A stretch of DNA of 64,000 bases. Origin: Purpureocillium takamizusanense. Its lineage: Eukaryota; Ascomycota; Sordariomycetes; Hypocreales; Ophiocordycipitaceae. The notes beneath the pieces are model-generated. The model worked only from the letters and a program-made list of their open reading frames with translations, was not told where the DNA came from and ran no database searches. A program made the position numbers and the translations under genes. The number at the start of each line of letters is the position of its first letter. The stretch's first letter is position 1. The DNA lies in the NCBI RefSeq assembly GCF_022605165.1, contig NC_063068.1:5146001-5210000 (forward strand), given 5' to 3'. Below are positions 1-64,000 of this stretch, in pieces.

Positions 1-1648
1 CGGAGAGGGGCATTGAGCGGTCCCCCTTTCTCTAAATTACATCATTCTGTCGCGTCGCGGCCGGTCTCATTGGTGACGTGAACAACAGGCCTTGCAGAAA
101 AGGACGCTCGCAGAGCTAGTTGGCTATACAGTACTACCCCAGTGCCCCGGATCAAGATCAAGATCAGATCGAACAGTTGTGCCCCTCCCGTCATCATGAC
201 TGCAGCAGCAGCAGCAGCGGGAGCAGGAGCATGGATGGGGGGGGGATCTGCGAACCGCAACCACAAAAGCACCACCACATCCCACACACTTCCCGTCTCG
301 CTGGGCTGGCATTGCTGGCTGGCTGGGAACATCGCCGTGCCTGCCTTGTCTTGCCTGCCTGTCTTGCTGGAAGGGAAGCCAAGCTAAGCCCCACTCCCGC
401 CCGGCGGCGATCCGTGGACCCTCCCTCCCTCCCTTCTAAGGGGACGGCGCCGTTTCCTTCTACTCCCACTCTTTGCTGCTTCCGGCATAGCGAGGCAGGT
501 CTTTGTGAGAGGTACGAGGATCCATCAAAGGCGTTGGACGGCTGCGGTGGCGGCTGCGGCGGCGGCGGCGGCGGCTTGGATTGATGGCGAGAGGGGAGCG
601 CTCTGCCTCTGTCCGTGTCGTGGTGCCACCAGCAAGTAAGTACGTAGCTGCTGCTGCTGCTCCTGCTCCTGCATGCCTTTTTTGTTTGCTCCCTCTCTCT
701 CTATCCATGATGCCGGTGCCAATGCCAATGCCATGCCCTTATCTCGGCATGATGATTGATGGGGTGATTGATGGGGTGGTGATGGGTGGGTAAAAGACTG
801 GTGGTGGGTAGGCTCTTTTGTTCATCAGTGCGTGCAGGCGGACCGGACTCGCGTACTAAAAGGTACTTTGTTCGTTAGCATGGCACGTACGGTAAAGTTA
901 GTTACAGTGCCCGTTACCGCGTCTGCGGGCCTCCAGTTTCGGCATCGGGAGCGATAGGGCTTGGCTCTCCCTCCCTCTCTGTCGTTTTTTTTTTTGTGTT
1001 GCTGCGGTGGTGCCGCTGTCTGGGCCGGTCGGATGCCGGCTGGGCTGCTGGGTGGTCGTACAACCTTCCAGGGTAGCTGCTGCTGGTGGGTAGTAACGTT
1101 GGTTGAGTAGTAGGCAAGGTATGTAGACAATTGCATGCCTCGATTCACACACACTCCTGCTTGCGGCTGTGACACCCTCCTCCTCCTCTTCTCCCTCTCG
1201 GACCTCCCGTATCCATTCGACACCACTGCATTCTTTTTCTTCTTCCCCTTCTCTTCCGTCGTCCTTCCCCAGCGGCCTTGTTGATCCCGAATTCGGCACG
1301 CGGTTCGTTTCATCGCCCAGGCTTGGTGCTGCCTGTAGTACAACCTACTATTGCTGCCCTACCTTGTTCACCTTTTTACTCTTCTTTCTTCTTCTTCTCA
1401 ACACCAACCACTCTTCTCACCCTTCTCCCCCTCCTCTTCTTTTCCCTTCTCCTTACCGACCTGCCTTATAGAAGCCGCTGGTGCCTGTACCTGTACCCAG
1501 GCGAGCTTTCTTCTTCCTTCTCGCCCTCGGCTCTCTCACATACACACACCTCGAAGTCACCGCAGGCCGACCGACCGCTCGACCCGACACGACCCGACTT
1601 CGAATCATCGCCATTCCCGCCGACAGCAGCAGCAGCAAGCAGCCCACC
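1..1648. other. Intergenic/5' leader, no gene seen
   Basis: No supported gene. The stretch is GC-rich and full of simple sequence: a CAG run near 203-220, a GGC run near 557-576 and a long CT/TTC pyrimidine tract from about 1365 to 1450. The pyrimidine tract lies just upstream of the small protein gene starting at 1649, as is common for fungal promoters and 5' leaders. The many open frames here are low-complexity readings of these repeats. Confidence 0.6.
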
Positions 1649-2083
1649 ATGTCCATGGCAACCATCATCCCCGCCGCCGTCGTCCCCTCGGGCGCGCACC
1701 TGCAAGTCCCCGGCGCCGCCGCCGCCGCCGCCGCCTGCTCCTCGTCCTCGTCGTCCTCGTCCTCTCCCATGGCCACGATCGCTCCCCCAACCGCCGGCAT
1801 CGCCATCACCAGTACCACCACCGCAGCCGCCGGTACCACCACCAACAGCGGCGGCGGCGGCGGCGGCGGCGGCAACTGCCCCCCCGTCCGCCCCGGCTTC
1901 AACTCGCGCCTCACCTCGGACCGCCTCCGCGAGGGCGCCGGCCTCTACCTCCCGCCCCAGTTCCGCCCCGGCAGCGCCAGCACCAACCTCCGCAAGGGCC
2001 GCGTCTCCGTATTCCGCGAGACGGGCCTCTTTGACGGCCAGGACGACGACGACGACCACCGCGCCGGCTCCTCGTCGCCATGA
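1649..2083 (+). CDS. Small low-complexity protein with conserved-looking C-terminal half
   Basis: A 144-aa single-exon frame. I start at 1649 rather than at the in-frame codon 1481, because the 1649 ATG sits in a very good context (CCACCATGTCC) and the upstream part reads as pyrimidine-rich leader. Residues 1-75 are Ala, Ser, Thr and Gly homopolymer tracts written by GCC, TCG and GGC repeats. From about residue 76 the sequence becomes complex, with a motif beginning NCPPVRPGFNSRLTSDRLRE and later LRKGRVSVFRETGLFDGQ, ending in an Asp run and Ser-rich tail. No signal peptide, membrane segment or enzyme motif is visible. I do not recognise a named family; the C-terminal half reads like a genuine fungal protein, so I call it a hypothetical protein. 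Confidence 0.6.
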   Translation: MSMATIIPAAVVPSGAHLQVPGAAAAAAACSSSSSSSSSPMATIAPPTAGIAITSTTTAAAGTTTNSGGGGGGGGNCPPVRPGFNSRLTSDRLREGAGLYLPPQFRPGSASTNLRKGRVSVFRETGLFDGQDDDDDHRAGSSSP

Positions 2084-3207
2084 GAGAGAGAGAGAGAGAT
2101 GGAGAGCGCGAGTCGGACACGAGGATTGTCTGCATGCCGCCTCGCTCACACACGCACATACATACATACAACACACACACACACACTCTCTCTCTCCCCC
2201 CTCTCTCTCTCATGTTGCGCACAGCATTCTCTATCCCTCATCGGCTTCCCTCTTTCCGTCTATCCGCGCGTGTGGGACACACGAAATAAATATCTGCAGC
2301 ACGACCGCGTGTTGCCCCTCATTGTGCGACCACCACCGCTGCCACAAACCACCGGCCATCGTCGTCAGACGCACTCATGCATTTTCCATTCCGAGGGCGG
2401 TCAGGGCTCTCCATTGAGTTCCGCCGCCCCATGTCGTCCAGGACAACATTAAAAAAAAAAGGACCTTCTCTTCTTCTCCATCATTATTCATCATCATCAT
2501 CATCAGCAGCAGCAGCATTCTCATCTCGCGCTGCCCTTTCACTCAACAGCACCATCAACCATCTCTTACAGCACCCGGCGGCGGCGCCACAATAACCCCC
2601 AACAGAACAGCCTCGGCGTTTGTATCACCAACAAAAAAAACAAGAGACACGGAAAGGGAAAGAATTTGCATACCGTACCGTACCAATGGGGCTACGGCGG
2701 CCACGGCACATCCACATACTTAATACCTAATTATGCATCATCGTCATTATCCGAGCAGCAGTGGGCGGGGGGGGAGGGGACGGCGGCACGGGGCAGGAGA
2801 CGCTCCTTGGCCATGGGGTTTAGGAGCGACGGCAACGTGCCATGCGTGCAGGCGTGCCTGTGCCCATGACCTGTCGGGGCGGGGCCCCCGTTCGATACCC
2901 TTGATTTCAGCAACATAGAAAGAAAATGCCATCTTCTTCGCTATCGTGCCGTTGTGTATCTTCGTCCACCTGCTGCTCATGCTGCATGGCTTGGAGCTCG
3001 AGTCTTGGCAAACGCTGCTTGAGATTCACATCTAAAGACTGTTGTTTATACCTCAAGATGAAGCCAAATGCTGCATATGTTGTCCGCAATGCGCAAATCT
3101 TACGTCCAAAAAAACATCATATCCTCCGGATACCAATGCCGTGCCGTATCGACACGCCCAAACGCCTCGCTTGCTCATAATGCAATCTCTAACCATGACT
3201 GCGACGT
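2084..3207. other. Convergent 3' region between the small protein gene and PPN1
   Basis: No gene seen. It holds (GA)n directly at the upstream stop codon (about 2083-2098), ATAC repeats, (CA)n near 2170-2187, (CT)n, and CAT/CAG repeats near 2485-2515. An AATAAA at 2285-2290, about 200 nt after the stop at 2083, is a reasonable poly(A) signal for the plus-strand gene. Confidence 0.55.
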
Positions 3208-5283
3208 CTACATCTTCTCCAACTCATCCTTAGGCACCGTCTTGACGAACGCGTGTCCCAAGAAATGTAGCCATGCCTTATTCCTCTCGCGATCCTTCTT
3301 CTTCTTCTTCTTCTTGCCCTTGCCGTCAGCGCCAACCTCTGTATCCGCCTCCTTCAAGTCATCGGCGAGGACACCAGCCGAGTTGGTCTTTTTCTGGCCC
3401 ATGCGGTACGCGAGCCCGAGGTAGCTCTTGACCGTCAGGTCCTTGAGCTTGTAGATCTTGTCGTCAAACGTGCTGTACTCGACCTCGTACTTGAACTTGT
3501 TCGGCTTCGGCGGCGAGTGCTTGGGGGTTCTGCCGTCGGGATTGCCGCCCCGCCACTTCAGCCCGTCCACGTCCGCGTCCTGGATGTCGTTGTTGATGTA
3601 CGTTAGGTTGGCAAAGTATTGCGTGTAGCCCGTCAGGGTGAGCGCTTGCGGGTAGTACGCCGGTCCGGGCAACGAGCCCTTTGGTGGGTCCTCGGGGACG
3701 ATGAGGTTGGGGTCCTTCTTGGGCTTCTTCTTGCCCTTCTTGCCCTCCTTCTTCTTGTGCTTCTTTCGCTCCGCCTCGATACTTCGCCTGAGCTCATTGT
3801 GTGTCTCCTCATCCCAATCCTTCTCATTCCACGGTTGAGGAGATGTCCGTTGTGTGTTCTCAACGAACGAGTCCTGCCACAATGCTGCTTCACCCAACCC
3901 TGTAATATTGTACTCATAAACCCGAAGAGTCGGAAAAAAGTTGGGCACCACGCTCGGGCTGACAAATGATAGCTGATACCTTTCGGCATACTTGCCCCCA
4001 ATCTTCTTGAACTTCTTCTTTTTCTTCTTCCCCTTCTTGTCTGCGGATGCGTCATCGCCGTCATCGCCGTTGTCTTCTTGAACCTCAATCGCCGAGCCGG
4101 GGAGACCCGACCACTCATCACGCAACTCCAAAAGGTAATCGCTCTTGGACTCAACAGAGAACCCCTCGTCCATGTGTTCGCGGTCGGCTGCGCTTTCCGT
4201 TTCAATCGTCAGGTCAATCTTTTTGGTGTCGCTAAGCAGAAAGTGGTCAATGTTCATGTGCCCAAACAGAGACGCGGTTACGACGTCGCGATACTGCCTT
4301 AGCCATAGTGTGTACCGCTGCCAGCACGTCTCATCCCAATTCTGCTTGCTGTCGGTGCGGGCCGGGGGTACGTGGCCGATGAGGATGGCCTTCATACCCA
4401 TGTCGCGCAGGTGCTGCAGCTGAATACGCAGCCACTCCATATGCTTGAAGCCCGGCTCCGAGGGGTTCGCACAGCCGTCGACGGCGGCATTGCGGTCAAA
4501 GAAGAACATGGTGTTGAGGCTAAAGACAGCCAGCTTGCCGGGGATGACCTCGACGTAGAACCAACCGCCAAAGCCAAACGAGTGGCGCTGCTCCTCGGGA
4601 ACGAAGCGGCTCCAAATGTCACTGTAGGCATGGAACCACTTGTTGGGCCCTGCCTCCATGATGTTGTGGGGGAGGAAGTCATTGTTGCCGAAGGTGGGAA
4701 TGACGGGGATGGCGAGCCTGCCGTCGTGGGGTAAGGTGAAGGCCTCGACAAACTTGTCGGCGACGCGGCGGTTAGAGTCGAGAACCTGCTCGGCGGTGCG
4801 CGGATGCTTCTCGTCACTGTCGTGGCGGGCCGAGTCGCCGGTCCACACGACGAAGTCGATGTCGTCTCGAATGTTGGCCTCGATCCAGTCAAAGGTGGCA
4901 TTGACGAGGGAAAACGGCGAGTCGCAATCCGTCATCTCCGCGCCATACATGCCGGCCATACCTTTACCGCGGTGGCACGCAATGCCCTCCTCGGACGAGG
5001 TGTGGGCCTTGTAAAAGTCGTCGGGATGCAAATCTGGGGTGTCCAATGTTACCTTTCATGAGCCGATTGGCAGAGGGGCAGCAAGCGACGACGAACCAGT
5101 GATGTGTAAGAAGCGGCCGTTCAGCTTGCGCTGCTGGTGCGGTTGCGCTTCGGGATGGCGCGCCGGCTGCAGCACGCGTTGCAGAGCGTCGTATTCGGGA
5201 GGTGTTGGCGACGCGAGCACGCCCTGGATGCAGCCGCTCAGGACCGCGAGCAGCCGCAAGGGCACCAAGGCATCGCGAGCCAT
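3208..5283 (-). CDS. PPN1: Endopolyphosphatase (PPN1-type)
   Basis: Cleaves long inorganic polyphosphate chains internally, normally in the vacuole. Two exons, 5097-5283 and 3208-5033, with a 63-bp intron (5034-5096) that splits the codon for Asp63, giving 670 aa. The N-terminus has a hydrophobic signal/anchor (about residues 7-24). Calcineurin-like metallophosphatase motifs follow in order: D63-L-H65 in FLHITDLHP, the GD motif at 128-129, GNND at 178-181, GH in LIGHVPP (His283) and GHMNIDH at 320-326. The splice is supported because the metal-binding D-x-H exists only when the exons are joined. Three lysine-rich clusters (about 388-406, 483-502 and 634-642) interrupt the C-terminal half; the first follows an Asp/Ser-rich run. 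Length and motif order fit the fungal PPN1 family. Confidence 0.93.
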
Positions 5284-8200
5284 CGTGTAAGCGGAATGTG
5301 AGGTGTCGGTCGCGAGGCCAACTCAACGGCGCGCATGGAGAGGCGGGAGGTGCTCGCTCGTCAGGGCTTTATGTGAGCGACTCGCCCGTTGCTCCTCGAG
5401 TCGTGGCGCGGCGACCGCGCTTATGCGATCGGCAGCAATGCGCCGCGGCGAGAGACACAACTAGCAATGAACGAGGGCGCGCGTGGCCACATGCGCTGCA
5501 GGTCGCAAATGATGGGCGACGCGGTCAGATCAAGGGCCTGACTGAGGTGCAGTGAGGTCATGCAGGGTCGCTGCCTGGGCCGACTTTTCTACCGCGTGCG
5601 GTGGCCTGACGTAACCTTTGGCAGGCTCGTGGACGCCTGTGGAGACGGGCGGTGCAGCCACAGAGCGATTTTATCACGGTGGGGTGGTGACGTCCAGGGG
5701 TCTATTTATTGATCGTTTCGAGTCGTGAAAACCGCCTGATCTGTTGTTGGACATGAGAGACATGAGGAGCGGTCGGTGCCGTTTTATCCTCGGGGCCTGA
5801 GAGGACCATTTGGCCACAGGAACAGCCTTTGTTCGCCAGTCACTACAGTATCAGCGCAGACTTCGCGGTGGGCGGTTTTCCTATGCAGTGTTTTGCCTTT
5901 GCAGCTCGCTCCCCGCAGCCTTGGATGACAGCGGGCGGGAAGCCGCAACCAATCTCCACGACTCACAGCACACACGTGCGGCGATGAGACGGTGGCGCTG
6001 GAGCCGCGCTCGAACTCAACTGACCAACGCGCCGCGCCGCAGGGAGGGGCACGCGACCCTTTTTGGTGCGGCGCGCCTGCGCAGCAGCGGCACATTGTGC
6101 CAACGTATCGTAGTCCGTACTTGGTCGTGGCCCTTGATGGGCAGCCACACCCGCTCGGTGCTGCCGCCGACTGCGACGGCGGGTTGGTCGGTCGGACTCG
6201 GGGCGCTGTTACTGCGACACCGCTGCTGGCTCATATGCCGGTTTCAGCTGACTGGGCTTGCATGCAGATGACTTTCAGACAACTGACGCTGACGCGGATG
6301 GTCGCAGGCTCAAGCCCCCCCCCCCCCCCCCTTCCTCCCTGGCCTCGGCTCCCCCAGCTTTTTTTGGTATGCCGGGAACGTGGGGCCTCATTGTCGGCAG
6401 CGGCGTCAACTCTCACCGATAGGGAGCGTCGTTGTTGCACGGCAGGCTGCATGAGTTCTGGTTGGCGCGGGCCAGTCTGTGATCATGGGGGGCTCGGGTT
6501 GAAGCCACCTGCAGCTGCTTGCTCATCAATCTCAGTCGAGCTCTCAGGCGCGATGACGTCGGTGGTGACAGCGAGGCAGGGTGGTCAACGGCGAGGCCTG
6601 CTGTCGCTGGTGGGATGTCATGTCTGCAAAGTGTAAGTGTGTGAGGGTGAGGTGACTTCTGTCGTGTTCCACTGCGAGCACCGATATGAGGCCAGATTTG
6701 TCTGCCTGCGTGTGTGCACCTGCTGGACGGTGCAGAAGGAGCGACCTGTCGTGCTGCTTGCTCCTGCCGCGCGCACGCACGCAAGACTGTGTGTGGCGAC
6801 AGTGATGGGAGACTGGCAGGTACCAGGCCTGTACCAGTACCTTTGCGCCTTCCACGCTCGACGAGCGGAGAGATTAGTACTGAGAGAAGAAGACGCAAAG
6901 ACACTCTTTTGCATGTGCCACTGCGAGGGCATGGCGCCCTCCCGCCGCCGTCCAAACGTGGTGGCCGTCACCCAGTATGGCTCTGAAGCGTAGGTGCTCT
7001 CGCCGACGACAAAGAGGTCCCAGCTCACATCGCCCTTGGGGGCCAATCAATCGAGGAAATACCGACCAGAGTCCATCCGCTGCTTCGGTGGGCTACGTGG
7101 TACGGGGTGACGGCGTGTTGGCGGCGCTCCCAGGCCGCGTTGCGCAGATGCAGTTTGTCGAGCACAAAGGGCACCGATATCGCAAACAGTCCTATACGAC
7201 TCAACTCAGCGACGTTTGCTCAAGTTGGGTGCTGCGACCTGCGCGAGTGCCTCCTCCTCCAGCGGCGACGATGATGTGTCGGCGGCGAATTGCCACTTGT
7301 CATCTCACGGCGACGACGAAAGCAGTCATGTATAAACCCCCTTCTCGCTTCCTGCCAAAACCATGATTTCTTTCTTGCATCCATCCCAAGGCGCCTTCAC
7401 CGGATACCGACCGGCCCTTGGTTGCCTGCTGTATCGACCAGGTCTGCACGTACAGACGCCTGGCCAGCCTGAGCTAGCTGGTCTATTATTTACCCCTCCG
7501 GAGGACAACCGAGCCACTACGATACCCTGTGGCATACTCTATGACGGGCTCGGCGCACACGGCCTGGAGGTGTTGCTTGCTAGGTCCGCTGAGCGACGCC
7601 GATCAGGAGCAGATGGATCCGGCGCAACCGGGGAAGCGAGCCTGACATGACGCGACTGCAACTCGGCAACGTCGAATTGTTCTTGATTCGCTGCGATGGC
7701 CACGGCGCTAATGCTGCGTCACCCTGTGCCATGGACGACTTCATCAACGAAGCGGGCACGCATCGTGGCAGCGATTACGACTACCAAGAGCCAGAGACGG
7801 CCGCCAAAGACTTCGGCTGGCTGGCTCGCCGCGTTAGGTAGAGCCATGGACGACAACTTATACGGGTCGAAAAGAGGCAGTCGATACCGAGGTCAACGTC
7901 GTCAACATGGGCTTTGACCAAGAGAGTGGTTGCAAGCCACTGCGGCTCCGGCCTGTCTCCTCTGGCAACTCCAAACCACGCGACGAAGCTCGGGATCGTG
8001 TTGAGCACCGTGTGCCCGGCGGCAATGATCACTTCCTTCTCTCCATCAAAGACGGTGATTGACCATGTGCTGCCGGGCGTATATACATCGCGGAAGACCG
8101 ACCCGGACTTTGACAAGACGGCCCTCCTCTAATTCCTATACAAATACAGGGGAATGCACGGCAGGGCTGCCTTGCACACCGAGCCTTGAGGACCGAAGTC

Positions 8201-8580
8201 CTCAGCGGTCTTGACATCAGTACGGGTCTCTGGCCATGAGCTAGCTTAGAGGCACCGGCAGCAGCTCCGGCCCCGGCCTTAGGGGAAGGGGAAGGGGGAA
8301 AAGATGGTATGTCTTTACGTAGTAGTAACAGTGGGGAAAACGCCGGTAGATTATAAATTGGGCCAAGCTTTAAATACTGCTCTCTGATCTACCTAAAGTA
8401 TGCAAAAACCGGGCCATAGAAATCCTTTCGAAACTTCGTTCCTCAAGGCACTAACTACGTACAAAGTGTCGCCCATCTCCGCCCAGTAGTTTCAAGCCGG
8501 TCTCCCGTAACAAAACAAACCCCCGTATTGCAAACCTAGGGTGCATACTCAGCATCCACGCTAATAGGTAGTTAGACTCG
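5284..8580. other. Gene-poor region upstream of PPN1
   Basis: About 3.3 kb without a confident gene apart from the coding remnant listed separately near 7.8-8.2 kb. GC-rich open frames on both strands here have no recognisable motif and conflict with each other. A run of 17 C lies at 6315-6331. One CACGTG (5973-5978), the core bound by Pho4/NUC-1-type phosphate regulators, lies about 690 bp upstream of the PPN1 start; a single hexamer at that distance is weak evidence. Confidence 0.5.
7781..8235 (-). pseudogene. Decayed coding remnant, possibly serine-protease-like
   Basis: On the minus strand one reading frame stays protein-like from about 8235 down to about 7840, broken by an in-frame TAG at 8129-8131. 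The part after the stop contains a run ending EVIIAAGHTVLN, which resembles the strand and catalytic His of trypsin-fold proteases (TAAHC/AGHT), followed later by DDVDLGID. After about 7845 the frame loses coherence, as if by a frameshift, before a stop at 7781-7783. No Gly-Asp-Ser active-site segment could be found downstream. There is no good ATG start, although intron acceptors (TAG) occur nearby, so it could instead be an internal exon of a spliced gene. Treat the protease resemblance as a hint only. Confidence 0.28.
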
Positions 8581-8928
8581 TTAACCTACTGAGTTCTGAC
8601 ACTGTCGAGAGCTATAGCGCCCCCAGAGTTCCCATTTCTCAGGAAGATCCGAGGTGCGGTTGAGGTAGGGATGCAATGCCCAAAAGAAACCACATGATTG
8701 AGTCACCTCCCCGCAATGCTATATATAAATATATTAGCAACGTATATCCCCTAGCTAGTAATAAGAGTATATACATACTCCTTTGATGGGCCGTCCATTC
8801 CACCAGTCTTTAGCAGCTAAGGCTTCGCCTTCGAATTCATATCTGTGTAATAGCTCATCGCCTTCTTTTGGGCATCGTCCGCTAAAAGCAAGCGCTACGG
8901 ACAAAAAGGAGAGGAAGAGAAGCCTCAT
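8581..8928 (-). CDS. Small secreted four-cysteine protein (candidate effector)
   Basis: Not recognised as any named family. Two exons, 8779-8928 and 8581-8718, joined across a 60-bp intron (8719-8778) with donor GTATGT, branch-like GCTAAT and acceptor ATAG, phase 0, giving 95 aa. A classical signal peptide, MRLLFLSFLSVALA, is followed by a mature part of about 80 aa with four cysteines (19, 52, 59, 90), three Trp in the second half and one N-glycosylation site (N70-R-T). A TATA box (TATATAAAG on the minus strand, 9014-9023) lies about 85 bp upstream of the ATG. Each piece is modest alone, but signal peptide, TATA spacing, fungal-type intron and a coherent frame on both sides of the splice agree. 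It stands alone in an AT-richer stretch beside the paralogous six-cysteine genes, with which I see no sequence similarity. Confidence 0.66.
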
Positions 8929-9013
8929 AGTTGCCGTCGGATGTCTTGAGAGTTGGAGGGTTCAATTGCGGTTCTTGAACTAGCTGATACGGGGTCTGGG
9001 GGACCAGAGGCGC

Positions 9014-9023
9014 CTTTATATAT
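9014..9023 (-). promoter_or_regulatory. TATA box of the four-cysteine secreted protein gene
   Basis: TATATATAAAG-type motif read on the minus strand, about 85 bp before the ATG at 8928. Confidence 0.5.
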
Positions 9024-9885
9024 ACGCGTCATTATATCAGCATTGATAGAAATGATATATACACGTAATATTGGTGACAAATTGGCCGCCACGAGGGCAA
9101 TATATTATCCCTCATGTACGATCTAGGTGGGAGCCTGGTAGACGCACGGATGCCTATTGTACCTTCTGAATGCCCGGGGGCCATTTTAGCTCTACCCGGG
9201 CGAGGCGTCGCGCTGCGCACGGTGTTTCCAATTGCCGAGGAGACAGAGCAATTAACTAGTCATATAAAGTGTAAACTGTTCAATGGCTTTTACGCAAGGC
9301 CAACCCCACCTTTGTATATATATACAAAGTAGTAGTTGTGTAGTGAACTTGTGTGTAATGATGGCGACCTCTGAGTAAGCGATGAGATTGATAATCCACG
9401 AGACTACTATCATTGACAACTACATACAACGTCCTCGTAGTCATAGGATTAGGGCTGTGATTGATACGCCCCCATTTCGGCTCTTTGTAGGAGGAGGTAT
9501 AATAATCACGTACCTTACTTGAAAGCAGCATTCTATTACCCAAAACTCGAGCACGAAAAACGCTTCATTCGAGAGTCCTTCGGCTTCCAAGTGTAAGGCG
9601 CAAGCGGAGAACAAGTCTCGGTTGACCCAATGAAGTGATGGGCCGCAGGCAGCACGCCGATCATCCCTGCCGAAGTGAACAATCATCGAAACGCCAAGGC
9701 CGCATAGCGTCCGCGAGCCGGCGATGTCGGGGCAGGTGGTAGAAGCCGAAACTCGCCCGACGCCGGCCTATGCCTCCTCTCATCCGACATGTCTATCAAG
9801 ACCGGCGGCGGCAGCGCTGGGTGCCGCTTTCTGGAATGGGGTTTCCACTAAGCGCAGACGGTATCCATCGTGCGTATCTGCGACA

Positions 9886-9906
9886 CCCCCCCCCCCCCCC
9901 GGGGGG
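9886..9906. repeat. C15-G6 homopolymer block
   Basis: Fifteen C immediately followed by six G, able to fold as a hairpin. It is prone to slippage and to assembly error. Confidence 0.9.
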
Positions 9907-10093
9907 AACGAACGATGGCCTGCTCGGTGCGTGTCTGAAGATGGCAAGCCGAAAAGGCCCGAAGCCTCGAGCCACACGTTCAAGGAGTCAAAGAAATCTC
10001 AGAAATACAGGAAGTCTAAGGAGTCGAGCGTTACAATTTAGTCACGAAATCACGTTCTGATCATGATGTAGAGAAGAGAGAGAAGGGGGGGCA

Positions 10094-10099
10094 TATAAA
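10094..10099 (+). promoter_or_regulatory. TATA box of the first six-cysteine paralogue
   Basis: TATAAA, 136 bp upstream of the ATG at 10230, preceded directly by a run of seven G. The paralogue at 12190 has the same G-run plus TATA arrangement, which supports shared promoter descent. Confidence 0.6.
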
Positions 10100-10229
10100 G
10101 ACCGCTTGTCCTTGCTCGAAAGAAGCGGTTAACCTCCAATTCTATCACTATCGCCATACTCATTCCCACGCTTCACGCACTAACCAATTTTCCACGCCCT
10201 GCCTCGTCGGCCCGTCCACACCCTACGAC

Positions 10230-10721
10230 ATGCGTCCCTACCTCGTTGTTTCTTTGCTGTTAAGCGTGGCGCAGGCCGGTTTTGAGATCAAACACGGCGT
10301 ACGTGCAAGGCGAAGGGCCTGGCCCCCAAGTGCAGACCCGCGTGAACGAATGCGTAACAGTCGAGGGGATTGGCTGACATGGTGTTGCTTCTAGCGATGC
10401 GACAAGGCGGAGCAGAAATGCTACTAGAATATTGCGTTGAAGGAAGGGCTTCTCGGGACCTGCCACGATCATTTCAAAGTGAGTCTTGCTTCCCCCTCTC
10501 AGACCTCACTCACATGGACAGCCTGTTGTTTGCTCAGTGGGCATTCGTTATACAATATTATATATATATATATATGTACGGAGTGCCGTTGACCCGGGAC
10601 GCTAACGCTCAACTCTCCGCAGTGCCCCAAACAAGGCGGGAGGTGCTGGTGGAACTCTAACGGCGACGCTACCCGGTGCACGCCGCCTACTATCGAGGCG
10701 GGATACTACCTCACGCGTTAG
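10230..10721 (+). pseudogene. Six-cysteine small secreted protein, copy 1, broken by an in-frame stop
   Basis: Three exons, 10230-10298, 10395-10478 and 10623-10721, all introns phase 0. Exon 1 encodes a signal peptide starting MRPYLVVSLLLSVAQA. Exons 2 and 3 carry six cysteines spaced C-x6-C-x13-C-x5-C-x6-C-x10-C, exactly as in the copy at 12190. The eleventh codon of exon 2 (10425-10427) is TAG where the intact copy has an Arg codon, and the frame continues well on both sides. Exon 2 is 84 bp, as in the paralogue. The second intron contains a (TA)n run. The C-terminus ends soon after the last cysteine and lacks the lysine tail of copy 2. Either a pseudogene or a gene with exon 2 skipped (skipping keeps the frame); pseudogene is the simpler reading. 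The family is not one I recognise. Confidence 0.68.
10556..10575. repeat. (TA)n microsatellite in intron 2 of copy 1
   Basis: Alternating TA tract of about 20 bp within the 144-bp second intron of the broken paralogue. Confidence 0.85.
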
Positions 10722-12011
10722 TCCCAGATGCACGCTCGCAAAGGGCATGAGACTTGCCGCTTAGAGGTGTAGAGTTGGTGCATGGCGCGGCTTTTTGGCT
10801 GAAGTTTTGAGGCGGCGCGCTGGCTGGAGTGAGGAGCGCCCTTGTGGTCGCAACGTTCGGGCCACACACAAAAGAACAACACTCGTGTCACGGCACGGGA
10901 GACGCCAGTGGTAGATGCCGAATTTAGAGCTGAGGTTAGTGGTAGAAGCTGAAAACGCATCCGGCTGCGGCCTGTCCCTCTTTTTCCATCTTTGATATGC
11001 TTTCCCGTGGAGATGCGGTGATTGAATGCAGCTCCTAAGATGGTCCTTAACTAGCAGACGAAAACATTGTCGTGAGTAGTGATTGGGTTGGTTGTTACTG
11101 TTCGCGCAGACAGAAAGACTGGCCTGGCCGCACAGCTGGCTACTTAGTAACGTACTGGTAACCTTGGTTCAGGTACTGAATAATATCCCGTGCTTTCTCG
11201 GGGTACTATGCGCACGGGACGGCAGCGCCCGCCCGCGCCGCACCGCAAGCCAAGACATGGCGCATCTTTTTCCATGAGAGAATCATGTTGCATAGCCCCG
11301 CCACTGGGCTCTTGCGGTGACAAGGTCCGATTCACTTGAAAAGCGCATGACCGTTCTTTATAGTTTCCTCACAATGTCATGATAGCGGCGGGCATCATGT
11401 TCGACTCGGGATCACCATGGGGCCCGGCCAGCCTATGGTCCTACGGCCCCCCCGGAACTGCGCCAGTGACTATCTAACTACTACGTTACGAATTACGTCC
11501 GTGACTATTTTGCTCCCTCCGCCCCTCCCCCATCTTGGATTGGACTGTGATGGCCTCGCCCGCCTCGGCCTTGGCGCCGCCGCGGCCCGCGGTGCGACAC
11601 AATGCCGCCGTGCAATCCGTTGCGTGACGATGGTTGAAACTACAGCGCCCCGTGTCTCTTTTGTTGCTGTCCGGTCCACCCCCGATACGTTTCACGGTTC
11701 TTCTCGCGCTAACCCAAGTCGTGCGCACGTTGATTGTGTATCGCAGTCTAGATCAGACCAAGTTTTTTTTCTATCTGTGCGAACAGCAGCTCAGTACTAA
11801 ATCGTTACGGGACGCTCATGATCATGCCCCGTGTTACGCCCCCCCCCCCTCCCCGTGACTAATGGCCGCTCCGTGCACATGCAGATAGTATAGACATAGG
11901 CAACCAGATTGAAACTGCAGACAAGGCAGACGGCGCGCATACGCCTAAGAAGCCGGGCGTTATATCGTTCGTCACGACATCATGCGTTAGTCACGATGCA
12001 ACAAGGGGGGA

Positions 12012-12019
12012 ATAAATAT
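12012..12019 (+). promoter_or_regulatory. TATA-like box of the intact six-cysteine gene
   Basis: ATAAATAT, 178 bp upstream of the ATG at 12190 and directly after a run of six G, matching the layout at copy 1. The 42-bp larger spacing is mostly explained by the TTC repeat at 12110-12142. Confidence 0.5.
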
Positions 12020-12109
12020 GGCATGTATATCAAGGCCGCTACCATTCCCCCCCTGGCAAGAGACTCGGCATGTCCAACCACGATCCAGTACCACCAGACT
12101 TGGCTCCTG

Positions 12110-12112
12110 CTT

Positions 12113-12142
<30 letters not shown>
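12110..12142. repeat. (TTC)n tract in the leader of the intact six-cysteine gene
   Basis: About eleven CTT/TTC units ending 47 bp before the start codon at 12190. It is absent from the matching position of copy 1, so it expanded after the duplication or was lost in the other copy. Confidence 0.85.
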
Positions 12143-12143
<1 letters not shown>

Positions 12144-12189
12144 TTCCGCGCCAACTCTCAAATCGACCTGCTGCCGTCTACTATACGAC

Positions 12190-12833
12190 ATGCGTCCTTA
12201 CCTCGTCCTCGCCATACTTTTTCGCCATGTGCTAGCCGTAACTCTAACCTACGAGGTCGTAGCCGGTGTACGTACGACTGGGGCGGGAAGAAACTTGCGG
12301 CGTGCCGCACCTCCCGGGGATATACAACAGACGTCGAGAACGCTAGCTGACGTACGTTTGCTTCTAGACATGCCATTTCGAGGCGAGGTCGTGCTACAGG
12401 GACGCTGAGAAAGGTGAAGGGTTCCTCGGGGTTTGCAATGACTATTATCCCGTGAGTCCCCCTTCACCCCCCACCCTTTTCGGGGGTCTCGCCTTGACGG
12501 GCCCTTTTTTTTTTCCCTTTGTTCTTTCCCTCTTCGGAGTGTATATCCGTGGAGCAGAGTGTACCAGCAAACGCAAGGAAGGGGGGAGGGTGGCGGAGGT
12601 GGCAGCGTGTGTGTGTGTGTGTGTGGTTCATTACTCAGGGGGACGCTGACGCTCCAAACTCTCCTCCTCCGCAGTGTCCTTATACCGGCGCACCATGCAC
12701 GACGATCCTACAGAACAGTTTTACCCAGTGCCAGGGGAAACTGGAGTCTGCGGGGCGGCATAAGCTCAAACCAGACAAGAAGAAGAAGAAGAAGGAGGGG
12801 GAGGAAGGGAGCACCTCTTTGACCGAGGCGTGA
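12190..12833 (+). CDS. Six-cysteine small secreted protein, copy 2, intact (candidate effector)
   Basis: Three exons, 12190-12267, 12368-12451 and 12675-12833, phase-0 introns of 100 and 223 bp, giving 106 aa. Exon 1 gives a hydrophobic leader (MRPYLVLAILFRHVLA), a likely signal peptide although its core is interrupted by Arg-His. The mature part has six cysteines, C-x6-C-x13-C-x5-C-x6-C-x10-C, consistent with three disulfides. Splice sites are good: donors GTACGT and GTGAGT, acceptors TTCTAG and CCGCAG, and a CTGAC branch site shared in place with copy 1 (CTAAC there). After the last cysteine comes a tail with six consecutive Lys then Glu/Gly/Ser, encoded by AAG repeats and absent from copy 1. 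No family is recognised. Duplication, cysteine conservation and conserved intron placement argue that it is a real gene; a role in interaction with a host or competitor is inference. Confidence 0.72.
12606..12625. repeat. (GT)n microsatellite in intron 2 of the intact six-cysteine gene
   Basis: About nine GT units. The corresponding intron of copy 1 carries a (TA)n run instead. Confidence 0.85.
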
Positions 12834-13835
12834 GGCGACATGGCCAACTGCCGTCGTGGTCGCACCGTTGGGATCACACACAACCACTCATGTCGAGGCA
12901 CGGGGAGGCGCGCGCTCGTGGTGGTTGGTGGTGAGCGAAGTAGATTGTGGAGGAGTGGAAGTCGGATTGGGGCTCTTCTAGGTGTGGTAGGCCCACCACC
13001 AATACCTTGCGCACCCGACACCATCCAATGCGCATATGCATTCGCTCTAGGTACATACGTACCTCATGCAGCCTTGTATTAGCGGGGCGCCCAACGCAGG
13101 GATTAATACCTCCTCCCACCACTGCTCGTGACTCTCTTTTTTTCTCCTTCTTTTTTCCCTTCTACCCACGCAACGTCCAGTCCTCACAAATTGACCCTTT
13201 TCCTTCACAGCGCCACCGTGGAATTGTCGGCCCGACGCACCGCGAGGACACCCGTTGCCAGACCAATACCAACCCCGCCGCTCGTTTGAGGGGGGTCGCA
13301 CGTTTCTTCTTCCGTGGCGGCTCCCTATGGTTTTTCGCGGCGACAGTCTTTTCTTCTCGCTCGTGACGATGATGATGATGATGATGATGATGGTGACAAC
13401 GATGATATGAAGGAGTGGTGGCGGTGGCGGTGCATGTCGTACTTTTTGCTTCGACACGACGCGGGGGATGTGCAACGCGCGACGGCTGGACTCGGCTATC
13501 TATGGATGGATGCCAGTCCGTCCGTCTTGATCATCGCCAACCGGCGGGACCGTCGTCGTCGTCGTCGTACTCATTATCGTGGGCATCAATTTCACGTAGC
13601 GCCGCAGCAGGATGGGGGGCTTCATTGCTTCAATTGTCCTTCAATTTCATTGCCACATGTCCAATTCGCAATTTTCGCCAGCCGTTTCCCCTCGGCGTTG
13701 CCCAAAGACGCTTTCAAATTGCAAAGAAAAAGAGTCTATACACACACAAACTCCGCCCAGCGAGTGAAACACGTTGAAGTATCCCTATTCTGTTCAAGTG
13801 ATAAAAATCCCTACACATGGCCCCCGGCTGCTTCG
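12834..13835. other. Spacer between secreted protein locus and GCV1 3' end
   Basis: No gene seen. The first 80 bp are the 3' flank shared with copy 1. A (GAT)n repeat lies at 13368-13392 and a CGT repeat near 13551-13566. The last part is the 3' UTR of the minus-strand T-protein gene. Confidence 0.55.
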
Positions 13836-15109
13836 CTACGCATTGCTCTTGTGGTACCGCGTCTGGACAAAGGGCATCTTGGTCACAACGCCCTTCCTCT
13901 TGCGGCCGCGGACCACCACGTCCAGCTCGGTGCCCGCCTTGTGCAGGCCGTCCTTGACGTAGCCCATGGCGATGTTCTTGCCCAGCGTCGGGCTCGGGAC
14001 GCCGCTCGTGATCTTGCCCACCGTCTGGCCGTCCTTGGCCACCTCGGCGCCGTCACGCGCGGGGGCGCCCTCGACAACAAAGCCCACGCGGCGTCTATCA
14101 ACACCAGCGCCGCCCTTGCTCTTGGGTGTGAGCTGGGGAATGATGACCTCGGCGCCATGGAAGCCGCCGGCGGCGCGGCGCTCTTTGGGAATGACCCAGC
14201 TGAGGCCGGCCTCGACGGGAGTCGTCGAGTCGTCGAGGTCGTTGCCGTAGAGGCACATGCCGGCCTCGAGGCGCAGCGAGTCACGGGCGCCGAGGCCAGC
14301 GAGCTGCAGGCGCTCGGGGCCGGCGGCCTTGAGCAGGGCCTCGACGGCGGGACCGGTGGTCTCCAGGGCAGGGTAAAGCTTGCCGTTGAAGGAGATCTCG
14401 AAGCCGTCCTCGCCCGTGTAGCCGCCGCGGCTGATGAGGACGGGGTGCGTCTTGGAGCCGTCGGCCAGCTTCAGGTCGGCCCAGACGGCGTTTCCAAAGT
14501 AGAGGGCGTCGAGGTTGACGTCTGAGGCTAGGACCTCCTTGAGCACGTCGGCGGCCTGAGGGCCCTGCAGGGCGACGAGGCCGGAGCCGTCCAGGCGGGT
14601 CCACTCGACCGAGCCGCCAAACTTGCCCAGCTCCTCGTCCAGATACTTGGTGTCCTTTTCGAAGCAGGCGCCGTTGGTGACGACGTAGTACTCGTCCTCG
14701 CCGATCCTGGTGATGACGGAGTCGTCCACGATGCCTCCGGTGCCGGGCCACAGAAAGGTGGTCAGCTTGCTGGCCATGTTGGCCTGGGTGGCCCAGCCCG
14801 AGGGTGTGACGCGCTCGAGGAAGGCGGCGGCGTCCTTGCCTTTGAAGATGTGCTGGACCATGTGGCTGACGTCAAAGAGCGAGGCATGGTTGCGGGTGAA
14901 GTGGTGCGAGTCGGCGAGGGAGGCGCCGGCGTACTGCACGGGCATGCTGTGGCCCGCGAAGGGGACCATCTTGGCGCCGTGCGCGAGGTGCACGTCGTAC
15001 AGCGGCGTCTTCTTCAGGTCGGCGGTGGCGCCGGCGCCGGACGCGAATCGGACTTGGCCGTTGCGCCTGGCGAGGCCGACGGCGGGCGTCGCCGCGGCGG
15101 CGAATGGGG

Positions 15110-15144
<35 letters not shown>

Positions 15145-15218
15145 GAGGTGCCGAGGCGCGCGCGAGTGAGCGCCCGGGGCGCCGCCCGGACGGCCGCTGT
15201 AGCAAGGCCCGACTTCAT
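13836..15218 (-). CDS. GCV1: Mitochondrial aminomethyltransferase (glycine cleavage system T-protein)
   Basis: Transfers the methylene carbon of the aminomethyl-lipoyl intermediate on H-protein to tetrahydrofolate, releasing ammonia, in the mitochondrial glycine cleavage complex. One exon, 460 aa, start at 15218 (MKSGLATAAVRAAPRALTRA), an Arg/Ala-rich presequence lacking acids, as expected for mitochondrial import; in-frame sequence upstream of that ATG looks non-coding. Residues 25-36 are a pure Ser run. The catalytic fold begins near residue 69; the family blocks LFDVSHM (114-120), RGGYTGEDGFE (264-274) and ARDSLRLEAGMCLYGND (311-327) are intact, followed by the C-terminal barrel ending MPFVQTRYHKSNA. 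Length fits the family once the presequence is removed. Confidence 0.95.
15111..15143. repeat. CTG/CAG trinucleotide run encoding poly-Ser in the GCV1 presequence
   Basis: Eleven units read as Ser codons on the minus strand, within the predicted targeting peptide and not the enzyme core. Confidence 0.9.
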
Positions 15219-16116
15219 GCTGGAGGGGAGGGGGGGAGATGCGGCGCGTGCGAAGGGAAGAGGGGGGAGGTGCAATCGTCGGCGCAATTGAGGCGATGTT
15301 AGAGGAAGGGAAAGGAGGCAGGTGGAGGAGAAGGAAGAAGAGGAGGAGAACGAGGCAGGCGGAGACCAGCGAATAAAGGACGATGGTCCGTGTGGCTCGA
15401 CGAACGAGGCTTCTGGACTGGACGCCGTAGAGCCCTTGGGCTTGGGGGAGGCGGTATATGAGAGGCTGCTCGTTCGCACCTTCCCCAGGTCAACGGGCGA
15501 ATCTGTGACTGATGAAATGCTCAATCGAGTAGGAGCGGTGGTGGGGCGGCGCGGGTCTCCACGGGCCCTGGACACGCCGCTCCGATATCGAACCGCGCCC
15601 TGCCGGAGCCCCAGCGCGCTGTGCTAGTAATTATTACCTGATGTCAACCCACCCGTGGGCCACTTGCGGTGCCCTGGTGCGCCCAACTAAACATGGCGTG
15701 TGTGTGCCTGGACCGCCCTTGATGAGAAGAACTGAGTGTCATATTGCCGTGGAGAACGCGCACGAGAACCTTCACGCCGCAGCCACGGACCACGGCACGG
15801 CATGGCATGGCACGGCATAGCATTACTAGCTAATAAGTTGGGGTCCAAGGTGCTGTATGTAGTGTAGTGTAGTAATGCAATGCAACCAACTTGCTACCGT
15901 AAGGTGTAGGTGCGCCGCACAATGCAGCTTCTGCGACGGCCTCTGCGTGCTCGCTCTCCGTCCATGATCGTCTTGTACAGGCCATCCCTCCTCTCTCTCT
16001 TCTCACTCACACAACCAACACTACCGAGCGGGACGCGGGCTAACCAGAGCGCTCTCCATGATTCCACAAGCATCGTCGACCGTTGACGCAAAATACAAAC
16101 ATCATGCCGGCAAGCA
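15219..16116. other. Spacer: GCV1 promoter and V-ATPase H 3' end
   Basis: About 900 bp, no gene seen. It contains a purine-rich block (15300-15360) just upstream of the GCV1 start and imperfect GGCAC/GGCAT repeats near 15785-15825. Confidence 0.6.
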
Positions 16117-17694
16117 CTACTTCTGCTCAAAGCTGTACTTGAGCCAGCCTCCCAGCGCCCGCAGGCTCTCCCACCGCACGTTCTCGTCGTCCGACTGCAT
16201 CAGCTCCATGACCCGGCGCTTCAGCCCAATCTTCTCCAGCTGGTGCCGCCGCTCTGGCACCTCTTTGACCAGGCACCCAATGTCGTTGCACGCAATGGCC
16301 AGCACCTGCTTGTCGTTGTCCCATGGCTGCTGCATAATGGCCGCCAGCTTGCGCGGGATCTCGCCGTTCTCAAAGTCGAGGATCTTGCGCGCATTCTCCG
16401 CCCAAAACACCTCACTCCGGTGCGGCGGCGACCACCGCAGGTGCCCGGCCTGCACCTCGGCCACGTACTCGTCAAACGTCGTCTTGGTCTTGGTGTACTC
16501 GGCCAGTAGCTCCTTGAGGCTCTCCAGGTCCTCCAGCAGATCGGGGTCGGTGAGGTGGCGGCTCGTCAGGTTCTCGAGCAGCCCCGGCAGCCGAGCGAGG
16601 ACAGCCGTCGGCAGGAGGGACTTTTGATTCGCCTCCAGCAGGTTGTAGAGCGTAGAGAGAATCAGCCGCGTCGTCTTTTCCTTTGGAGACAGGCGCAGCA
16701 GCTGCGTGTACAGCAGCACGATATCGTACTCGCTTCAAGAGGTCAGCATGTACCATCACAAACGTGCCCCGCAGCGCACTCACTCGTTCAAGTCGTCGCC
16801 AATCTCTTCCGCCTCGAAGCTCATCTGCCATCCCACCAGCAGGACGTGGTAGAGGAGCTGCAGCCCAACGCCGCCGCCCAGCGAGCCCTCGAGGCCGACG
16901 TTGCGTGTACTGGTGCTGCCACTCCACAGGTTGGCGGCCGAGTCGCCTCCGTTGCCAATGCCCGCGGCCGCCTGCAGGATCTTAATCAAGGGTCCGACCG
17001 TCTCGCTCCGCTGCTTCCAGAACTGCTCGCGCGAGACGTGGCCGAAGAGGAGCGCCGAGTACTCCTGGACCGCAATGTCCTGCAGCCCGGCATCGGTGCT
17101 CTTGGCGAGGCCCGACAGATAGGTGAGCAGCACGGGCAGTGCCTGGAGGGTGGCGCGGGACTCATCCCGCGCAAGGGACATGAGTCTCGTCAGGGCATGC
17201 GCGGTAAGCAGGGGGATCGTGTCTTCGGTGGTGTTGGAGTGCAGCAGCGGCAAGAAATGGCGGTACGGGTCGGTCGTCTTGAAGAGGGACTTGGCCAGAG
17301 ACGGGACAGCTGCGGGTGAAGAGTCAGTCTCCGGGCGGGGTTCGTGACAGGGCAGCTGCCCAAAATCCCGGGGAACGAGGGAAGGCATCGTCTCACCATC
17401 GAGCAAGTCTGCTAGCAGCACGAGCATGTACTGAACGATGTTGGCGTTCTTCCCCGCCGTCTCTACGACGCTCGGTTTGCCCTCGTCACCGACAAAGAGC
17501 AGACGGTAGCCATCGAGGTCAGCTTCCACGACCTCCCTCCGCTGCTCGGGCTTCTTGGCCTTGTCGACGGCGCGGACCTTGGCGTACTGGTCCTCGGTCA
17601 CGGTGCGCGCGCGAACGGCGCCGTCCCAGGGGATGAGGCGCTGGCGAATGTTGCTCTGCAGCGAAGCGAGATACGTCGGCGGGTCGAGCGACAT
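16117..17694 (-). CDS. VMA13: V-type proton ATPase subunit H
   Basis: Regulatory subunit of the V1 sector; couples V1 to Vo and prevents ATP hydrolysis by free V1, so it is needed for vacuole acidification. Three exons, 17397-17694, 16784-17309 and 16117-16732, introns 87 and 51 bp, 479 aa, matching the usual length of about 480. The N-terminal part (MSLDPPTYLASLQSNIRQRLIPWDG...) and middle form the all-helical HEAT-like domain; the C-terminal domain contains KILDFENGEIPRKLA, PWDNDKQVLAIACNDIG and the highly conserved end ALGGWLKYSFEQK. Both junctions restore family sequence: LLD-AVPSLAKSLFKTTDP and DDLND-EYDIVLLYTQLLR. It lies upstream of GCV1 on the same strand but with its own 900-bp spacer. 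Confidence 0.95.
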
Positions 17695-19653
17695 GGCGGG
17701 CTGTGAGGGCGTTGCGTGCGCAACGGCGGGCAAGAGTAGTCGTGGCGAGCAAGGACGGGGGAGAGGAGAGCCCGGCGAGCAATGACGCGGCGGCGGATAG
17801 GTGGGAAGCAGCCGCTGCTGGCAACAGTGAGGATGGCCCGTGGTGGAGGATGTGGGCGGCGATGGTGGTTCCCGGCGGCTGGATGAGGTGAGGTGAGGTC
17901 GCGCGGAGGATGGCCCGAGTGACCAGCGGCAGGCGTCACGGCTCTGGGGCTGTATGTCTCTCTGGTGACCTGTGCCAGGGAAAGCTCCTGCTGGTGCTCT
18001 GAACAGCCTACGCTGCTGAGCTAATTGCCCAGCTGCACTTGGGGACCCACCTCTTGCACAGGCGCTGTTTCGCCGGCAAGGGTGTGGGATGTGTTTGAGA
18101 GACCGTGGGCAGATTACCCGAAGATGGGCCGCAGCCGTTAGCGCACGAGTCCTGTCGGCTGTAGCGCCGCTGCTCAGCAGGCGCACCCTGGTCGCACCGG
18201 GACGAGGGTCCTCCAGATCGTCACCAGCAGCATCTTACATCCAGCCACCGCAGTTTCCTGAGGCGCAATGCAGGGACCCGGAGCGGCCAGGCGTGCAGTG
18301 CAGCGCCCAACTCCCAAGTCAGTCATCCATCCCACAGCACGCACCGGGCTGCAGCCATGGACAATGAGGCTGCAGCTCCAATGTGCCTGATTAGGAAGCT
18401 CGGGATTTAAATGTCATGGTCGTCGTTGTCGTTGTTCCTTCGCCGCGAGCGACGATGTTCAATTTACCCGGCGTCCCGGACTCCCGGGTAGCAGCAGTGT
18501 CAGCTCTCTCGCCTCAGTACTAAGGTGACGCTGGGGACGCCGATCGCTTCACGTTTGCCTTATCGATACCGCATACCTGATAGCATGCAAGATGCAGACA
18601 CTCCGTCTAGGCGCTAGAGCACGAACCCAACGGCACCTGACAGGCGGGCAGGGCAGCTTCCGTCTGGTCTTGTGTTGAGGGAGCTGGAAGCGAAGCCCGC
18701 CCCGGCGGCGCCGAAACTCAGCAGCGCGCGAGTTGCAACGCCAGCCAGCCATGATGCAATGCACACGACGTACCATGACTACGGTCACACAGAGGAATCA
18801 ATTTACCCCCGGTACCCTTGGGAAAGAAACGGGTTGGAACCAGGGATATCAGGGCCGATCCTGGAAGCTGTGTCGAAACAAAGGGACACTACGAAGTTGA
18901 GTTAGTGTCTGTAGCTCGCTCGTACCTGGAAATGGAGGGGCTGGGCCTGACGAGCGGGTGGGCGGGCGGTGGTGCCCAGTTGCCCCCAGGCCACTGCCAG
19001 TTAGGCCCAGGCGCTGCCTCCCTCCCCCGAACCATGGCCGGCACACCACTGCACCACTCCAGGCAGGGAAGGGCCAGAAAAAAAGTGTGGTGGTGGGGGG
19101 AGGAGGGGAGGTGGTTGGGGATGGAGACGCAGCGCCAGCGCCAGCGCAGACGTGCAGCAAGCCCAGTGCCTCTCTCTTAAAGCTTGTTGCATCGCCTGCA
19201 GCAAACCGTTTGTGCGCTTCCCTTCTGGTTCCTTCTTGTGCGAGAGAGGCTTCTTTTTTACCACTTACCTACCTCCTGTTTTTTTCGCCTCTGCGCAAGG
19301 TTGGACAGAGCTCGACTCTCGTCGTCATTGCCACTCACTACCCGCAGCGGCCCGCGCGCCCGACCACCCTCGCGCTACCACCACCGCCTTCGTACGCAAT
19401 TGCTAGACTGCCGACGGCCGAAAAGCACAGCGCCCCTCCCGCTCCGCCCGCCCGCCCAAGTGTGCGTGTGTGTGTCCCGCATTCCAACCGCCCGTCCCGC
19501 CCGCCGGGGGGGACCAGGAGCGAGGAGCGGACGGACAAACGCCCCGAAGCTTGGGGGTGGTGAGATCAAACAGAAACAGAAACAGAGAGTGAGAGAGGGA
19601 GAGAGAGTGGGACGGACAGACGGAGCAAGCGTCCGTCAAAGTAGCAGCAAGCA
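17695..19653. other. Divergent spacer between VMA13 and the membrane protein gene
   Basis: About 2 kb, GC-rich, no gene supported. The last 350 bp before 19654 are pyrimidine-rich then purine-rich (GAGA near 19580-19610), as in the leader of a plus-strand gene. Confidence 0.55.
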
Positions 19654-21005
19654 ATGCGGCAACCCATTGTCGTCGCCGCCGCCATCGCGGCCGGCCTCGT
19701 CTCCGCCTCGCCGCTGCCCAACCACCCGCTCGACGGCCGCGGCGGCGGCGCAGCCAGCTTCGGACTCGGACTCGGCCTCGGCAGCCTCCCGTTCCTCGCA
19801 CCGCGCGGCGGCAGCTGCGGCAGCGGCACCGCCTGCGGCGTCGACGGTCAGCTGTGTTGCTCCGGCGGGCAGGTGTGCACGACGCTCTCCAACAACATCG
19901 CCACCTGCCTCGCCGGCGGTGGCGGCGGTGGTTACGGCCAGTACACGACGACGTGGACCGAGACGCGCACCTTCACCAGCACCATCATGACGCACTGGGC
20001 GCCCGCCCCCGAGCCCACCGCCGGCGTCGACTGCGTGCCCCAGGCCGCCGAGCAGCAGGCCTGCGGCTCCATCTGCTGCGCCGGCTGGCAGACGTGCGCC
20101 TTCAAGGGCCAGTGCTCGCTGCGCCCGGGCTACCAGGAGCCCAGCACCGTCGTCGTCACCGCCTCCGACGGCAAGCTCACCACCCGCTACTCGGCCCCCT
20201 TTCGCATCACGGGGACCACCACCGTCACCGGCAACAACGGCCAGCCGCAGACGAGCGGCCCGGCCACCGCGACGGCGACGGCGACGTCCTCGGCCCCGAC
20301 CTCCACCAGCACCAGCGACGGCGACGCCATCGGCGCCGACGGCGGCACCACCAACCACGGCCTCAGCGGCGGCGCCATCGCCGGCATCGTCATCGGCACC
20401 CTCGTCGGCGTCGCCCTTCTCCTGCTGCTGTGCTTCTGCTGCATCGCCCGCGGCCTGTGGAACGCCATCTTCGGCCGCAAGCGCCGCCACCACCACGACG
20501 AGAAGCGCGCCTCGCGCGTCGACGTCACCGAGGAGCACTACTACCGCCACGGCAGCCGGCAGCCCTCGTCCTACGCCCGCCGCGAGCGTCACGGCGGCTG
20601 GTTCGGCGGCGGCGGCGGCGGTCCCTCCTCTGCCGGCGGCCGTCGCGAAAAGAAAAAGTCGGACGGCGGCTGGTGGCTCGGCCTGGCCGGCGCGGCCGCC
20701 ACCATCCTCGCCCTGCTCAACCTCAAAAAGGACAAGAAGAAGCCGCCGCGGAAGCCCATGTCCTCGCGCTACAGCGACTCGTACTACTCGTACACCGACG
20801 CAACCAGTGCCAGTAAGTCTATTGTCCCCCCCTTCGCTCGTTCCACATGAGACGGCGCCGGTTTCGCTCACACGCCTCCCCCGTCACAGGCAGCTCCAGC
20901 TCTGGTGGTCGTCGCACCCAGTACACCCGCCACCCGAGTCGCAGCGGCAGCAGCCGGCCGCCGCCTCCGAGGTCTCACTACTCTCGGTCCTCGAGGCGGC
21001 CCTAG
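19654..21005 (+). CDS. Single-pass membrane protein with twin cysteine modules (Mid2-like topology)
   Basis: Two exons, 19654-20812 and 20890-21005, 77-bp intron with GTAAGT donor, phase 1, 424 aa. Signal peptide at 1-19. Two similar extracellular cysteine modules follow: C55, C61-G, C68-C69, C75, C85 and C127, C137-G, C141-C142, C148, C154. A Thr/Ser-rich stalk (about 165-230) precedes a transmembrane helix at about 241-266 (GAIAGIVIGTLVGVALLLLL) and a basic stop-transfer sequence. The cytoplasmic part is rich in Arg, Gly, Ser and Tyr, with a second short hydrophobic stretch at about 340-357, and the second exon adds an Arg/Ser/Pro tail. Signal peptide, O-glycosylatable stalk, one TM and short tail are the layout of fungal wall-stress sensors of Mid2/WSC type, but the cysteine pattern is not the canonical WSC domain. 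Function is inferred from topology only. Confidence 0.8.
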
Positions 21006-22092
21006 ACGTGTCGCTCGACGACGACTTGTTCGCAGATCCTGTACATGCCGCCGCACATTCTTCTGCACCGTCAGTCCTATGCTGCTGTGAGTGCCGCCGC
21101 CGCCGTCTCCGTCATGTGATATACCATGCGCGCGCGCGTATACGTCCCTTACGGCTACGTACTTACGCCGTCTTGGACGTTGCACAAAATCTGGCACCAA
21201 GTCCATTGTGCTCTTTTTTCTCTTTTCTTTCACGCACATTATGCACATGATACAAATCAAAGGGAGCTTTCCCCGGCGTTTTGAGGAGTCCCAACTCTCA
21301 TGTCCCCCCCTTTTCTACCATTATAACCCCCCCTTGTCTGTCTGTATACACCGAAGGGGGGCAGGTGGGTGGGTGGTGGACCGGTCTGATTTACCGCGCG
21401 TACGCCTGCCACGCGCAGCACGCCATTTGCAATGAAGAGCGAGCCCGATTCTTGTTTTCTGCTGTTATTGTTGTTTCTCAGGGAACCGGGAAGGCATGGG
21501 GGATTGGAGGCAGAATGAAATGAGGTCACATGATGAGAAAACGAGCGCTGGATAGCATCGTCCAGAGGGAGGTGATATTACGACATGAGACGACCCGCGG
21601 ACGGGGCGGTCAGGGAATAGATGAAGATCCCCTGTGACGGCCGCTCCGGACGCTGGACGATACCGCACATAGCATAGACTGGAGGGGAGAGCTGACCAGC
21701 TTCGACTGCTTTGCTTCGCATGCAACGCAGTCTTCAATGTAATAACGACCATGATGGAAAATCGTCATCCTCATCCTTTTGGTTCCCTCATTATCTTGGC
21801 GCGCCTGAAATATGCAAACTCCGTTTTTTCTTGGTCCGCACGACAAGTGCTCACCAGAAGATGATCCCACCAGACCACCATCACCCCCATATGGGTCCAT
21901 CCCCCACCACTCGGCACGGCGCAGGTAGCGTTCGTTCGGCAGCTGTTGGCCGCTGCTGGCACAATGGATTCTCGCTTTACTTTTGAAAAGTTTCTTTTGT
22001 AGCCCTTTTGCTACGTGACATGCATATGGTTAAACCTTCGCCACTCCAGAGACCCAGAAACGCAAAAGAAACAAGATCCCCGTGACCCGCGT
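21006..22092. other. Convergent 3' region between the membrane protein gene and RPL9
   Basis: About 1.1 kb holding the two 3' UTRs. No gene, tRNA-like box pair or long repeat seen. Confidence 0.6.
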
Positions 22093-23164
22093 CTACTCCT
22101 CGACAACGTTGCCCTTCTCGGAAACGTACAGACCGTCCAGGAACTGCGGCAATTGTTAGCACATAAAATTCTCTCTCACAGCCGATGCCGGCGCCGCCAC
22201 CACCAGTTGTGTTCGTCTGGCGCGACGCAACACAGCGATTGCGGCGGCGGCAGCGGCGGTATCGGATAGAGTCGGGTCGGGTCGCACCTTTCGGATATCC
22301 TTGTTCCGGACCTTGCAGATCTGCTGGATATCGGCGGCGCTTTGCGAGACGTTCTCCAGGGAGTTGCCGGTCAGGATGAGCTCATCCTTCTGGGACTTGG
22401 AGATCTCGACGTCGACACCCTCGGCCATGGTCACCCGTCGGACAATCTTCTCGCCAATGAAGTTTCGGATCTCGACCTCCCAGACGCCCGTCTCCTTGTT
22501 CTGGTCAAGGTTGACGTTGATGGGGAAATGGGCGTAGACGTAGCGCATCTTGTACTTGAAGCCCTTGGTGACGCCGATGATCATGTTGTTGATGATGGAG
22601 CGGACGGTTCTCAGGGTGGCGACATCCTTGCGGGCACCGTGGTGGATCTCGATGGAGATGGTGTTCTTCTTGGGGTGGCCGAAGTTGACAGCCAGGTGAC
22701 CGAGGTCCTTGACGAGCTTGCCTGCATTCCCACCGCTGTTAGACTAGACTGCTCGACGACGCCTGAGGAGAGAAGGTTTCGTGTTCGCGGCGGCGGGTGT
22801 TCGTACCTCGGGGACCCTCGACGGTGACGATTCTCGTCTTGATGGCGAGCTTGACTGTATAGGTGAAAAAAAAAACTTGTCAGCACTCTTTGTCTCTCCC
22901 ATTGCTGCCCCTCACATCGTCCGCGTTCGACAAAATTTCGCCCGGCCGCCCGAATCGCTCAGTCTCTCCATGCCGAAAACATTTGGCTTCGTTTCTCGGT
23001 AGGCGAGAACTTGCGATCGGGGGCGGCCGGACGGCAGGCGCGGATGCCAGAATTCGTCGAGACGCGGACGGGATAGTGACGCAGGCGGCGAGCGGCGGAA
23101 GAGTTGAGAAGAACGTACCACCCTCGGGGATGTCGAGCAGCTCCTGAGAATGAATGTACTTCAT
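22093..23164 (-). CDS. RPL9: 60S ribosomal protein L9 (uL6)
   Basis: Large-subunit protein near the GTPase-associated region. Four exons: 23119-23164, 22807-22854, 22288-22721 and 22093-22143; 192 aa, the usual length. Exon 1 encodes only the first 15 residues ([15 protein letters not shown]) plus one base, exon 2 is 48 bp, and the last exon is 51 bp ([16 protein letters not shown]). Joined sequence matches the family: [38 protein letters not shown], and NKDIRK continuing into FLDGLY. Introns are 264, 85 and 144 bp; a long first intron immediately after a tiny first exon is typical of fungal ribosomal protein genes. The third donor is GTGCGA, which is weak, but the protein requires it. It is head-to-head with VPS26. 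Confidence 0.96.
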
Positions 23165-24135
23165 CCTGCCGGTATTGTGGTTGCGGAGGGGATTGTCGAG
23201 GTGAGGGTGTCTTGGGACGTCGGGGCGGCGGTCACGACGAATTGTTGGCGAAATCGTGTGGGCGGGAAAAGTTCTAGGGCTCGCCGCACGTGAGGGCAAA
23301 AGTTGCGCGCGCCGGAATTGAGCCGGCCACGGTGGGGCTGGGAACGACAACCAAGGTGGGTGGGTCGCCAACCAAAAAGAGGGACGGAAAAGAGTGTCGT
23401 GACATATCACGTGATCTACATTTTCCCGAAGGATGGACGGACGGACGATGGCCCCGCTTTTATTAGTCTTCAGTCTGTTTGGGGCAGGCCTGCGTGGAAG
23501 GAGTGAGTGCACTGACGGCGCCAGGGGAAGTTGGACCTGCGTCAACATTGGCGATGCGGACATCCTCAGAAATAGTACGACTTTCAATTAGGATGTGTCT
23601 GGCAGGTTATGCTGGTTTTCGTAGTTCGTCGAATTGAGCGAAGACGAAATCTCTTCAACGCCAGCCAAGTCAATTCCTCGTACTTCAAGTACCATGCCTT
23701 GTACTTCGTACTGAGGCATACTGTGCTGTACCTCAGGTATCGTCCGGGGACAACGGCGGGCGCAAACACACCGACCCCACTGCAGGTAAGCCGGACCGCG
23801 AGGCCTGGCCGCGGGCAGCTGAGAGAGAGAGCTCCCGCTCCGGTGACAGTACGTCAGCGCAATCAACACCACACCACCACATATACCACACCACGAAACA
23901 CGGCCCCCCCGTTGCGCACCATCCCGTCGCATCCTACCTTCCTACCCCTTTAACAACGTCCGCCCATCGACGTCCGCGACGGCCGGCCGCCTAGGCCACA
24001 ACAACCACATCGGACCTCCTCCTCCCAGGCGTCCCGCCGCGATACCCACGCCAGAGCAGCGAGCGACAACGAGCGACAAAGACAAGACACCGCGTACTCT
24101 GTAGCAGCCGCCGCCCGCCCGCCCGCCCGCCCACC
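23165..24135. other. Bidirectional promoter between RPL9 and VPS26
   Basis: 971 bp shared upstream region. It contains the palindrome TCACGTGA (listed separately) and a block at about 23690-23745 with repeated GTACTT/AAGTAC and TACCTCAGGTA half-palindromes. No gene seen. Confidence 0.65.
23407..23414. promoter_or_regulatory. TCACGTGA palindrome (E-box type) upstream of RPL9
   Basis: Perfect 8-bp palindrome 243 bp upstream of the RPL9 start and 722 bp from the VPS26 start. This core is bound by bHLH factors of the Cbf1 class, which act at ribosomal protein promoters in several yeasts; use here is inference. Confidence 0.4.
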
Positions 24136-25178
24136 ATGTCGTACTTCTTCTCCACCCCCGTCGACATCGACATCGTCCTCGAGGACGCCGACGACCGCTC
24201 CATGGTGGACGTCAAGCTGGACAAGAACCGCCGCGAAAAGGCGCCCCTCTACATGGACGGCGAGTCGGTCAAGGGCGCCGTCACGGTCCGTCCCAAGGAC
24301 GGCAAGCGCCTCGAGCACACGGGCATCAAGGTGCAGTTCATCGGCACCATCGAGATGTTCTTTGACCGCGGCAACCACTACGAGTTCCTCTCCCTCAACC
24401 AGGAGCTCGCCGCCCCCGGCGAGCTCCAGCACCCCCAGACGTTCGACTTCAACTTCAAAAACGTCGAGAAGCAGTACGAGTCGTACAACGGCATCAACGT
24501 CAAGCTGCGCTACTTTGTCCGCGTCACCGTCTCCCGCCGCATGGCCGACGTCATCCGCGAAAAGGACATTTGGGTCTACTCGTACCGCATCCCCCCCGAG
24601 ATGAACTCGAGCATCAAGATGGACGTGGGCATCGAGGACTGCCTCCACATCGAGTTTGAGTACAGCAAGAGCAAGTACCACCTCAAGGACGTCATCGTCG
24701 GTCGCATCTACTTCCTCCTCGTCCGTCTCAAGATCAAGCACATGGAGCTGTCCATCATCCGTCGCGAGACCACCGGCGCCGCCCCCAACCAGTACAACGA
24801 GAGCGAGACCCTCGTCCGCTTCGAGATCATGGACGGCTCGCCCTCGCGCGGCGAGACCATCCCCATCCGCCTCTTCCTCGGTGGCTTCGACCTCACCCCG
24901 ACCTTCCGCGACGTCAACAAGAAGTTCTCTACGAGATACTACCTCAGCCTGGTCCTCATAGACGAGGGTGAGCCACCAACCCACGGCCCCCAATGTGCGC
25001 GCAAGCTTCGTTCGCTAACACCTTTCAAGATGCTCGCCGGTACTTCAAGCAATCCGAGATCATTCTCTACCGCCAAGCCCCGGATGCCATACAGGCCCCA
25101 GAGGGTGGCATCCAGACTCTGCCGGCGCCCAGCGAGGCCAAGATGGCCGCCGCCCAAGCCGCCGCCGCTCAGGGATGA
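24136..25178 (+). CDS. VPS26: Retromer subunit VPS26
   Basis: Arrestin-fold subunit of the retromer cargo-selective trimer (VPS26-VPS29-VPS35), which retrieves receptors from endosomes to the Golgi. Two exons, 24136-24967 and 25030-25178, 62-bp intron with CTAAC branch site, 326 aa. The start has a good context (CCACCATGTC). Conserved segments are clear: MSYFFSTPVDIDI, KHTGIKVQFIGTIE-type strand (here LEHTGIKVQFIGTIEMFFD), FFKNV-like KNVEKQYESYNGINVKLRYF, the IVGRIYFLLVRLKIKHMEL strand and FSTRYYLSLVLIDED across the splice, then RRYFKQSEIILYRQ. The Ala-rich C-terminal tail is variable in the family. Confidence 0.97.
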
Positions 25179-25485
25179 GCTGCCTCTGAAAACGCCAAGC
25201 GATATCCTCTGTTCATAGTCACGTCCTGTTTTCTAGCATAGGGTTCGGCGTTTTTGGTATCATTGAGCTGGGCAAGTTCCTGCGTCGTTTAGTTCAAAGC
25301 TGTAGCGTAGACATTCTTTCTCTCTAAGAAAAAGAAACGTGCCAAATCGTCGTTACTCCATCATGATCCTGTGCCCGAGTTCCCAAGGTATCTGAACCGC
25401 CCTTCCCTCGTCGTCTAGCCTCTCCAAATGAGCTCTCCTTTGCGGTGATAATACAGTCAGTCCCCTTCATCCACTGATGCCTTCT
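25179..25485. other. Convergent 3' region VPS26/NUP120
   Basis: Short tail-to-tail spacer holding both 3' UTRs; nothing else seen. Confidence 0.7.
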
Positions 25486-28400
25486 TCATGCAATCTCCAT
25501 GATATCGCCAGCCTCGAACCCAAACTGATTATTCTGGATCGCGGCAATCCGATCCAGCTCGTCCTGGTACTGCTTCCGGATGTCCGCCAACGACACCACC
25601 CTCCGTCTCGGGGCCTCCCCGTTGTGCTCGACGCCCTCGTCGAAGATCCAAGCCTGTTTGGCATCCACGCAGCTGAGCGCGTTGATGAGCAGCAGGTAGT
25701 GCCTGGTGACCGGCGTGTCGAGCACGTCTTCGCCGTCAACCTTGTCTCCCTCGCCCGCGCGCCTCAGCTTCTGGATCCGGTCCAGGATGACCGAGGCCGC
25801 GCCGCGGTAGTTGCTGCGCTTCATCCTCCACGCGTACAGCACTTGATGGTAAGGAAACCCGTTGATCACATCCATTGTGTTCCTACACCGCTGGGCGAGT
25901 ATTGTATCCACATCCTGTTGCATCCCTGGGAACGGTAACGATACCAGCTCATGGCTGTGATAAGTCTCGCACATCTTGTCAACGAGCTTTCGCAAGCTGG
26001 AATGCTTGAGAGCCTCGTTCTTCATGGACAGCAGGCTGGTATGCGCCAACTCGAACTGCGAAGTGGCCAAGGCCGCATTAAACAGCCGACTGAGCATGTC
26101 TGCATGAGTAGACTCGTTGCCCTTACCGGCATTCAGGAACTGGACCGCAAGCCGGGCGAAATCAAGGACGTAGGCGTATGCTCGGTGTCCCTCAAAGAGC
26201 GCAACAATGTGGGAGTAGTACTTGGCCTGGCCGTTGTTGAGCAGGTTCCACTCTGTATCGTCAAGCAACCCGCAGCTGTGACGGTCTGACTGCACGTTCT
26301 CTGTGGCTGTACTAGGTTAGCTTCGTCTTTTATGACCGTTTGACCAAACATACCCATGCCAATGGCAGCTTTTCTGAAGTTGATCGCCGCCGACTCAAAG
26401 TCCCTGAGAACCAGCGACACTCGTCCTTGGATGTAGACGGAGAATGGGTTTTGGTCGCAAAAGGGCGCCAGGTTCAGAGCTAGGTCGGCCCTTTCTTGCT
26501 TGACAAGTGAACATTGAATCAGCGTCGGGGAAACCTCAATGTCGCTGTCTGGTGCGCAAAGGTTCGCAATGAGCTCGGTGATGCTGAACGACAGCGGCTC
26601 ATTCCTAACATTGCCAAAACCGAGCAGATGTCCCACATTGGCTTCCAGCGCGGTAACAACCTGGGACTCCTCGCCGCCCTTCTTCGAGAGCACGGGCGCC
26701 GCTCCCTTCTCCGCCTTGAATAGCGGAACAGACAGTTCTGTTCGCGAGAGCCACTTCAGCAGCTCCAGCCTCCTCAGTGAGCTCACGAGCTCGCGATATA
26801 CCGGTCCGATGCTGACCCGGTGGTGCAGAGCCTCTTCCTCCGTGTCGAATTCAAACTCCATGTGAACGAGGAGAATGAGTTGAGAGAAACACACTTTCCA
26901 TTGGAGATCAATGTTGTCCTGAACACCTTTCATGACGAGCTTCTTGCCAAACTCGGTCAGCGGGTGTCGTAGGTGGCGTCGTTTCGCCTCTGGCGGCGCG
27001 GCAATCAAATCCAGTACGGATCGGTAGAGATCATCAGTGACAACGCCAAAGTTGGTCCCCAGGGCGTCCACGACCTGTGCGCAGTCCTCGTCGGTAATGC
27101 CACGCCAGAAGCCAGCCTTGTCTGAAAAGTATTGGATGCGCTCCAGATCCGTCTTGGACGACTCCTCAAAGATTTCCTGCCGTAGCACCGCGGTGCAGAG
27201 CTGCACGTAGTTATCGGAGAATCCGTCCACGAATGCCAAGGCGGCGCCGACCAGTGCCGCCTGGTCGACCTGGTCTTCGTCTGGCTTTGAAAGGTTATGA
27301 TGTAGTCGTTCTAGGTTGCTGCACTCGGTGATCGCGGAAAGCAAATCTGTGCACACCACCCAAACCATGTCAGCCTCGGGATCGAGTGCCAGGCCGATGG
27401 CCTCGCCTCGTTGCCTGTCGAGCTCGATCAGAAGCCGGTAGAATCGTCGCCACTGAGTTTCGCTCGACGCCCGGAACTGCTCGTAGTCCATGGCACCCGA
27501 AGGACCGCGTTCCAGGGATGCCGTAGAGCCCAGAACGGAACAAATCGACTCGGCGAGGCCTCTGCCCTTGCTGCTGTCCTTGGGCTTGCCCAGTCCCCGC
27601 TCATAGATGGACAAGGCCGTCTCCAGTGTTGCTTTTGTGAACCGTCCGGGCTGCAAAATCGCTTGAAGCCACTTTTCTGTAACATCGGTCGAGTCGCATG
27701 GGCCCGACGTCTGAGCAGCAATGGTGGTTGTATCGGCATAGACGCCCTCCCATCCAGACTCCCAGGTGGGGCCCATGTTCTTCCTGTCGAGCTCCAGGCG
27801 TTGCACTCTGTACGTCATGTTGTTTTTCCAAAGAGTCCAGACGTTGACGGCGCCTTCCGTTGGGGACGCTAGGACGAAGTCGGCGAGCGTCCAAATATCC
27901 GAGGACGAAGGCGTTGGGGGCAGCAGAGTGTTCCTCGGGAACATGTCCTCGACCATGACAGTGTGCGCATCCTTGGCGATGATCTTCCAGAATTTGAACT
28001 CTCCCGGGCCGATTGGGGAATACGTGGCGCAGAACCGCTGACCGCGATGCCGTCCAACGACTTGGACCAGGTTTGCCTGAGAGGGATCGATCGACCACTT
28101 GCCCACTTCCTGCGGCGACCGGTCCACGTCCAGAAGGTCTCCCGTGTAAAGAATCTGCCCGTCGTTGACGTTCCAGATGCGCATTCGATGATCGAGGCAG
28201 ACTGTGATTGCGAACAAGGTATCCTCGAGGCCGAAGGAAGTGACTTGCAGCGACGTTGCGGCACTGTATTCCATATTGACCTTGCCGTATCTGATGGTGT
28301 GCTTGCCCTGGAACGGTAGCAAGCTGCGAAGGTTCTGAGCCCAGCCTTGCACGTTGAAGAATGACTCCTTCCATAGTCCGCTAGATGCTGTGTCTGGTTT

Positions 28401-29078
28401 AGTCTCGCCACGTCTGTTGAGCTGCCTCATCAGGGATAACTCACTGTCGTCCGTCCGCGACTTGTCGAAACGAATCATGCCACCATCGTTGACTGTGGCG
28501 AGCAGGACATCCGCCGACACGGCCACGAGGCGGTGCGCCGTCTTGAAGCCCAAGCCGGCCGGGGACTGCACCTTGCCCAGCTCAGACAGACCGGCGTCGA
28601 CAGCCGTCTTCTTGCGGAACAGGTCGGGGCGCAGGGTGAACGTGTACAGCCGCGACGCCTGATCTAGGACGAACACGCACAGCGCGTCGTGCTCCTCCGG
28701 ATCCGCAAACGCCACGCAGCCCTGCTGAATCGGCACAGCGAAGTGGAAATTCAACACCAGCGGCGCATCGGGGGCCTTGTCCTTCTTGCACACGTCGGCG
28801 GCGCGGATGCTCAGCAGCGTGCCGTCCTCGAGAACCCTCCACAGGAAGCTGCGGGGCGTGTCGTGCCATCTCCGGTGATATACCGAGGATGCGGACGCGA
28901 GGTTCTTGATCTTGAATGTCGTTTCATCTTCGGCAGACGACTCGAGTGCCAGCTGCTGCTGCTGTCGACCGCCGCCGCTTTTAGAGGGCACGCGGATCGT
29001 CACGACCGAGGCCGGCGCAGGAGGCTCGAGGTTCAAGCGGGTCTCTTTGAAGAGATATTGGGTTTCGCTCGAATCCAT
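25486..29078 (-). CDS. NUP120: Nucleoporin NUP120/NUP160, Y-complex scaffold
   Basis: Structural subunit of the Nup84/Nup107 Y-complex coat of the nuclear pore. Two exons, 26354-29078 and 25486-26306, 47-bp intron (GTATGT...GCTAAC...GTACAG), phase 1, 1181 aa. I take the ATG at 29078 (MDSSETQYLF); the frame stays open further upstream but without an ATG. The N-terminus KETRLNLEPPAPASVVTIRVP is the recognisable family entry block, followed by a beta-propeller region to about residue 450 with repeated W/D-rich strands, then a helical region to the end. The C-terminal exon contains YAWRMKRSNYRGAASVILDR, a typical alpha-solenoid segment of this family. Length agrees with fungal homologues. Confidence 0.88.
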
Positions 29079-29641
29079 CTCGCCTCCATCAAGCGACCAA
29101 ATATAGCGGAGGGAGAGTTTCGACGTCGGATTGGAGGGCGGCGCGAGCTGATGATTGAACACTGGCGGGCAGTTGGAGGCGCGTCTGGAGGCACAAAGGA
29201 AATTCGAGCATGGGGAAACTTGGAGGTCACAACTGCGCTAAACCCAATGTGGAAAACAGCTGGGTGTCACCACACCAGCACCCAAACGACGCAAAAAGTG
29301 CAGAGACAAATGAGGGAAACATTGAAACAGTGACAGCACCAAATGCACGCAAAGTCATCTGACATCAACAGATAAGACCTTATTTTGGCAACTGCCTCCC
29401 GGTGTCGATTGTCATGAGGCAGCTTCCTCGAGCTGGACATTATCTTGGGGACTACCATCAATGAGACGAGGAAGCAGCAGGAATCGCGAACAAGCTGAAG
29501 ATTACTATTTGTGCGGAAATTCTAGACACTCAATTTCTTAAGCACATAAATGCAAACGCCATGATCCATGCGCGGCCCGGCTGGACAAGCCCGTCTTCGT
29601 TCCATCATTACCGTGTTTGCTCGTTGCTCGCGGCCCGAAAC
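29079..29641. other. Spacer between RAD51 3' end and NUP120 start
   Basis: 563 bp between two minus-strand genes; holds the NUP120 promoter and RAD51 3' UTR. No gene seen. Confidence 0.65.
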
Positions 29642-30798
29642 CTAATCCTTCTCCATGTCCTTTGGCGACGGATCTCCAATGCCATCCTCATTGATGGCAA
29701 ACAGCGTGTCGCTCTCTGGCAAGCAGGGGCTGTCGTAGATCTTGGCAACACGTGTCTCGCCACGGCCCTTCTTCAAGCTGATACGGGTTGTACTGGCGTG
29801 GGCAATGATATTGCCGCCAATGGGCTTCTTCGGATCAGGGTTGAACATGGCGCTTGGTCCGCCGTCGACCTGTGCGACGACCTGATTCGTGATGACAACG
29901 GCGATGCCGAATTCGTCTGCCAGCCGCTGCAGCGTCCGCATGAACTTGGCGAGGTGCGTCTGTCTGTTCGAGAGCTCGCCGCGCCCACAAAAGTCCGTCC
30001 GGTACAGGGCGGTGGCGCTGTCGACGACGAGCAAGGAAAATCGCGTCTCGCACATCATGGCGGCGGCCTGGTTCAGCAGCTGCAGCTGGTGATCCGAGTT
30101 GTACGCGCGCGCGTAGGCCACGTTGTCGAGGACCTCTTCCCCCGACAGGCCAAATCGATTGGCGACGGCTAATAGCCTAACGGGCCGGAATGTACCTTCG
30201 GTATCAATGTACAAACACTTTCCCTCGCCGCCGCCCATGTCAAAGGGCAGCTGACACGTTACCGCCAGCGTGTGGCAGATTTGGCTCTTTCCTGTCCTGA
30301 ACTCTCCAAACAGCTCGGTCACTGAGCCAGTCTCGATACCACCGGCGAGCAGAGTGTCGAGATTCTTGGATCCAGTCGTGATGGAAATGAGTTCGCTTCG
30401 CCGTTGGTGCATTTCGGTCGCCGTCGTGAAGCCCATTGGGACCAGCTTTGAGGCTGAGAACATCAGTCAGCCCTTGTCACTTGGATATCTTTGGCTTGAA
30501 AGCATACCCTCGCCCAGAATTTTGGCTGCCTTTTGCTCCGAAATACCCTTGATCTGCTCTAGCATTCGACGCGGAGTATACGCGACCGACTCGACCGTGT
30601 TGAAACCGCCATCGACGATGAGCTGAATGTCGCGCTTGGTCAGGCCGGCAATTCCCTGCAGGCATCAATTGTGAGCAAAGTTCCCGTCGACTGGCTACGC
30701 GCTGCACCTCCTACCTCGAGGGCCGAAAGTGGCGTCGGCGCACCGGGCGAGGTCATCTGCTCCTCGCCCATCATGGACTCCTCGTGCTCTTCGCTCAT
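29642..30798 (-). CDS. RAD51: DNA repair recombinase RAD51
   Basis: Forms nucleoprotein filaments on single-stranded DNA and catalyses strand exchange in homologous recombination. Three exons, 30715-30798, 30508-30655 and 29642-30453, 347 aa. Residues 1-28 are acidic and variable; 29-77 contain the helix-hairpin-helix DNA-binding region ([18 protein letters not shown]...). Walker A GEFRTGKS is at 127-134 and Walker B LLVVDS at about 218-223. Further RecA-core blocks, [17 protein letters not shown] and [14 protein letters not shown], are intact. Both introns restore family sequence ([12 protein letters not shown] and [16 protein letters not shown]). A cell-cycle box lies in the promoter. Confidence 0.97.
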
Positions 30799-31304
30799 TT
30801 TGTATTTTCCTTTATTTCAACCGTCTTAGGAGCAAACAGAATGGGCTACACAACACTGGCGACGAATTCAATGAGCGGTGGCGTGGATTGCGAGGCATGT
30901 GATGGTGTTGATTAGCAAGCGCGGCAGGACGCGTCTCGAAGACAGGCACCAACGCCACCACTAACGCCAAGTCATGTGACCGTTTAAAGACCAGCTATGT
31001 GCCGTCAACGTGTCTGTCTACCTCACCCTATTACCTTTCAATTCACATTCACAGGCATCGCAAATGTCAGAGATTTGTTCGAATTTTGAATTCTTATTTA
31101 TCATCATGTGGTGACCGAGAGATCTACATGCAACCGAATGAGCGTCGGTGAACCGCTATTGTAGCCGACGTTCCAAACTAAAGTATTAAATGCAACCAGG
31201 AAATGTCCCCCAACACCGTCCCATGCATGCTGTCGTGAAATACACCAGAAACTCATCGACGAGGTTTTCTGGAAAGTGGTGGGTGTTTGGCGCCTGTCGT
31301 CTAA
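30799..31304. other. Spacer: RAD51 promoter and small HSP 3' end
   Basis: 506 bp, no gene. The RAD51 side is GC-richer and carries the ACGCGT box; the sHSP side is AT-rich 3' UTR sequence. Confidence 0.65.
30929..30934. promoter_or_regulatory. MluI cell-cycle box (ACGCGT) upstream of RAD51
   Basis: GACGCGTC palindrome with the ACGCGT core, 131 bp upstream of the RAD51 ATG. MBF (Mbp1-Swi6) binds this core and drives G1/S expression of DNA repair genes, including RAD51, in budding yeast. A 6-mer match alone is weak, but position and gene fit. Confidence 0.5.
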
Positions 31305-31946
31305 CTAGATGATGGCGATGCGGCGCGACTCGTGAGGCTTCGCCTTGGGAACCGTGACGCTCAGAATGCCGTCCTTGAAGCTGGCGGTGACGGCGTCCTG
31401 GTCGATGCGGCTCGGGAAGCTAAAGGTGCGGGAGAACTCGCCGATGCTGCGTTCCGAGAGCCAGTACTTGGCCGTGTCTGCAGGCTTCTTGGCGACCTCT
31501 TGAGGCTTCTTAGTTGTCTGCTGCTGCTGAGCCTTTTCGACGACCTCGTATGCAGAGTCGCCCTCATCCTCGACCGTCGCCTGATGAGGCGAGCCATGGG
31601 GCACCTCGCCGCTCTCGGTTGTTGAATCAGGGGTAGGCGCATCCTCGAGCTCATCGGATGGCGCGGCGCCAGTGGCGTAAGACCGCTCAGTCCGGCCGCG
31701 GACGACTAAAGTCTGCGGCTCGGTGAAGTCGATCTGGACGTTCTCCTTGTCGACGCCGGGGAGCTCGCCGTGGAGCTCGTAGTGCTCACCAGTCTCGCGG
31801 ACGTCAAACTTGGGCTGCCAAGAAGGAACAGTAGACCGCCGAGTCTGTGTGCTCCCACGAGAGTAGCTGTCAAACTCATCGAGGAGGCGGAAGAGAGGCG
31901 TGAAGGAAGCCTCGCGGTTGTAGCAGTGGCGCGGGAAGAAAGCCAT
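31305..31946 (-). CDS. Small heat shock protein (Hsp20/Hsp30 family)
   Basis: ATP-independent chaperone that holds unfolding proteins. One exon, 213 aa from the ATG at 31946, whose context (CACACAATGG) is strong and whose N-terminus MAFFPRHCYNREASFTPLFRLL matches the common fungal Hsp30-type start. The alpha-crystallin domain spans about 44-201, with QPKFDVRETGEHYELHGELPG at its start and the GILSVTVPK motif at 193-201. It is split after residue 90 by about 70 residues of acidic, Gln- and Lys-rich insert, a feature of filamentous-fungal Hsp30 proteins. An in-frame upstream ATG at 32033 would add 29 residues with RRLPRSLKR. A TATA box and three heat shock element candidates lie upstream. Confidence 0.92.
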   Translation of the reverse strand: MAFFPRHCYNREASFTPLFRLLDEFDSYSRGSTQTRRSTVPSWQPKFDVRETGEHYELHGELPGVDKENVQIDFTEPQTLVVRGRTERSYATGAAPSDELEDAPTPDSTTESGEVPHGSPHQATVEDEGDSAYEVVEKAQQQQTTKKPQEVAKKPADTAKYWLSERSIGEFSRTFSFPSRIDQDAVTASFKDGILSVTVPKAKPHESRRIAII

Positions 31947-32105
31947 TGTGTGGTTCTGGGCTGGCTTGAAGATCGAAAAGCGCTTCAGGCTGCGGGGAAG
32001 TCTTCGTGGAAGAGATGATTGGTAGGATTGCATAAAAAGGTTGTTTATGCGGTTGTGTGTGCTCTGAAGAAGACAGAGGACATTACTCCAAGGACCCAGT
32101 CTCTC

Positions 32106-32114
32106 GCTTTATAG
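32106..32114 (-). promoter_or_regulatory. TATA box of the small heat shock protein gene
   Basis: CTATAAAGC on the minus strand, 160 bp before the ATG at 31946 and 73 bp before the alternative ATG at 32033. Confidence 0.65.
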
Positions 32115-32148
32115 TTCCAAGGTGACACGCTGCGAGCCTTCTCCCGTG

Positions 32149-32190
32149 TTCGGGAATGCTCGAAGAGTTGGTGAGCAGACATTTCTAGAA
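32149..32190 (-). promoter_or_regulatory. Two heat shock elements upstream of the TATA box
   Basis: TTCGGGAA at 32149-32156 and TTCTAGAA at 32183-32190, each an inverted nGAAn pair with 2-bp spacing as bound by Hsf1 trimers; partial third units flank both (TGCTCGAAG and TGTCCTTC). They sit 35-85 bp upstream of the TATA box. Confidence 0.65.
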
Positions 32191-32308
32191 TGTCCTTCTA
32201 CTAAGCCGGGAGCAGGTTGAAGTGAGAATTGCGCGTTCCGTGGCGCGGATGCTTACATTTGCGGATGGTGAAGGTAGTGGTGATGCCCAGACAGTCCTGG
32301 ATGGGTGT

Positions 32309-32318
32309 GGAACGTTCC
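32309..32318. promoter_or_regulatory. Distal heat shock element
   Basis: GGAACGTTCC, a GAA/TTC inverted pair about 200 bp upstream of the sHSP TATA box. Confidence 0.45.
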
Positions 32319-33498
32319 AGCATCTGCCAGCGCTTTATTAGTAGGTACTTCTACGTGGTTAGAGATAGTACGGGTACTTTGTACATGCTCCTAGTTGTGC
32401 TTGTAGGCGACAACCTGCCCGCCCCGCTGCACACAACGATCCCACCAGTAAATTCTCCGCTTTCAGCTGATGAGCGGGCGCCCAGATGCGGCACTAGCGA
32501 GAAAAGGTGCTGCGCAGCATACTAATAAAGGACCTTGACTGCGATTGTCATCCATTCGAGCGTCGAGCCAGGTGATACATGTGCTAACTGCGAAAAGGCA
32601 CAGGGAGGTACGTACTCCGCAGTTCAACAGTATTCCCACATTTCCAATACAGGTTTCCTCTTATCTCCCATTTGGCTTTTCCCTTTGATGTCAGTGGAGA
32701 TGCCGCATCTCTGCTCCTGGCCGCCTCGGATGACGTAGGCGTTCATCCCAGGGTCCCAGTCGCGACGCCACGAAAACATGGACTGGCGGATCGTGATGTA
32801 GCTAGCTCCGGCTATCTGTCCTAGGGCTGGAGCGCCAACAGATGTCATTTGGGCCTGTGTACTTGTCTTTCCCCTCACACGCCACGGCAGTGATGCAGCT
32901 ATGCTGTCATCGGCCTGAGCTCCATGCTGTCCTGGCCCTTGAAAGCCACCTGATGCTGGGCTCACTGTAATTCGAGCCAAGCCACACCGACCAAGCAAGG
33001 CTCTGTCGCCACCCGTAAGCCACCCGACCTCGACTTCGTGTGTGCTTGGCGCCAGCAGCTGGCTGCGGTCTCATGCTCAAGCTGGTCAACATCTGGCACA
33101 CAACGAAATCAAGCTACCCCTAGATAGCATCAAGGCAGCCGTTATGTCCACTTTTGGTGCATATTCGTCACTTCAAGGAACGCGCACTCCGGATACACCG
33201 CATCGAGACTCAAAGATCCCCAGCCACGGACAACGCCCAATAACACAGCAAGAGAAATACACCGCTTCTTGCCCATGTATAAATGCTCCGTGATCGCGGG
33301 ATGTGCTTTTTCTTCATTTCGTGGTTGCAATTCGTGTATCTTGCCACTCGTTCCGTGCAATTCATCCGACAGTATGGGTGTCGTGCCGTGAGTCGTAAGC
33401 CAGATCAGTCTACCGAGCTTGGCACTTGAGCCTGAGCTTGGCCGCTCCCCCTTCGTTCCATTGATTCAAAATCCGTGCGGCAGCCGCTCACTTAGATC

Positions 33499-35540
33499 CT
33501 AAGGCCCGTATGGGCGCATGGCCGGATAGCCCTGCACCATAGCGATGGGCATACCCAATGGTGGAGCCATGGACACCGGACTCTGGACTCGATTGAAAAG
33601 TCCAATCAGCCTGCGGCCGACAGATGGCTCCAGCTCGGTTCCGTCTCTTGCGATTTTTACCTCCCTGTTGGAGTTCCACGGATTTCGCAGACCTCGGGTC
33701 CTGTAGAATGGGAGGCGGTGTGTTGACAGCCACTCCAACTTGAAAGGTTTCCCCCAAGTCTTGGCCTCGCCATCGACAACGGCGCTCTTCTCGCTTGAGT
33801 CCTCACTCTCATTATCGGACACACCGTCCGTTTCGTCCCTCTCCGCCTCCCAGAAGATAGTGCCGCGAGCCGAATCATCGATGATCTTGCCCTTTGGCGC
33901 ATGTTCCGTCGCTTCGGTCGGGATCGCCTTCGGCAAGTCTAATTCGTCTGCTGCCTGTGTCTTTGGAGCAAATTCGATGGCTGCGGCAGGGTCATCGTTG
34001 ATTTCCGATATCATTCGAGCATATCCAAAATACTCCCCTGATTTGTTAGCGGAGAATATCAAGTAGACATTATCCGCGCCCTGGTTGCGAGTTAGCGACG
34101 TCTTCGAAATGTTCCCATCCGGAAGCATGTGTTATACCTTGAAAGCACTATTGAGAGCTTCCTCGTTGTGCGACTGTGTTGCCCATATCCCAGTTGATAC
34201 GCTCAGGTCGAGATCTTCCATAGTAAGGCTCTTCAAGATGAAGAATCTGTCTTGCTGCAAGCCCGTCTCTGCTACTGACTGTGCGCCCTTGTCATGCTGA
34301 CGAACCACAGAGCCCGGGATGTCACTTTCGAACTGGGTGTCGTCTTGCGCGGGATCGACTTGCGGCTGAGTTGAGACACTCGTGGTATTGTTTGCCGAGG
34401 GCCCCGTCGGGGCCGTCAGTCCTGTCGCACCCTCCACTGTGTTTTTTCTCAGTCGGCTCACGAGTCGTACGGTTTGGAATTTCGAATCGTGGAGCTTTTG
34501 CTGCGCAGCGACGCAAGTCTTGTCGTCTTTGAAATTCGCGAAAGCGCAGTTGCTCTTCGAAATAAGGAAGAGAGACTCGAGCCCTGAGGTTTCCTTGCAA
34601 ACGTGCTGAACGAGGCTCATCAAGTCGGTTTGTGGGGGAAGGTTGCCGACCCAAATGGCGTGACCTGACGAGACTTAGTCAATGCTGAGGCAAGAATTAG
34701 GTCAGAAGGAGAGCCTGTAAGAGACATACCGCTTTGTCTAGGCTTCCTCGGCGGCCCCCGGACAGAGCCTTGCCGGCCTGTGTCGTCTGATTATATGTCA
34801 GTTGCTGCAAACTTTGATGGCGGACGGGAGGCAAATATTGTACCTTGCCTCGCAATGTGTGGAGTCACTGCCCGGGTGTCATGTACATGGTTCGTCCGGG
34901 AGTCCGCGTCAAGCGCCTGTCCCGAGACATAGGCATTGTGTGTCAAGTTTCCTCCAACAGCTGGCGCTTGGGTCGGATACTGACCCCCTTGTGGGTAGTA
35001 GTAGGCGGACTGCGGGGGATTCATCATCATTTGGCCAGAGTAGTATGACATGGCCTGCCGACCAGCCATTGATGGTTGCGCTTGCGTCGGCGACATATGG
35101 GGGCCACCATAGTAGGGATGCACTTGCGGTTGATGAATATAGTAGCCCTGGTTCCCCATTGGCATGACATGCGGCCCCCCGTATCCTGGCACCTGGGACG
35201 GCTGTTGAAGTATCGGATGCGCGTTCGTTGTATGGTAGCGTGGTTGCCCCTGAGGGTATTGCCCTGTGCGGAACCCACCAGGCAAAGCGTTTACCATTTG
35301 TGTCATATCATAAGAGGCGCTCGGAGAGTACGGTGGCGGGGATGGTCCGATCTCCAGCTGCGAAGAGAACGCATGACGGGCATTCGTCGGTGGCTGCTGA
35401 GAATATGCTACAGGCGGTTGGCCTGACATCGCTTCCTTTCCTTGACCACCTGGCTGAGACGCTCTAGAAACTATCAGATTTCCAGCGACGGAAGTGTCGC
35501 CTGACTCCGCCATCGGTGCAAGAGAGGTGGATTCGACCAT
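33499..35540 (-). CDS. RRM and YTH domain protein (putative m6A RNA reader)
   Basis: Four exons: 34844-35540, 34730-34786, 34138-34664 and 33499-34080; 620 aa. Residues 1-230 are low-complexity, rich in Pro, Gln, Tyr and Gly. An RRM follows from about 252 (HAIWVGNLPPQTDL as RNP2; NCAFANFKD as RNP1). The YTH domain runs from about 390 to 590: RFFILKSLTMEDLDLSVSTGIWATQ (stated here only as the 390-414 block) with W412, then VYLIFSANKSGEYFGYARM, an insert of about 80 acidic residues (454-536), KLEWLSTHRLPF with W544, and NPWNSNREVKIARDGTELEP. W412 and W544 occupy the places of the aromatic cage that binds N6-methyladenosine in YTHDC1. Exon junctions restore both domains. Role in mRNA regulation is by family. 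Confidence 0.92.
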
Positions 35541-38500
35541 TGCCGTCTATGGGAGGAGCCTATCCCGTGTCGCTTGGCGATGTGGTATATTAGCCTAATG
35601 CGAGTCAGTCAACGATCGACTTATGAGTCCGAGGCCAGTGAAGCACCTGCCGTCGAGTCCTCGTCAGTCAGTCTTAGTACATACTTGTTGAGAATCAAAC
35701 AGCAATAATGCGTTTGTAATGCAATCGTGGGCTTCAACAGAGCCTCTTACCCGGCCGTATCCTTGCCCTAGAAGGCGTCTGCGAGTGCGGCAGATGCTGA
35801 AAGCCTTCGCAAGAGGGAGCTCAGCAAATACGTGTCCCTGTTGTGTATATTTTGATCAAGGAGAAGGAGGTTGCCAATTTCCGGGAACAAGCGGCAGGGG
35901 CCGAATTCAAGCAGGGGGCAATTGTCAGGTGTCAAATGCCAGCCTAAATAAGCTTTGAGGGAGGGTAGTCGATAGGTGGTGAGTGAATGCTTCGTGACTG
36001 TAAGTCAGGATTCTGCTAGTAGCCTGAGAGAGCTTATAGATGCCGACGTGAGCTTTTCAAACAAGAAAATGGAACAAATTTGTGATGTAGGTGACAAGGA
36101 TCTCTGGCAGGCAGTGGATCGGGCGATCGAGCCGTGATTTACCAATCCTCAGGGAGAATGGATGGCGCAGGGGGGGCAGCGTAGGGTTGCGGCAATCCAA
36201 GCGTGGGAACGGTGCGGCTTGTCGTCGTTTTGAGCAAAGCGCTCACCACGCCCGCTTCTTGCAGAAGCAACGAGGCACGGACTTTGGAGCCTATCTCCCG
36301 TGAAAGCGCACAGGGCTGTAATGCAAAGTCTTTAAGAGCTATCGAGAGGGGAAATAGATCATCAAAACCAGTTCGACGTGTATTGAAGGGGCAAAGACGG
36401 TGGCCTTACCGCGTTCAGGATAGAGTAATTAAGGCAGATACTTTCACAACGCTATAGTCTAGGCTTCGGGCGTGGATGTCAAGAGGAGCTCTGCAAGCAA
36501 GCCAAGCTTGGGACGGTCGATGGAGTCCCGAGGCGGATGGGTTTGCGGAGTGGCTAGGGCAAGGGAGGCGCCAGAGTGGAAACGGACAGGAGGTGTGTTT
36601 ATCATAAAACCATTCCCATCAGAGACAGGGAGTGAATCCTCGGCCCCAGGTCCTGTCGAAGGAGGTACTGCGGGTCGGTTGCAGCACGAGAGTGACTGGG
36701 GGGAGGTACCGTCGTCGAGCTCGGCTGACCGAGTCAAGATACTATAATAGTACTCGCCGAGCAGTGGGCCAAGCCAAAAAAAAAAAAAGGCACCGCCGGC
36801 ACGCAGTTGACGTACAGTAAGTCAAGAAGAAGCTTGCGGGCGTGTCGATGGCGATCCAGGAAGCGAGATCCGAGAAGGGTCCGTCTGCTGACCCTGTCAA
36901 CGCCTCGAAGAGCCACCCGATGGGCGTGACGGGCGTTTCAAGTCTTAGGTGAGGCCACCGCGTCAACCTCAACGCCTCTCCTTTGTTTTCTCTAACCTTG
37001 CCGACTCGGCAGGCGCTGTTAGACTGGACTGAGAGTGGGGAGGCTGCAATGGTGTGTGGATTTTGGATCTAGCCCCGTTGCCGTGTGTCCCACGCGACCA
37101 GCAGGCAAGGAACGAAAGGCCGTGCCGCTATTAAATTGGTGTGCGAAGCACTATGGGGGGATACAGGGCAAAAGCAGAGGCCCTAGGCAGCTAATGGAAC
37201 CTGTTGTTCGCCCGAGATGTCAAACTGGCGGGCGGCAGGGGGTGAAGTCGGATCCGAGTTTAGATCTGGAGTCGACCGAAAGGGGAGGGAGTAGCGTCGG
37301 GGCGCAACGAGCAATGGGGGAGCGACTGTGCCTGCAAGGCTGCCACGTCCAGGCAGGTGGTGATGAATTAGAGAAAGGGCTCTGAGTTGGAGAGAGCGAG
37401 GAGAGATCAAGCCGCAGGCTACCTTGGCTGAAGAGAAGGGACGACAAAGACTAAGAGCTCATGGAGCTCTTGCAGGGATGGTGGATTCGCCACAGAGACC
37501 GATACCCGCGCGAGTCTTCTCGTGAGGTACCAAAGCTCGTGGAGGTAGGTGTGCAAGGTACCTTAGTACTAAGTATGTAAGGTAAGGTACTAGGTAGGGA
37601 AGGCACCTGGCCGGGTAGTGCCTGCTGACACTTGGGGGAAAAGGTGGAAAAGAAGACAGATACAGCACGGGGCCTCTTACCTGTGCACATAGTACTTCAC
37701 CGCCAAGGCTGGCTCTAAAGTACTTATGGGCAAGAGCGGACGAGGACTTGAAGTACCGCCTACTGCAACTGCACGAAACAATAAGACACCCGACACCAGC
37801 CAAGATCTCGCAGTGCCTTCCAAGGTTTGGAGAAGCAGCGCGGCAGTGTGGCAGTTCGGCAGGCGGGCGACTGGTAGCTGGGAGGCGCAGACGCCTCAGG
37901 GCAGGGCAGGCGAGCAGGGGGCAAAACGAAGGCCAGGTCGGTAAGGTAATAAGGCGCCTTAAACAGATGGCGCCTGTGCCCGCCTTCCAAGACTGGCAGT
38001 GCAGGCGGAGACAAGCAGAACGAGGACCCAGACACACGGAGGCCCACGTAGATTAAGTATGTACTTCCAGGTTCTGTTCTTGGTACCAGAAGTGAACCAT
38101 TTGCAGTTGCAAGAGGCTGTGTTCGGTATCGGACACTGCAGAAGCTGCGGAAGCTCGAGTAGCCGGCGGGTACCGGGGCAAGGGGAGAGCTACCTTTAGT
38201 AGCAGTCAGTACTACCTACCTCGCTACATTGAGGCAGTACCTTGCCTCCAGTAACGTTAAGGTAGTTCATGTCTTTGCCGGACCAGAGTGCAGTACCCGA
38301 GCCAGGGAGCTACTGACCTACCTGTACCCAAGCTGCGTGTAAGCCGGCCCCTGCTCCGTCAGGCATCCTTTTCCCCATTCCCATTGCCACGCCCACACCC
38401 ACGCCCATGTCCATGTCCACGTCCACATTCGCAGCATCCGCGCCCGCGCCGGCTTGCAGGCCGCCCACACACCATCGCGCCCGGACGTCGACCCAGTGCA

Positions 38501-41500
38501 GCCCAAGCCGCAAGCCACACGGGGCGAGAGCTGCGCACCGATGCTTCCCTTCGGCAGGCAGGCAGGCCGGCTTGCCAGCTATCGACTGCCAGAGGTCTTC
38601 TAGTTGCAACAACTACTACTAAGGTACGTAAAGGCGGTAGGTCAGGCACACAAGATACCTGTAGATTCCCTTTGGTGGCCCTGGCACCCGGGTCCGGCAC
38701 TTACTACCATGGTAGTGCCTATAGTACATAACGAACACTGGCGTTCTGCCGGCTCGACCGTAGCCCACCGTGCGTAATCTGCGTCCTTCGTACGACCACG
38801 GCGACCCGCGGGCCAACATCCACGGCTTTCGCGGTCAGCCAGCGGCCGGCTATTGGACACTTGCTGCCCCGGCGCCGTTGAGAAGGCCCATACACACCCT
38901 GGCACGAACGGGCTACATCACCTCTTATCCGCATCCCCTAGTGTGGTGTGGCCGTGGGCCCTGGGTGGCGACACTCGTTCAAGATGTCGGCCCCGAGAAG
39001 GCTTACAAGTGCCCGTCAGAGATGATCAGAAAGTTGCCCTGGATGGCTATCTGAAGGCGTTTCGCGCGGCGCCATTCCCGTTGAATTTGTCGAGGTCTTG
39101 TGGTAGCATCGGCCGGGCCATCGTGATCTTCGCCCATAACCCGTCACTGCTCCACCCCCCCCCCCCCTTTCCCCTTCTCCCGGGCCAGCGTTTCTTTTGC
39201 CGCCATTGGCACCTTGGCCACGAACCAGCACACAAGCGCCGTGCCGAGTCCCAGGTTGGCTCGGGGCGGGCTTGCTGTCCCAAGGGGCGAGGTGCCACAC
39301 GGATTCGCGCGCGTCGAAGAACGCGGCGACAGCCAGATCCGATCGGCAGGTCGAGTTTGTGGACAGTCTGACACGCAGCTGTCAGTGTCAGGAAAGCCAA
39401 ACACCCTCGGCGCCCTCGACAGCTTGCTAATTGGGAATACCAGTTCAGTAGTGGCGCGACTCCAGCCACGTCTAGGTGCTTGGCCTTGTTCAACGGTCAC
39501 TGGTGTGTCCTTGGGGATGGAGGGGACACGGACATTCTCTTTCTGTTCACCCCCCGGCCTGTCTGCGTCTGTGCTTCGCATGGTCCCGGACGCTGACGAC
39601 TGATCGACCAAGGGTCCGTCACTTGTCACTTCCATGACAATTCGTCTCCGTTTCCACTGCTAGCAGGTCGGCCGATGCGGCACCTCTGCTCAAGCCCGAC
39701 AGCGCTGAAAGTGTAGTACTTCGCAGGTACGTGCTACGCCACATCGCTGCGGTAGCGTTGTCGCTGTAGCAGGCTTCAGTACCTACGGCGATGACGACGA
39801 GGCAGACGCCAGCGGCTGACAGACATCGGGTTGAGCGGGCGCTGCCTCGGGCTGCAGCATCAGTAGTCGTGGTCTGAGGTTGACGTTGTGGATGCGGGCC
39901 AGAATCACGTCTGGCCAGGTCATGTCACTGGCTGGCGATCTTTTCCGCTTGCCGCACGGTACCTTCAAGCCCACCAAGTGTGGCTTGGCCAAGCCTCTGG
40001 CGCAACCCACGCGCCCACTCTGCAGTCTTTTTTCCCGTCCCGCCGCCCCTTGCGACTTCACCTTGGATTCGCCACCCGCGGCCGACGAGTTCATTGGGCG
40101 TCGAGATTCCTTTTCTTCCTACGCGCACTCCCCCATCCTAAGCCGCCCTCCCGTTCGAGACATGGGATTTCGAGATTCACGATGCGCCTCGGACATGGTA
40201 ATTTCGGGACGCGGCTACTAACGAGCCGCACCAGCAAGGCACGTTGGGCTATCACGACTCTAAGGAGACTCAGACAGCTCCAGAGCTAGCAGCGGCCTAC
40301 TAGTAGTCAGACGGTGCCTCCAGCCCTGGCCGCACCATCACGATCCTAGAGCACGGTGGGAATCGAGGCCACAGAGAGAAAATCAGACTTCCTGCCCTCG
40401 TTCAGCCACCACCACCACCACCACCATGGACGGAGGGCAACGAGCCAGCACCAGCACCAGCACCAGCACCAACCCACTCCATTCCCCCCTGCGGGAACGT
40501 AAAAGGGTCAACGAGGCCCCCGCCCCTTCGCCCCCAATGCCAGGCCTGAGCATCTGCTCTCTCGCCACGCCTCCTCCCCACCCTTTTTTGTGCAGTCCAG
40601 TCATCATCCTGTGCCTTGACGGCCGGATCAAGTGCTCCGCGCAAGCTCCGAGCTCAAGCATCACCGCGCGATGTTATCCAAGCTCGAGGTGTACTTGGCC
40701 TGGGATCCCGGGATGCTGGGGTACGGTACTGGCGTTGATGCCTCAATTGGACGGAACGCGCCCGAAGATTGCATCGCGTGCGGCCACAGGGCGTGTGGCA
40801 CGCACCCGTCTCAGAAATAATAATCCGATCCCATCGGCAGAGGCCCTGGTGAGGTCATCGATTGTCCTGCGCTTGGCGGATGGGGCCCGCCTGCCCGCAC
40901 GGCTCGCCACAGAAATGGTAACTACCAAGCCATCTCGTACTAAGCCTATAGTGACAAGGTTCGCGCTTTGTCCCGGGGTTCGCCACTGGCAAGGCGACGA
41001 ACCAGCGAACCCCCTCCTTCACGGCGGTAGTCCCTTGGGTTGGATGGCTGGGCTCCAACTGGGGAAGGGACCGCACAGCGCGCTCTCGCAGTGGAGGGCA
41101 AGGGCTCTTTGGGCGGCATGGGGCAGGCAGGCTGGCTGGCTGGCAACTGGTCCCGCACTCCCCCCACTGTGCGGGCACTCAAGGCACTCACCCCTCGGCG
41201 GCCTTCCAGCAGGTCCTCCACAAGCCCGCCCGCAGCCTGCAGCACCAATTATCAGGTTGAGCAGCCAGTGGCCACTCACAAAGTCGCATTCTGGTCCCTG
41301 ACGCTGGCCATGACGTCGACGTGGAATTGCATGGACGCGTCGACGCAGCCTTTGTTCAAGGGTTCTGCGGTCTCATGGCGTCATCATCGAAGAACAAATC
41401 CCCATGGACCACAATGGCCCGACCAGCCTAGTTTCCGGGGTAAGAGCCACAATGTGACGAGTCCCTGGTGTCCACGTACGTCTTCCCCTGGACGAGGTCA

Positions 41501-42946
41501 TCGCGCATCAACGCTGTATCCTGACGATCGACATTGTCTGCGATGCAACTCCCTCCAAGGCACCTGCCCATTATTATCATCCCATCTCACCGCATGGGCC
41601 CACGTCAGGGTCCTCGCGCTCTTCAACGGACCCATGACGCCAATGGCGCAGCCTTGCCGGCCATGTCCCCTGACGATGAGCTGCATTTTTCGGTCGCATT
41701 CGCCCAGCCCTTTTGTCAGCGACCTTGGACGAGCCGGTGAGGGTGTGGCTTGTTGTTCGTCCGTGTGCAGACTGGCGCTGTCGAGACAACCTTGGAGTCC
41801 AGGGTAGTCCAGTTGGTGACTGACCAAGCCTCAGGCGCAGCCACAACCACGGCTAGACAGGTCATGGCACAAACAAGAGATATCCTGAGAGAACGTGCCT
41901 GTGATCTTCTCATCTTTGTGTTCCTCGTAGGAAGAGCGTGAATCTTGATTGTTATTATGGCGCTATCTGTGACCCCCTATTGGCACGAGAATGCGTCGCG
42001 GTCCCGCGATTAACTCGAGACGTGCCGCGAGAACGCAACTAGGTGCCCACGAACGAGTGGTAGGAGAGGCCCTCTCGAATTTACACAAGAATACATGGCG
42101 GGAAAGCTATAGGTGGCATGTGTGGCAGTCCCGAGGGGCGAATTCCTGCGCGACGGGATGTGAGCGTCGCTGTGTATTTTGTCTGCTTCGTCCACGTAGT
42201 GACAACTTGGCCCAGTGCACCGGCAGGTGGCGGACGTCGATCGTTTCCTGCATCATCATGTTTCCTCCACGCAGACTTGACGGAGATTTATCCCGGGAAG
42301 TTGTGGGACCTCTTTTCCTGTTCCCCCCCACCCAACTCTCTGTCTTATGTCGGGGGGTCGGGCCGGGAAATGGAACCGTTGTGCGTGACAACAGCGTCAT
42401 CAAGGCAGCCATGCCGAACGGTCAAGCAACGGAGATGGCCAATCTACCCGACTAGAGTCCAGGTCCACGCCACCAGCCGAAGTGATGATATTTTGGGAGG
42501 CTTGGACGCCGTCGGCTCACGCAAGAGCTGCCAGTTTTCGCGGGTTCTCGGTCCCTCCCATGATCGTTGACTTGTCACTGCCGGGCTTTAGTCACTACGC
42601 GAGCCAGCCAGACGGATAGTGCACGCGACTGCCGTCTTTCCTTGCCACCTGTAGATAGTCTCGCCAATAAGAAACAATCGAGACCCTGCTCATAAGCTTT
42701 ATGACCTGGCTGGCATGTACTGCTCCGGTCATGCCGACGTCGATGCTTGATCCTCCAGTGTTACACAGATCGTTGGTGTTAAGGACGTGTTATCACGCAG
42801 AATTCCTACCCTGACACTTGCAAGCCAAATGTGGCCTCATGGCTCGTATACGCGATCATACCGGAGATACCAGGTCCAATTTGGAATCGTCTAAGGAAGC
42901 TGTTGTACACACAGGCCGGCGTCCCCTCGTCACCCCCACGCAGCAT
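35541..42946. other. 7.4-kb gene desert
   Basis: No supported gene between the YTH gene and the proteasome gene. Open frames of 150-290 aa occur (for example plus strand 40426-41301 and 41040-41807, minus strand 37459-38037), but they overlap one another, start in repeats and show no motif. The stretch 37540-38260 is dense in GGTAC, TACCT and TAGGTA words. A run of C occurs near 39156-39168 and ACC repeats near 40410-40470. It may hold a long leader or non-coding transcript of the YTH gene; sequence alone cannot show this. Confidence 0.5.
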
Positions 42947-43828
42947 CTAATCCTTCTTCATCGGCAGTATCGTCTCCTCGATGCCGTCCTTGGTGATGAT
43001 GAGCATCTGCAGGGCGTCACCGACTTCAATGTGTCGCTCCACAGCGCCATCGAAGGCGTCTTTGATGATGGTCTCGACCTGCGACCTTGACAGCGGGTGG
43101 CGCTCACGCTCCTTGAGGTCGTGGCCGGTGCCGCTGCCCGGCACGTATTGGTTCTTGAAGTTGACCTGGTTGTCCAGGAAGGGCATGATGAGGCTGCCGG
43201 CGGCGCCGCCGGCACGGCACTGCTCCCGCTCGTAGCTGCCGACGGGGTCGTAGGAGTAGACGGCGCCCTTGCCCTCCTCGTCGAGGCCGCCGAGCATGGC
43301 GGTTACGTAGTAGGGGAAGAAGCGCTTCTGGTAGAGGATGGTGGAAAGGCGCTTGGCGCAGGCGTTGAGGGTCATGGGCTTGCCGTGGCGGTAGCGGTAT
43401 ATCTTGCAGATCGTGTCGAGCTGGTCGCGCAGAGCAGAGCCGTCGGCGGCGAAGCCGCAGACAGACAGGACTATCGTCGCGTCATCCTGAGAGGCCGTGG
43501 TGCCGCCGATCCTGAAGACCTTGGGCGCCATGCGGGTGTTGATGCTGTAGCCGCTCGTGTGGCGGGTGTCGCCGGCCATGATGGTGAAGTCGGCGCCGGC
43601 GATGCCCAGCGTCGAGCCGCCGTTGTCGGTGTAGCTGCAAGCATGTCAGCGACAGAGATAGGGACAAAGGGAGAGAGCTCGGAGGGCCTTCAATATGCCA
43701 ACCCCGCGGGACAGGACGCACGGGTTGAAGCGATGCTCCCTGGGCTCGCCATTGTTGGTCTGGGGGCTATCCGAGAAGGAGTAGTTGGGGCCGTTCATGA
43801 CCGGATTCTGGCTGAACATGGCGGCCAT
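42947..43828 (-). CDS. PRE7: 20S proteasome subunit beta-6
   Basis: Non-catalytic beta-ring subunit of the 20S core. Two exons, 43722-43828 and 42947-43634, 87-bp intron splitting Pro36, 264 aa. The first 36 residues are a propeptide-like N-terminus ending REHRFNP; the mature Ntn fold starts YTDNGGSTLGIAGADF and continues MAGDTRHTSGYSINTR, the beta-6 signature. There is no catalytic Thr, as expected for beta-6. The C-terminus GIEETILPMKKD is typical. It shares a 615-bp divergent promoter with STT4; I found no GGTGGCAAA (Rpn4/PACE) element there. Confidence 0.95.
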
Positions 43829-44443
43829 TTTGGCGGATCGGAGGCGCTCGTCGGCTCTTGACGGAATTGGGGATGCCGGATCGTGAAACGTTAGAAAGAT
43901 TCAGGCGTCGTCGGTAGCACTGCGTGGCGGAATGGGTGGACGGGCGGATGGATTGATGCGGTGATGATGAGAGCTGAGGTCGGCCAGCCAGCAGATCAAC
44001 GAAGCACCACCTCACCTTGCGCACGCGTCAGGCCTGCAGCCTTGCCCCGTTGGCGCTTTGAGCTGCTGGCCTTGCCCGGCGCCGGGGCAGCTTCTTTTGG
44101 GGGGGGAGAGCTCGGGTGACTAAGCGTTTTTTTTTTGGCGCCTCCCCACAACATTCGATCCCCTGTCCGTGCTCTCAGCTCTGGCTGTTGCGACTGGCCA
44201 CTGCTGGCGCTGCAACTGTGCACAGGAGCCTCGGCCTCGTGGCACTGGCACGGGCAGCAGCTCCTGACTCTACTTCGTAGTTGAGGCCTGCTGTCATTCC
44301 CGACCGCCAGCCCGCCGTCGACTCAACAAAGCCCCAACCGGCACGGGTTGCATCTGCAACGAACGCCCTTTGCTTCCCGCCTCGTCTTCCGACCTTGTCT
44401 TTGTACCGCATTTGCGCGTTCGGATTCCCCTAATCTGCCAACC
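43829..44443. other. Bidirectional promoter PRE7/STT4
   Basis: 615 bp between head-to-head genes. It has a run of 8 G (44099-44106) and of 9 T (44128-44136); no known element is recognised. Confidence 0.65.
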
Positions 44444-47400
44444 ATGGCGCGCGACATCCGCGCAAAGGCGCTCCAAAAGATAGCTTCGCTGTCGGCGGCC
44501 AGCTCCACCATCTCGTTCGACCGGTCCGATCTCGACAAGCTGTGCCGGGCCTGCCATGCGGGAGGCAGGGGACGGGAGTATGCCCATGGAGGATACAGCG
44601 CGAAGCAAGCCGGCTCGTTGGGTCGCGTGCCAATGGTCAGTGTCAATGTCTTCTTCACCCGGCGCGAAATGCGGCTCAGGGGCGCCGTGCATCACGCCGA
44701 CTAACTGTGTGCCGTAGTCGATTCGCGAGTTCGAGGTCCTGCTGGCCTTGTGCAAGACGGCGCCCAGCATCCAGTCGGCCCAGAGCGCACAGAGGCTCTC
44801 GTTCCAGCTCATCCCCTATATCCTCGAGGCGCACTCCCAAGTCTTCGTTCCGTCGCCCTTCTTCCGCCGCATCGAGCCGTCGCCGACCGAGTCTCTCTCC
44901 TTCCACGCCACGGGAGCCCTGCTGGCCCTTGGTTTGAAGTTCGCCGACCTTAGGGAGACGGTTACAGATGGAATCTGGGCCTTCACCAATTCGTGCAGCC
45001 GCGCCATCGAGTCGGTCATCTCGCCGCACGCCAGCGACCCCGAGAATCCGCCCATGAGCGAGGCCGTCCGCACAGCCACCATTGCCCTTGCCTTGCTGGG
45101 CTTCTTGGATGCCGCGTCGGCCCAGGCCGACTTTTGGAAGGCTGGCGGCCGTTTGGGTCTCATACAGAAGATTAAGCAGCTCCTGTCTGAGCAGTTCCTT
45201 ATCGCCGTGGAGACAGCACTTTCCACCATCCGCAACACCCACAGCCAAGACCGTGAGGCAAAGGAGTGGAAGAGACTTCTTCGCCACTACTCTTTGGCCG
45301 GAAGGCCTCTCGGCGCGACTCTCCTTCAGCGCAGCTTCATGTGGCTGGTGCTTTCAAGCACGTCTCTCATGGTGGTCGACGGCCCGGCTTTGAGGAAGGT
45401 CCACATTCTGGACCTGCTCATGTCGGGTGCTGGAAATGTTCAACCCGAGGCGGGCCAGCTACTCGACGGTGACCTCCGCTCCATTGAGGTGTACGCCGGC
45501 ATGGCTGTCGAGCAGATGGAGTACCTTGAGGCTGGTGCCGACTTTGCCCGTCTTGGCTCGCCGCATCAGCAGAAGCTGGCCCTTGCCGTCAAGTCTGCCG
45601 CCCTGATCACGTATCTGAACTGCTCGCTCCTCGATGAGGAAGTCGCAGATGGGGATGTTCTCATGACCTGGCTACAAGAAACTCTCGAAGATGAGGTGCA
45701 GATGGCGGACCAAGGCTTGGCCTCCGTTGTGCTGCGATGCTTGGCTCTGATATGCCGCGTCTCGCCCGACTTCTCCGGGACTGTCAGTCGCCTCCTGCCG
45801 CGATTCCTTGTTCAGACTACACCGCACGGTTCGACTGTTCGCGTGGCATCGGACAGCCTGGCATATGTTCTCAAGATGCTATCAAAGGACGCCGTCATTA
45901 GCATATTGTACACACTTGGCAACGTGCTTAGCCCTGAGCTGGGAGGTGCCATCACCAACGGTCAGGTCAACGGAACAGCCGGCGGTGATGGGGTCGCAGG
46001 CGCCGTATATGCCGGCCGCCCTTCCACTGGCAGCTCCATTTCTCTACTGATGGACGGCGAGGAAGAGACAGCCATTGTGTACGGCAATATTGTGCATGCG
46101 ATCTGTCGCATCGCAGCAGCATACAAGGACGAGAAAATTACTGCCTTGGCTCAGTCTATGCTCCTCCAGAAGCTAGACAAGGTCAACGCCAGTGTCGATG
46201 CCCAGGTCATTTCCGGTGCCGCAACATTGGCTCTCCATGGCGGCGCGCTTGAGTTCCGAGCGCTTCTCAAGATGTACAGCAGGATATGCCACATTGGCGT
46301 CGTAGATGGCAAGGAGTTCTTGCTGGCTGCGGTATGTACCTCGATTCCCAGCTCGGGAACGGCGAAGAATGCTGACGTCTACAGGTCATGAAAGCAAGGA
46401 CGCATATATCTGCCAACTTGAAGCGTGACTCTCCGCTCTTTGACATCTACTGGGAGCACCTTGCGGATAGCATCATCTCTCTAGGTGATGCTGAGACGTC
46501 CAGCCATACCAAGGAATCCGACATGCAGCTTGTGGCTCAGGAGATCGGCGAGCTTCTACGTCCTTTGGCCGTGTTCATGGCCAGCAACGACCTTGCCTCT
46601 GAACCTCTAGGCGACGAGGAGGCGTATTCGATGTTGAGAGACGCTTGGTTCAACATTGCCGTGCATGGCTTCACAGCTGGCACGGACCGCGCCAAGATAT
46701 ACATGGCCGAGCTGCGCACCATTGCCATCCATTCCCCTGCGCTGGTCGCCGGCGAGCGAGGCGAACAGGTGGAGAGCGACATCGAGCTTAACACCGTATT
46801 ACGGCGAGGCAGCAGCGGCGAACGAGAGGCCATGCAGAAGAAGCTTCTCACTGGGCTCATACCGTCCAAGGCAGCTGATATTAAGAACCTGAGCTACCGC
46901 AAAGTCATCTTCCTGCAAGCGGCGTACCTCGTCGAGACCCTCCGAGCCGAGTCGGGCGACTGCACCAAGGTTCTCACCTACTTCCTCGAACCAAGCATGC
47001 GCAAGATGGAGGTCAACAACACCATGGAGGGTATCGCCTCTGCCGTCATCGACAAGTATCTCCAGAAGACTCTGGCAGGCACCGACCCCAGCTTCTCAGC
47101 GCAATACGCGGCCACGCAGCTTGCGTCGATCTTTTGCCGGTGTTGCCATCGCATCGAGCGGGTGCAGCAAGCGGCATTGAACAGTGCGGACCGCATCATC
47201 CGGGAAGTGCCTTCCGCTCTGTGCAACAGGACTCCGCTGTTTGCCCTCTTGGAGCTCCTCTCGCTCATGTGGTCGAGCTGCGTCGAAGCCGAGACCGACC
47301 TCTACACGCCTCGGTCGACCTTTTCCTCGTATCTCGGAAAAGTCACTCTCGAGCTTTCCGATGACTACGAATTCCGGCGTTGGACGTTGGACATCTTGAA

Positions 47401-50400
47401 CCGTAAGGCGAAGGCGTGGGTCAACTCTGTCATCAACCTCGCCCCCTTGGATGTCAAGGGCCTGCTGCAGACGTATCTGTCCGAGCTTGACGACGACGGC
47501 GCGTACGGCCACATCTCGCTCGGAAGATCCTTTGCTTTGGAGCTCGGATCAGTCATTCCTCTGACTAACAATCGCCTGCAATCACTTGACCGAGTTGGAG
47601 ACTGCAACATCAATGCGGCATCCGATTTTGTCGCTCAGTACACGACACGTCAGGAGTACCGCTATGGCGAGGCGCTTCCAGACCGCGGCAACGAGCTCAT
47701 CAGCTTCATGACGATGAGCCGCAGGTCGTCCTTCGCACAGTCCTCCGTTATGGAAAGCGCGAATGCGTCGACTGCGCTGGCCCACGTCGAAGCCCGGATC
47801 CTGAGCAAGAAATCGACGCCCTTGGTGGAGGTGCGAGACATCCTTCGGCGCGCCGCTGCCCTGCTTTGCCGCGGCCGACGAGACGAGGGTGCTGTGGCTC
47901 GCTATCTTGTCACCATACCCTTTGCCCTCTTCACCAAGCAATCCATCAAGCTGGGCGTGTCGCTGTGGCTCGGCGTCATGAATGAGAATCCGCGGCTGGA
48001 GCCCAAGCTGCTGACCAGCATTGCCCAACAATGGGAATTTACAATCTCTCGCCGCGTTGGTCTCTTTAGCCCTGCCCTGACGCATCCTGACCCTTTCTTC
48101 CTACGAGAAGAGTTCGCGCCAAGTGAGCTCGAGGCTCTTGCAAAGAGGCGGCAGCAGGTGCATGACGTGCTTTCACCGCATACCCGCCTCCTGCAGTTCT
48201 TCACGAGCCACTTCAACGCCACGCGTCTTGGTAGCCCCGACATCCAGAGAGTGTTCCTCCGTATGCTGGACTTGACGATGGATGCCCTCAAAGATGCTAC
48301 GGCTCATCCGATGGCAAGAGAAGTGCGGTTCCATATCGTCCTGCTCGGGCTCAAGGTCCTGCGCGCCAGCACCACCATTGGGGCCACTGCTCAGTGGCGA
48401 CTTAAGGAGAAGATCCTCTCAGCAGGCCTCGGCTGGTTCAGAAACTCGCCCAGGTGGTCATTTGGCAGCAACATCCTCCAGCTCAAGACCGAAGTCCGAC
48501 TGATCTCGGACGTTCTCGCTGCCTTGAAGATGGTGTCATTTATTGGAGCGCACACCGTCGGCAACATCACGTCCCTGCAACCCAGGGAGCAACTGCTGCA
48601 GCTGCTTCTGGAGAATGAGCAAGGCCGACTAAGTGTCTGGATCAACCCCCTCAACTACCATCACGGCGGTGCGTTCTCGACGCATAACCCGTCAAAGACC
48701 CATGTCGAGAATGCACTTGTTCCGCTGGTGCGCGTTGCGTGGTGGCAGGACCCTGCCATCGCAATCGAGCTCGCCACGAGGTTCCCTCATGCCCGCCTGC
48801 ACAGGGAGGTTAGGATGCTGCTCCTCACCATGCCCGAAAAGGCTGTCTCGGAGCCGGAAGCACTACCTCTCGTTTTCGGCGGCCATCTGCCAGACGATGT
48901 CAACTCACAATTGAAGGCGAGTCATCCTGTAGACAGAACCGGTCTCGCGCTAACGCTTTCGCAGTATCTCCTTTTCTGGGAGCCCATGAACCCGCTCACC
49001 GCTGTGACTCTGTTCTTGCCGGCCTACAAGGACCACCCGTTCCTTATCCAGTACGCAATGCGTGCACTTGAGAGCCATTCTGCCGACATCACCTTCTTCT
49101 ACGTACCCCAGATTGTGCAGACACTCAGATATGACAATCTGGGATACGTCGAGCGATATATCCTGGAGACTGCCCAATTTTCCCAGCTCTTTGCGCACCA
49201 AATCATTTGGAACATGAAGGCAAACATGTACAAGGATGACGATGCCCAGGTGCCAGACGAAATCAAGCCGACGCTCGACTCCGTCATGGAGAAGATGGTG
49301 GACAGCTTCGCCGCCGAGGACAAGGAGTTTTACGAGCGAGAGTTCTCCTTCTTTGACGAGGTCACGAGTATCTCGGGCAAGCTGAAGCCGCTCATCAAAC
49401 GGCCCAAGCCGGAAAAGAAGCAGAAGATTGAGGAAGAGCTGCGTAAGATCAAGGTCGAGGTCGGAGTGTATCTCCCTAGCAACCCCGACGGCGTCGTCAT
49501 TGGCATCGATCGCAAGTCTGGAAAGCCTCTGCAAAGCCACGCCAAGGCACCGTACATGGCAACGTTCCGAATCAAAAAGTCCAAGGGCCCTACGGAAGAG
49601 GCACGGGAGGTGGTCGAAGAGGCCAGCAAGCAGGCGGAGGAGCCGCAGGAGAACACGGTCGAGGTGTGGCAGTCGGCCATCTTCAAGGTCGGCGACGACT
49701 GCAGACAGGACGTGCTGGCGCTGCAGATGATAGCTGCCTTCCGCGGCATCTTCCACAACGTCGGGCTGGACGTGTACGTGTTCCCGTATCGCGTCACGGC
49801 GACGGCGCCCGGATGCGGCGTCATCGACGTGCTGCCCAACTCCATCTCGCGCGACATGCTGGGGCGCGAGGCCGTCAACGGGCTATACGAGTACTTTGTG
49901 TCCAAGTACGGCAACGAGGACTCGCTCCGGTTCCAGCAGGCGCGCAACAACTTTGTGAAGTCGATGGCGGCGTACTCGGTCATCTCGTTCCTGCTGCAGT
50001 TCAAGGACCGCCACAACGGCAACATCATGATTGACGACGCGGGCCACATCCTGCACATTGACTTTGGCTTCTGCTTCGACATCGCGCCGGGCGGCATCAA
50101 GTTTGAGCGGGCGCCGTTCAAGCTCACGGGCGAGATGGTGGCCGTCATGGGCGGGTCCATGGACCACCAGAGCTTCAAGTGGTTCGAGGAGCTCTGCGTC
50201 AAGGCCTTTCTCGCCAGCAGGCAGTACTGCGAGAAGCTCAGCCAGATTGTCCTGCTCATGATGGACAGCGGCCTCCCCTGCTTCAAGCCTGAGAGCGTCA
50301 AGCACTTTCGCGAGAGGTTCGTGCTCGACAAGACGGAGCGCGAGGCTGCCAACTTTATGAAGGACCTCATCAAGAAGAGCTACTCGAGCTACAGCACGGG

Positions 50401-50446
50401 CGTCTACGACCAGTTCCAGCTGCTGACCAACGGCATCCCATACTGA
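44444..50446 (+). CDS. STT4: Phosphatidylinositol 4-kinase alpha
   Basis: Makes phosphatidylinositol 4-phosphate at the plasma membrane, upstream of wall integrity and actin signalling. Three exons, 44444-44635, 44718-46331 and 46385-50446 (introns 82 and 53 bp, phase 0), 1955 aa. The start ACCATGGCGC is strong and exon 1 (64 aa) joins as M-SIREFEVLLAL. Residues up to about 1400 are helical-repeat scaffold. The segment EIKPTLDSVMEKMV and the Lys-rich linker before PYMATF precede the kinase domain, which begins near WQSAIFKVGDDCRQD. The catalytic loop DRHNGNIMIDD starts at D1810 and the metal-binding DFG at D1828. The end, STGVYDQFQLLTNGIPY, is the conserved PI4K C-terminus. Confidence 0.97.
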
Positions 50447-50826
50447 TCAACAGTGCGCGTGTTTTTTATTTGGCAATTGTGTTTTTTCCCTTCTTGTTTT
50501 CTTAATAATTTCTCAAGTTTCTTCGTCCAGCCTGCTCAGCCAGCGGCACGACGTGCACCGTTTGTGTGCCTTTTTGTATCCACCCAGACCGTAAATGAAG
50601 ACTGAAACTACATACATATCGTACAAGACAATACTCAGACATGCCATAATGAGTCATCTACAAGTGAGAAACAGAGAGACAGTCCGTTTAACCCACTTGT
50701 AGAAACGCCGTTGCTCGACGTTATCCACCGGGTGTGATGTACGCACACACAAAGTAACAACCTTGGTGTGTAACCACAAGGAGAGGGAGGGGGAGAGAGA
50801 GAGGGAGGGAGTGTGTGTCCTGCCCG
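50447..50826. other. Convergent 3' region STT4/CDF transporter
   Basis: 380 bp tail-to-tail spacer; AT-rich STT4 3' UTR followed by a GAGA-rich stretch next to the transporter stop. No gene seen. Confidence 0.65.
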
Positions 50827-53122
50827 TCACGTGGCCGACTGCTTGAGCATGTGCGTGGGCGCGTTGTAGCTGGCGTAGTCGACGTGGACAAAGGCCCTGT
50901 CGACGATGGGGACGGACTCGAGGAAGTAGGTGAGGACCTCGCTGAGGTCGTGGCTGTCCTTGAGCGGGGTGATGGCGGAGAGGACGATGTCGACCTCGAC
51001 GAAGAGCTTGTCGCCGGCGTGGTAGGCGCGGAGGTTCTGGATCTGGCGGATGGCGGTGGCGAAGCGCATGGTGAGGTAGAGGAGGAGGTTGCGCTCGTCG
51101 GGGCGGGCGGAGAAGCCGGTGAGGTTGCGGACGTGGTGGGCCGACGTCCGGCTCCAGGTGACGATGACGACGAAGGAGAGGAGGAGGCCGCCCGTGGCGT
51201 CGAGCCACCAGACTTTGCCGTAGAATCCGACTGTACGCACGCGCAGACAGACGCACGGCCATGGTTAGCGGAGCGGAACGAGGCGGGAAGAGGCGAGGTG
51301 AGGTGGCAACGAGGGGGCGAGAGGCGGTGCGGACTCACTGATGGGAAAGAGAATGGATCCAATGTTGAAAATGACGTCCGTTTTGGCGTCCTCGGCTCTG
51401 TGGACGGGGCGGAAGCGTGTGAGTTGATGCACGGCATAAACAGTAGAAACGCCGGCGGCGTGGAGAGGAAAAGGGGGGAAGGAGGGCAACGTACAAGGCA
51501 CGGACGCTCGAGTTCTTGACGACGCGACACCAGACCCAGCATGCGCCCTTGATGACAATGGTGCTGATCATGATGATGATGGCGGGAAGGCCCAGCTGCA
51601 GAATCTCGTGCTCTGGGCTCGCCAGGCGCTGTATACACTCCAGGCCGACCTGCACAAAGGACGTGACCATGATGACGGAGAAGACCAAGACGCCGACGGG
51701 TTCTAGGCTGCGGAGGTGATTTAGCATCGATGATTTAGGGGGAGGGGCGGGACCGGAGACGCGGCTTGTGACGGGTAGGGCACTTACCGACGACGGCCGA
51801 CGGGATATTGGTGCTGGTCCTTTTGGCCCGTGGAGATGAGCCGCGTCGTGATCCAGACAATGGCGGTGCTGAGAAAGTCGAGCACGGCGTCGACGAGACT
51901 GGCGAGGACGGACATGGACGGGACGGAGACGACGACGAGGATCTTGCCGACGAGGAGGATGACGTTGGCGACGAGGTTGACCCAGATGGCGAGGGTGACG
52001 ACGGGGTCGTCGCTGTCGATCTCGGCGTCCTCGAGCCAGGGGAGGTAGGGCCGCGGGCCGGTCTCGTCGGGCGACGACGGCAGGGCGGGCGACGACTCGT
52101 CCTCTGCCTCGTCATCGTCGTGCGGCTCGTGGCCGTCCATGTGCTTGAGGAGCGGGAGGGCCTCTGACGAGCGGAAGATGTCCTTGGGCGTGCGCTTCTG
52201 CGGCAGGGAGGGCTTGGAGCCGCTGCCGGGGGGGCTGGTGCTCCCGGCGGTGTTGTTACTGTTGGTATTGTTGTTGTTGGACGCCGGGGTGATGGAGCCG
52301 TACGACCCGGGGCCGGGGCCGGAGCCGTTGAGGTCGAGCGAGGCAGACACGGACTGGGACAGGCTGGGCTCCTCGCTGATGGTGGCGGGCACGTCGACGG
52401 GGCGGAAGGCGGAGGCCTCCAGCTCGGCGTTGTACTCGTTGAGCAGGTCGTGAGGGATGGACGAGTCCAGGAGGCAGTCGATGTACATGTATTGCTGGAT
52501 GAGCTCGTTGGTGCGCTCATAGTACTCGCGGCTATTCCGGGAGAGAGAGAGGGTGGAGATTTGTCAGTCAAGAGAACGCAAGGCACGAGGCAGCGGACTG
52601 GGGGAGAGGAGAGGAAGAGGAAGAGAGGACGAAGAAGGAGAAGGAGAAGACGCCAAACAAAGAAGAGAGACGACGGGCTTGGTCGTACATTGGTTTCTTC
52701 ATGGCCCGGAGCTCGTCCTCCTGCTTCCAGTAGCGGTCCCAGCTATAGCGCGGGTTGCTTTTGCCAATGAGGTTCATGCTCCGGATCTGAGGGCCCCTGA
52801 GGACCTGGCCGAGGCGCGTCTCGTCCCTCAGGAGCCTCTCGATGTCGTCGTCCTCGTGGCGCGCCCACGCGGCCTCCTCGTCGTCGGAGCTCATGCGGCG
52901 GCTCGCGGGCGGGGGCCACGAGCCGCCGGCACTGCCAGGACCACCACCAGCAGCGGCGATGCCACCGGCACCGCCGCTGAGCCTCTGCTGCGAGCGGCTC
53001 CGGATGAGGGACGCCAGCGTGCCGGTGCGGGTGGCCAGCGGGTAGTGGTGGTGGTAGCTGTCATCGAGGGAGAGAAGCGAGGGTCTCCGGAGAGGGCGGC
53101 CTCGCTGGCTTGGCGAACTCAT
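50827..53122 (-). CDS. Cation diffusion facilitator family transporter
   Basis: Exports or compartmentalises divalent metal by proton antiport. Five exons: 52689-53122, 51788-52531, 51495-51707, 51339-51397 and 50827-51230; 617 aa. A long hydrophilic Ser/acidic N-terminal region (about 320 residues) precedes the helices and includes the block REYYERTNELIQQYMYID, present only after splicing. TM2 carries DAVLD (D359-x3-D363) and TM5 DVIFN (D471-x3-N475), the metal-site helices; DxxxD in TM2 is characteristic of manganese-type CDFs, so Mn2+ is the likely substrate, Zn2+ or Fe2+ not excluded. The C-terminal cytoplasmic domain (ITPLKDSHDLSEVLTYFLES) is the usual metallochaperone-like fold. All four junctions preserve family sequence. 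Confidence 0.9.
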
Positions 53123-53510
53123 CCCCGAGGGCGTCGTGGTGACGAAGGCGAGGGCGACGGCGGCGGCGGCGGATCAAAGGCGGCGCGACGGCGTGCGGCG
53201 GGACTTTGATTGTGGATGACGAGGGTGATGGTGATGGTGATAATGACGGCGTCGGCGGAGAGAGAGAATGACGGCCAGAGAGCCCGCAACGAGCGTAAGG
53301 CTGGGGGGAACAACAATGGCAGTCACGCGGAACGTTAATGCCAATGTCAATGTCTAGACAATGGAAGAAGCGAGAGGGAGCAGCAGCACATGATGGTCGT
53401 TGTCTTTTTCCGCGCGGTGGTGGTGGTGGTGGGCGGTCCCCTTTGGTTTTCTTGGTGGGGCTGAAGATAACGCCGCTCGCTGCCGAAACGACTCCTCCTC
53501 CATGTCACGG

Positions 53511-53551
53511 CAATGGGTAATGGGCAATGGCAATGGCAATGGGCAATGGCA
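53511..53551. repeat. CAATGG/TAATGG hexamer repeats
   Basis: Imperfect repeats of CAATGG with GGGTAA and GGGCAA variants over about 40 bp. Confidence 0.75.
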
Positions 53552-54369
53552 GACGTGGGTATAGTAGCTAGCTTCCTACGAAGTAGGTTAGTAGCTAGTA
53601 GCTATCATGGCGTAGAGCTAAATTCGGCGTCAAGGGTCCGCAGCCGCCGTGGGCGCCACCGCCTTCTCTGACAAAACGCGGTCCCGTCAGTCGGAGGGAG
53701 GCCTGTGCGCGAACGGCGCCGCCCGCCCGCCCCCCGGCTGACGATGGCGACGACGATGATGATGATGATGAATGACGGAGCGCCGACCGACCTTGTCATG
53801 AGCATCATAAATAGTAGCATGATGAATGAATGGGGCGGGGCGGGAAGCCTGGTTGTGGCATGGATGGGCGAGGCCCGTCGGTGGTGAGGTGATGATGATG
53901 CTGATGGATGCCCCCGCCCGCAACGACAATGCGTCGCTCGTCGTCGCTATCGTCTGGTGGAGGAGGCGCTGACCGCCATCTTTGCAAGCGACGACATCCC
54001 GGACGATATTTTTTATTATTATTTTGATTTCTTTGTTGCTTGGCATTTTGCCAAAAAAGGAGAGCATGGCGGGCGGACGATGCTACATCATCCATCGCCT
54101 CTGTCTCCGCAAAAAGCGCGCGAGCAGGTATCACGTTAATAAGTTACTACTACTAACTTACAACGGAGGCAAGCGAGCAAGCGGATTGTGTGCTCGGACG
54201 CCCCAATTCCTGCATGTCATTTGCTGCTGCTGCTGCAAGTCGAGAGCGGCTGCCGGGTTGAGGTGGGTGGTGAGTGGGAATGCACGCATTGCATGCATGC
54301 ATGCGGGCGGGCAAGTGGGCGAGACCTCTTGTTGCAAGTGACGAAAGCGTCTGCATGTGCGCGCCATGT

Positions 54370-54420
54370 GATGCGATGCGACGCCGTGCGATGCGATGCG
54401 ATGCGATGCGATGCGATGCA
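54370..54420. repeat. (GATGC)n pentanucleotide repeat
   Basis: About nine GATGC units with one interrupted block (GACGCCGTGC) in the middle. Confidence 0.85.
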
Positions 54421-54663
54421 CCCTCCTCCCTCCCATTGCCGAGGGGACGGACGGGCAGGGTCTGCTGCACGCTCGCTCGCTGGCTGCCTGCATCCGCCAT
54501 CATTGCGAGTGATTACCATCAAGCAAGTACCTATACTGTACGAAAGTACTAACTTGCTACCAGGTACGTATACGAAGTAGATGAACGTGCCAAGCGAGCT
54601 CCCCCCCTCCTCTCATTAAATGCCCGCTCGCCTCGTCATTTGATCTCTCCTTCACACACCGCA

Positions 54664-54715
54664 CCATCCATCCATCCATCCATCCATCCATCCATCCATC
54701 CATCCATCCATCCAT
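54664..54715. repeat. (CCAT)n tetranucleotide repeat
   Basis: Thirteen uninterrupted CCAT units, the longest pure microsatellite in the window. Confidence 0.95.
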
Positions 54716-57700
54716 GAATACTTCTTGACTTCCCACCCCCCACCCGGTCGCTCGCACGGCCTGGTTCGGAGGAGGCAACCCCCCCTGATCATCATCGCCT
54801 TTGATACAATATTCTCCGTCCACCCTATCCCCGGTCATTGCCGTGCGTACTTTTCAAGGACGGTGATGGCGCCGTTGCCGCACCTCTTCCGCCTAGGTAC
54901 GTACGCACATCGCATCACAATCTAGCTCTGCTGCCGGGCCGGAAGCCGTGCCACTCACTCACTGGTGGCCCTCCCGCCGCCAGCAGCAGCCCAGCGCAAC
55001 GCAGGCAGACATGCCTCGGATGTAACACAAGCGTCACGGGGGGCATGAGACTGCGAATGATGGTTAGTCTTTGCCTGCCTGTGATGCAGTACTGCATACT
55101 TTGTAGTTGCTGTGTAGCAAAAAGAAATCACATGTTGTTATTCCCATGCTTAAGAACTAGCAACGACGGTTCCGATCCATGCGCATTGGCGCCCCTGCAA
55201 ATAGGACAAAATGAAGTCGTTGTATAATGCTCCGAGAGCGAGGCGGCTGTTGCCATCCCTGACTGGTGATACCCCCACGGAATTGATTGCAATAAATGTT
55301 GAGAGGTCACTACTTCGTACCTGGCTTCGCATATGAAGTTGCATTGTCGCCAATCCGACTTATTCCATCCCAAGCAGCCTGTTGCTTCCTCTCCAGCCCG
55401 AATACCGTCGCCAATCCGTGCTGTTGTACCTCTTGACCTTCTCGAAGAGGTTGGATGCCCGGAGTCCCAAGCCCTATCGAGTATGCAAGTCCACTTTCTT
55501 GCGCCGACCGCGCGTGCTACTGTCACAACCTCCTTGCCCGAGATGCGTTTATTGAGCCCTTCCCCGCCAGGCACACAGTCACTCTTGTTCACTGTGCAAT
55601 GTCCCTCTATACTGTACACATACGCTGGTTGTTCCTGAAGATCTGTCTGTTGATCACCTTCTCATGAGAAGGCCGAGTGGAGGGGCATCTGATACTACGT
55701 AAGGAGATATGGGTGATCCTACATCAACATACCGGCAAAATGAAGCGCAATACCTCTACGGCTTTAAGCGTTGAGAGAAAGTCGCCAAAGTAGCAGGATA
55801 TTTTGATTTGTTGGAGCAAGAAACACATTTATCAACGACGTCTCTTGGCCCCTTTGCCTGCCCGCCACAATGCGTTTCCGGACAGCGTCAAAACGGAGTC
55901 TGTTTCTCGTCCGTGTTAGCAACGAGCTTACTGATCTCGTTTCTAGTCGAGATTTATTTTTATCGATGCGTAGGGCTGAGACCGCCAACCGTGCTCTCGT
56001 TTGGTGCTCGTGCTCGTGTCAGCGACGACTCTCCAACCGTGTCGCGGGGCGCTCTGACCATCAGCCGAGGAAACAAGGCCTGCGGTTTCCCAGGTTCGAA
56101 ACCGCCGCGTCCCTATACACGATGAAAGAGCGCCGTGTTTTGCAGGCCGAGTTCAAGACAGCATGGAGAGCCCCCGCTGGATCGTCAACGCTCCATATCC
56201 TACGAGCTTGCCCAGCCACTGAACAAGGCGGTCTTCTCTCTCTCTCTCTCTCCCCTCGCGAAAGAACCTGATAAGTGCCGCCCTATACCTACAATATACT
56301 CCATGCCCTCCCTGACGGATCGATCTTGTTGTGATGTAAAGGGGCGGTTGGTCAGACTCGACGGTTTGCTCGAGAACCAGGAACGAACGCTCATGTCATA
56401 GACGCATATCCAAAAGCTTATAGATGACCATTGATGAGTGCAGACGAGCATCTCTCTAATGTGCGATGCGTCCCAGCATCACAGGGAGTGACTTCAGTCC
56501 CGACCCTGTCTCCTTCCTCCATTGCTAGGCAGCGCTCTTTCCTTGCTTCTCCTCTCGAGGGACGGACCTGCCTTGGTACAGTTGTGTGATCCAGGTCTGC
56601 TGGCTGCCTCAGGTATGCTCAACCACCCAGGTCCCGTGCCCTACCCTGGATGCAAGTATTCGTCGAGGCAGAGAGTCGTTTGGAAATCCAAATAGCGCAA
56701 CACTTGCGTGTAAACACCACACTAGCTCCGATCACCGAGTGCGATTTCACGCTGCCGGAATGTGTACACCAAGGACAACGACCGGCAGTCGGCCCAGAGA
56801 TTTACTCGGAATTCGACGCAGACCACTCGCCAGATCCGAATTGAAGCCCGCAGGCCTCACCCTCGCCCTCGCGTGGCCGTCAGCCAACCCGCGAGATTCT
56901 TGCTCGTTGGCCAGCTCTCCGTTTCAACTGGCTCTCGCGGCAGGAAACGTATGTACATGCGAAGCAAGTAATGGCAGAAGCGCATTGATCTTTCCCATCC
57001 CTCCAGCCCCAGGCCTAGCCATAGGTGTGTCGCTTCCCGACCGCCTCGTGCGGGATGGACCGAGCGTTGCCGCGCAGGTTGACGCCGCCGCAAGCGTCTA
57101 GAAATGCTCGTCGAAGCTGGTGCGGTATGGGGGTCTCGGATGGGTAACCGCCCTGGTGTATAAATACTACGACTGCTGACTTACTAGCTTAACTTTTAGT
57201 ACTACTGCTACGTACATGCCTCCCACCTCGGAAAAAAAAAGCATTCCAGTGTGCCGTTCACAGCATGTGGAGAGCTTGTGGGTGGGTTGGCGAGAACCCT
57301 TTGCGGGGATGGGACGCTGCTGATAAGGCGCGAGCGACGTGGTCTCGCCCGCCAGACATGGGATATCCCACGACAGCGGTCCTCCTACATTCGTACAGTC
57401 AGCCCATTGTACAGCCCTTCGAAAGCCTGTCTTGGCGCGTCTGACACTGCCGACCCGGGCGTTGCACTGCGCTCGTACCCAGCACATCGTGTCATGGAGC
57501 TCGTCATGGATGGGAACTTGGCACAAGCAAAAAATGGTACGAGATACTGTACGGGCATAACTGCTAAGGTAAGTACAGACGATTCGGGGCGCAGGCCAAG
57601 CCCGTAGCTGTGGGACTTGGCAACTGCTCGCTCCCTCCCCTGACATGACCAGGCGAATCCCCATGACGAAGCACGTTCTCGTTTGCGGCCCCGAACCCCT

Positions 57701-60700
57701 GCGGTCCCGCTGCAAGGGCTCTTCCTCGCTGGGCTGTGGGAAAAGGGGCAGCAGCGTGGTGGAGAAGCGCGCCGCCCCCTTGTGGAGCTGTGAACACGCC
57801 AGCACGACGGGGAGAAAGCTTGTCGGCCGCTGATCATATTGTGCTAGCACTCTCACACAAACACAAGGCGGCGCGATCTGCTGATGAGAGCCATCAGCTC
57901 CGGGCAATCCGACGCCAGGAACCACAAGAGTTCCCGATTAACGACATGACGATGCCACGGCACTTGATCGATCGATACGTGAGGCACTGTAGCTCCCTGC
58001 CTGCACTCTGTGTCCTTGCCGGGACGACCACTGGCATGCGACTCACCAGTCGCACGTTCCCGCCCGCCGCAGCGGCCCATTGTTGCCCTGTGCGCCGGCA
58101 CCATCAAAGAAAGACAAGCCCGGCCCGGCCGACCTTGGGACACACCCCCCCAAAGGCTGATGATGTGGAGGGAGAGGGAGAGAAAGAGAGGCGCACAGAA
58201 CAGGGGCCTCCTCGCTGCTGCAACGGCTCCGTGTCCGTGACGACATTGGGCGGTGCCAAAAATATCACTTCTCCTGCGGACCTGGGGTCGGTCTTTGACG
58301 GTTGAGCACCGCACGTCTTCTCACCGTGCACGTCAAGGCACTGCCGAAGGGACGGAGGGCCAAGCATGATTGACGAGCCGTTCACATCTGAATTCCGTGC
58401 CGACAAAATGGCCGTCGTGCATAACATGCGCCGCATCGTTCGTCACCCCTCGGGGCGTTACCGTCTGTGGTCAAGCTTGCCCGCAAGTGTGGCCGCCCGG
58501 CAACATGGGGGGCCCTGGACCAAGGCGCCGGCATTCCGCGCCTCTCCGGGCCAGGCTAAAAAAAATCGAAGAAAAAAAAAAATCAAAATTTCATCTCATG
58601 GCTGCTCGAGTGCGGTCAAGGGCATGCAAATTCATCAATTCACGAGCCTTGTTTTTGCCACTTGACAGACGGCCGTCACGCCGTTGCGGCACCCGCCTAA
58701 ATAATCTACCTCGGACGCGCAAGCCCCAGTACAGGACGATCGTCGTCATGCGCCTGCGTCTCCTGCATCTCCAGCGAGCGAGACGCAGGGTGCATATCCG
58801 TTGTTTATTTTCCTTGCTTGAACTTGCATACTACGCACTACTAGTACTGTGGTAAAAGCGAAAGCAAGACGCGACTGAAGTGCAGGTAGATGGATAGCGA
58901 CGTCAACAATGACCAGGGGCCCGCGCCCGTGGTCGACGCGAGCGGGCATCGTGCTGCCCGCATGCAAGCCGCCGCCACATATCCGAGCACCAAGCAAGCC
59001 GTCCATCAGCAGCTGCGCAGCGCGAAGGCGTGTCCATTCGCCCACCCATCATCCGCGGCATGGCTGGCGGCCACACCACCACCAACAACAGTCTTCGCGG
59101 CCAGTCCCCGGGCCTGGCTGTCACTAATGCCGCCCGTCCCCCGGCAAGCCTCATCAAGCGCCCATGACACCCGGGCAAGCTAGTGGTAGGCCCGCCCATC
59201 ATGTACCATCGGCCGCCTTTGTTCAGCTCATCAGGTCCTGAGTCGCTGTTGATGTGTGTGCGAGCTACGAGGTACAGCGTCCGTTATGCAAGCAGCACGC
59301 GGATATTCGTCCATAACTGTGAGCTTCCTTGATTTGTGCCACCGGGTCGGCAGTGCCACCCTGCCGTCGCCTCCCGTGCTGCCGGCCAAAGCGGAGAGCG
59401 AGGATCAACAACGGTGGTCGCCGGTCTTGTTTATGATTAGCCGGAGCTCCCTGAATGGCGGGCGACGTGCTCACTGGCAGGCACATGAATGGCGACGAAG
59501 GACAAAAACATGCACGCGCCGCAGCGTCCAATACCCGCGCGCCCACCGCCGTCGCCGTCTGCAGCTGCGTCTGGACCGAGCGGTGCAGGCACCCTGGCGG
59601 CCGGGACTGGCAGGGGCAAGGGTGCAAGTGCGGGACGGAGTGCAACGAAAAAAAAGGAGCGGGTGGTGAGTGACGACGGTGCATCTCGGATGCGCGGGCT
59701 GGGCTGAGCTGCTGGTGTCTGTTGTCGTGGCCGACGTCGGCAACGTGAGAAATGCTCATTGTAGTTGAGGCTGCCTGCCCTCTTTTTCTTCGTGCGGCAT
59801 GAAAGCAATCAATGCGTGATGGCAAGGAGCGGTGCTTGGGACGAGCAGAGCGTCCCTCCTTGTGCTATATTTTCCCATCAGCAGAAAACCCAATATTCCG
59901 GCTTGGCCGTGGCACTGGCTGTAGTCTGAGGACAGGGGGAGGGGAGGCTAGTGGTGAGGCGCCAAAGCAATCCTCGACGGGGTCCACGATGGATCAGGGG
60001 CCCCGTCCAGATCGGCCCAGCACGGCGCCAACCTAGTGGAAGGGGAGGCAAGGGACCACGGCGTCCGGCGCGCTGATGCTTCTGATGTTCACGGGCGACG
60101 AGTGGATGGAGAGAGGGTGATGGATGGACGCCAGCAAGATGGGGGAGGCCCGGACTGCCCGGGGGGGGGGCCTTGGTCCAAGGTGGCGGAGCCGCTGGTG
60201 GTTGCGGGCAAAGGTGAGGGAGGTGAGGTCGTGTTCGCTTCGATAGGTACCTACACAGTACCGTGCCACTAACCCACCTGCACCACCAGTCCACTGCAGA
60301 GGTCTCTCTTCCTTGGTGGAGGCTGGGTCAGGTCACCCCCGCGCGCGGGCGCTCACCAGACGGGCCCCCAGCCAGCGAGTCAGCGGCGCTACCCGACTGC
60401 GCTGCATCCAGCACCATCGTAGCTACCAGGTACTACCAAGGTAGGTTGTATGTAGATGGCTAAAGCTCCGGTACACGGGGGCCAGCACCACCAGCGCAGC
60501 ACCCGCGCCCAAGCTCCATCCATCCAGTCCTCAATGTGCCCCCCCGCCAGCAGTGGATGGTTGGGAAGCAAGGCCAGGTGCGAAATACCGGCAACCAACC
60601 TGCCTGTAGTATGTGCGTAGGTACCTTAGTACCTGCTCCGTCTGTACTACACCCCCCTCCAGAGTAAAGCTCCTAGTGCTAACAGTACAGGTACAGTACC

Positions 60701-62069
60701 TTGGCTTACTTGACCTGTCCGGTCTGGTGCTCGTCCGGCCCCGTGGCCCATCAAAGGGCACGCAGGCAAGCAGGCAGGCAGGCCGAGCAGGCAGGCAGGG
60801 CAGCCCAGGGTTTGCCCGCCGCATGCCGCCGGCCACCCACCCCCCCTCTCTCTCCCGCCCCCGTCTCCGTTCGACCAGGCCCTCTCGTCCGTCTCCTTTC
60901 TCATCCCATCTCTCTTCCATCACAGCATCCATTCGTACATACTATTTTCTAGCCCTGTGTCGAGGCCAACGATGCTGCTCCCGCCGCATCTCGCCTAACG
61001 CTCGTTTCTACCCAACCGTGTTGCTTGACCAAGAGGCTTGGACCGGCGTCCGTGCTGTGCTCGTCTCGCTGTAGTCGACCGGCATCCGCTGCCCGCCCAC
61101 CCGCCAGCCTAGGACAGGACGCAGACCGTTGTACGTACCTACTTCGGCTGCAGCACAGTCAGTCAGTACACGTACGTGCTCGTACCGCTGGCCTCGTCGG
61201 TTTCACCCCCTCGTTTGCCCACTCTCTCGCTCGCTCGCTCGACCTTCTCGCCCGTCGAGCCCCATCCGGTACCTCCACTCGTCATCGTCGTTTCTCCCCT
61301 TGAAGCAGTGCCTAGCTGTCGGGCTGCCCGCCGTTTCCTTCGCTTGCTCCGCTCCGTTTCTGCTCCTCTCTCTCTCTCTCTCTCTCTCTCGCTCTGCGGC
61401 GGCCAGATCACCAGCGGCCACGACCACAGCCACGACCACCCAACAACCACAACCACGACGAGGCACGAACTGAGCTGAGCCCGACACCGATTGTCCCCTG
61501 CTCTGCTCGCCTGCGGTCCGGTCCTCAGCCCGACCGCCATCGCTCGTGTCACCCCTGCATCGCTTTTCTTTTGGAGATTATTGTGAGTGCGTCCAACTAA
61601 GAGCGTGCCCCATTCCTTTCTCTCCCGCCAGCGACTGCATGCCTGCCACGTCCGGCCAACCGCCAGGTTTCAGGTTTCACAGCCAGGCCAAAGCAAATCG
61701 CTTCCGTCGCTGCTCAACCCATTTGCATTCCCGTCATTACAAGCGGCTCATTGTTAACGTCCTTTGCCTGCAGACTGTGCCTTGCTAGCGTCTTGTCTCT
61801 TGCTTCCCGCCTCAGGCCCAAGCCGCCCACCCCCCCGACCCGACCGGTCCGACGACGGCTCGCTCGCCGCTTCTGCCTGTCCGTCATTGCACAACCGCCG
61901 CCAGCACCTCGTATCGCCCCTCAGCGGCCGTGCCTCGCAAGCACGGAACAACAGTCCACTCTCGGCACGGCAACACCTACGCGAAACCGACACAACACTC
62001 GTCCTCTTCCCATCTCGCATCTCGGACCACACGAACGCCTGGCCCTGCCACGCTCGACAGGCGGTCTAC

Positions 62070-64000
62070 ATGCCTAGATTCTCGGTCGCCTTTTCCCGGC
62101 GCAAGTCCGCCGCCGACGAGTTCGAGCATGTGCCCATAACGACACCCGAGCAGCACTCGTTTCGCGTCATCGAGCGGAAGGATGTTGCCAACAACCGGAC
62201 CTTTGACGGCGGAGCCAAGATGGCCCGCGCCTCGGCCAATGTGACCCCGAAGCCCAATTTCCTGGAACTCAACGGCGAGGATAACATGTTTGCTGACCTA
62301 AAGACGAATCGGTAAGTCGCCAATGTCCACCTTGCCTGCCTCGCACACCGAGCAATGGTTTTGCTGACGCAACCCCCCGTGGCAGTGGTAGCGGCCTTTC
62401 CAACACGACGAATGCCACGTCGACCGATAATTCTTCTCGCCACAGCAACGCGTCGACGGCCCCTTCGTCGACGGACTTTGCTGGTGGCAGCGGGAACGAC
62501 GACTACCGCCACACTGCGAAGCCTCCCCCGCTGCAGCGGCCACCGCAGTCACAGCCCCAAGAGTCTCCAGGCCGTGGGAGCCTCAAGTCCAGTTTTCTGG
62601 ACCGAGCCACCCGCACCTTTTCCTTCGGCGGACAAAAGAAGCACACGATTCCCCCACCCAAGGAGTCGTCGCCTATCCCTGACGTGCCCCCGATACTCAC
62701 CTTTCAGAGCGGGGAGGACGCCGGAAATAGGTCACGGGGCCTGACGGCGTCGTCGGTGAGTACAGCAACGCCAACTCCACAGGAACAATCTGGACTGGAT
62801 TTGGGAGCGGACTTCGGCTCTATGATGCCCTCTTTTGACAAAAGGGCAAGCATGGCAACCTTGAAAAATGACGCTTTCATCGAGCCCCGATCCCTTACAG
62901 GAATTCGACACCTGCAGCCAGCCCCAATGAGCCCAGACAGTTTCCAGCCGTCGGAGCCGCTGTTGAGCGGCCAGAGCAGCACGAGTGAGTCGGACACGGC
63001 GCGCAACGCCTACGATACGCCGCCGCCGCCTGTGCCTCGCCACCAGACTCCCGGCTCCTTCAAATATGCGAACCGCACTTCGGATGTGGTGGAAGACGAA
63101 GACGCTAAGCTTCTTAGAGATTCTGTCACGGCGATGAAGTCTTTGGCGGCGGAAGAAGGGCAGCGAAACGAACCCCGCGAACCCCAGACTTATCGGTACA
63201 GGCGTGAGGATGACACGTTCGCTGCGCCCCAGCATCGCACCATCGCCTCTACATTCAACAAGGAGGAAAACATGTTCGAGGGAAGCGCGTCTCGGTTTTC
63301 TCGGCCGTCTCAACCGTATACTCCTCGGTCAGCCAGTAACAGGCCACCACAGAACAAGGTCATGACTCCCGCAGAATTTGAAAAGTACCGACAGGACAAG
63401 GAACGAAGCTCAAACGACAAGGCGGCTGTCTCCGCCGCAAAGGAGGCGGATGAGGAAGACGAGATTAACTACGATGACGACGACGACGAGCAGGAAAAGT
63501 CGAAGCAACAGGCAAAGCAGCGGAGGAAGCAAGAGGCACACATGGCTGTCTATCGGCAGCAGATGATGAAGGTCACAGGGGAGCCAACTCCAAGCACGCC
63601 GATTCAGCGGACCGGACGTCCGGGCCTGCTCCCATCGTCGAGCGCGCCACAGCTCAGCCAGATGAAGGCGCCCTCGCCGGACCCAGCCATTGGGGCATCC
63701 GATGAGGATGATGACGAAGACGTGCCTCTTGGCATTCTTCAAGCTCATGGGTTCCCGACCAGGAACCGGCCGCCAACGAGGCTGAGCCAGATGCCTTCGA
63801 ACTCCCACCTGCGCTCGTCGTCCCAGGGACCGCCCCCCGGCCGTCCGGCGTCTGTCGTGACAGACTCTCGTCGACACTCCGTCCTCCCCGCGTTTGCCAG
63901 GAACCTGCCACAGGATCCCTTTGTCGGGGCTAGCATCGTCAAGCCGGCCGTGAGAGAGTCGCTTGCGTTCGGAGGTGACGTGGGGCAGTCGCCCAGGCTG
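62070..64000 (+). CDS. Conserved disordered protein, 5' part (runs off the window)
   Basis: Two exons visible, 62070-62311 and 62386 to the window end, with a GTAAGT donor and 74-bp intron splitting an Arg codon; 619 codons are open to base 64000 with no stop. The start is MPRFSVAFSRRKSAADEFEH. The protein is highly hydrophilic: Ser/Pro-rich segments, an FNKEENMFEG motif, then VMTPAEFEKYRQDKERS, an acidic run (DEEDEINYDDDDDE) followed by a basic helical stretch containing AKQRRKQEAHMAVYRQQMMKV, and later DEDVPLGILQAHGFPTRNRPPTRL. I recognise this as a protein type conserved among filamentous ascomycetes but know no function for it; no enzyme domain is visible in this part. The upstream leader is long and pyrimidine-rich. 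Confidence 0.82.

Follow-up and report, generated by a model that had tools for sequence, protein, structure and literature searches.

A tandem pair of predicted secreted six-cysteine protein genes on a PAF/AFP-like cysteine frame, one copy broken by an in-frame stop codon

For the antifungal proteins of the PAF/AFP family, the published cysteine pattern is CX6CX11-12CX4-9CX6CX10-13C (PMC6027536), and the gamma-core GXCX3-9C is reported as common to the AFPs studied (PMC11423270). The same paper describes the studied Eurotiales AFPs as generally forming a five-stranded barrel, with abcabc disulfides in PAF, NFAP and PAFB (PMC11423270). At the gene level, two introns are reported for the genes of AFP classes A and B (PMC6182064), as well as for paf and pafB (PMC5788923). 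In the characterised members the mature protein starts 16-19 residues past the signal cleavage site, and the main N-terminus of mature Efe-AfpA, the protein of Epichloe festucae (Clavicipitaceae), is ITYEGTC (PMC5514056). Within the Clavicipitaceae the family is described as patchy; losses are inferred, and Claviceps paspali may carry a pseudogene (PMC5514056, PMC3532157).

The window analysed here is a whole stretch of 64,000 nucleotides (C1:5146001-5210000) of a 35.6 Mb genome in 14 contigs. Joining exons from the DNA gives two tandem three-exon units on the plus strand, gene 1 at 10230-10721 and gene 2 at 12190-12833, lying between an upstream calcineurin-like phosphoesterase ORF and a downstream glycine cleavage T protein gene (13836-15575), the latter identified with Pfam. 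The T protein points to a hypocrealean fungus as the host of the pair, because it is most like hypocrealean ones: among the best 120 of 7837 matches the top match reaches 84%, and the top named matches include Purpureocillium lilacinum (83%), Metarhizium album (80%), Epichloe bromicola (79%) and Drechmeria coniospora (79%). Further along are other ordinary conserved neighbours assigned by Pfam, namely V-ATPase subunit H (16780-18186), Nup120 (26133-29162) and a PI4-kinase (46388-50446).

Exon 1 of gene 1 (10230-10298, 69 bp) encodes a signal-peptide-like start, and its last residue is the gamma-core Gly; it is followed by intron 1 (10299-10394, 96 nt, with GTACGT, GCTGAC and TTCTAG as donor, branch-site match and acceptor), the stop-broken exon 2 carrying Cys1-Cys3 (10395-10478, 84 bp), intron 2 (10479-10622, 144 nt, with GTGAGT, GCTAAC and CCGCAG), and exon 3 carrying Cys4-Cys6 and the terminal stop (10623-10721, 99 bp). 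Gene 2 has the same layout: exon 1 (12190-12267, 78 bp), again signal-peptide-like at its start and ending on the gamma-core Gly; intron 1 (12268-12367, 100 nt, GTACGT, GCTGAC, TTCTAG); exon 2 with Cys1-Cys3 (12368-12451, 84 bp); intron 2 (12452-12674, 223 nt, GTGAGT, GCTGAC, CCGCAG); and exon 3 with Cys4-Cys6, a lysine-rich tail from 12732 and the stop (12675-12833, 159 bp). The gene 2 model is open over its three exons and encodes 106 aa. In both units every exon has a length divisible by three, 4/4 introns are in phase 0, and the middle exon has 28 codons (the TAG being one of those in gene 1), so that the exon layout of the original prediction, with exons of 69-159 bp, is confirmed in the DNA.

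The donors GTACGT and GTGAGT and the acceptors TTCTAG and CCGCAG are the same in both genes. Moreover, each intron holds one match to RCTRAC, which is given as the lariat consensus (PMC5788923), starting 22, 22, 22 and 30 nt from the 3' end, where about 0.05 matches per 40 nt are expected in this region. Splicing at these four junctions is predicted from such signals. The start codons of both genes lie in a common 23-base context with one variable base; with up to 3 mismatches allowed, this context occurs in the own genome at the starts of the two genes only, and its reversed control occurs nowhere. As had been claimed, both units begin with MRPYLV, a start of secretion type by hydropathy, and secretion of the products is accordingly predicted.

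The cysteine frame is what brings the pair close to the PAF/AFP family. Both units carry six cysteine codons spaced C-x6-C-x13-C-x5-C-x6-C-x10-C, as originally described (in gene 1 counted across separate exons). This spacing of 6-13-5-6-10 agrees with the family pattern except that the second gap, 13, is one above the printed range, which is likewise so in PAF and Efe-AfpA (both 6-13-7-6-10), while NFAP and PAFB have 6-12-7-6-10. The third gap of 5 falls inside the family range and is the sole gap differing from PAF, where it is 7; it is also shortened in the AFP of Aspergillus giganteus (PDB 1afp), whose spacing becomes 6-13-4-6-8 if two of the eight cysteines are left out, and which differs from the pair in those extra cysteines and in its net charge of +9. 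The gamma-core is present as G-T-C-x6-C in gene 2 and G-R-C-x6-C in gene 1; aligning gene 2 with five members of the family leaves seven invariant columns, which hold the six Cys and the gamma-core Gly. Two introns are modelled per unit, as in the genes of classes A and B. That is to say, PAF of Penicillium chrysogenum (PDB 2kcn, PF11402) shares with the pair its small size, the G-x-C-x6-C motif, the 6-13-x-6-10 frame and a two-intron gene.

Efe-AfpA, presumably from the same order, is alike in its cysteine frame, and its mature N-terminus ITYEGTC has the counterpart LTYEVVAGTC in gene 2. Exon 1 also extends at least to the gamma-core Gly in both systems: the guide target used for Efe-afpA was placed in the first exon (PMC7827515) and, by hand reading, together with its PAM it runs into the gamma-core Gly codon, at which exon 1 ends here. 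A narrow literature search found no published exon positions for AFP genes, and one for PF11402 pointed to a single paper, on Aspergillus flavus.

The statement that the pair belongs to no named family thus stands only in part: spacing, gamma-core and two introns resemble PAF/AFP, while sequence profiles do not confirm membership. PF11402 gives no match to gene 2 at E up to 10 (cut-off 25 bits), whereas it scores the positive controls Efe-AfpA and AFP at 74.6 and 62 bits. Against a home-made profile built from six sequences of the family, gene 2 scores 4.2 bits, a value equalled or beaten by 217/3000 full shuffles, 1038/3000 cysteine-fixed shuffles and 354/3000 cysteine-moved versions; with hhalign, gene 2 against the family has a probability of 0.2% and P 0.24, with the six cysteines all in register. 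Searches with gene 2 of the PDB and of Pfam, each at E up to 10, and of NCBIfam returned nothing, and the own genome gave no match to PF11402 or Efe-AfpA, a search that carried no control signal and that an intron-split gene could escape. The pro-peptide of 16-19 residues is also not present in gene 2, whose first Cys is residue 28, about 11 residues past the signal end judged by eye. As for charge, the gene 2 core is -3, its tail +4 and the core with tail +1, and the gene 1 pieces sum to +3; the five family members counted range from +4 to +9, with Efe-AfpA at +6. The acidic core, as computed from the predicted protein, speaks against a cationic killer of the usual kind, except if the charge comes from the lysine tail. 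Since profiles miss gene 2, the pro-peptide is absent and the core is acidic, the pair is filed by its sequence as PAF-like in frame, and as no proven PAF/AFP member.

These same results lend weight to a rival reading, in which the products would be lineage-specific small secreted proteins, candidate effectors or fungus-fungus signals, with an unrelated fold and a PAF-like spacing reached by chance or convergence; we regard this as a real if tentative contender. Besides the failed Pfam, profile and hhalign tests, the acidic core and the missing pro-peptide, it is favoured by the position of the pair in a stretch of GC 0.51-0.56, lower than most of the window, and by a search of about 5.8 billion proteins for gene 2 homologues, in which none of the 10 candidates reached E up to 1. 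However, the latter search says little on absence, because a PAF query returned only 2 proteins, both from Penicillium. The reading must moreover take four of five PAF gaps, the G-x-C and the two introns as coincidence: with six cysteines placed at random, at least 4/5 PAF gaps arise in 1.5e-5 to 2.2e-5 of cases (1,000,000 draws per length), a figure of about 2e-5 that is weakened by the family having been chosen after the fact.

Two other classes of protein were considered and set aside. The C-x5-C-P-x-x-G stretch of the pair is reminiscent of the chitin-binding CBM14 (Avr4-like) domain, and C-x5-C-P is present in both units. The CBM14 spacing has a longer gap where the pair has 6 residues, and has one more cysteine downstream, which is lacking in both units; together with the empty Pfam search (run with no CBM14 positive control alongside), this makes a CBM14-type domain highly improbable. 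Sca, the secreted cysteine-rich anionic protein of Penicillium digitatum, is likewise small, secreted and anionic, but has four cysteines and a different domain layout (PMC7711571), for which it was rejected as a model of the pair. A narrow literature search found no described six-cysteine secreted family in Metarhizium.

The reading we put forward, with confidence evenly balanced for and against it, is that the pair arose long ago by tandem duplication in a hypocrealean fungus and specifies small, fast-diverging, secreted three-disulfide proteins on a PAF/AFP-like frame, with gene 1 broken. Each of the two genes would originally have encoded such a protein, built on the gamma-core G-x-C-x6-C and the spacing 6-13-5-6-10. 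The most likely fold of the product would be that of PAF, a compact beta-barrel whose disulfides are paired abcabc; pairing, fold and activity are all putative. Once released outside, it might target the walls or membranes of other fungi, or the host surface. The disulfide-locked frame probably keeps the fold while the protein surface changes. Gene 2 has stayed open, with a lysine-rich tail following a core that is otherwise acidic, and gene 1 retains its splice sites and cysteine frame, now with a premature stop. A stronger form of the proposal, that the pair is a hidden branch of the PAF/AFP superfamily, diverged past profile detection on an unchanged disulfide frame, no longer with pro-peptide or cationic surface, and redirected from killing other fungi to a different outside role such as host interaction, appears unlikely.

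Gene 1 and gene 2 are homologous tandem paralogues by their DNA: within the window 10224-10496 matches 12184-12469 at 56% (E 1.6e-4), and a 3' flank block at 10838-10905 matches 12850-12911 at 72% (E 1.6e-4). The 5' flanks are also alignable on the plus strand, with a block at 10025-10106 before gene 1, holding by eye a TATA-like CATATAAA at about 10092-10099, and one at 11953-12040 before gene 2, the limits of the latter set by eye. Between the start of exon 2 and Cys6 in exon 3, with the stop column dropped, the same residue is found in 9/40 non-cysteine codon pairs (22.5%), whereas the cysteines are kept 6/6, for which the crude chance at that identity is 1.3e-4. Strong divergence on a fixed cysteine frame, as first proposed, holds. 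Its speed cannot be dated: dN and dS are 0.73 and 1.42 by NG86, and 0.75 and 1.06 by LWL85, so that dS is near saturation and dN not above dS. The pattern fits selection holding the cysteine frame with loose constraint elsewhere, with no positive selection demonstrated.

Searches of the own genome with the gene 2 protein, gene 2 exon 3, gene 1 DNA and gene 1 exon 3 found no third copy, nor did three DNA patterns (one gapped, two short), one of which matched the other strand at two places with 3 mismatches, compared with 5 places for its reversed control. Distant paralogues could escape such searches, because the one with gene 2 missed gene 1 itself.

It may be asked whether both units have decayed, or exons were joined wrongly by hand, so that no six-cysteine protein is made. 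Gene 1 is broken and the exon models come from sequence alone; the non-cysteine differences are spread as 24/24/20 over the three codon positions, and GC3 in the units, 0.64 and 0.70, is at or below that of Nup120 (0.71) and below that of the T-protein gene (0.85). We nevertheless hold such decay or misjoining to be quite improbable, in view of the open frame of gene 2, the concordant splice and branch elements of both units, and the contrast between the conserved cysteines and the residues around them.

The proposed PAF/AFP-like pair differs from the original prediction of two proteins in one respect, which had been overlooked: an in-frame TAG lies in gene 1 at 10425-10427 on the plus strand, as codon 11 of the middle exon, between Cys2 and Cys3, so that this gene is not an open protein. 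GT-AG alternatives for exons 1-2 give 13 open models that join exon 3 in phase, and the 12 of 13 inspected hold one cysteine from exons 1-2 versus three in the original model. With a TAG in the middle exon and one cysteine in the open alternatives, a six-cysteine protein of gene 1 is, by the models tried, not made from this assembly. The TAG may be a sequencing error. Since cysteines, splice sites and middle exon length are otherwise kept, the sequence suggests that the break is recent. RIP is a candidate cause, with indices shifted just mildly: at 10001-11000, TpA/ApT is 0.98 versus 0.64 for the window, and (CpA+TpG)/(ApC+GpT) is 1.08 versus 1.20.

Should the PAF-like fold hold true, counts of hypocrealean antifungal-protein genes would be too low, since short genes of three exons that preserve hardly more than their cysteines can go unnoticed in gene finding and in profile searches. 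The two neighbouring genes, of which one is open and the other broken, would in addition illustrate clearly the birth and death of genes in this family. For Efe-AfpA a further role, in infection of the host, is already suspected (PMC7827515); a relative that is acidic and carries a tail could therefore help to tell killing apart from other functions.

Some minor features of the locus are added here. Over 8001-11000, around gene 1, TpA/ApT is near 0.98, a mild RIP-like shift, with the second index (1.08) weaker. The lysine-rich tail of gene 2 (12732-12833) partly and loosely aligns with DNA downstream of the terminal stop of gene 1, and for this reason the tail may owe its origin to extension into what had been 3' untranslated sequence or to expansion of a microsatellite. 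Finally, a CTT repeat at 12110-12142, upstream of the gene 2 start, is complementary to the AAG repeat at 12777-12794 that encodes the lysine run; the inverted match extends over 12106-12152 with 12752-12798 at 74%, and the repeats could pair in a transcript holding both.
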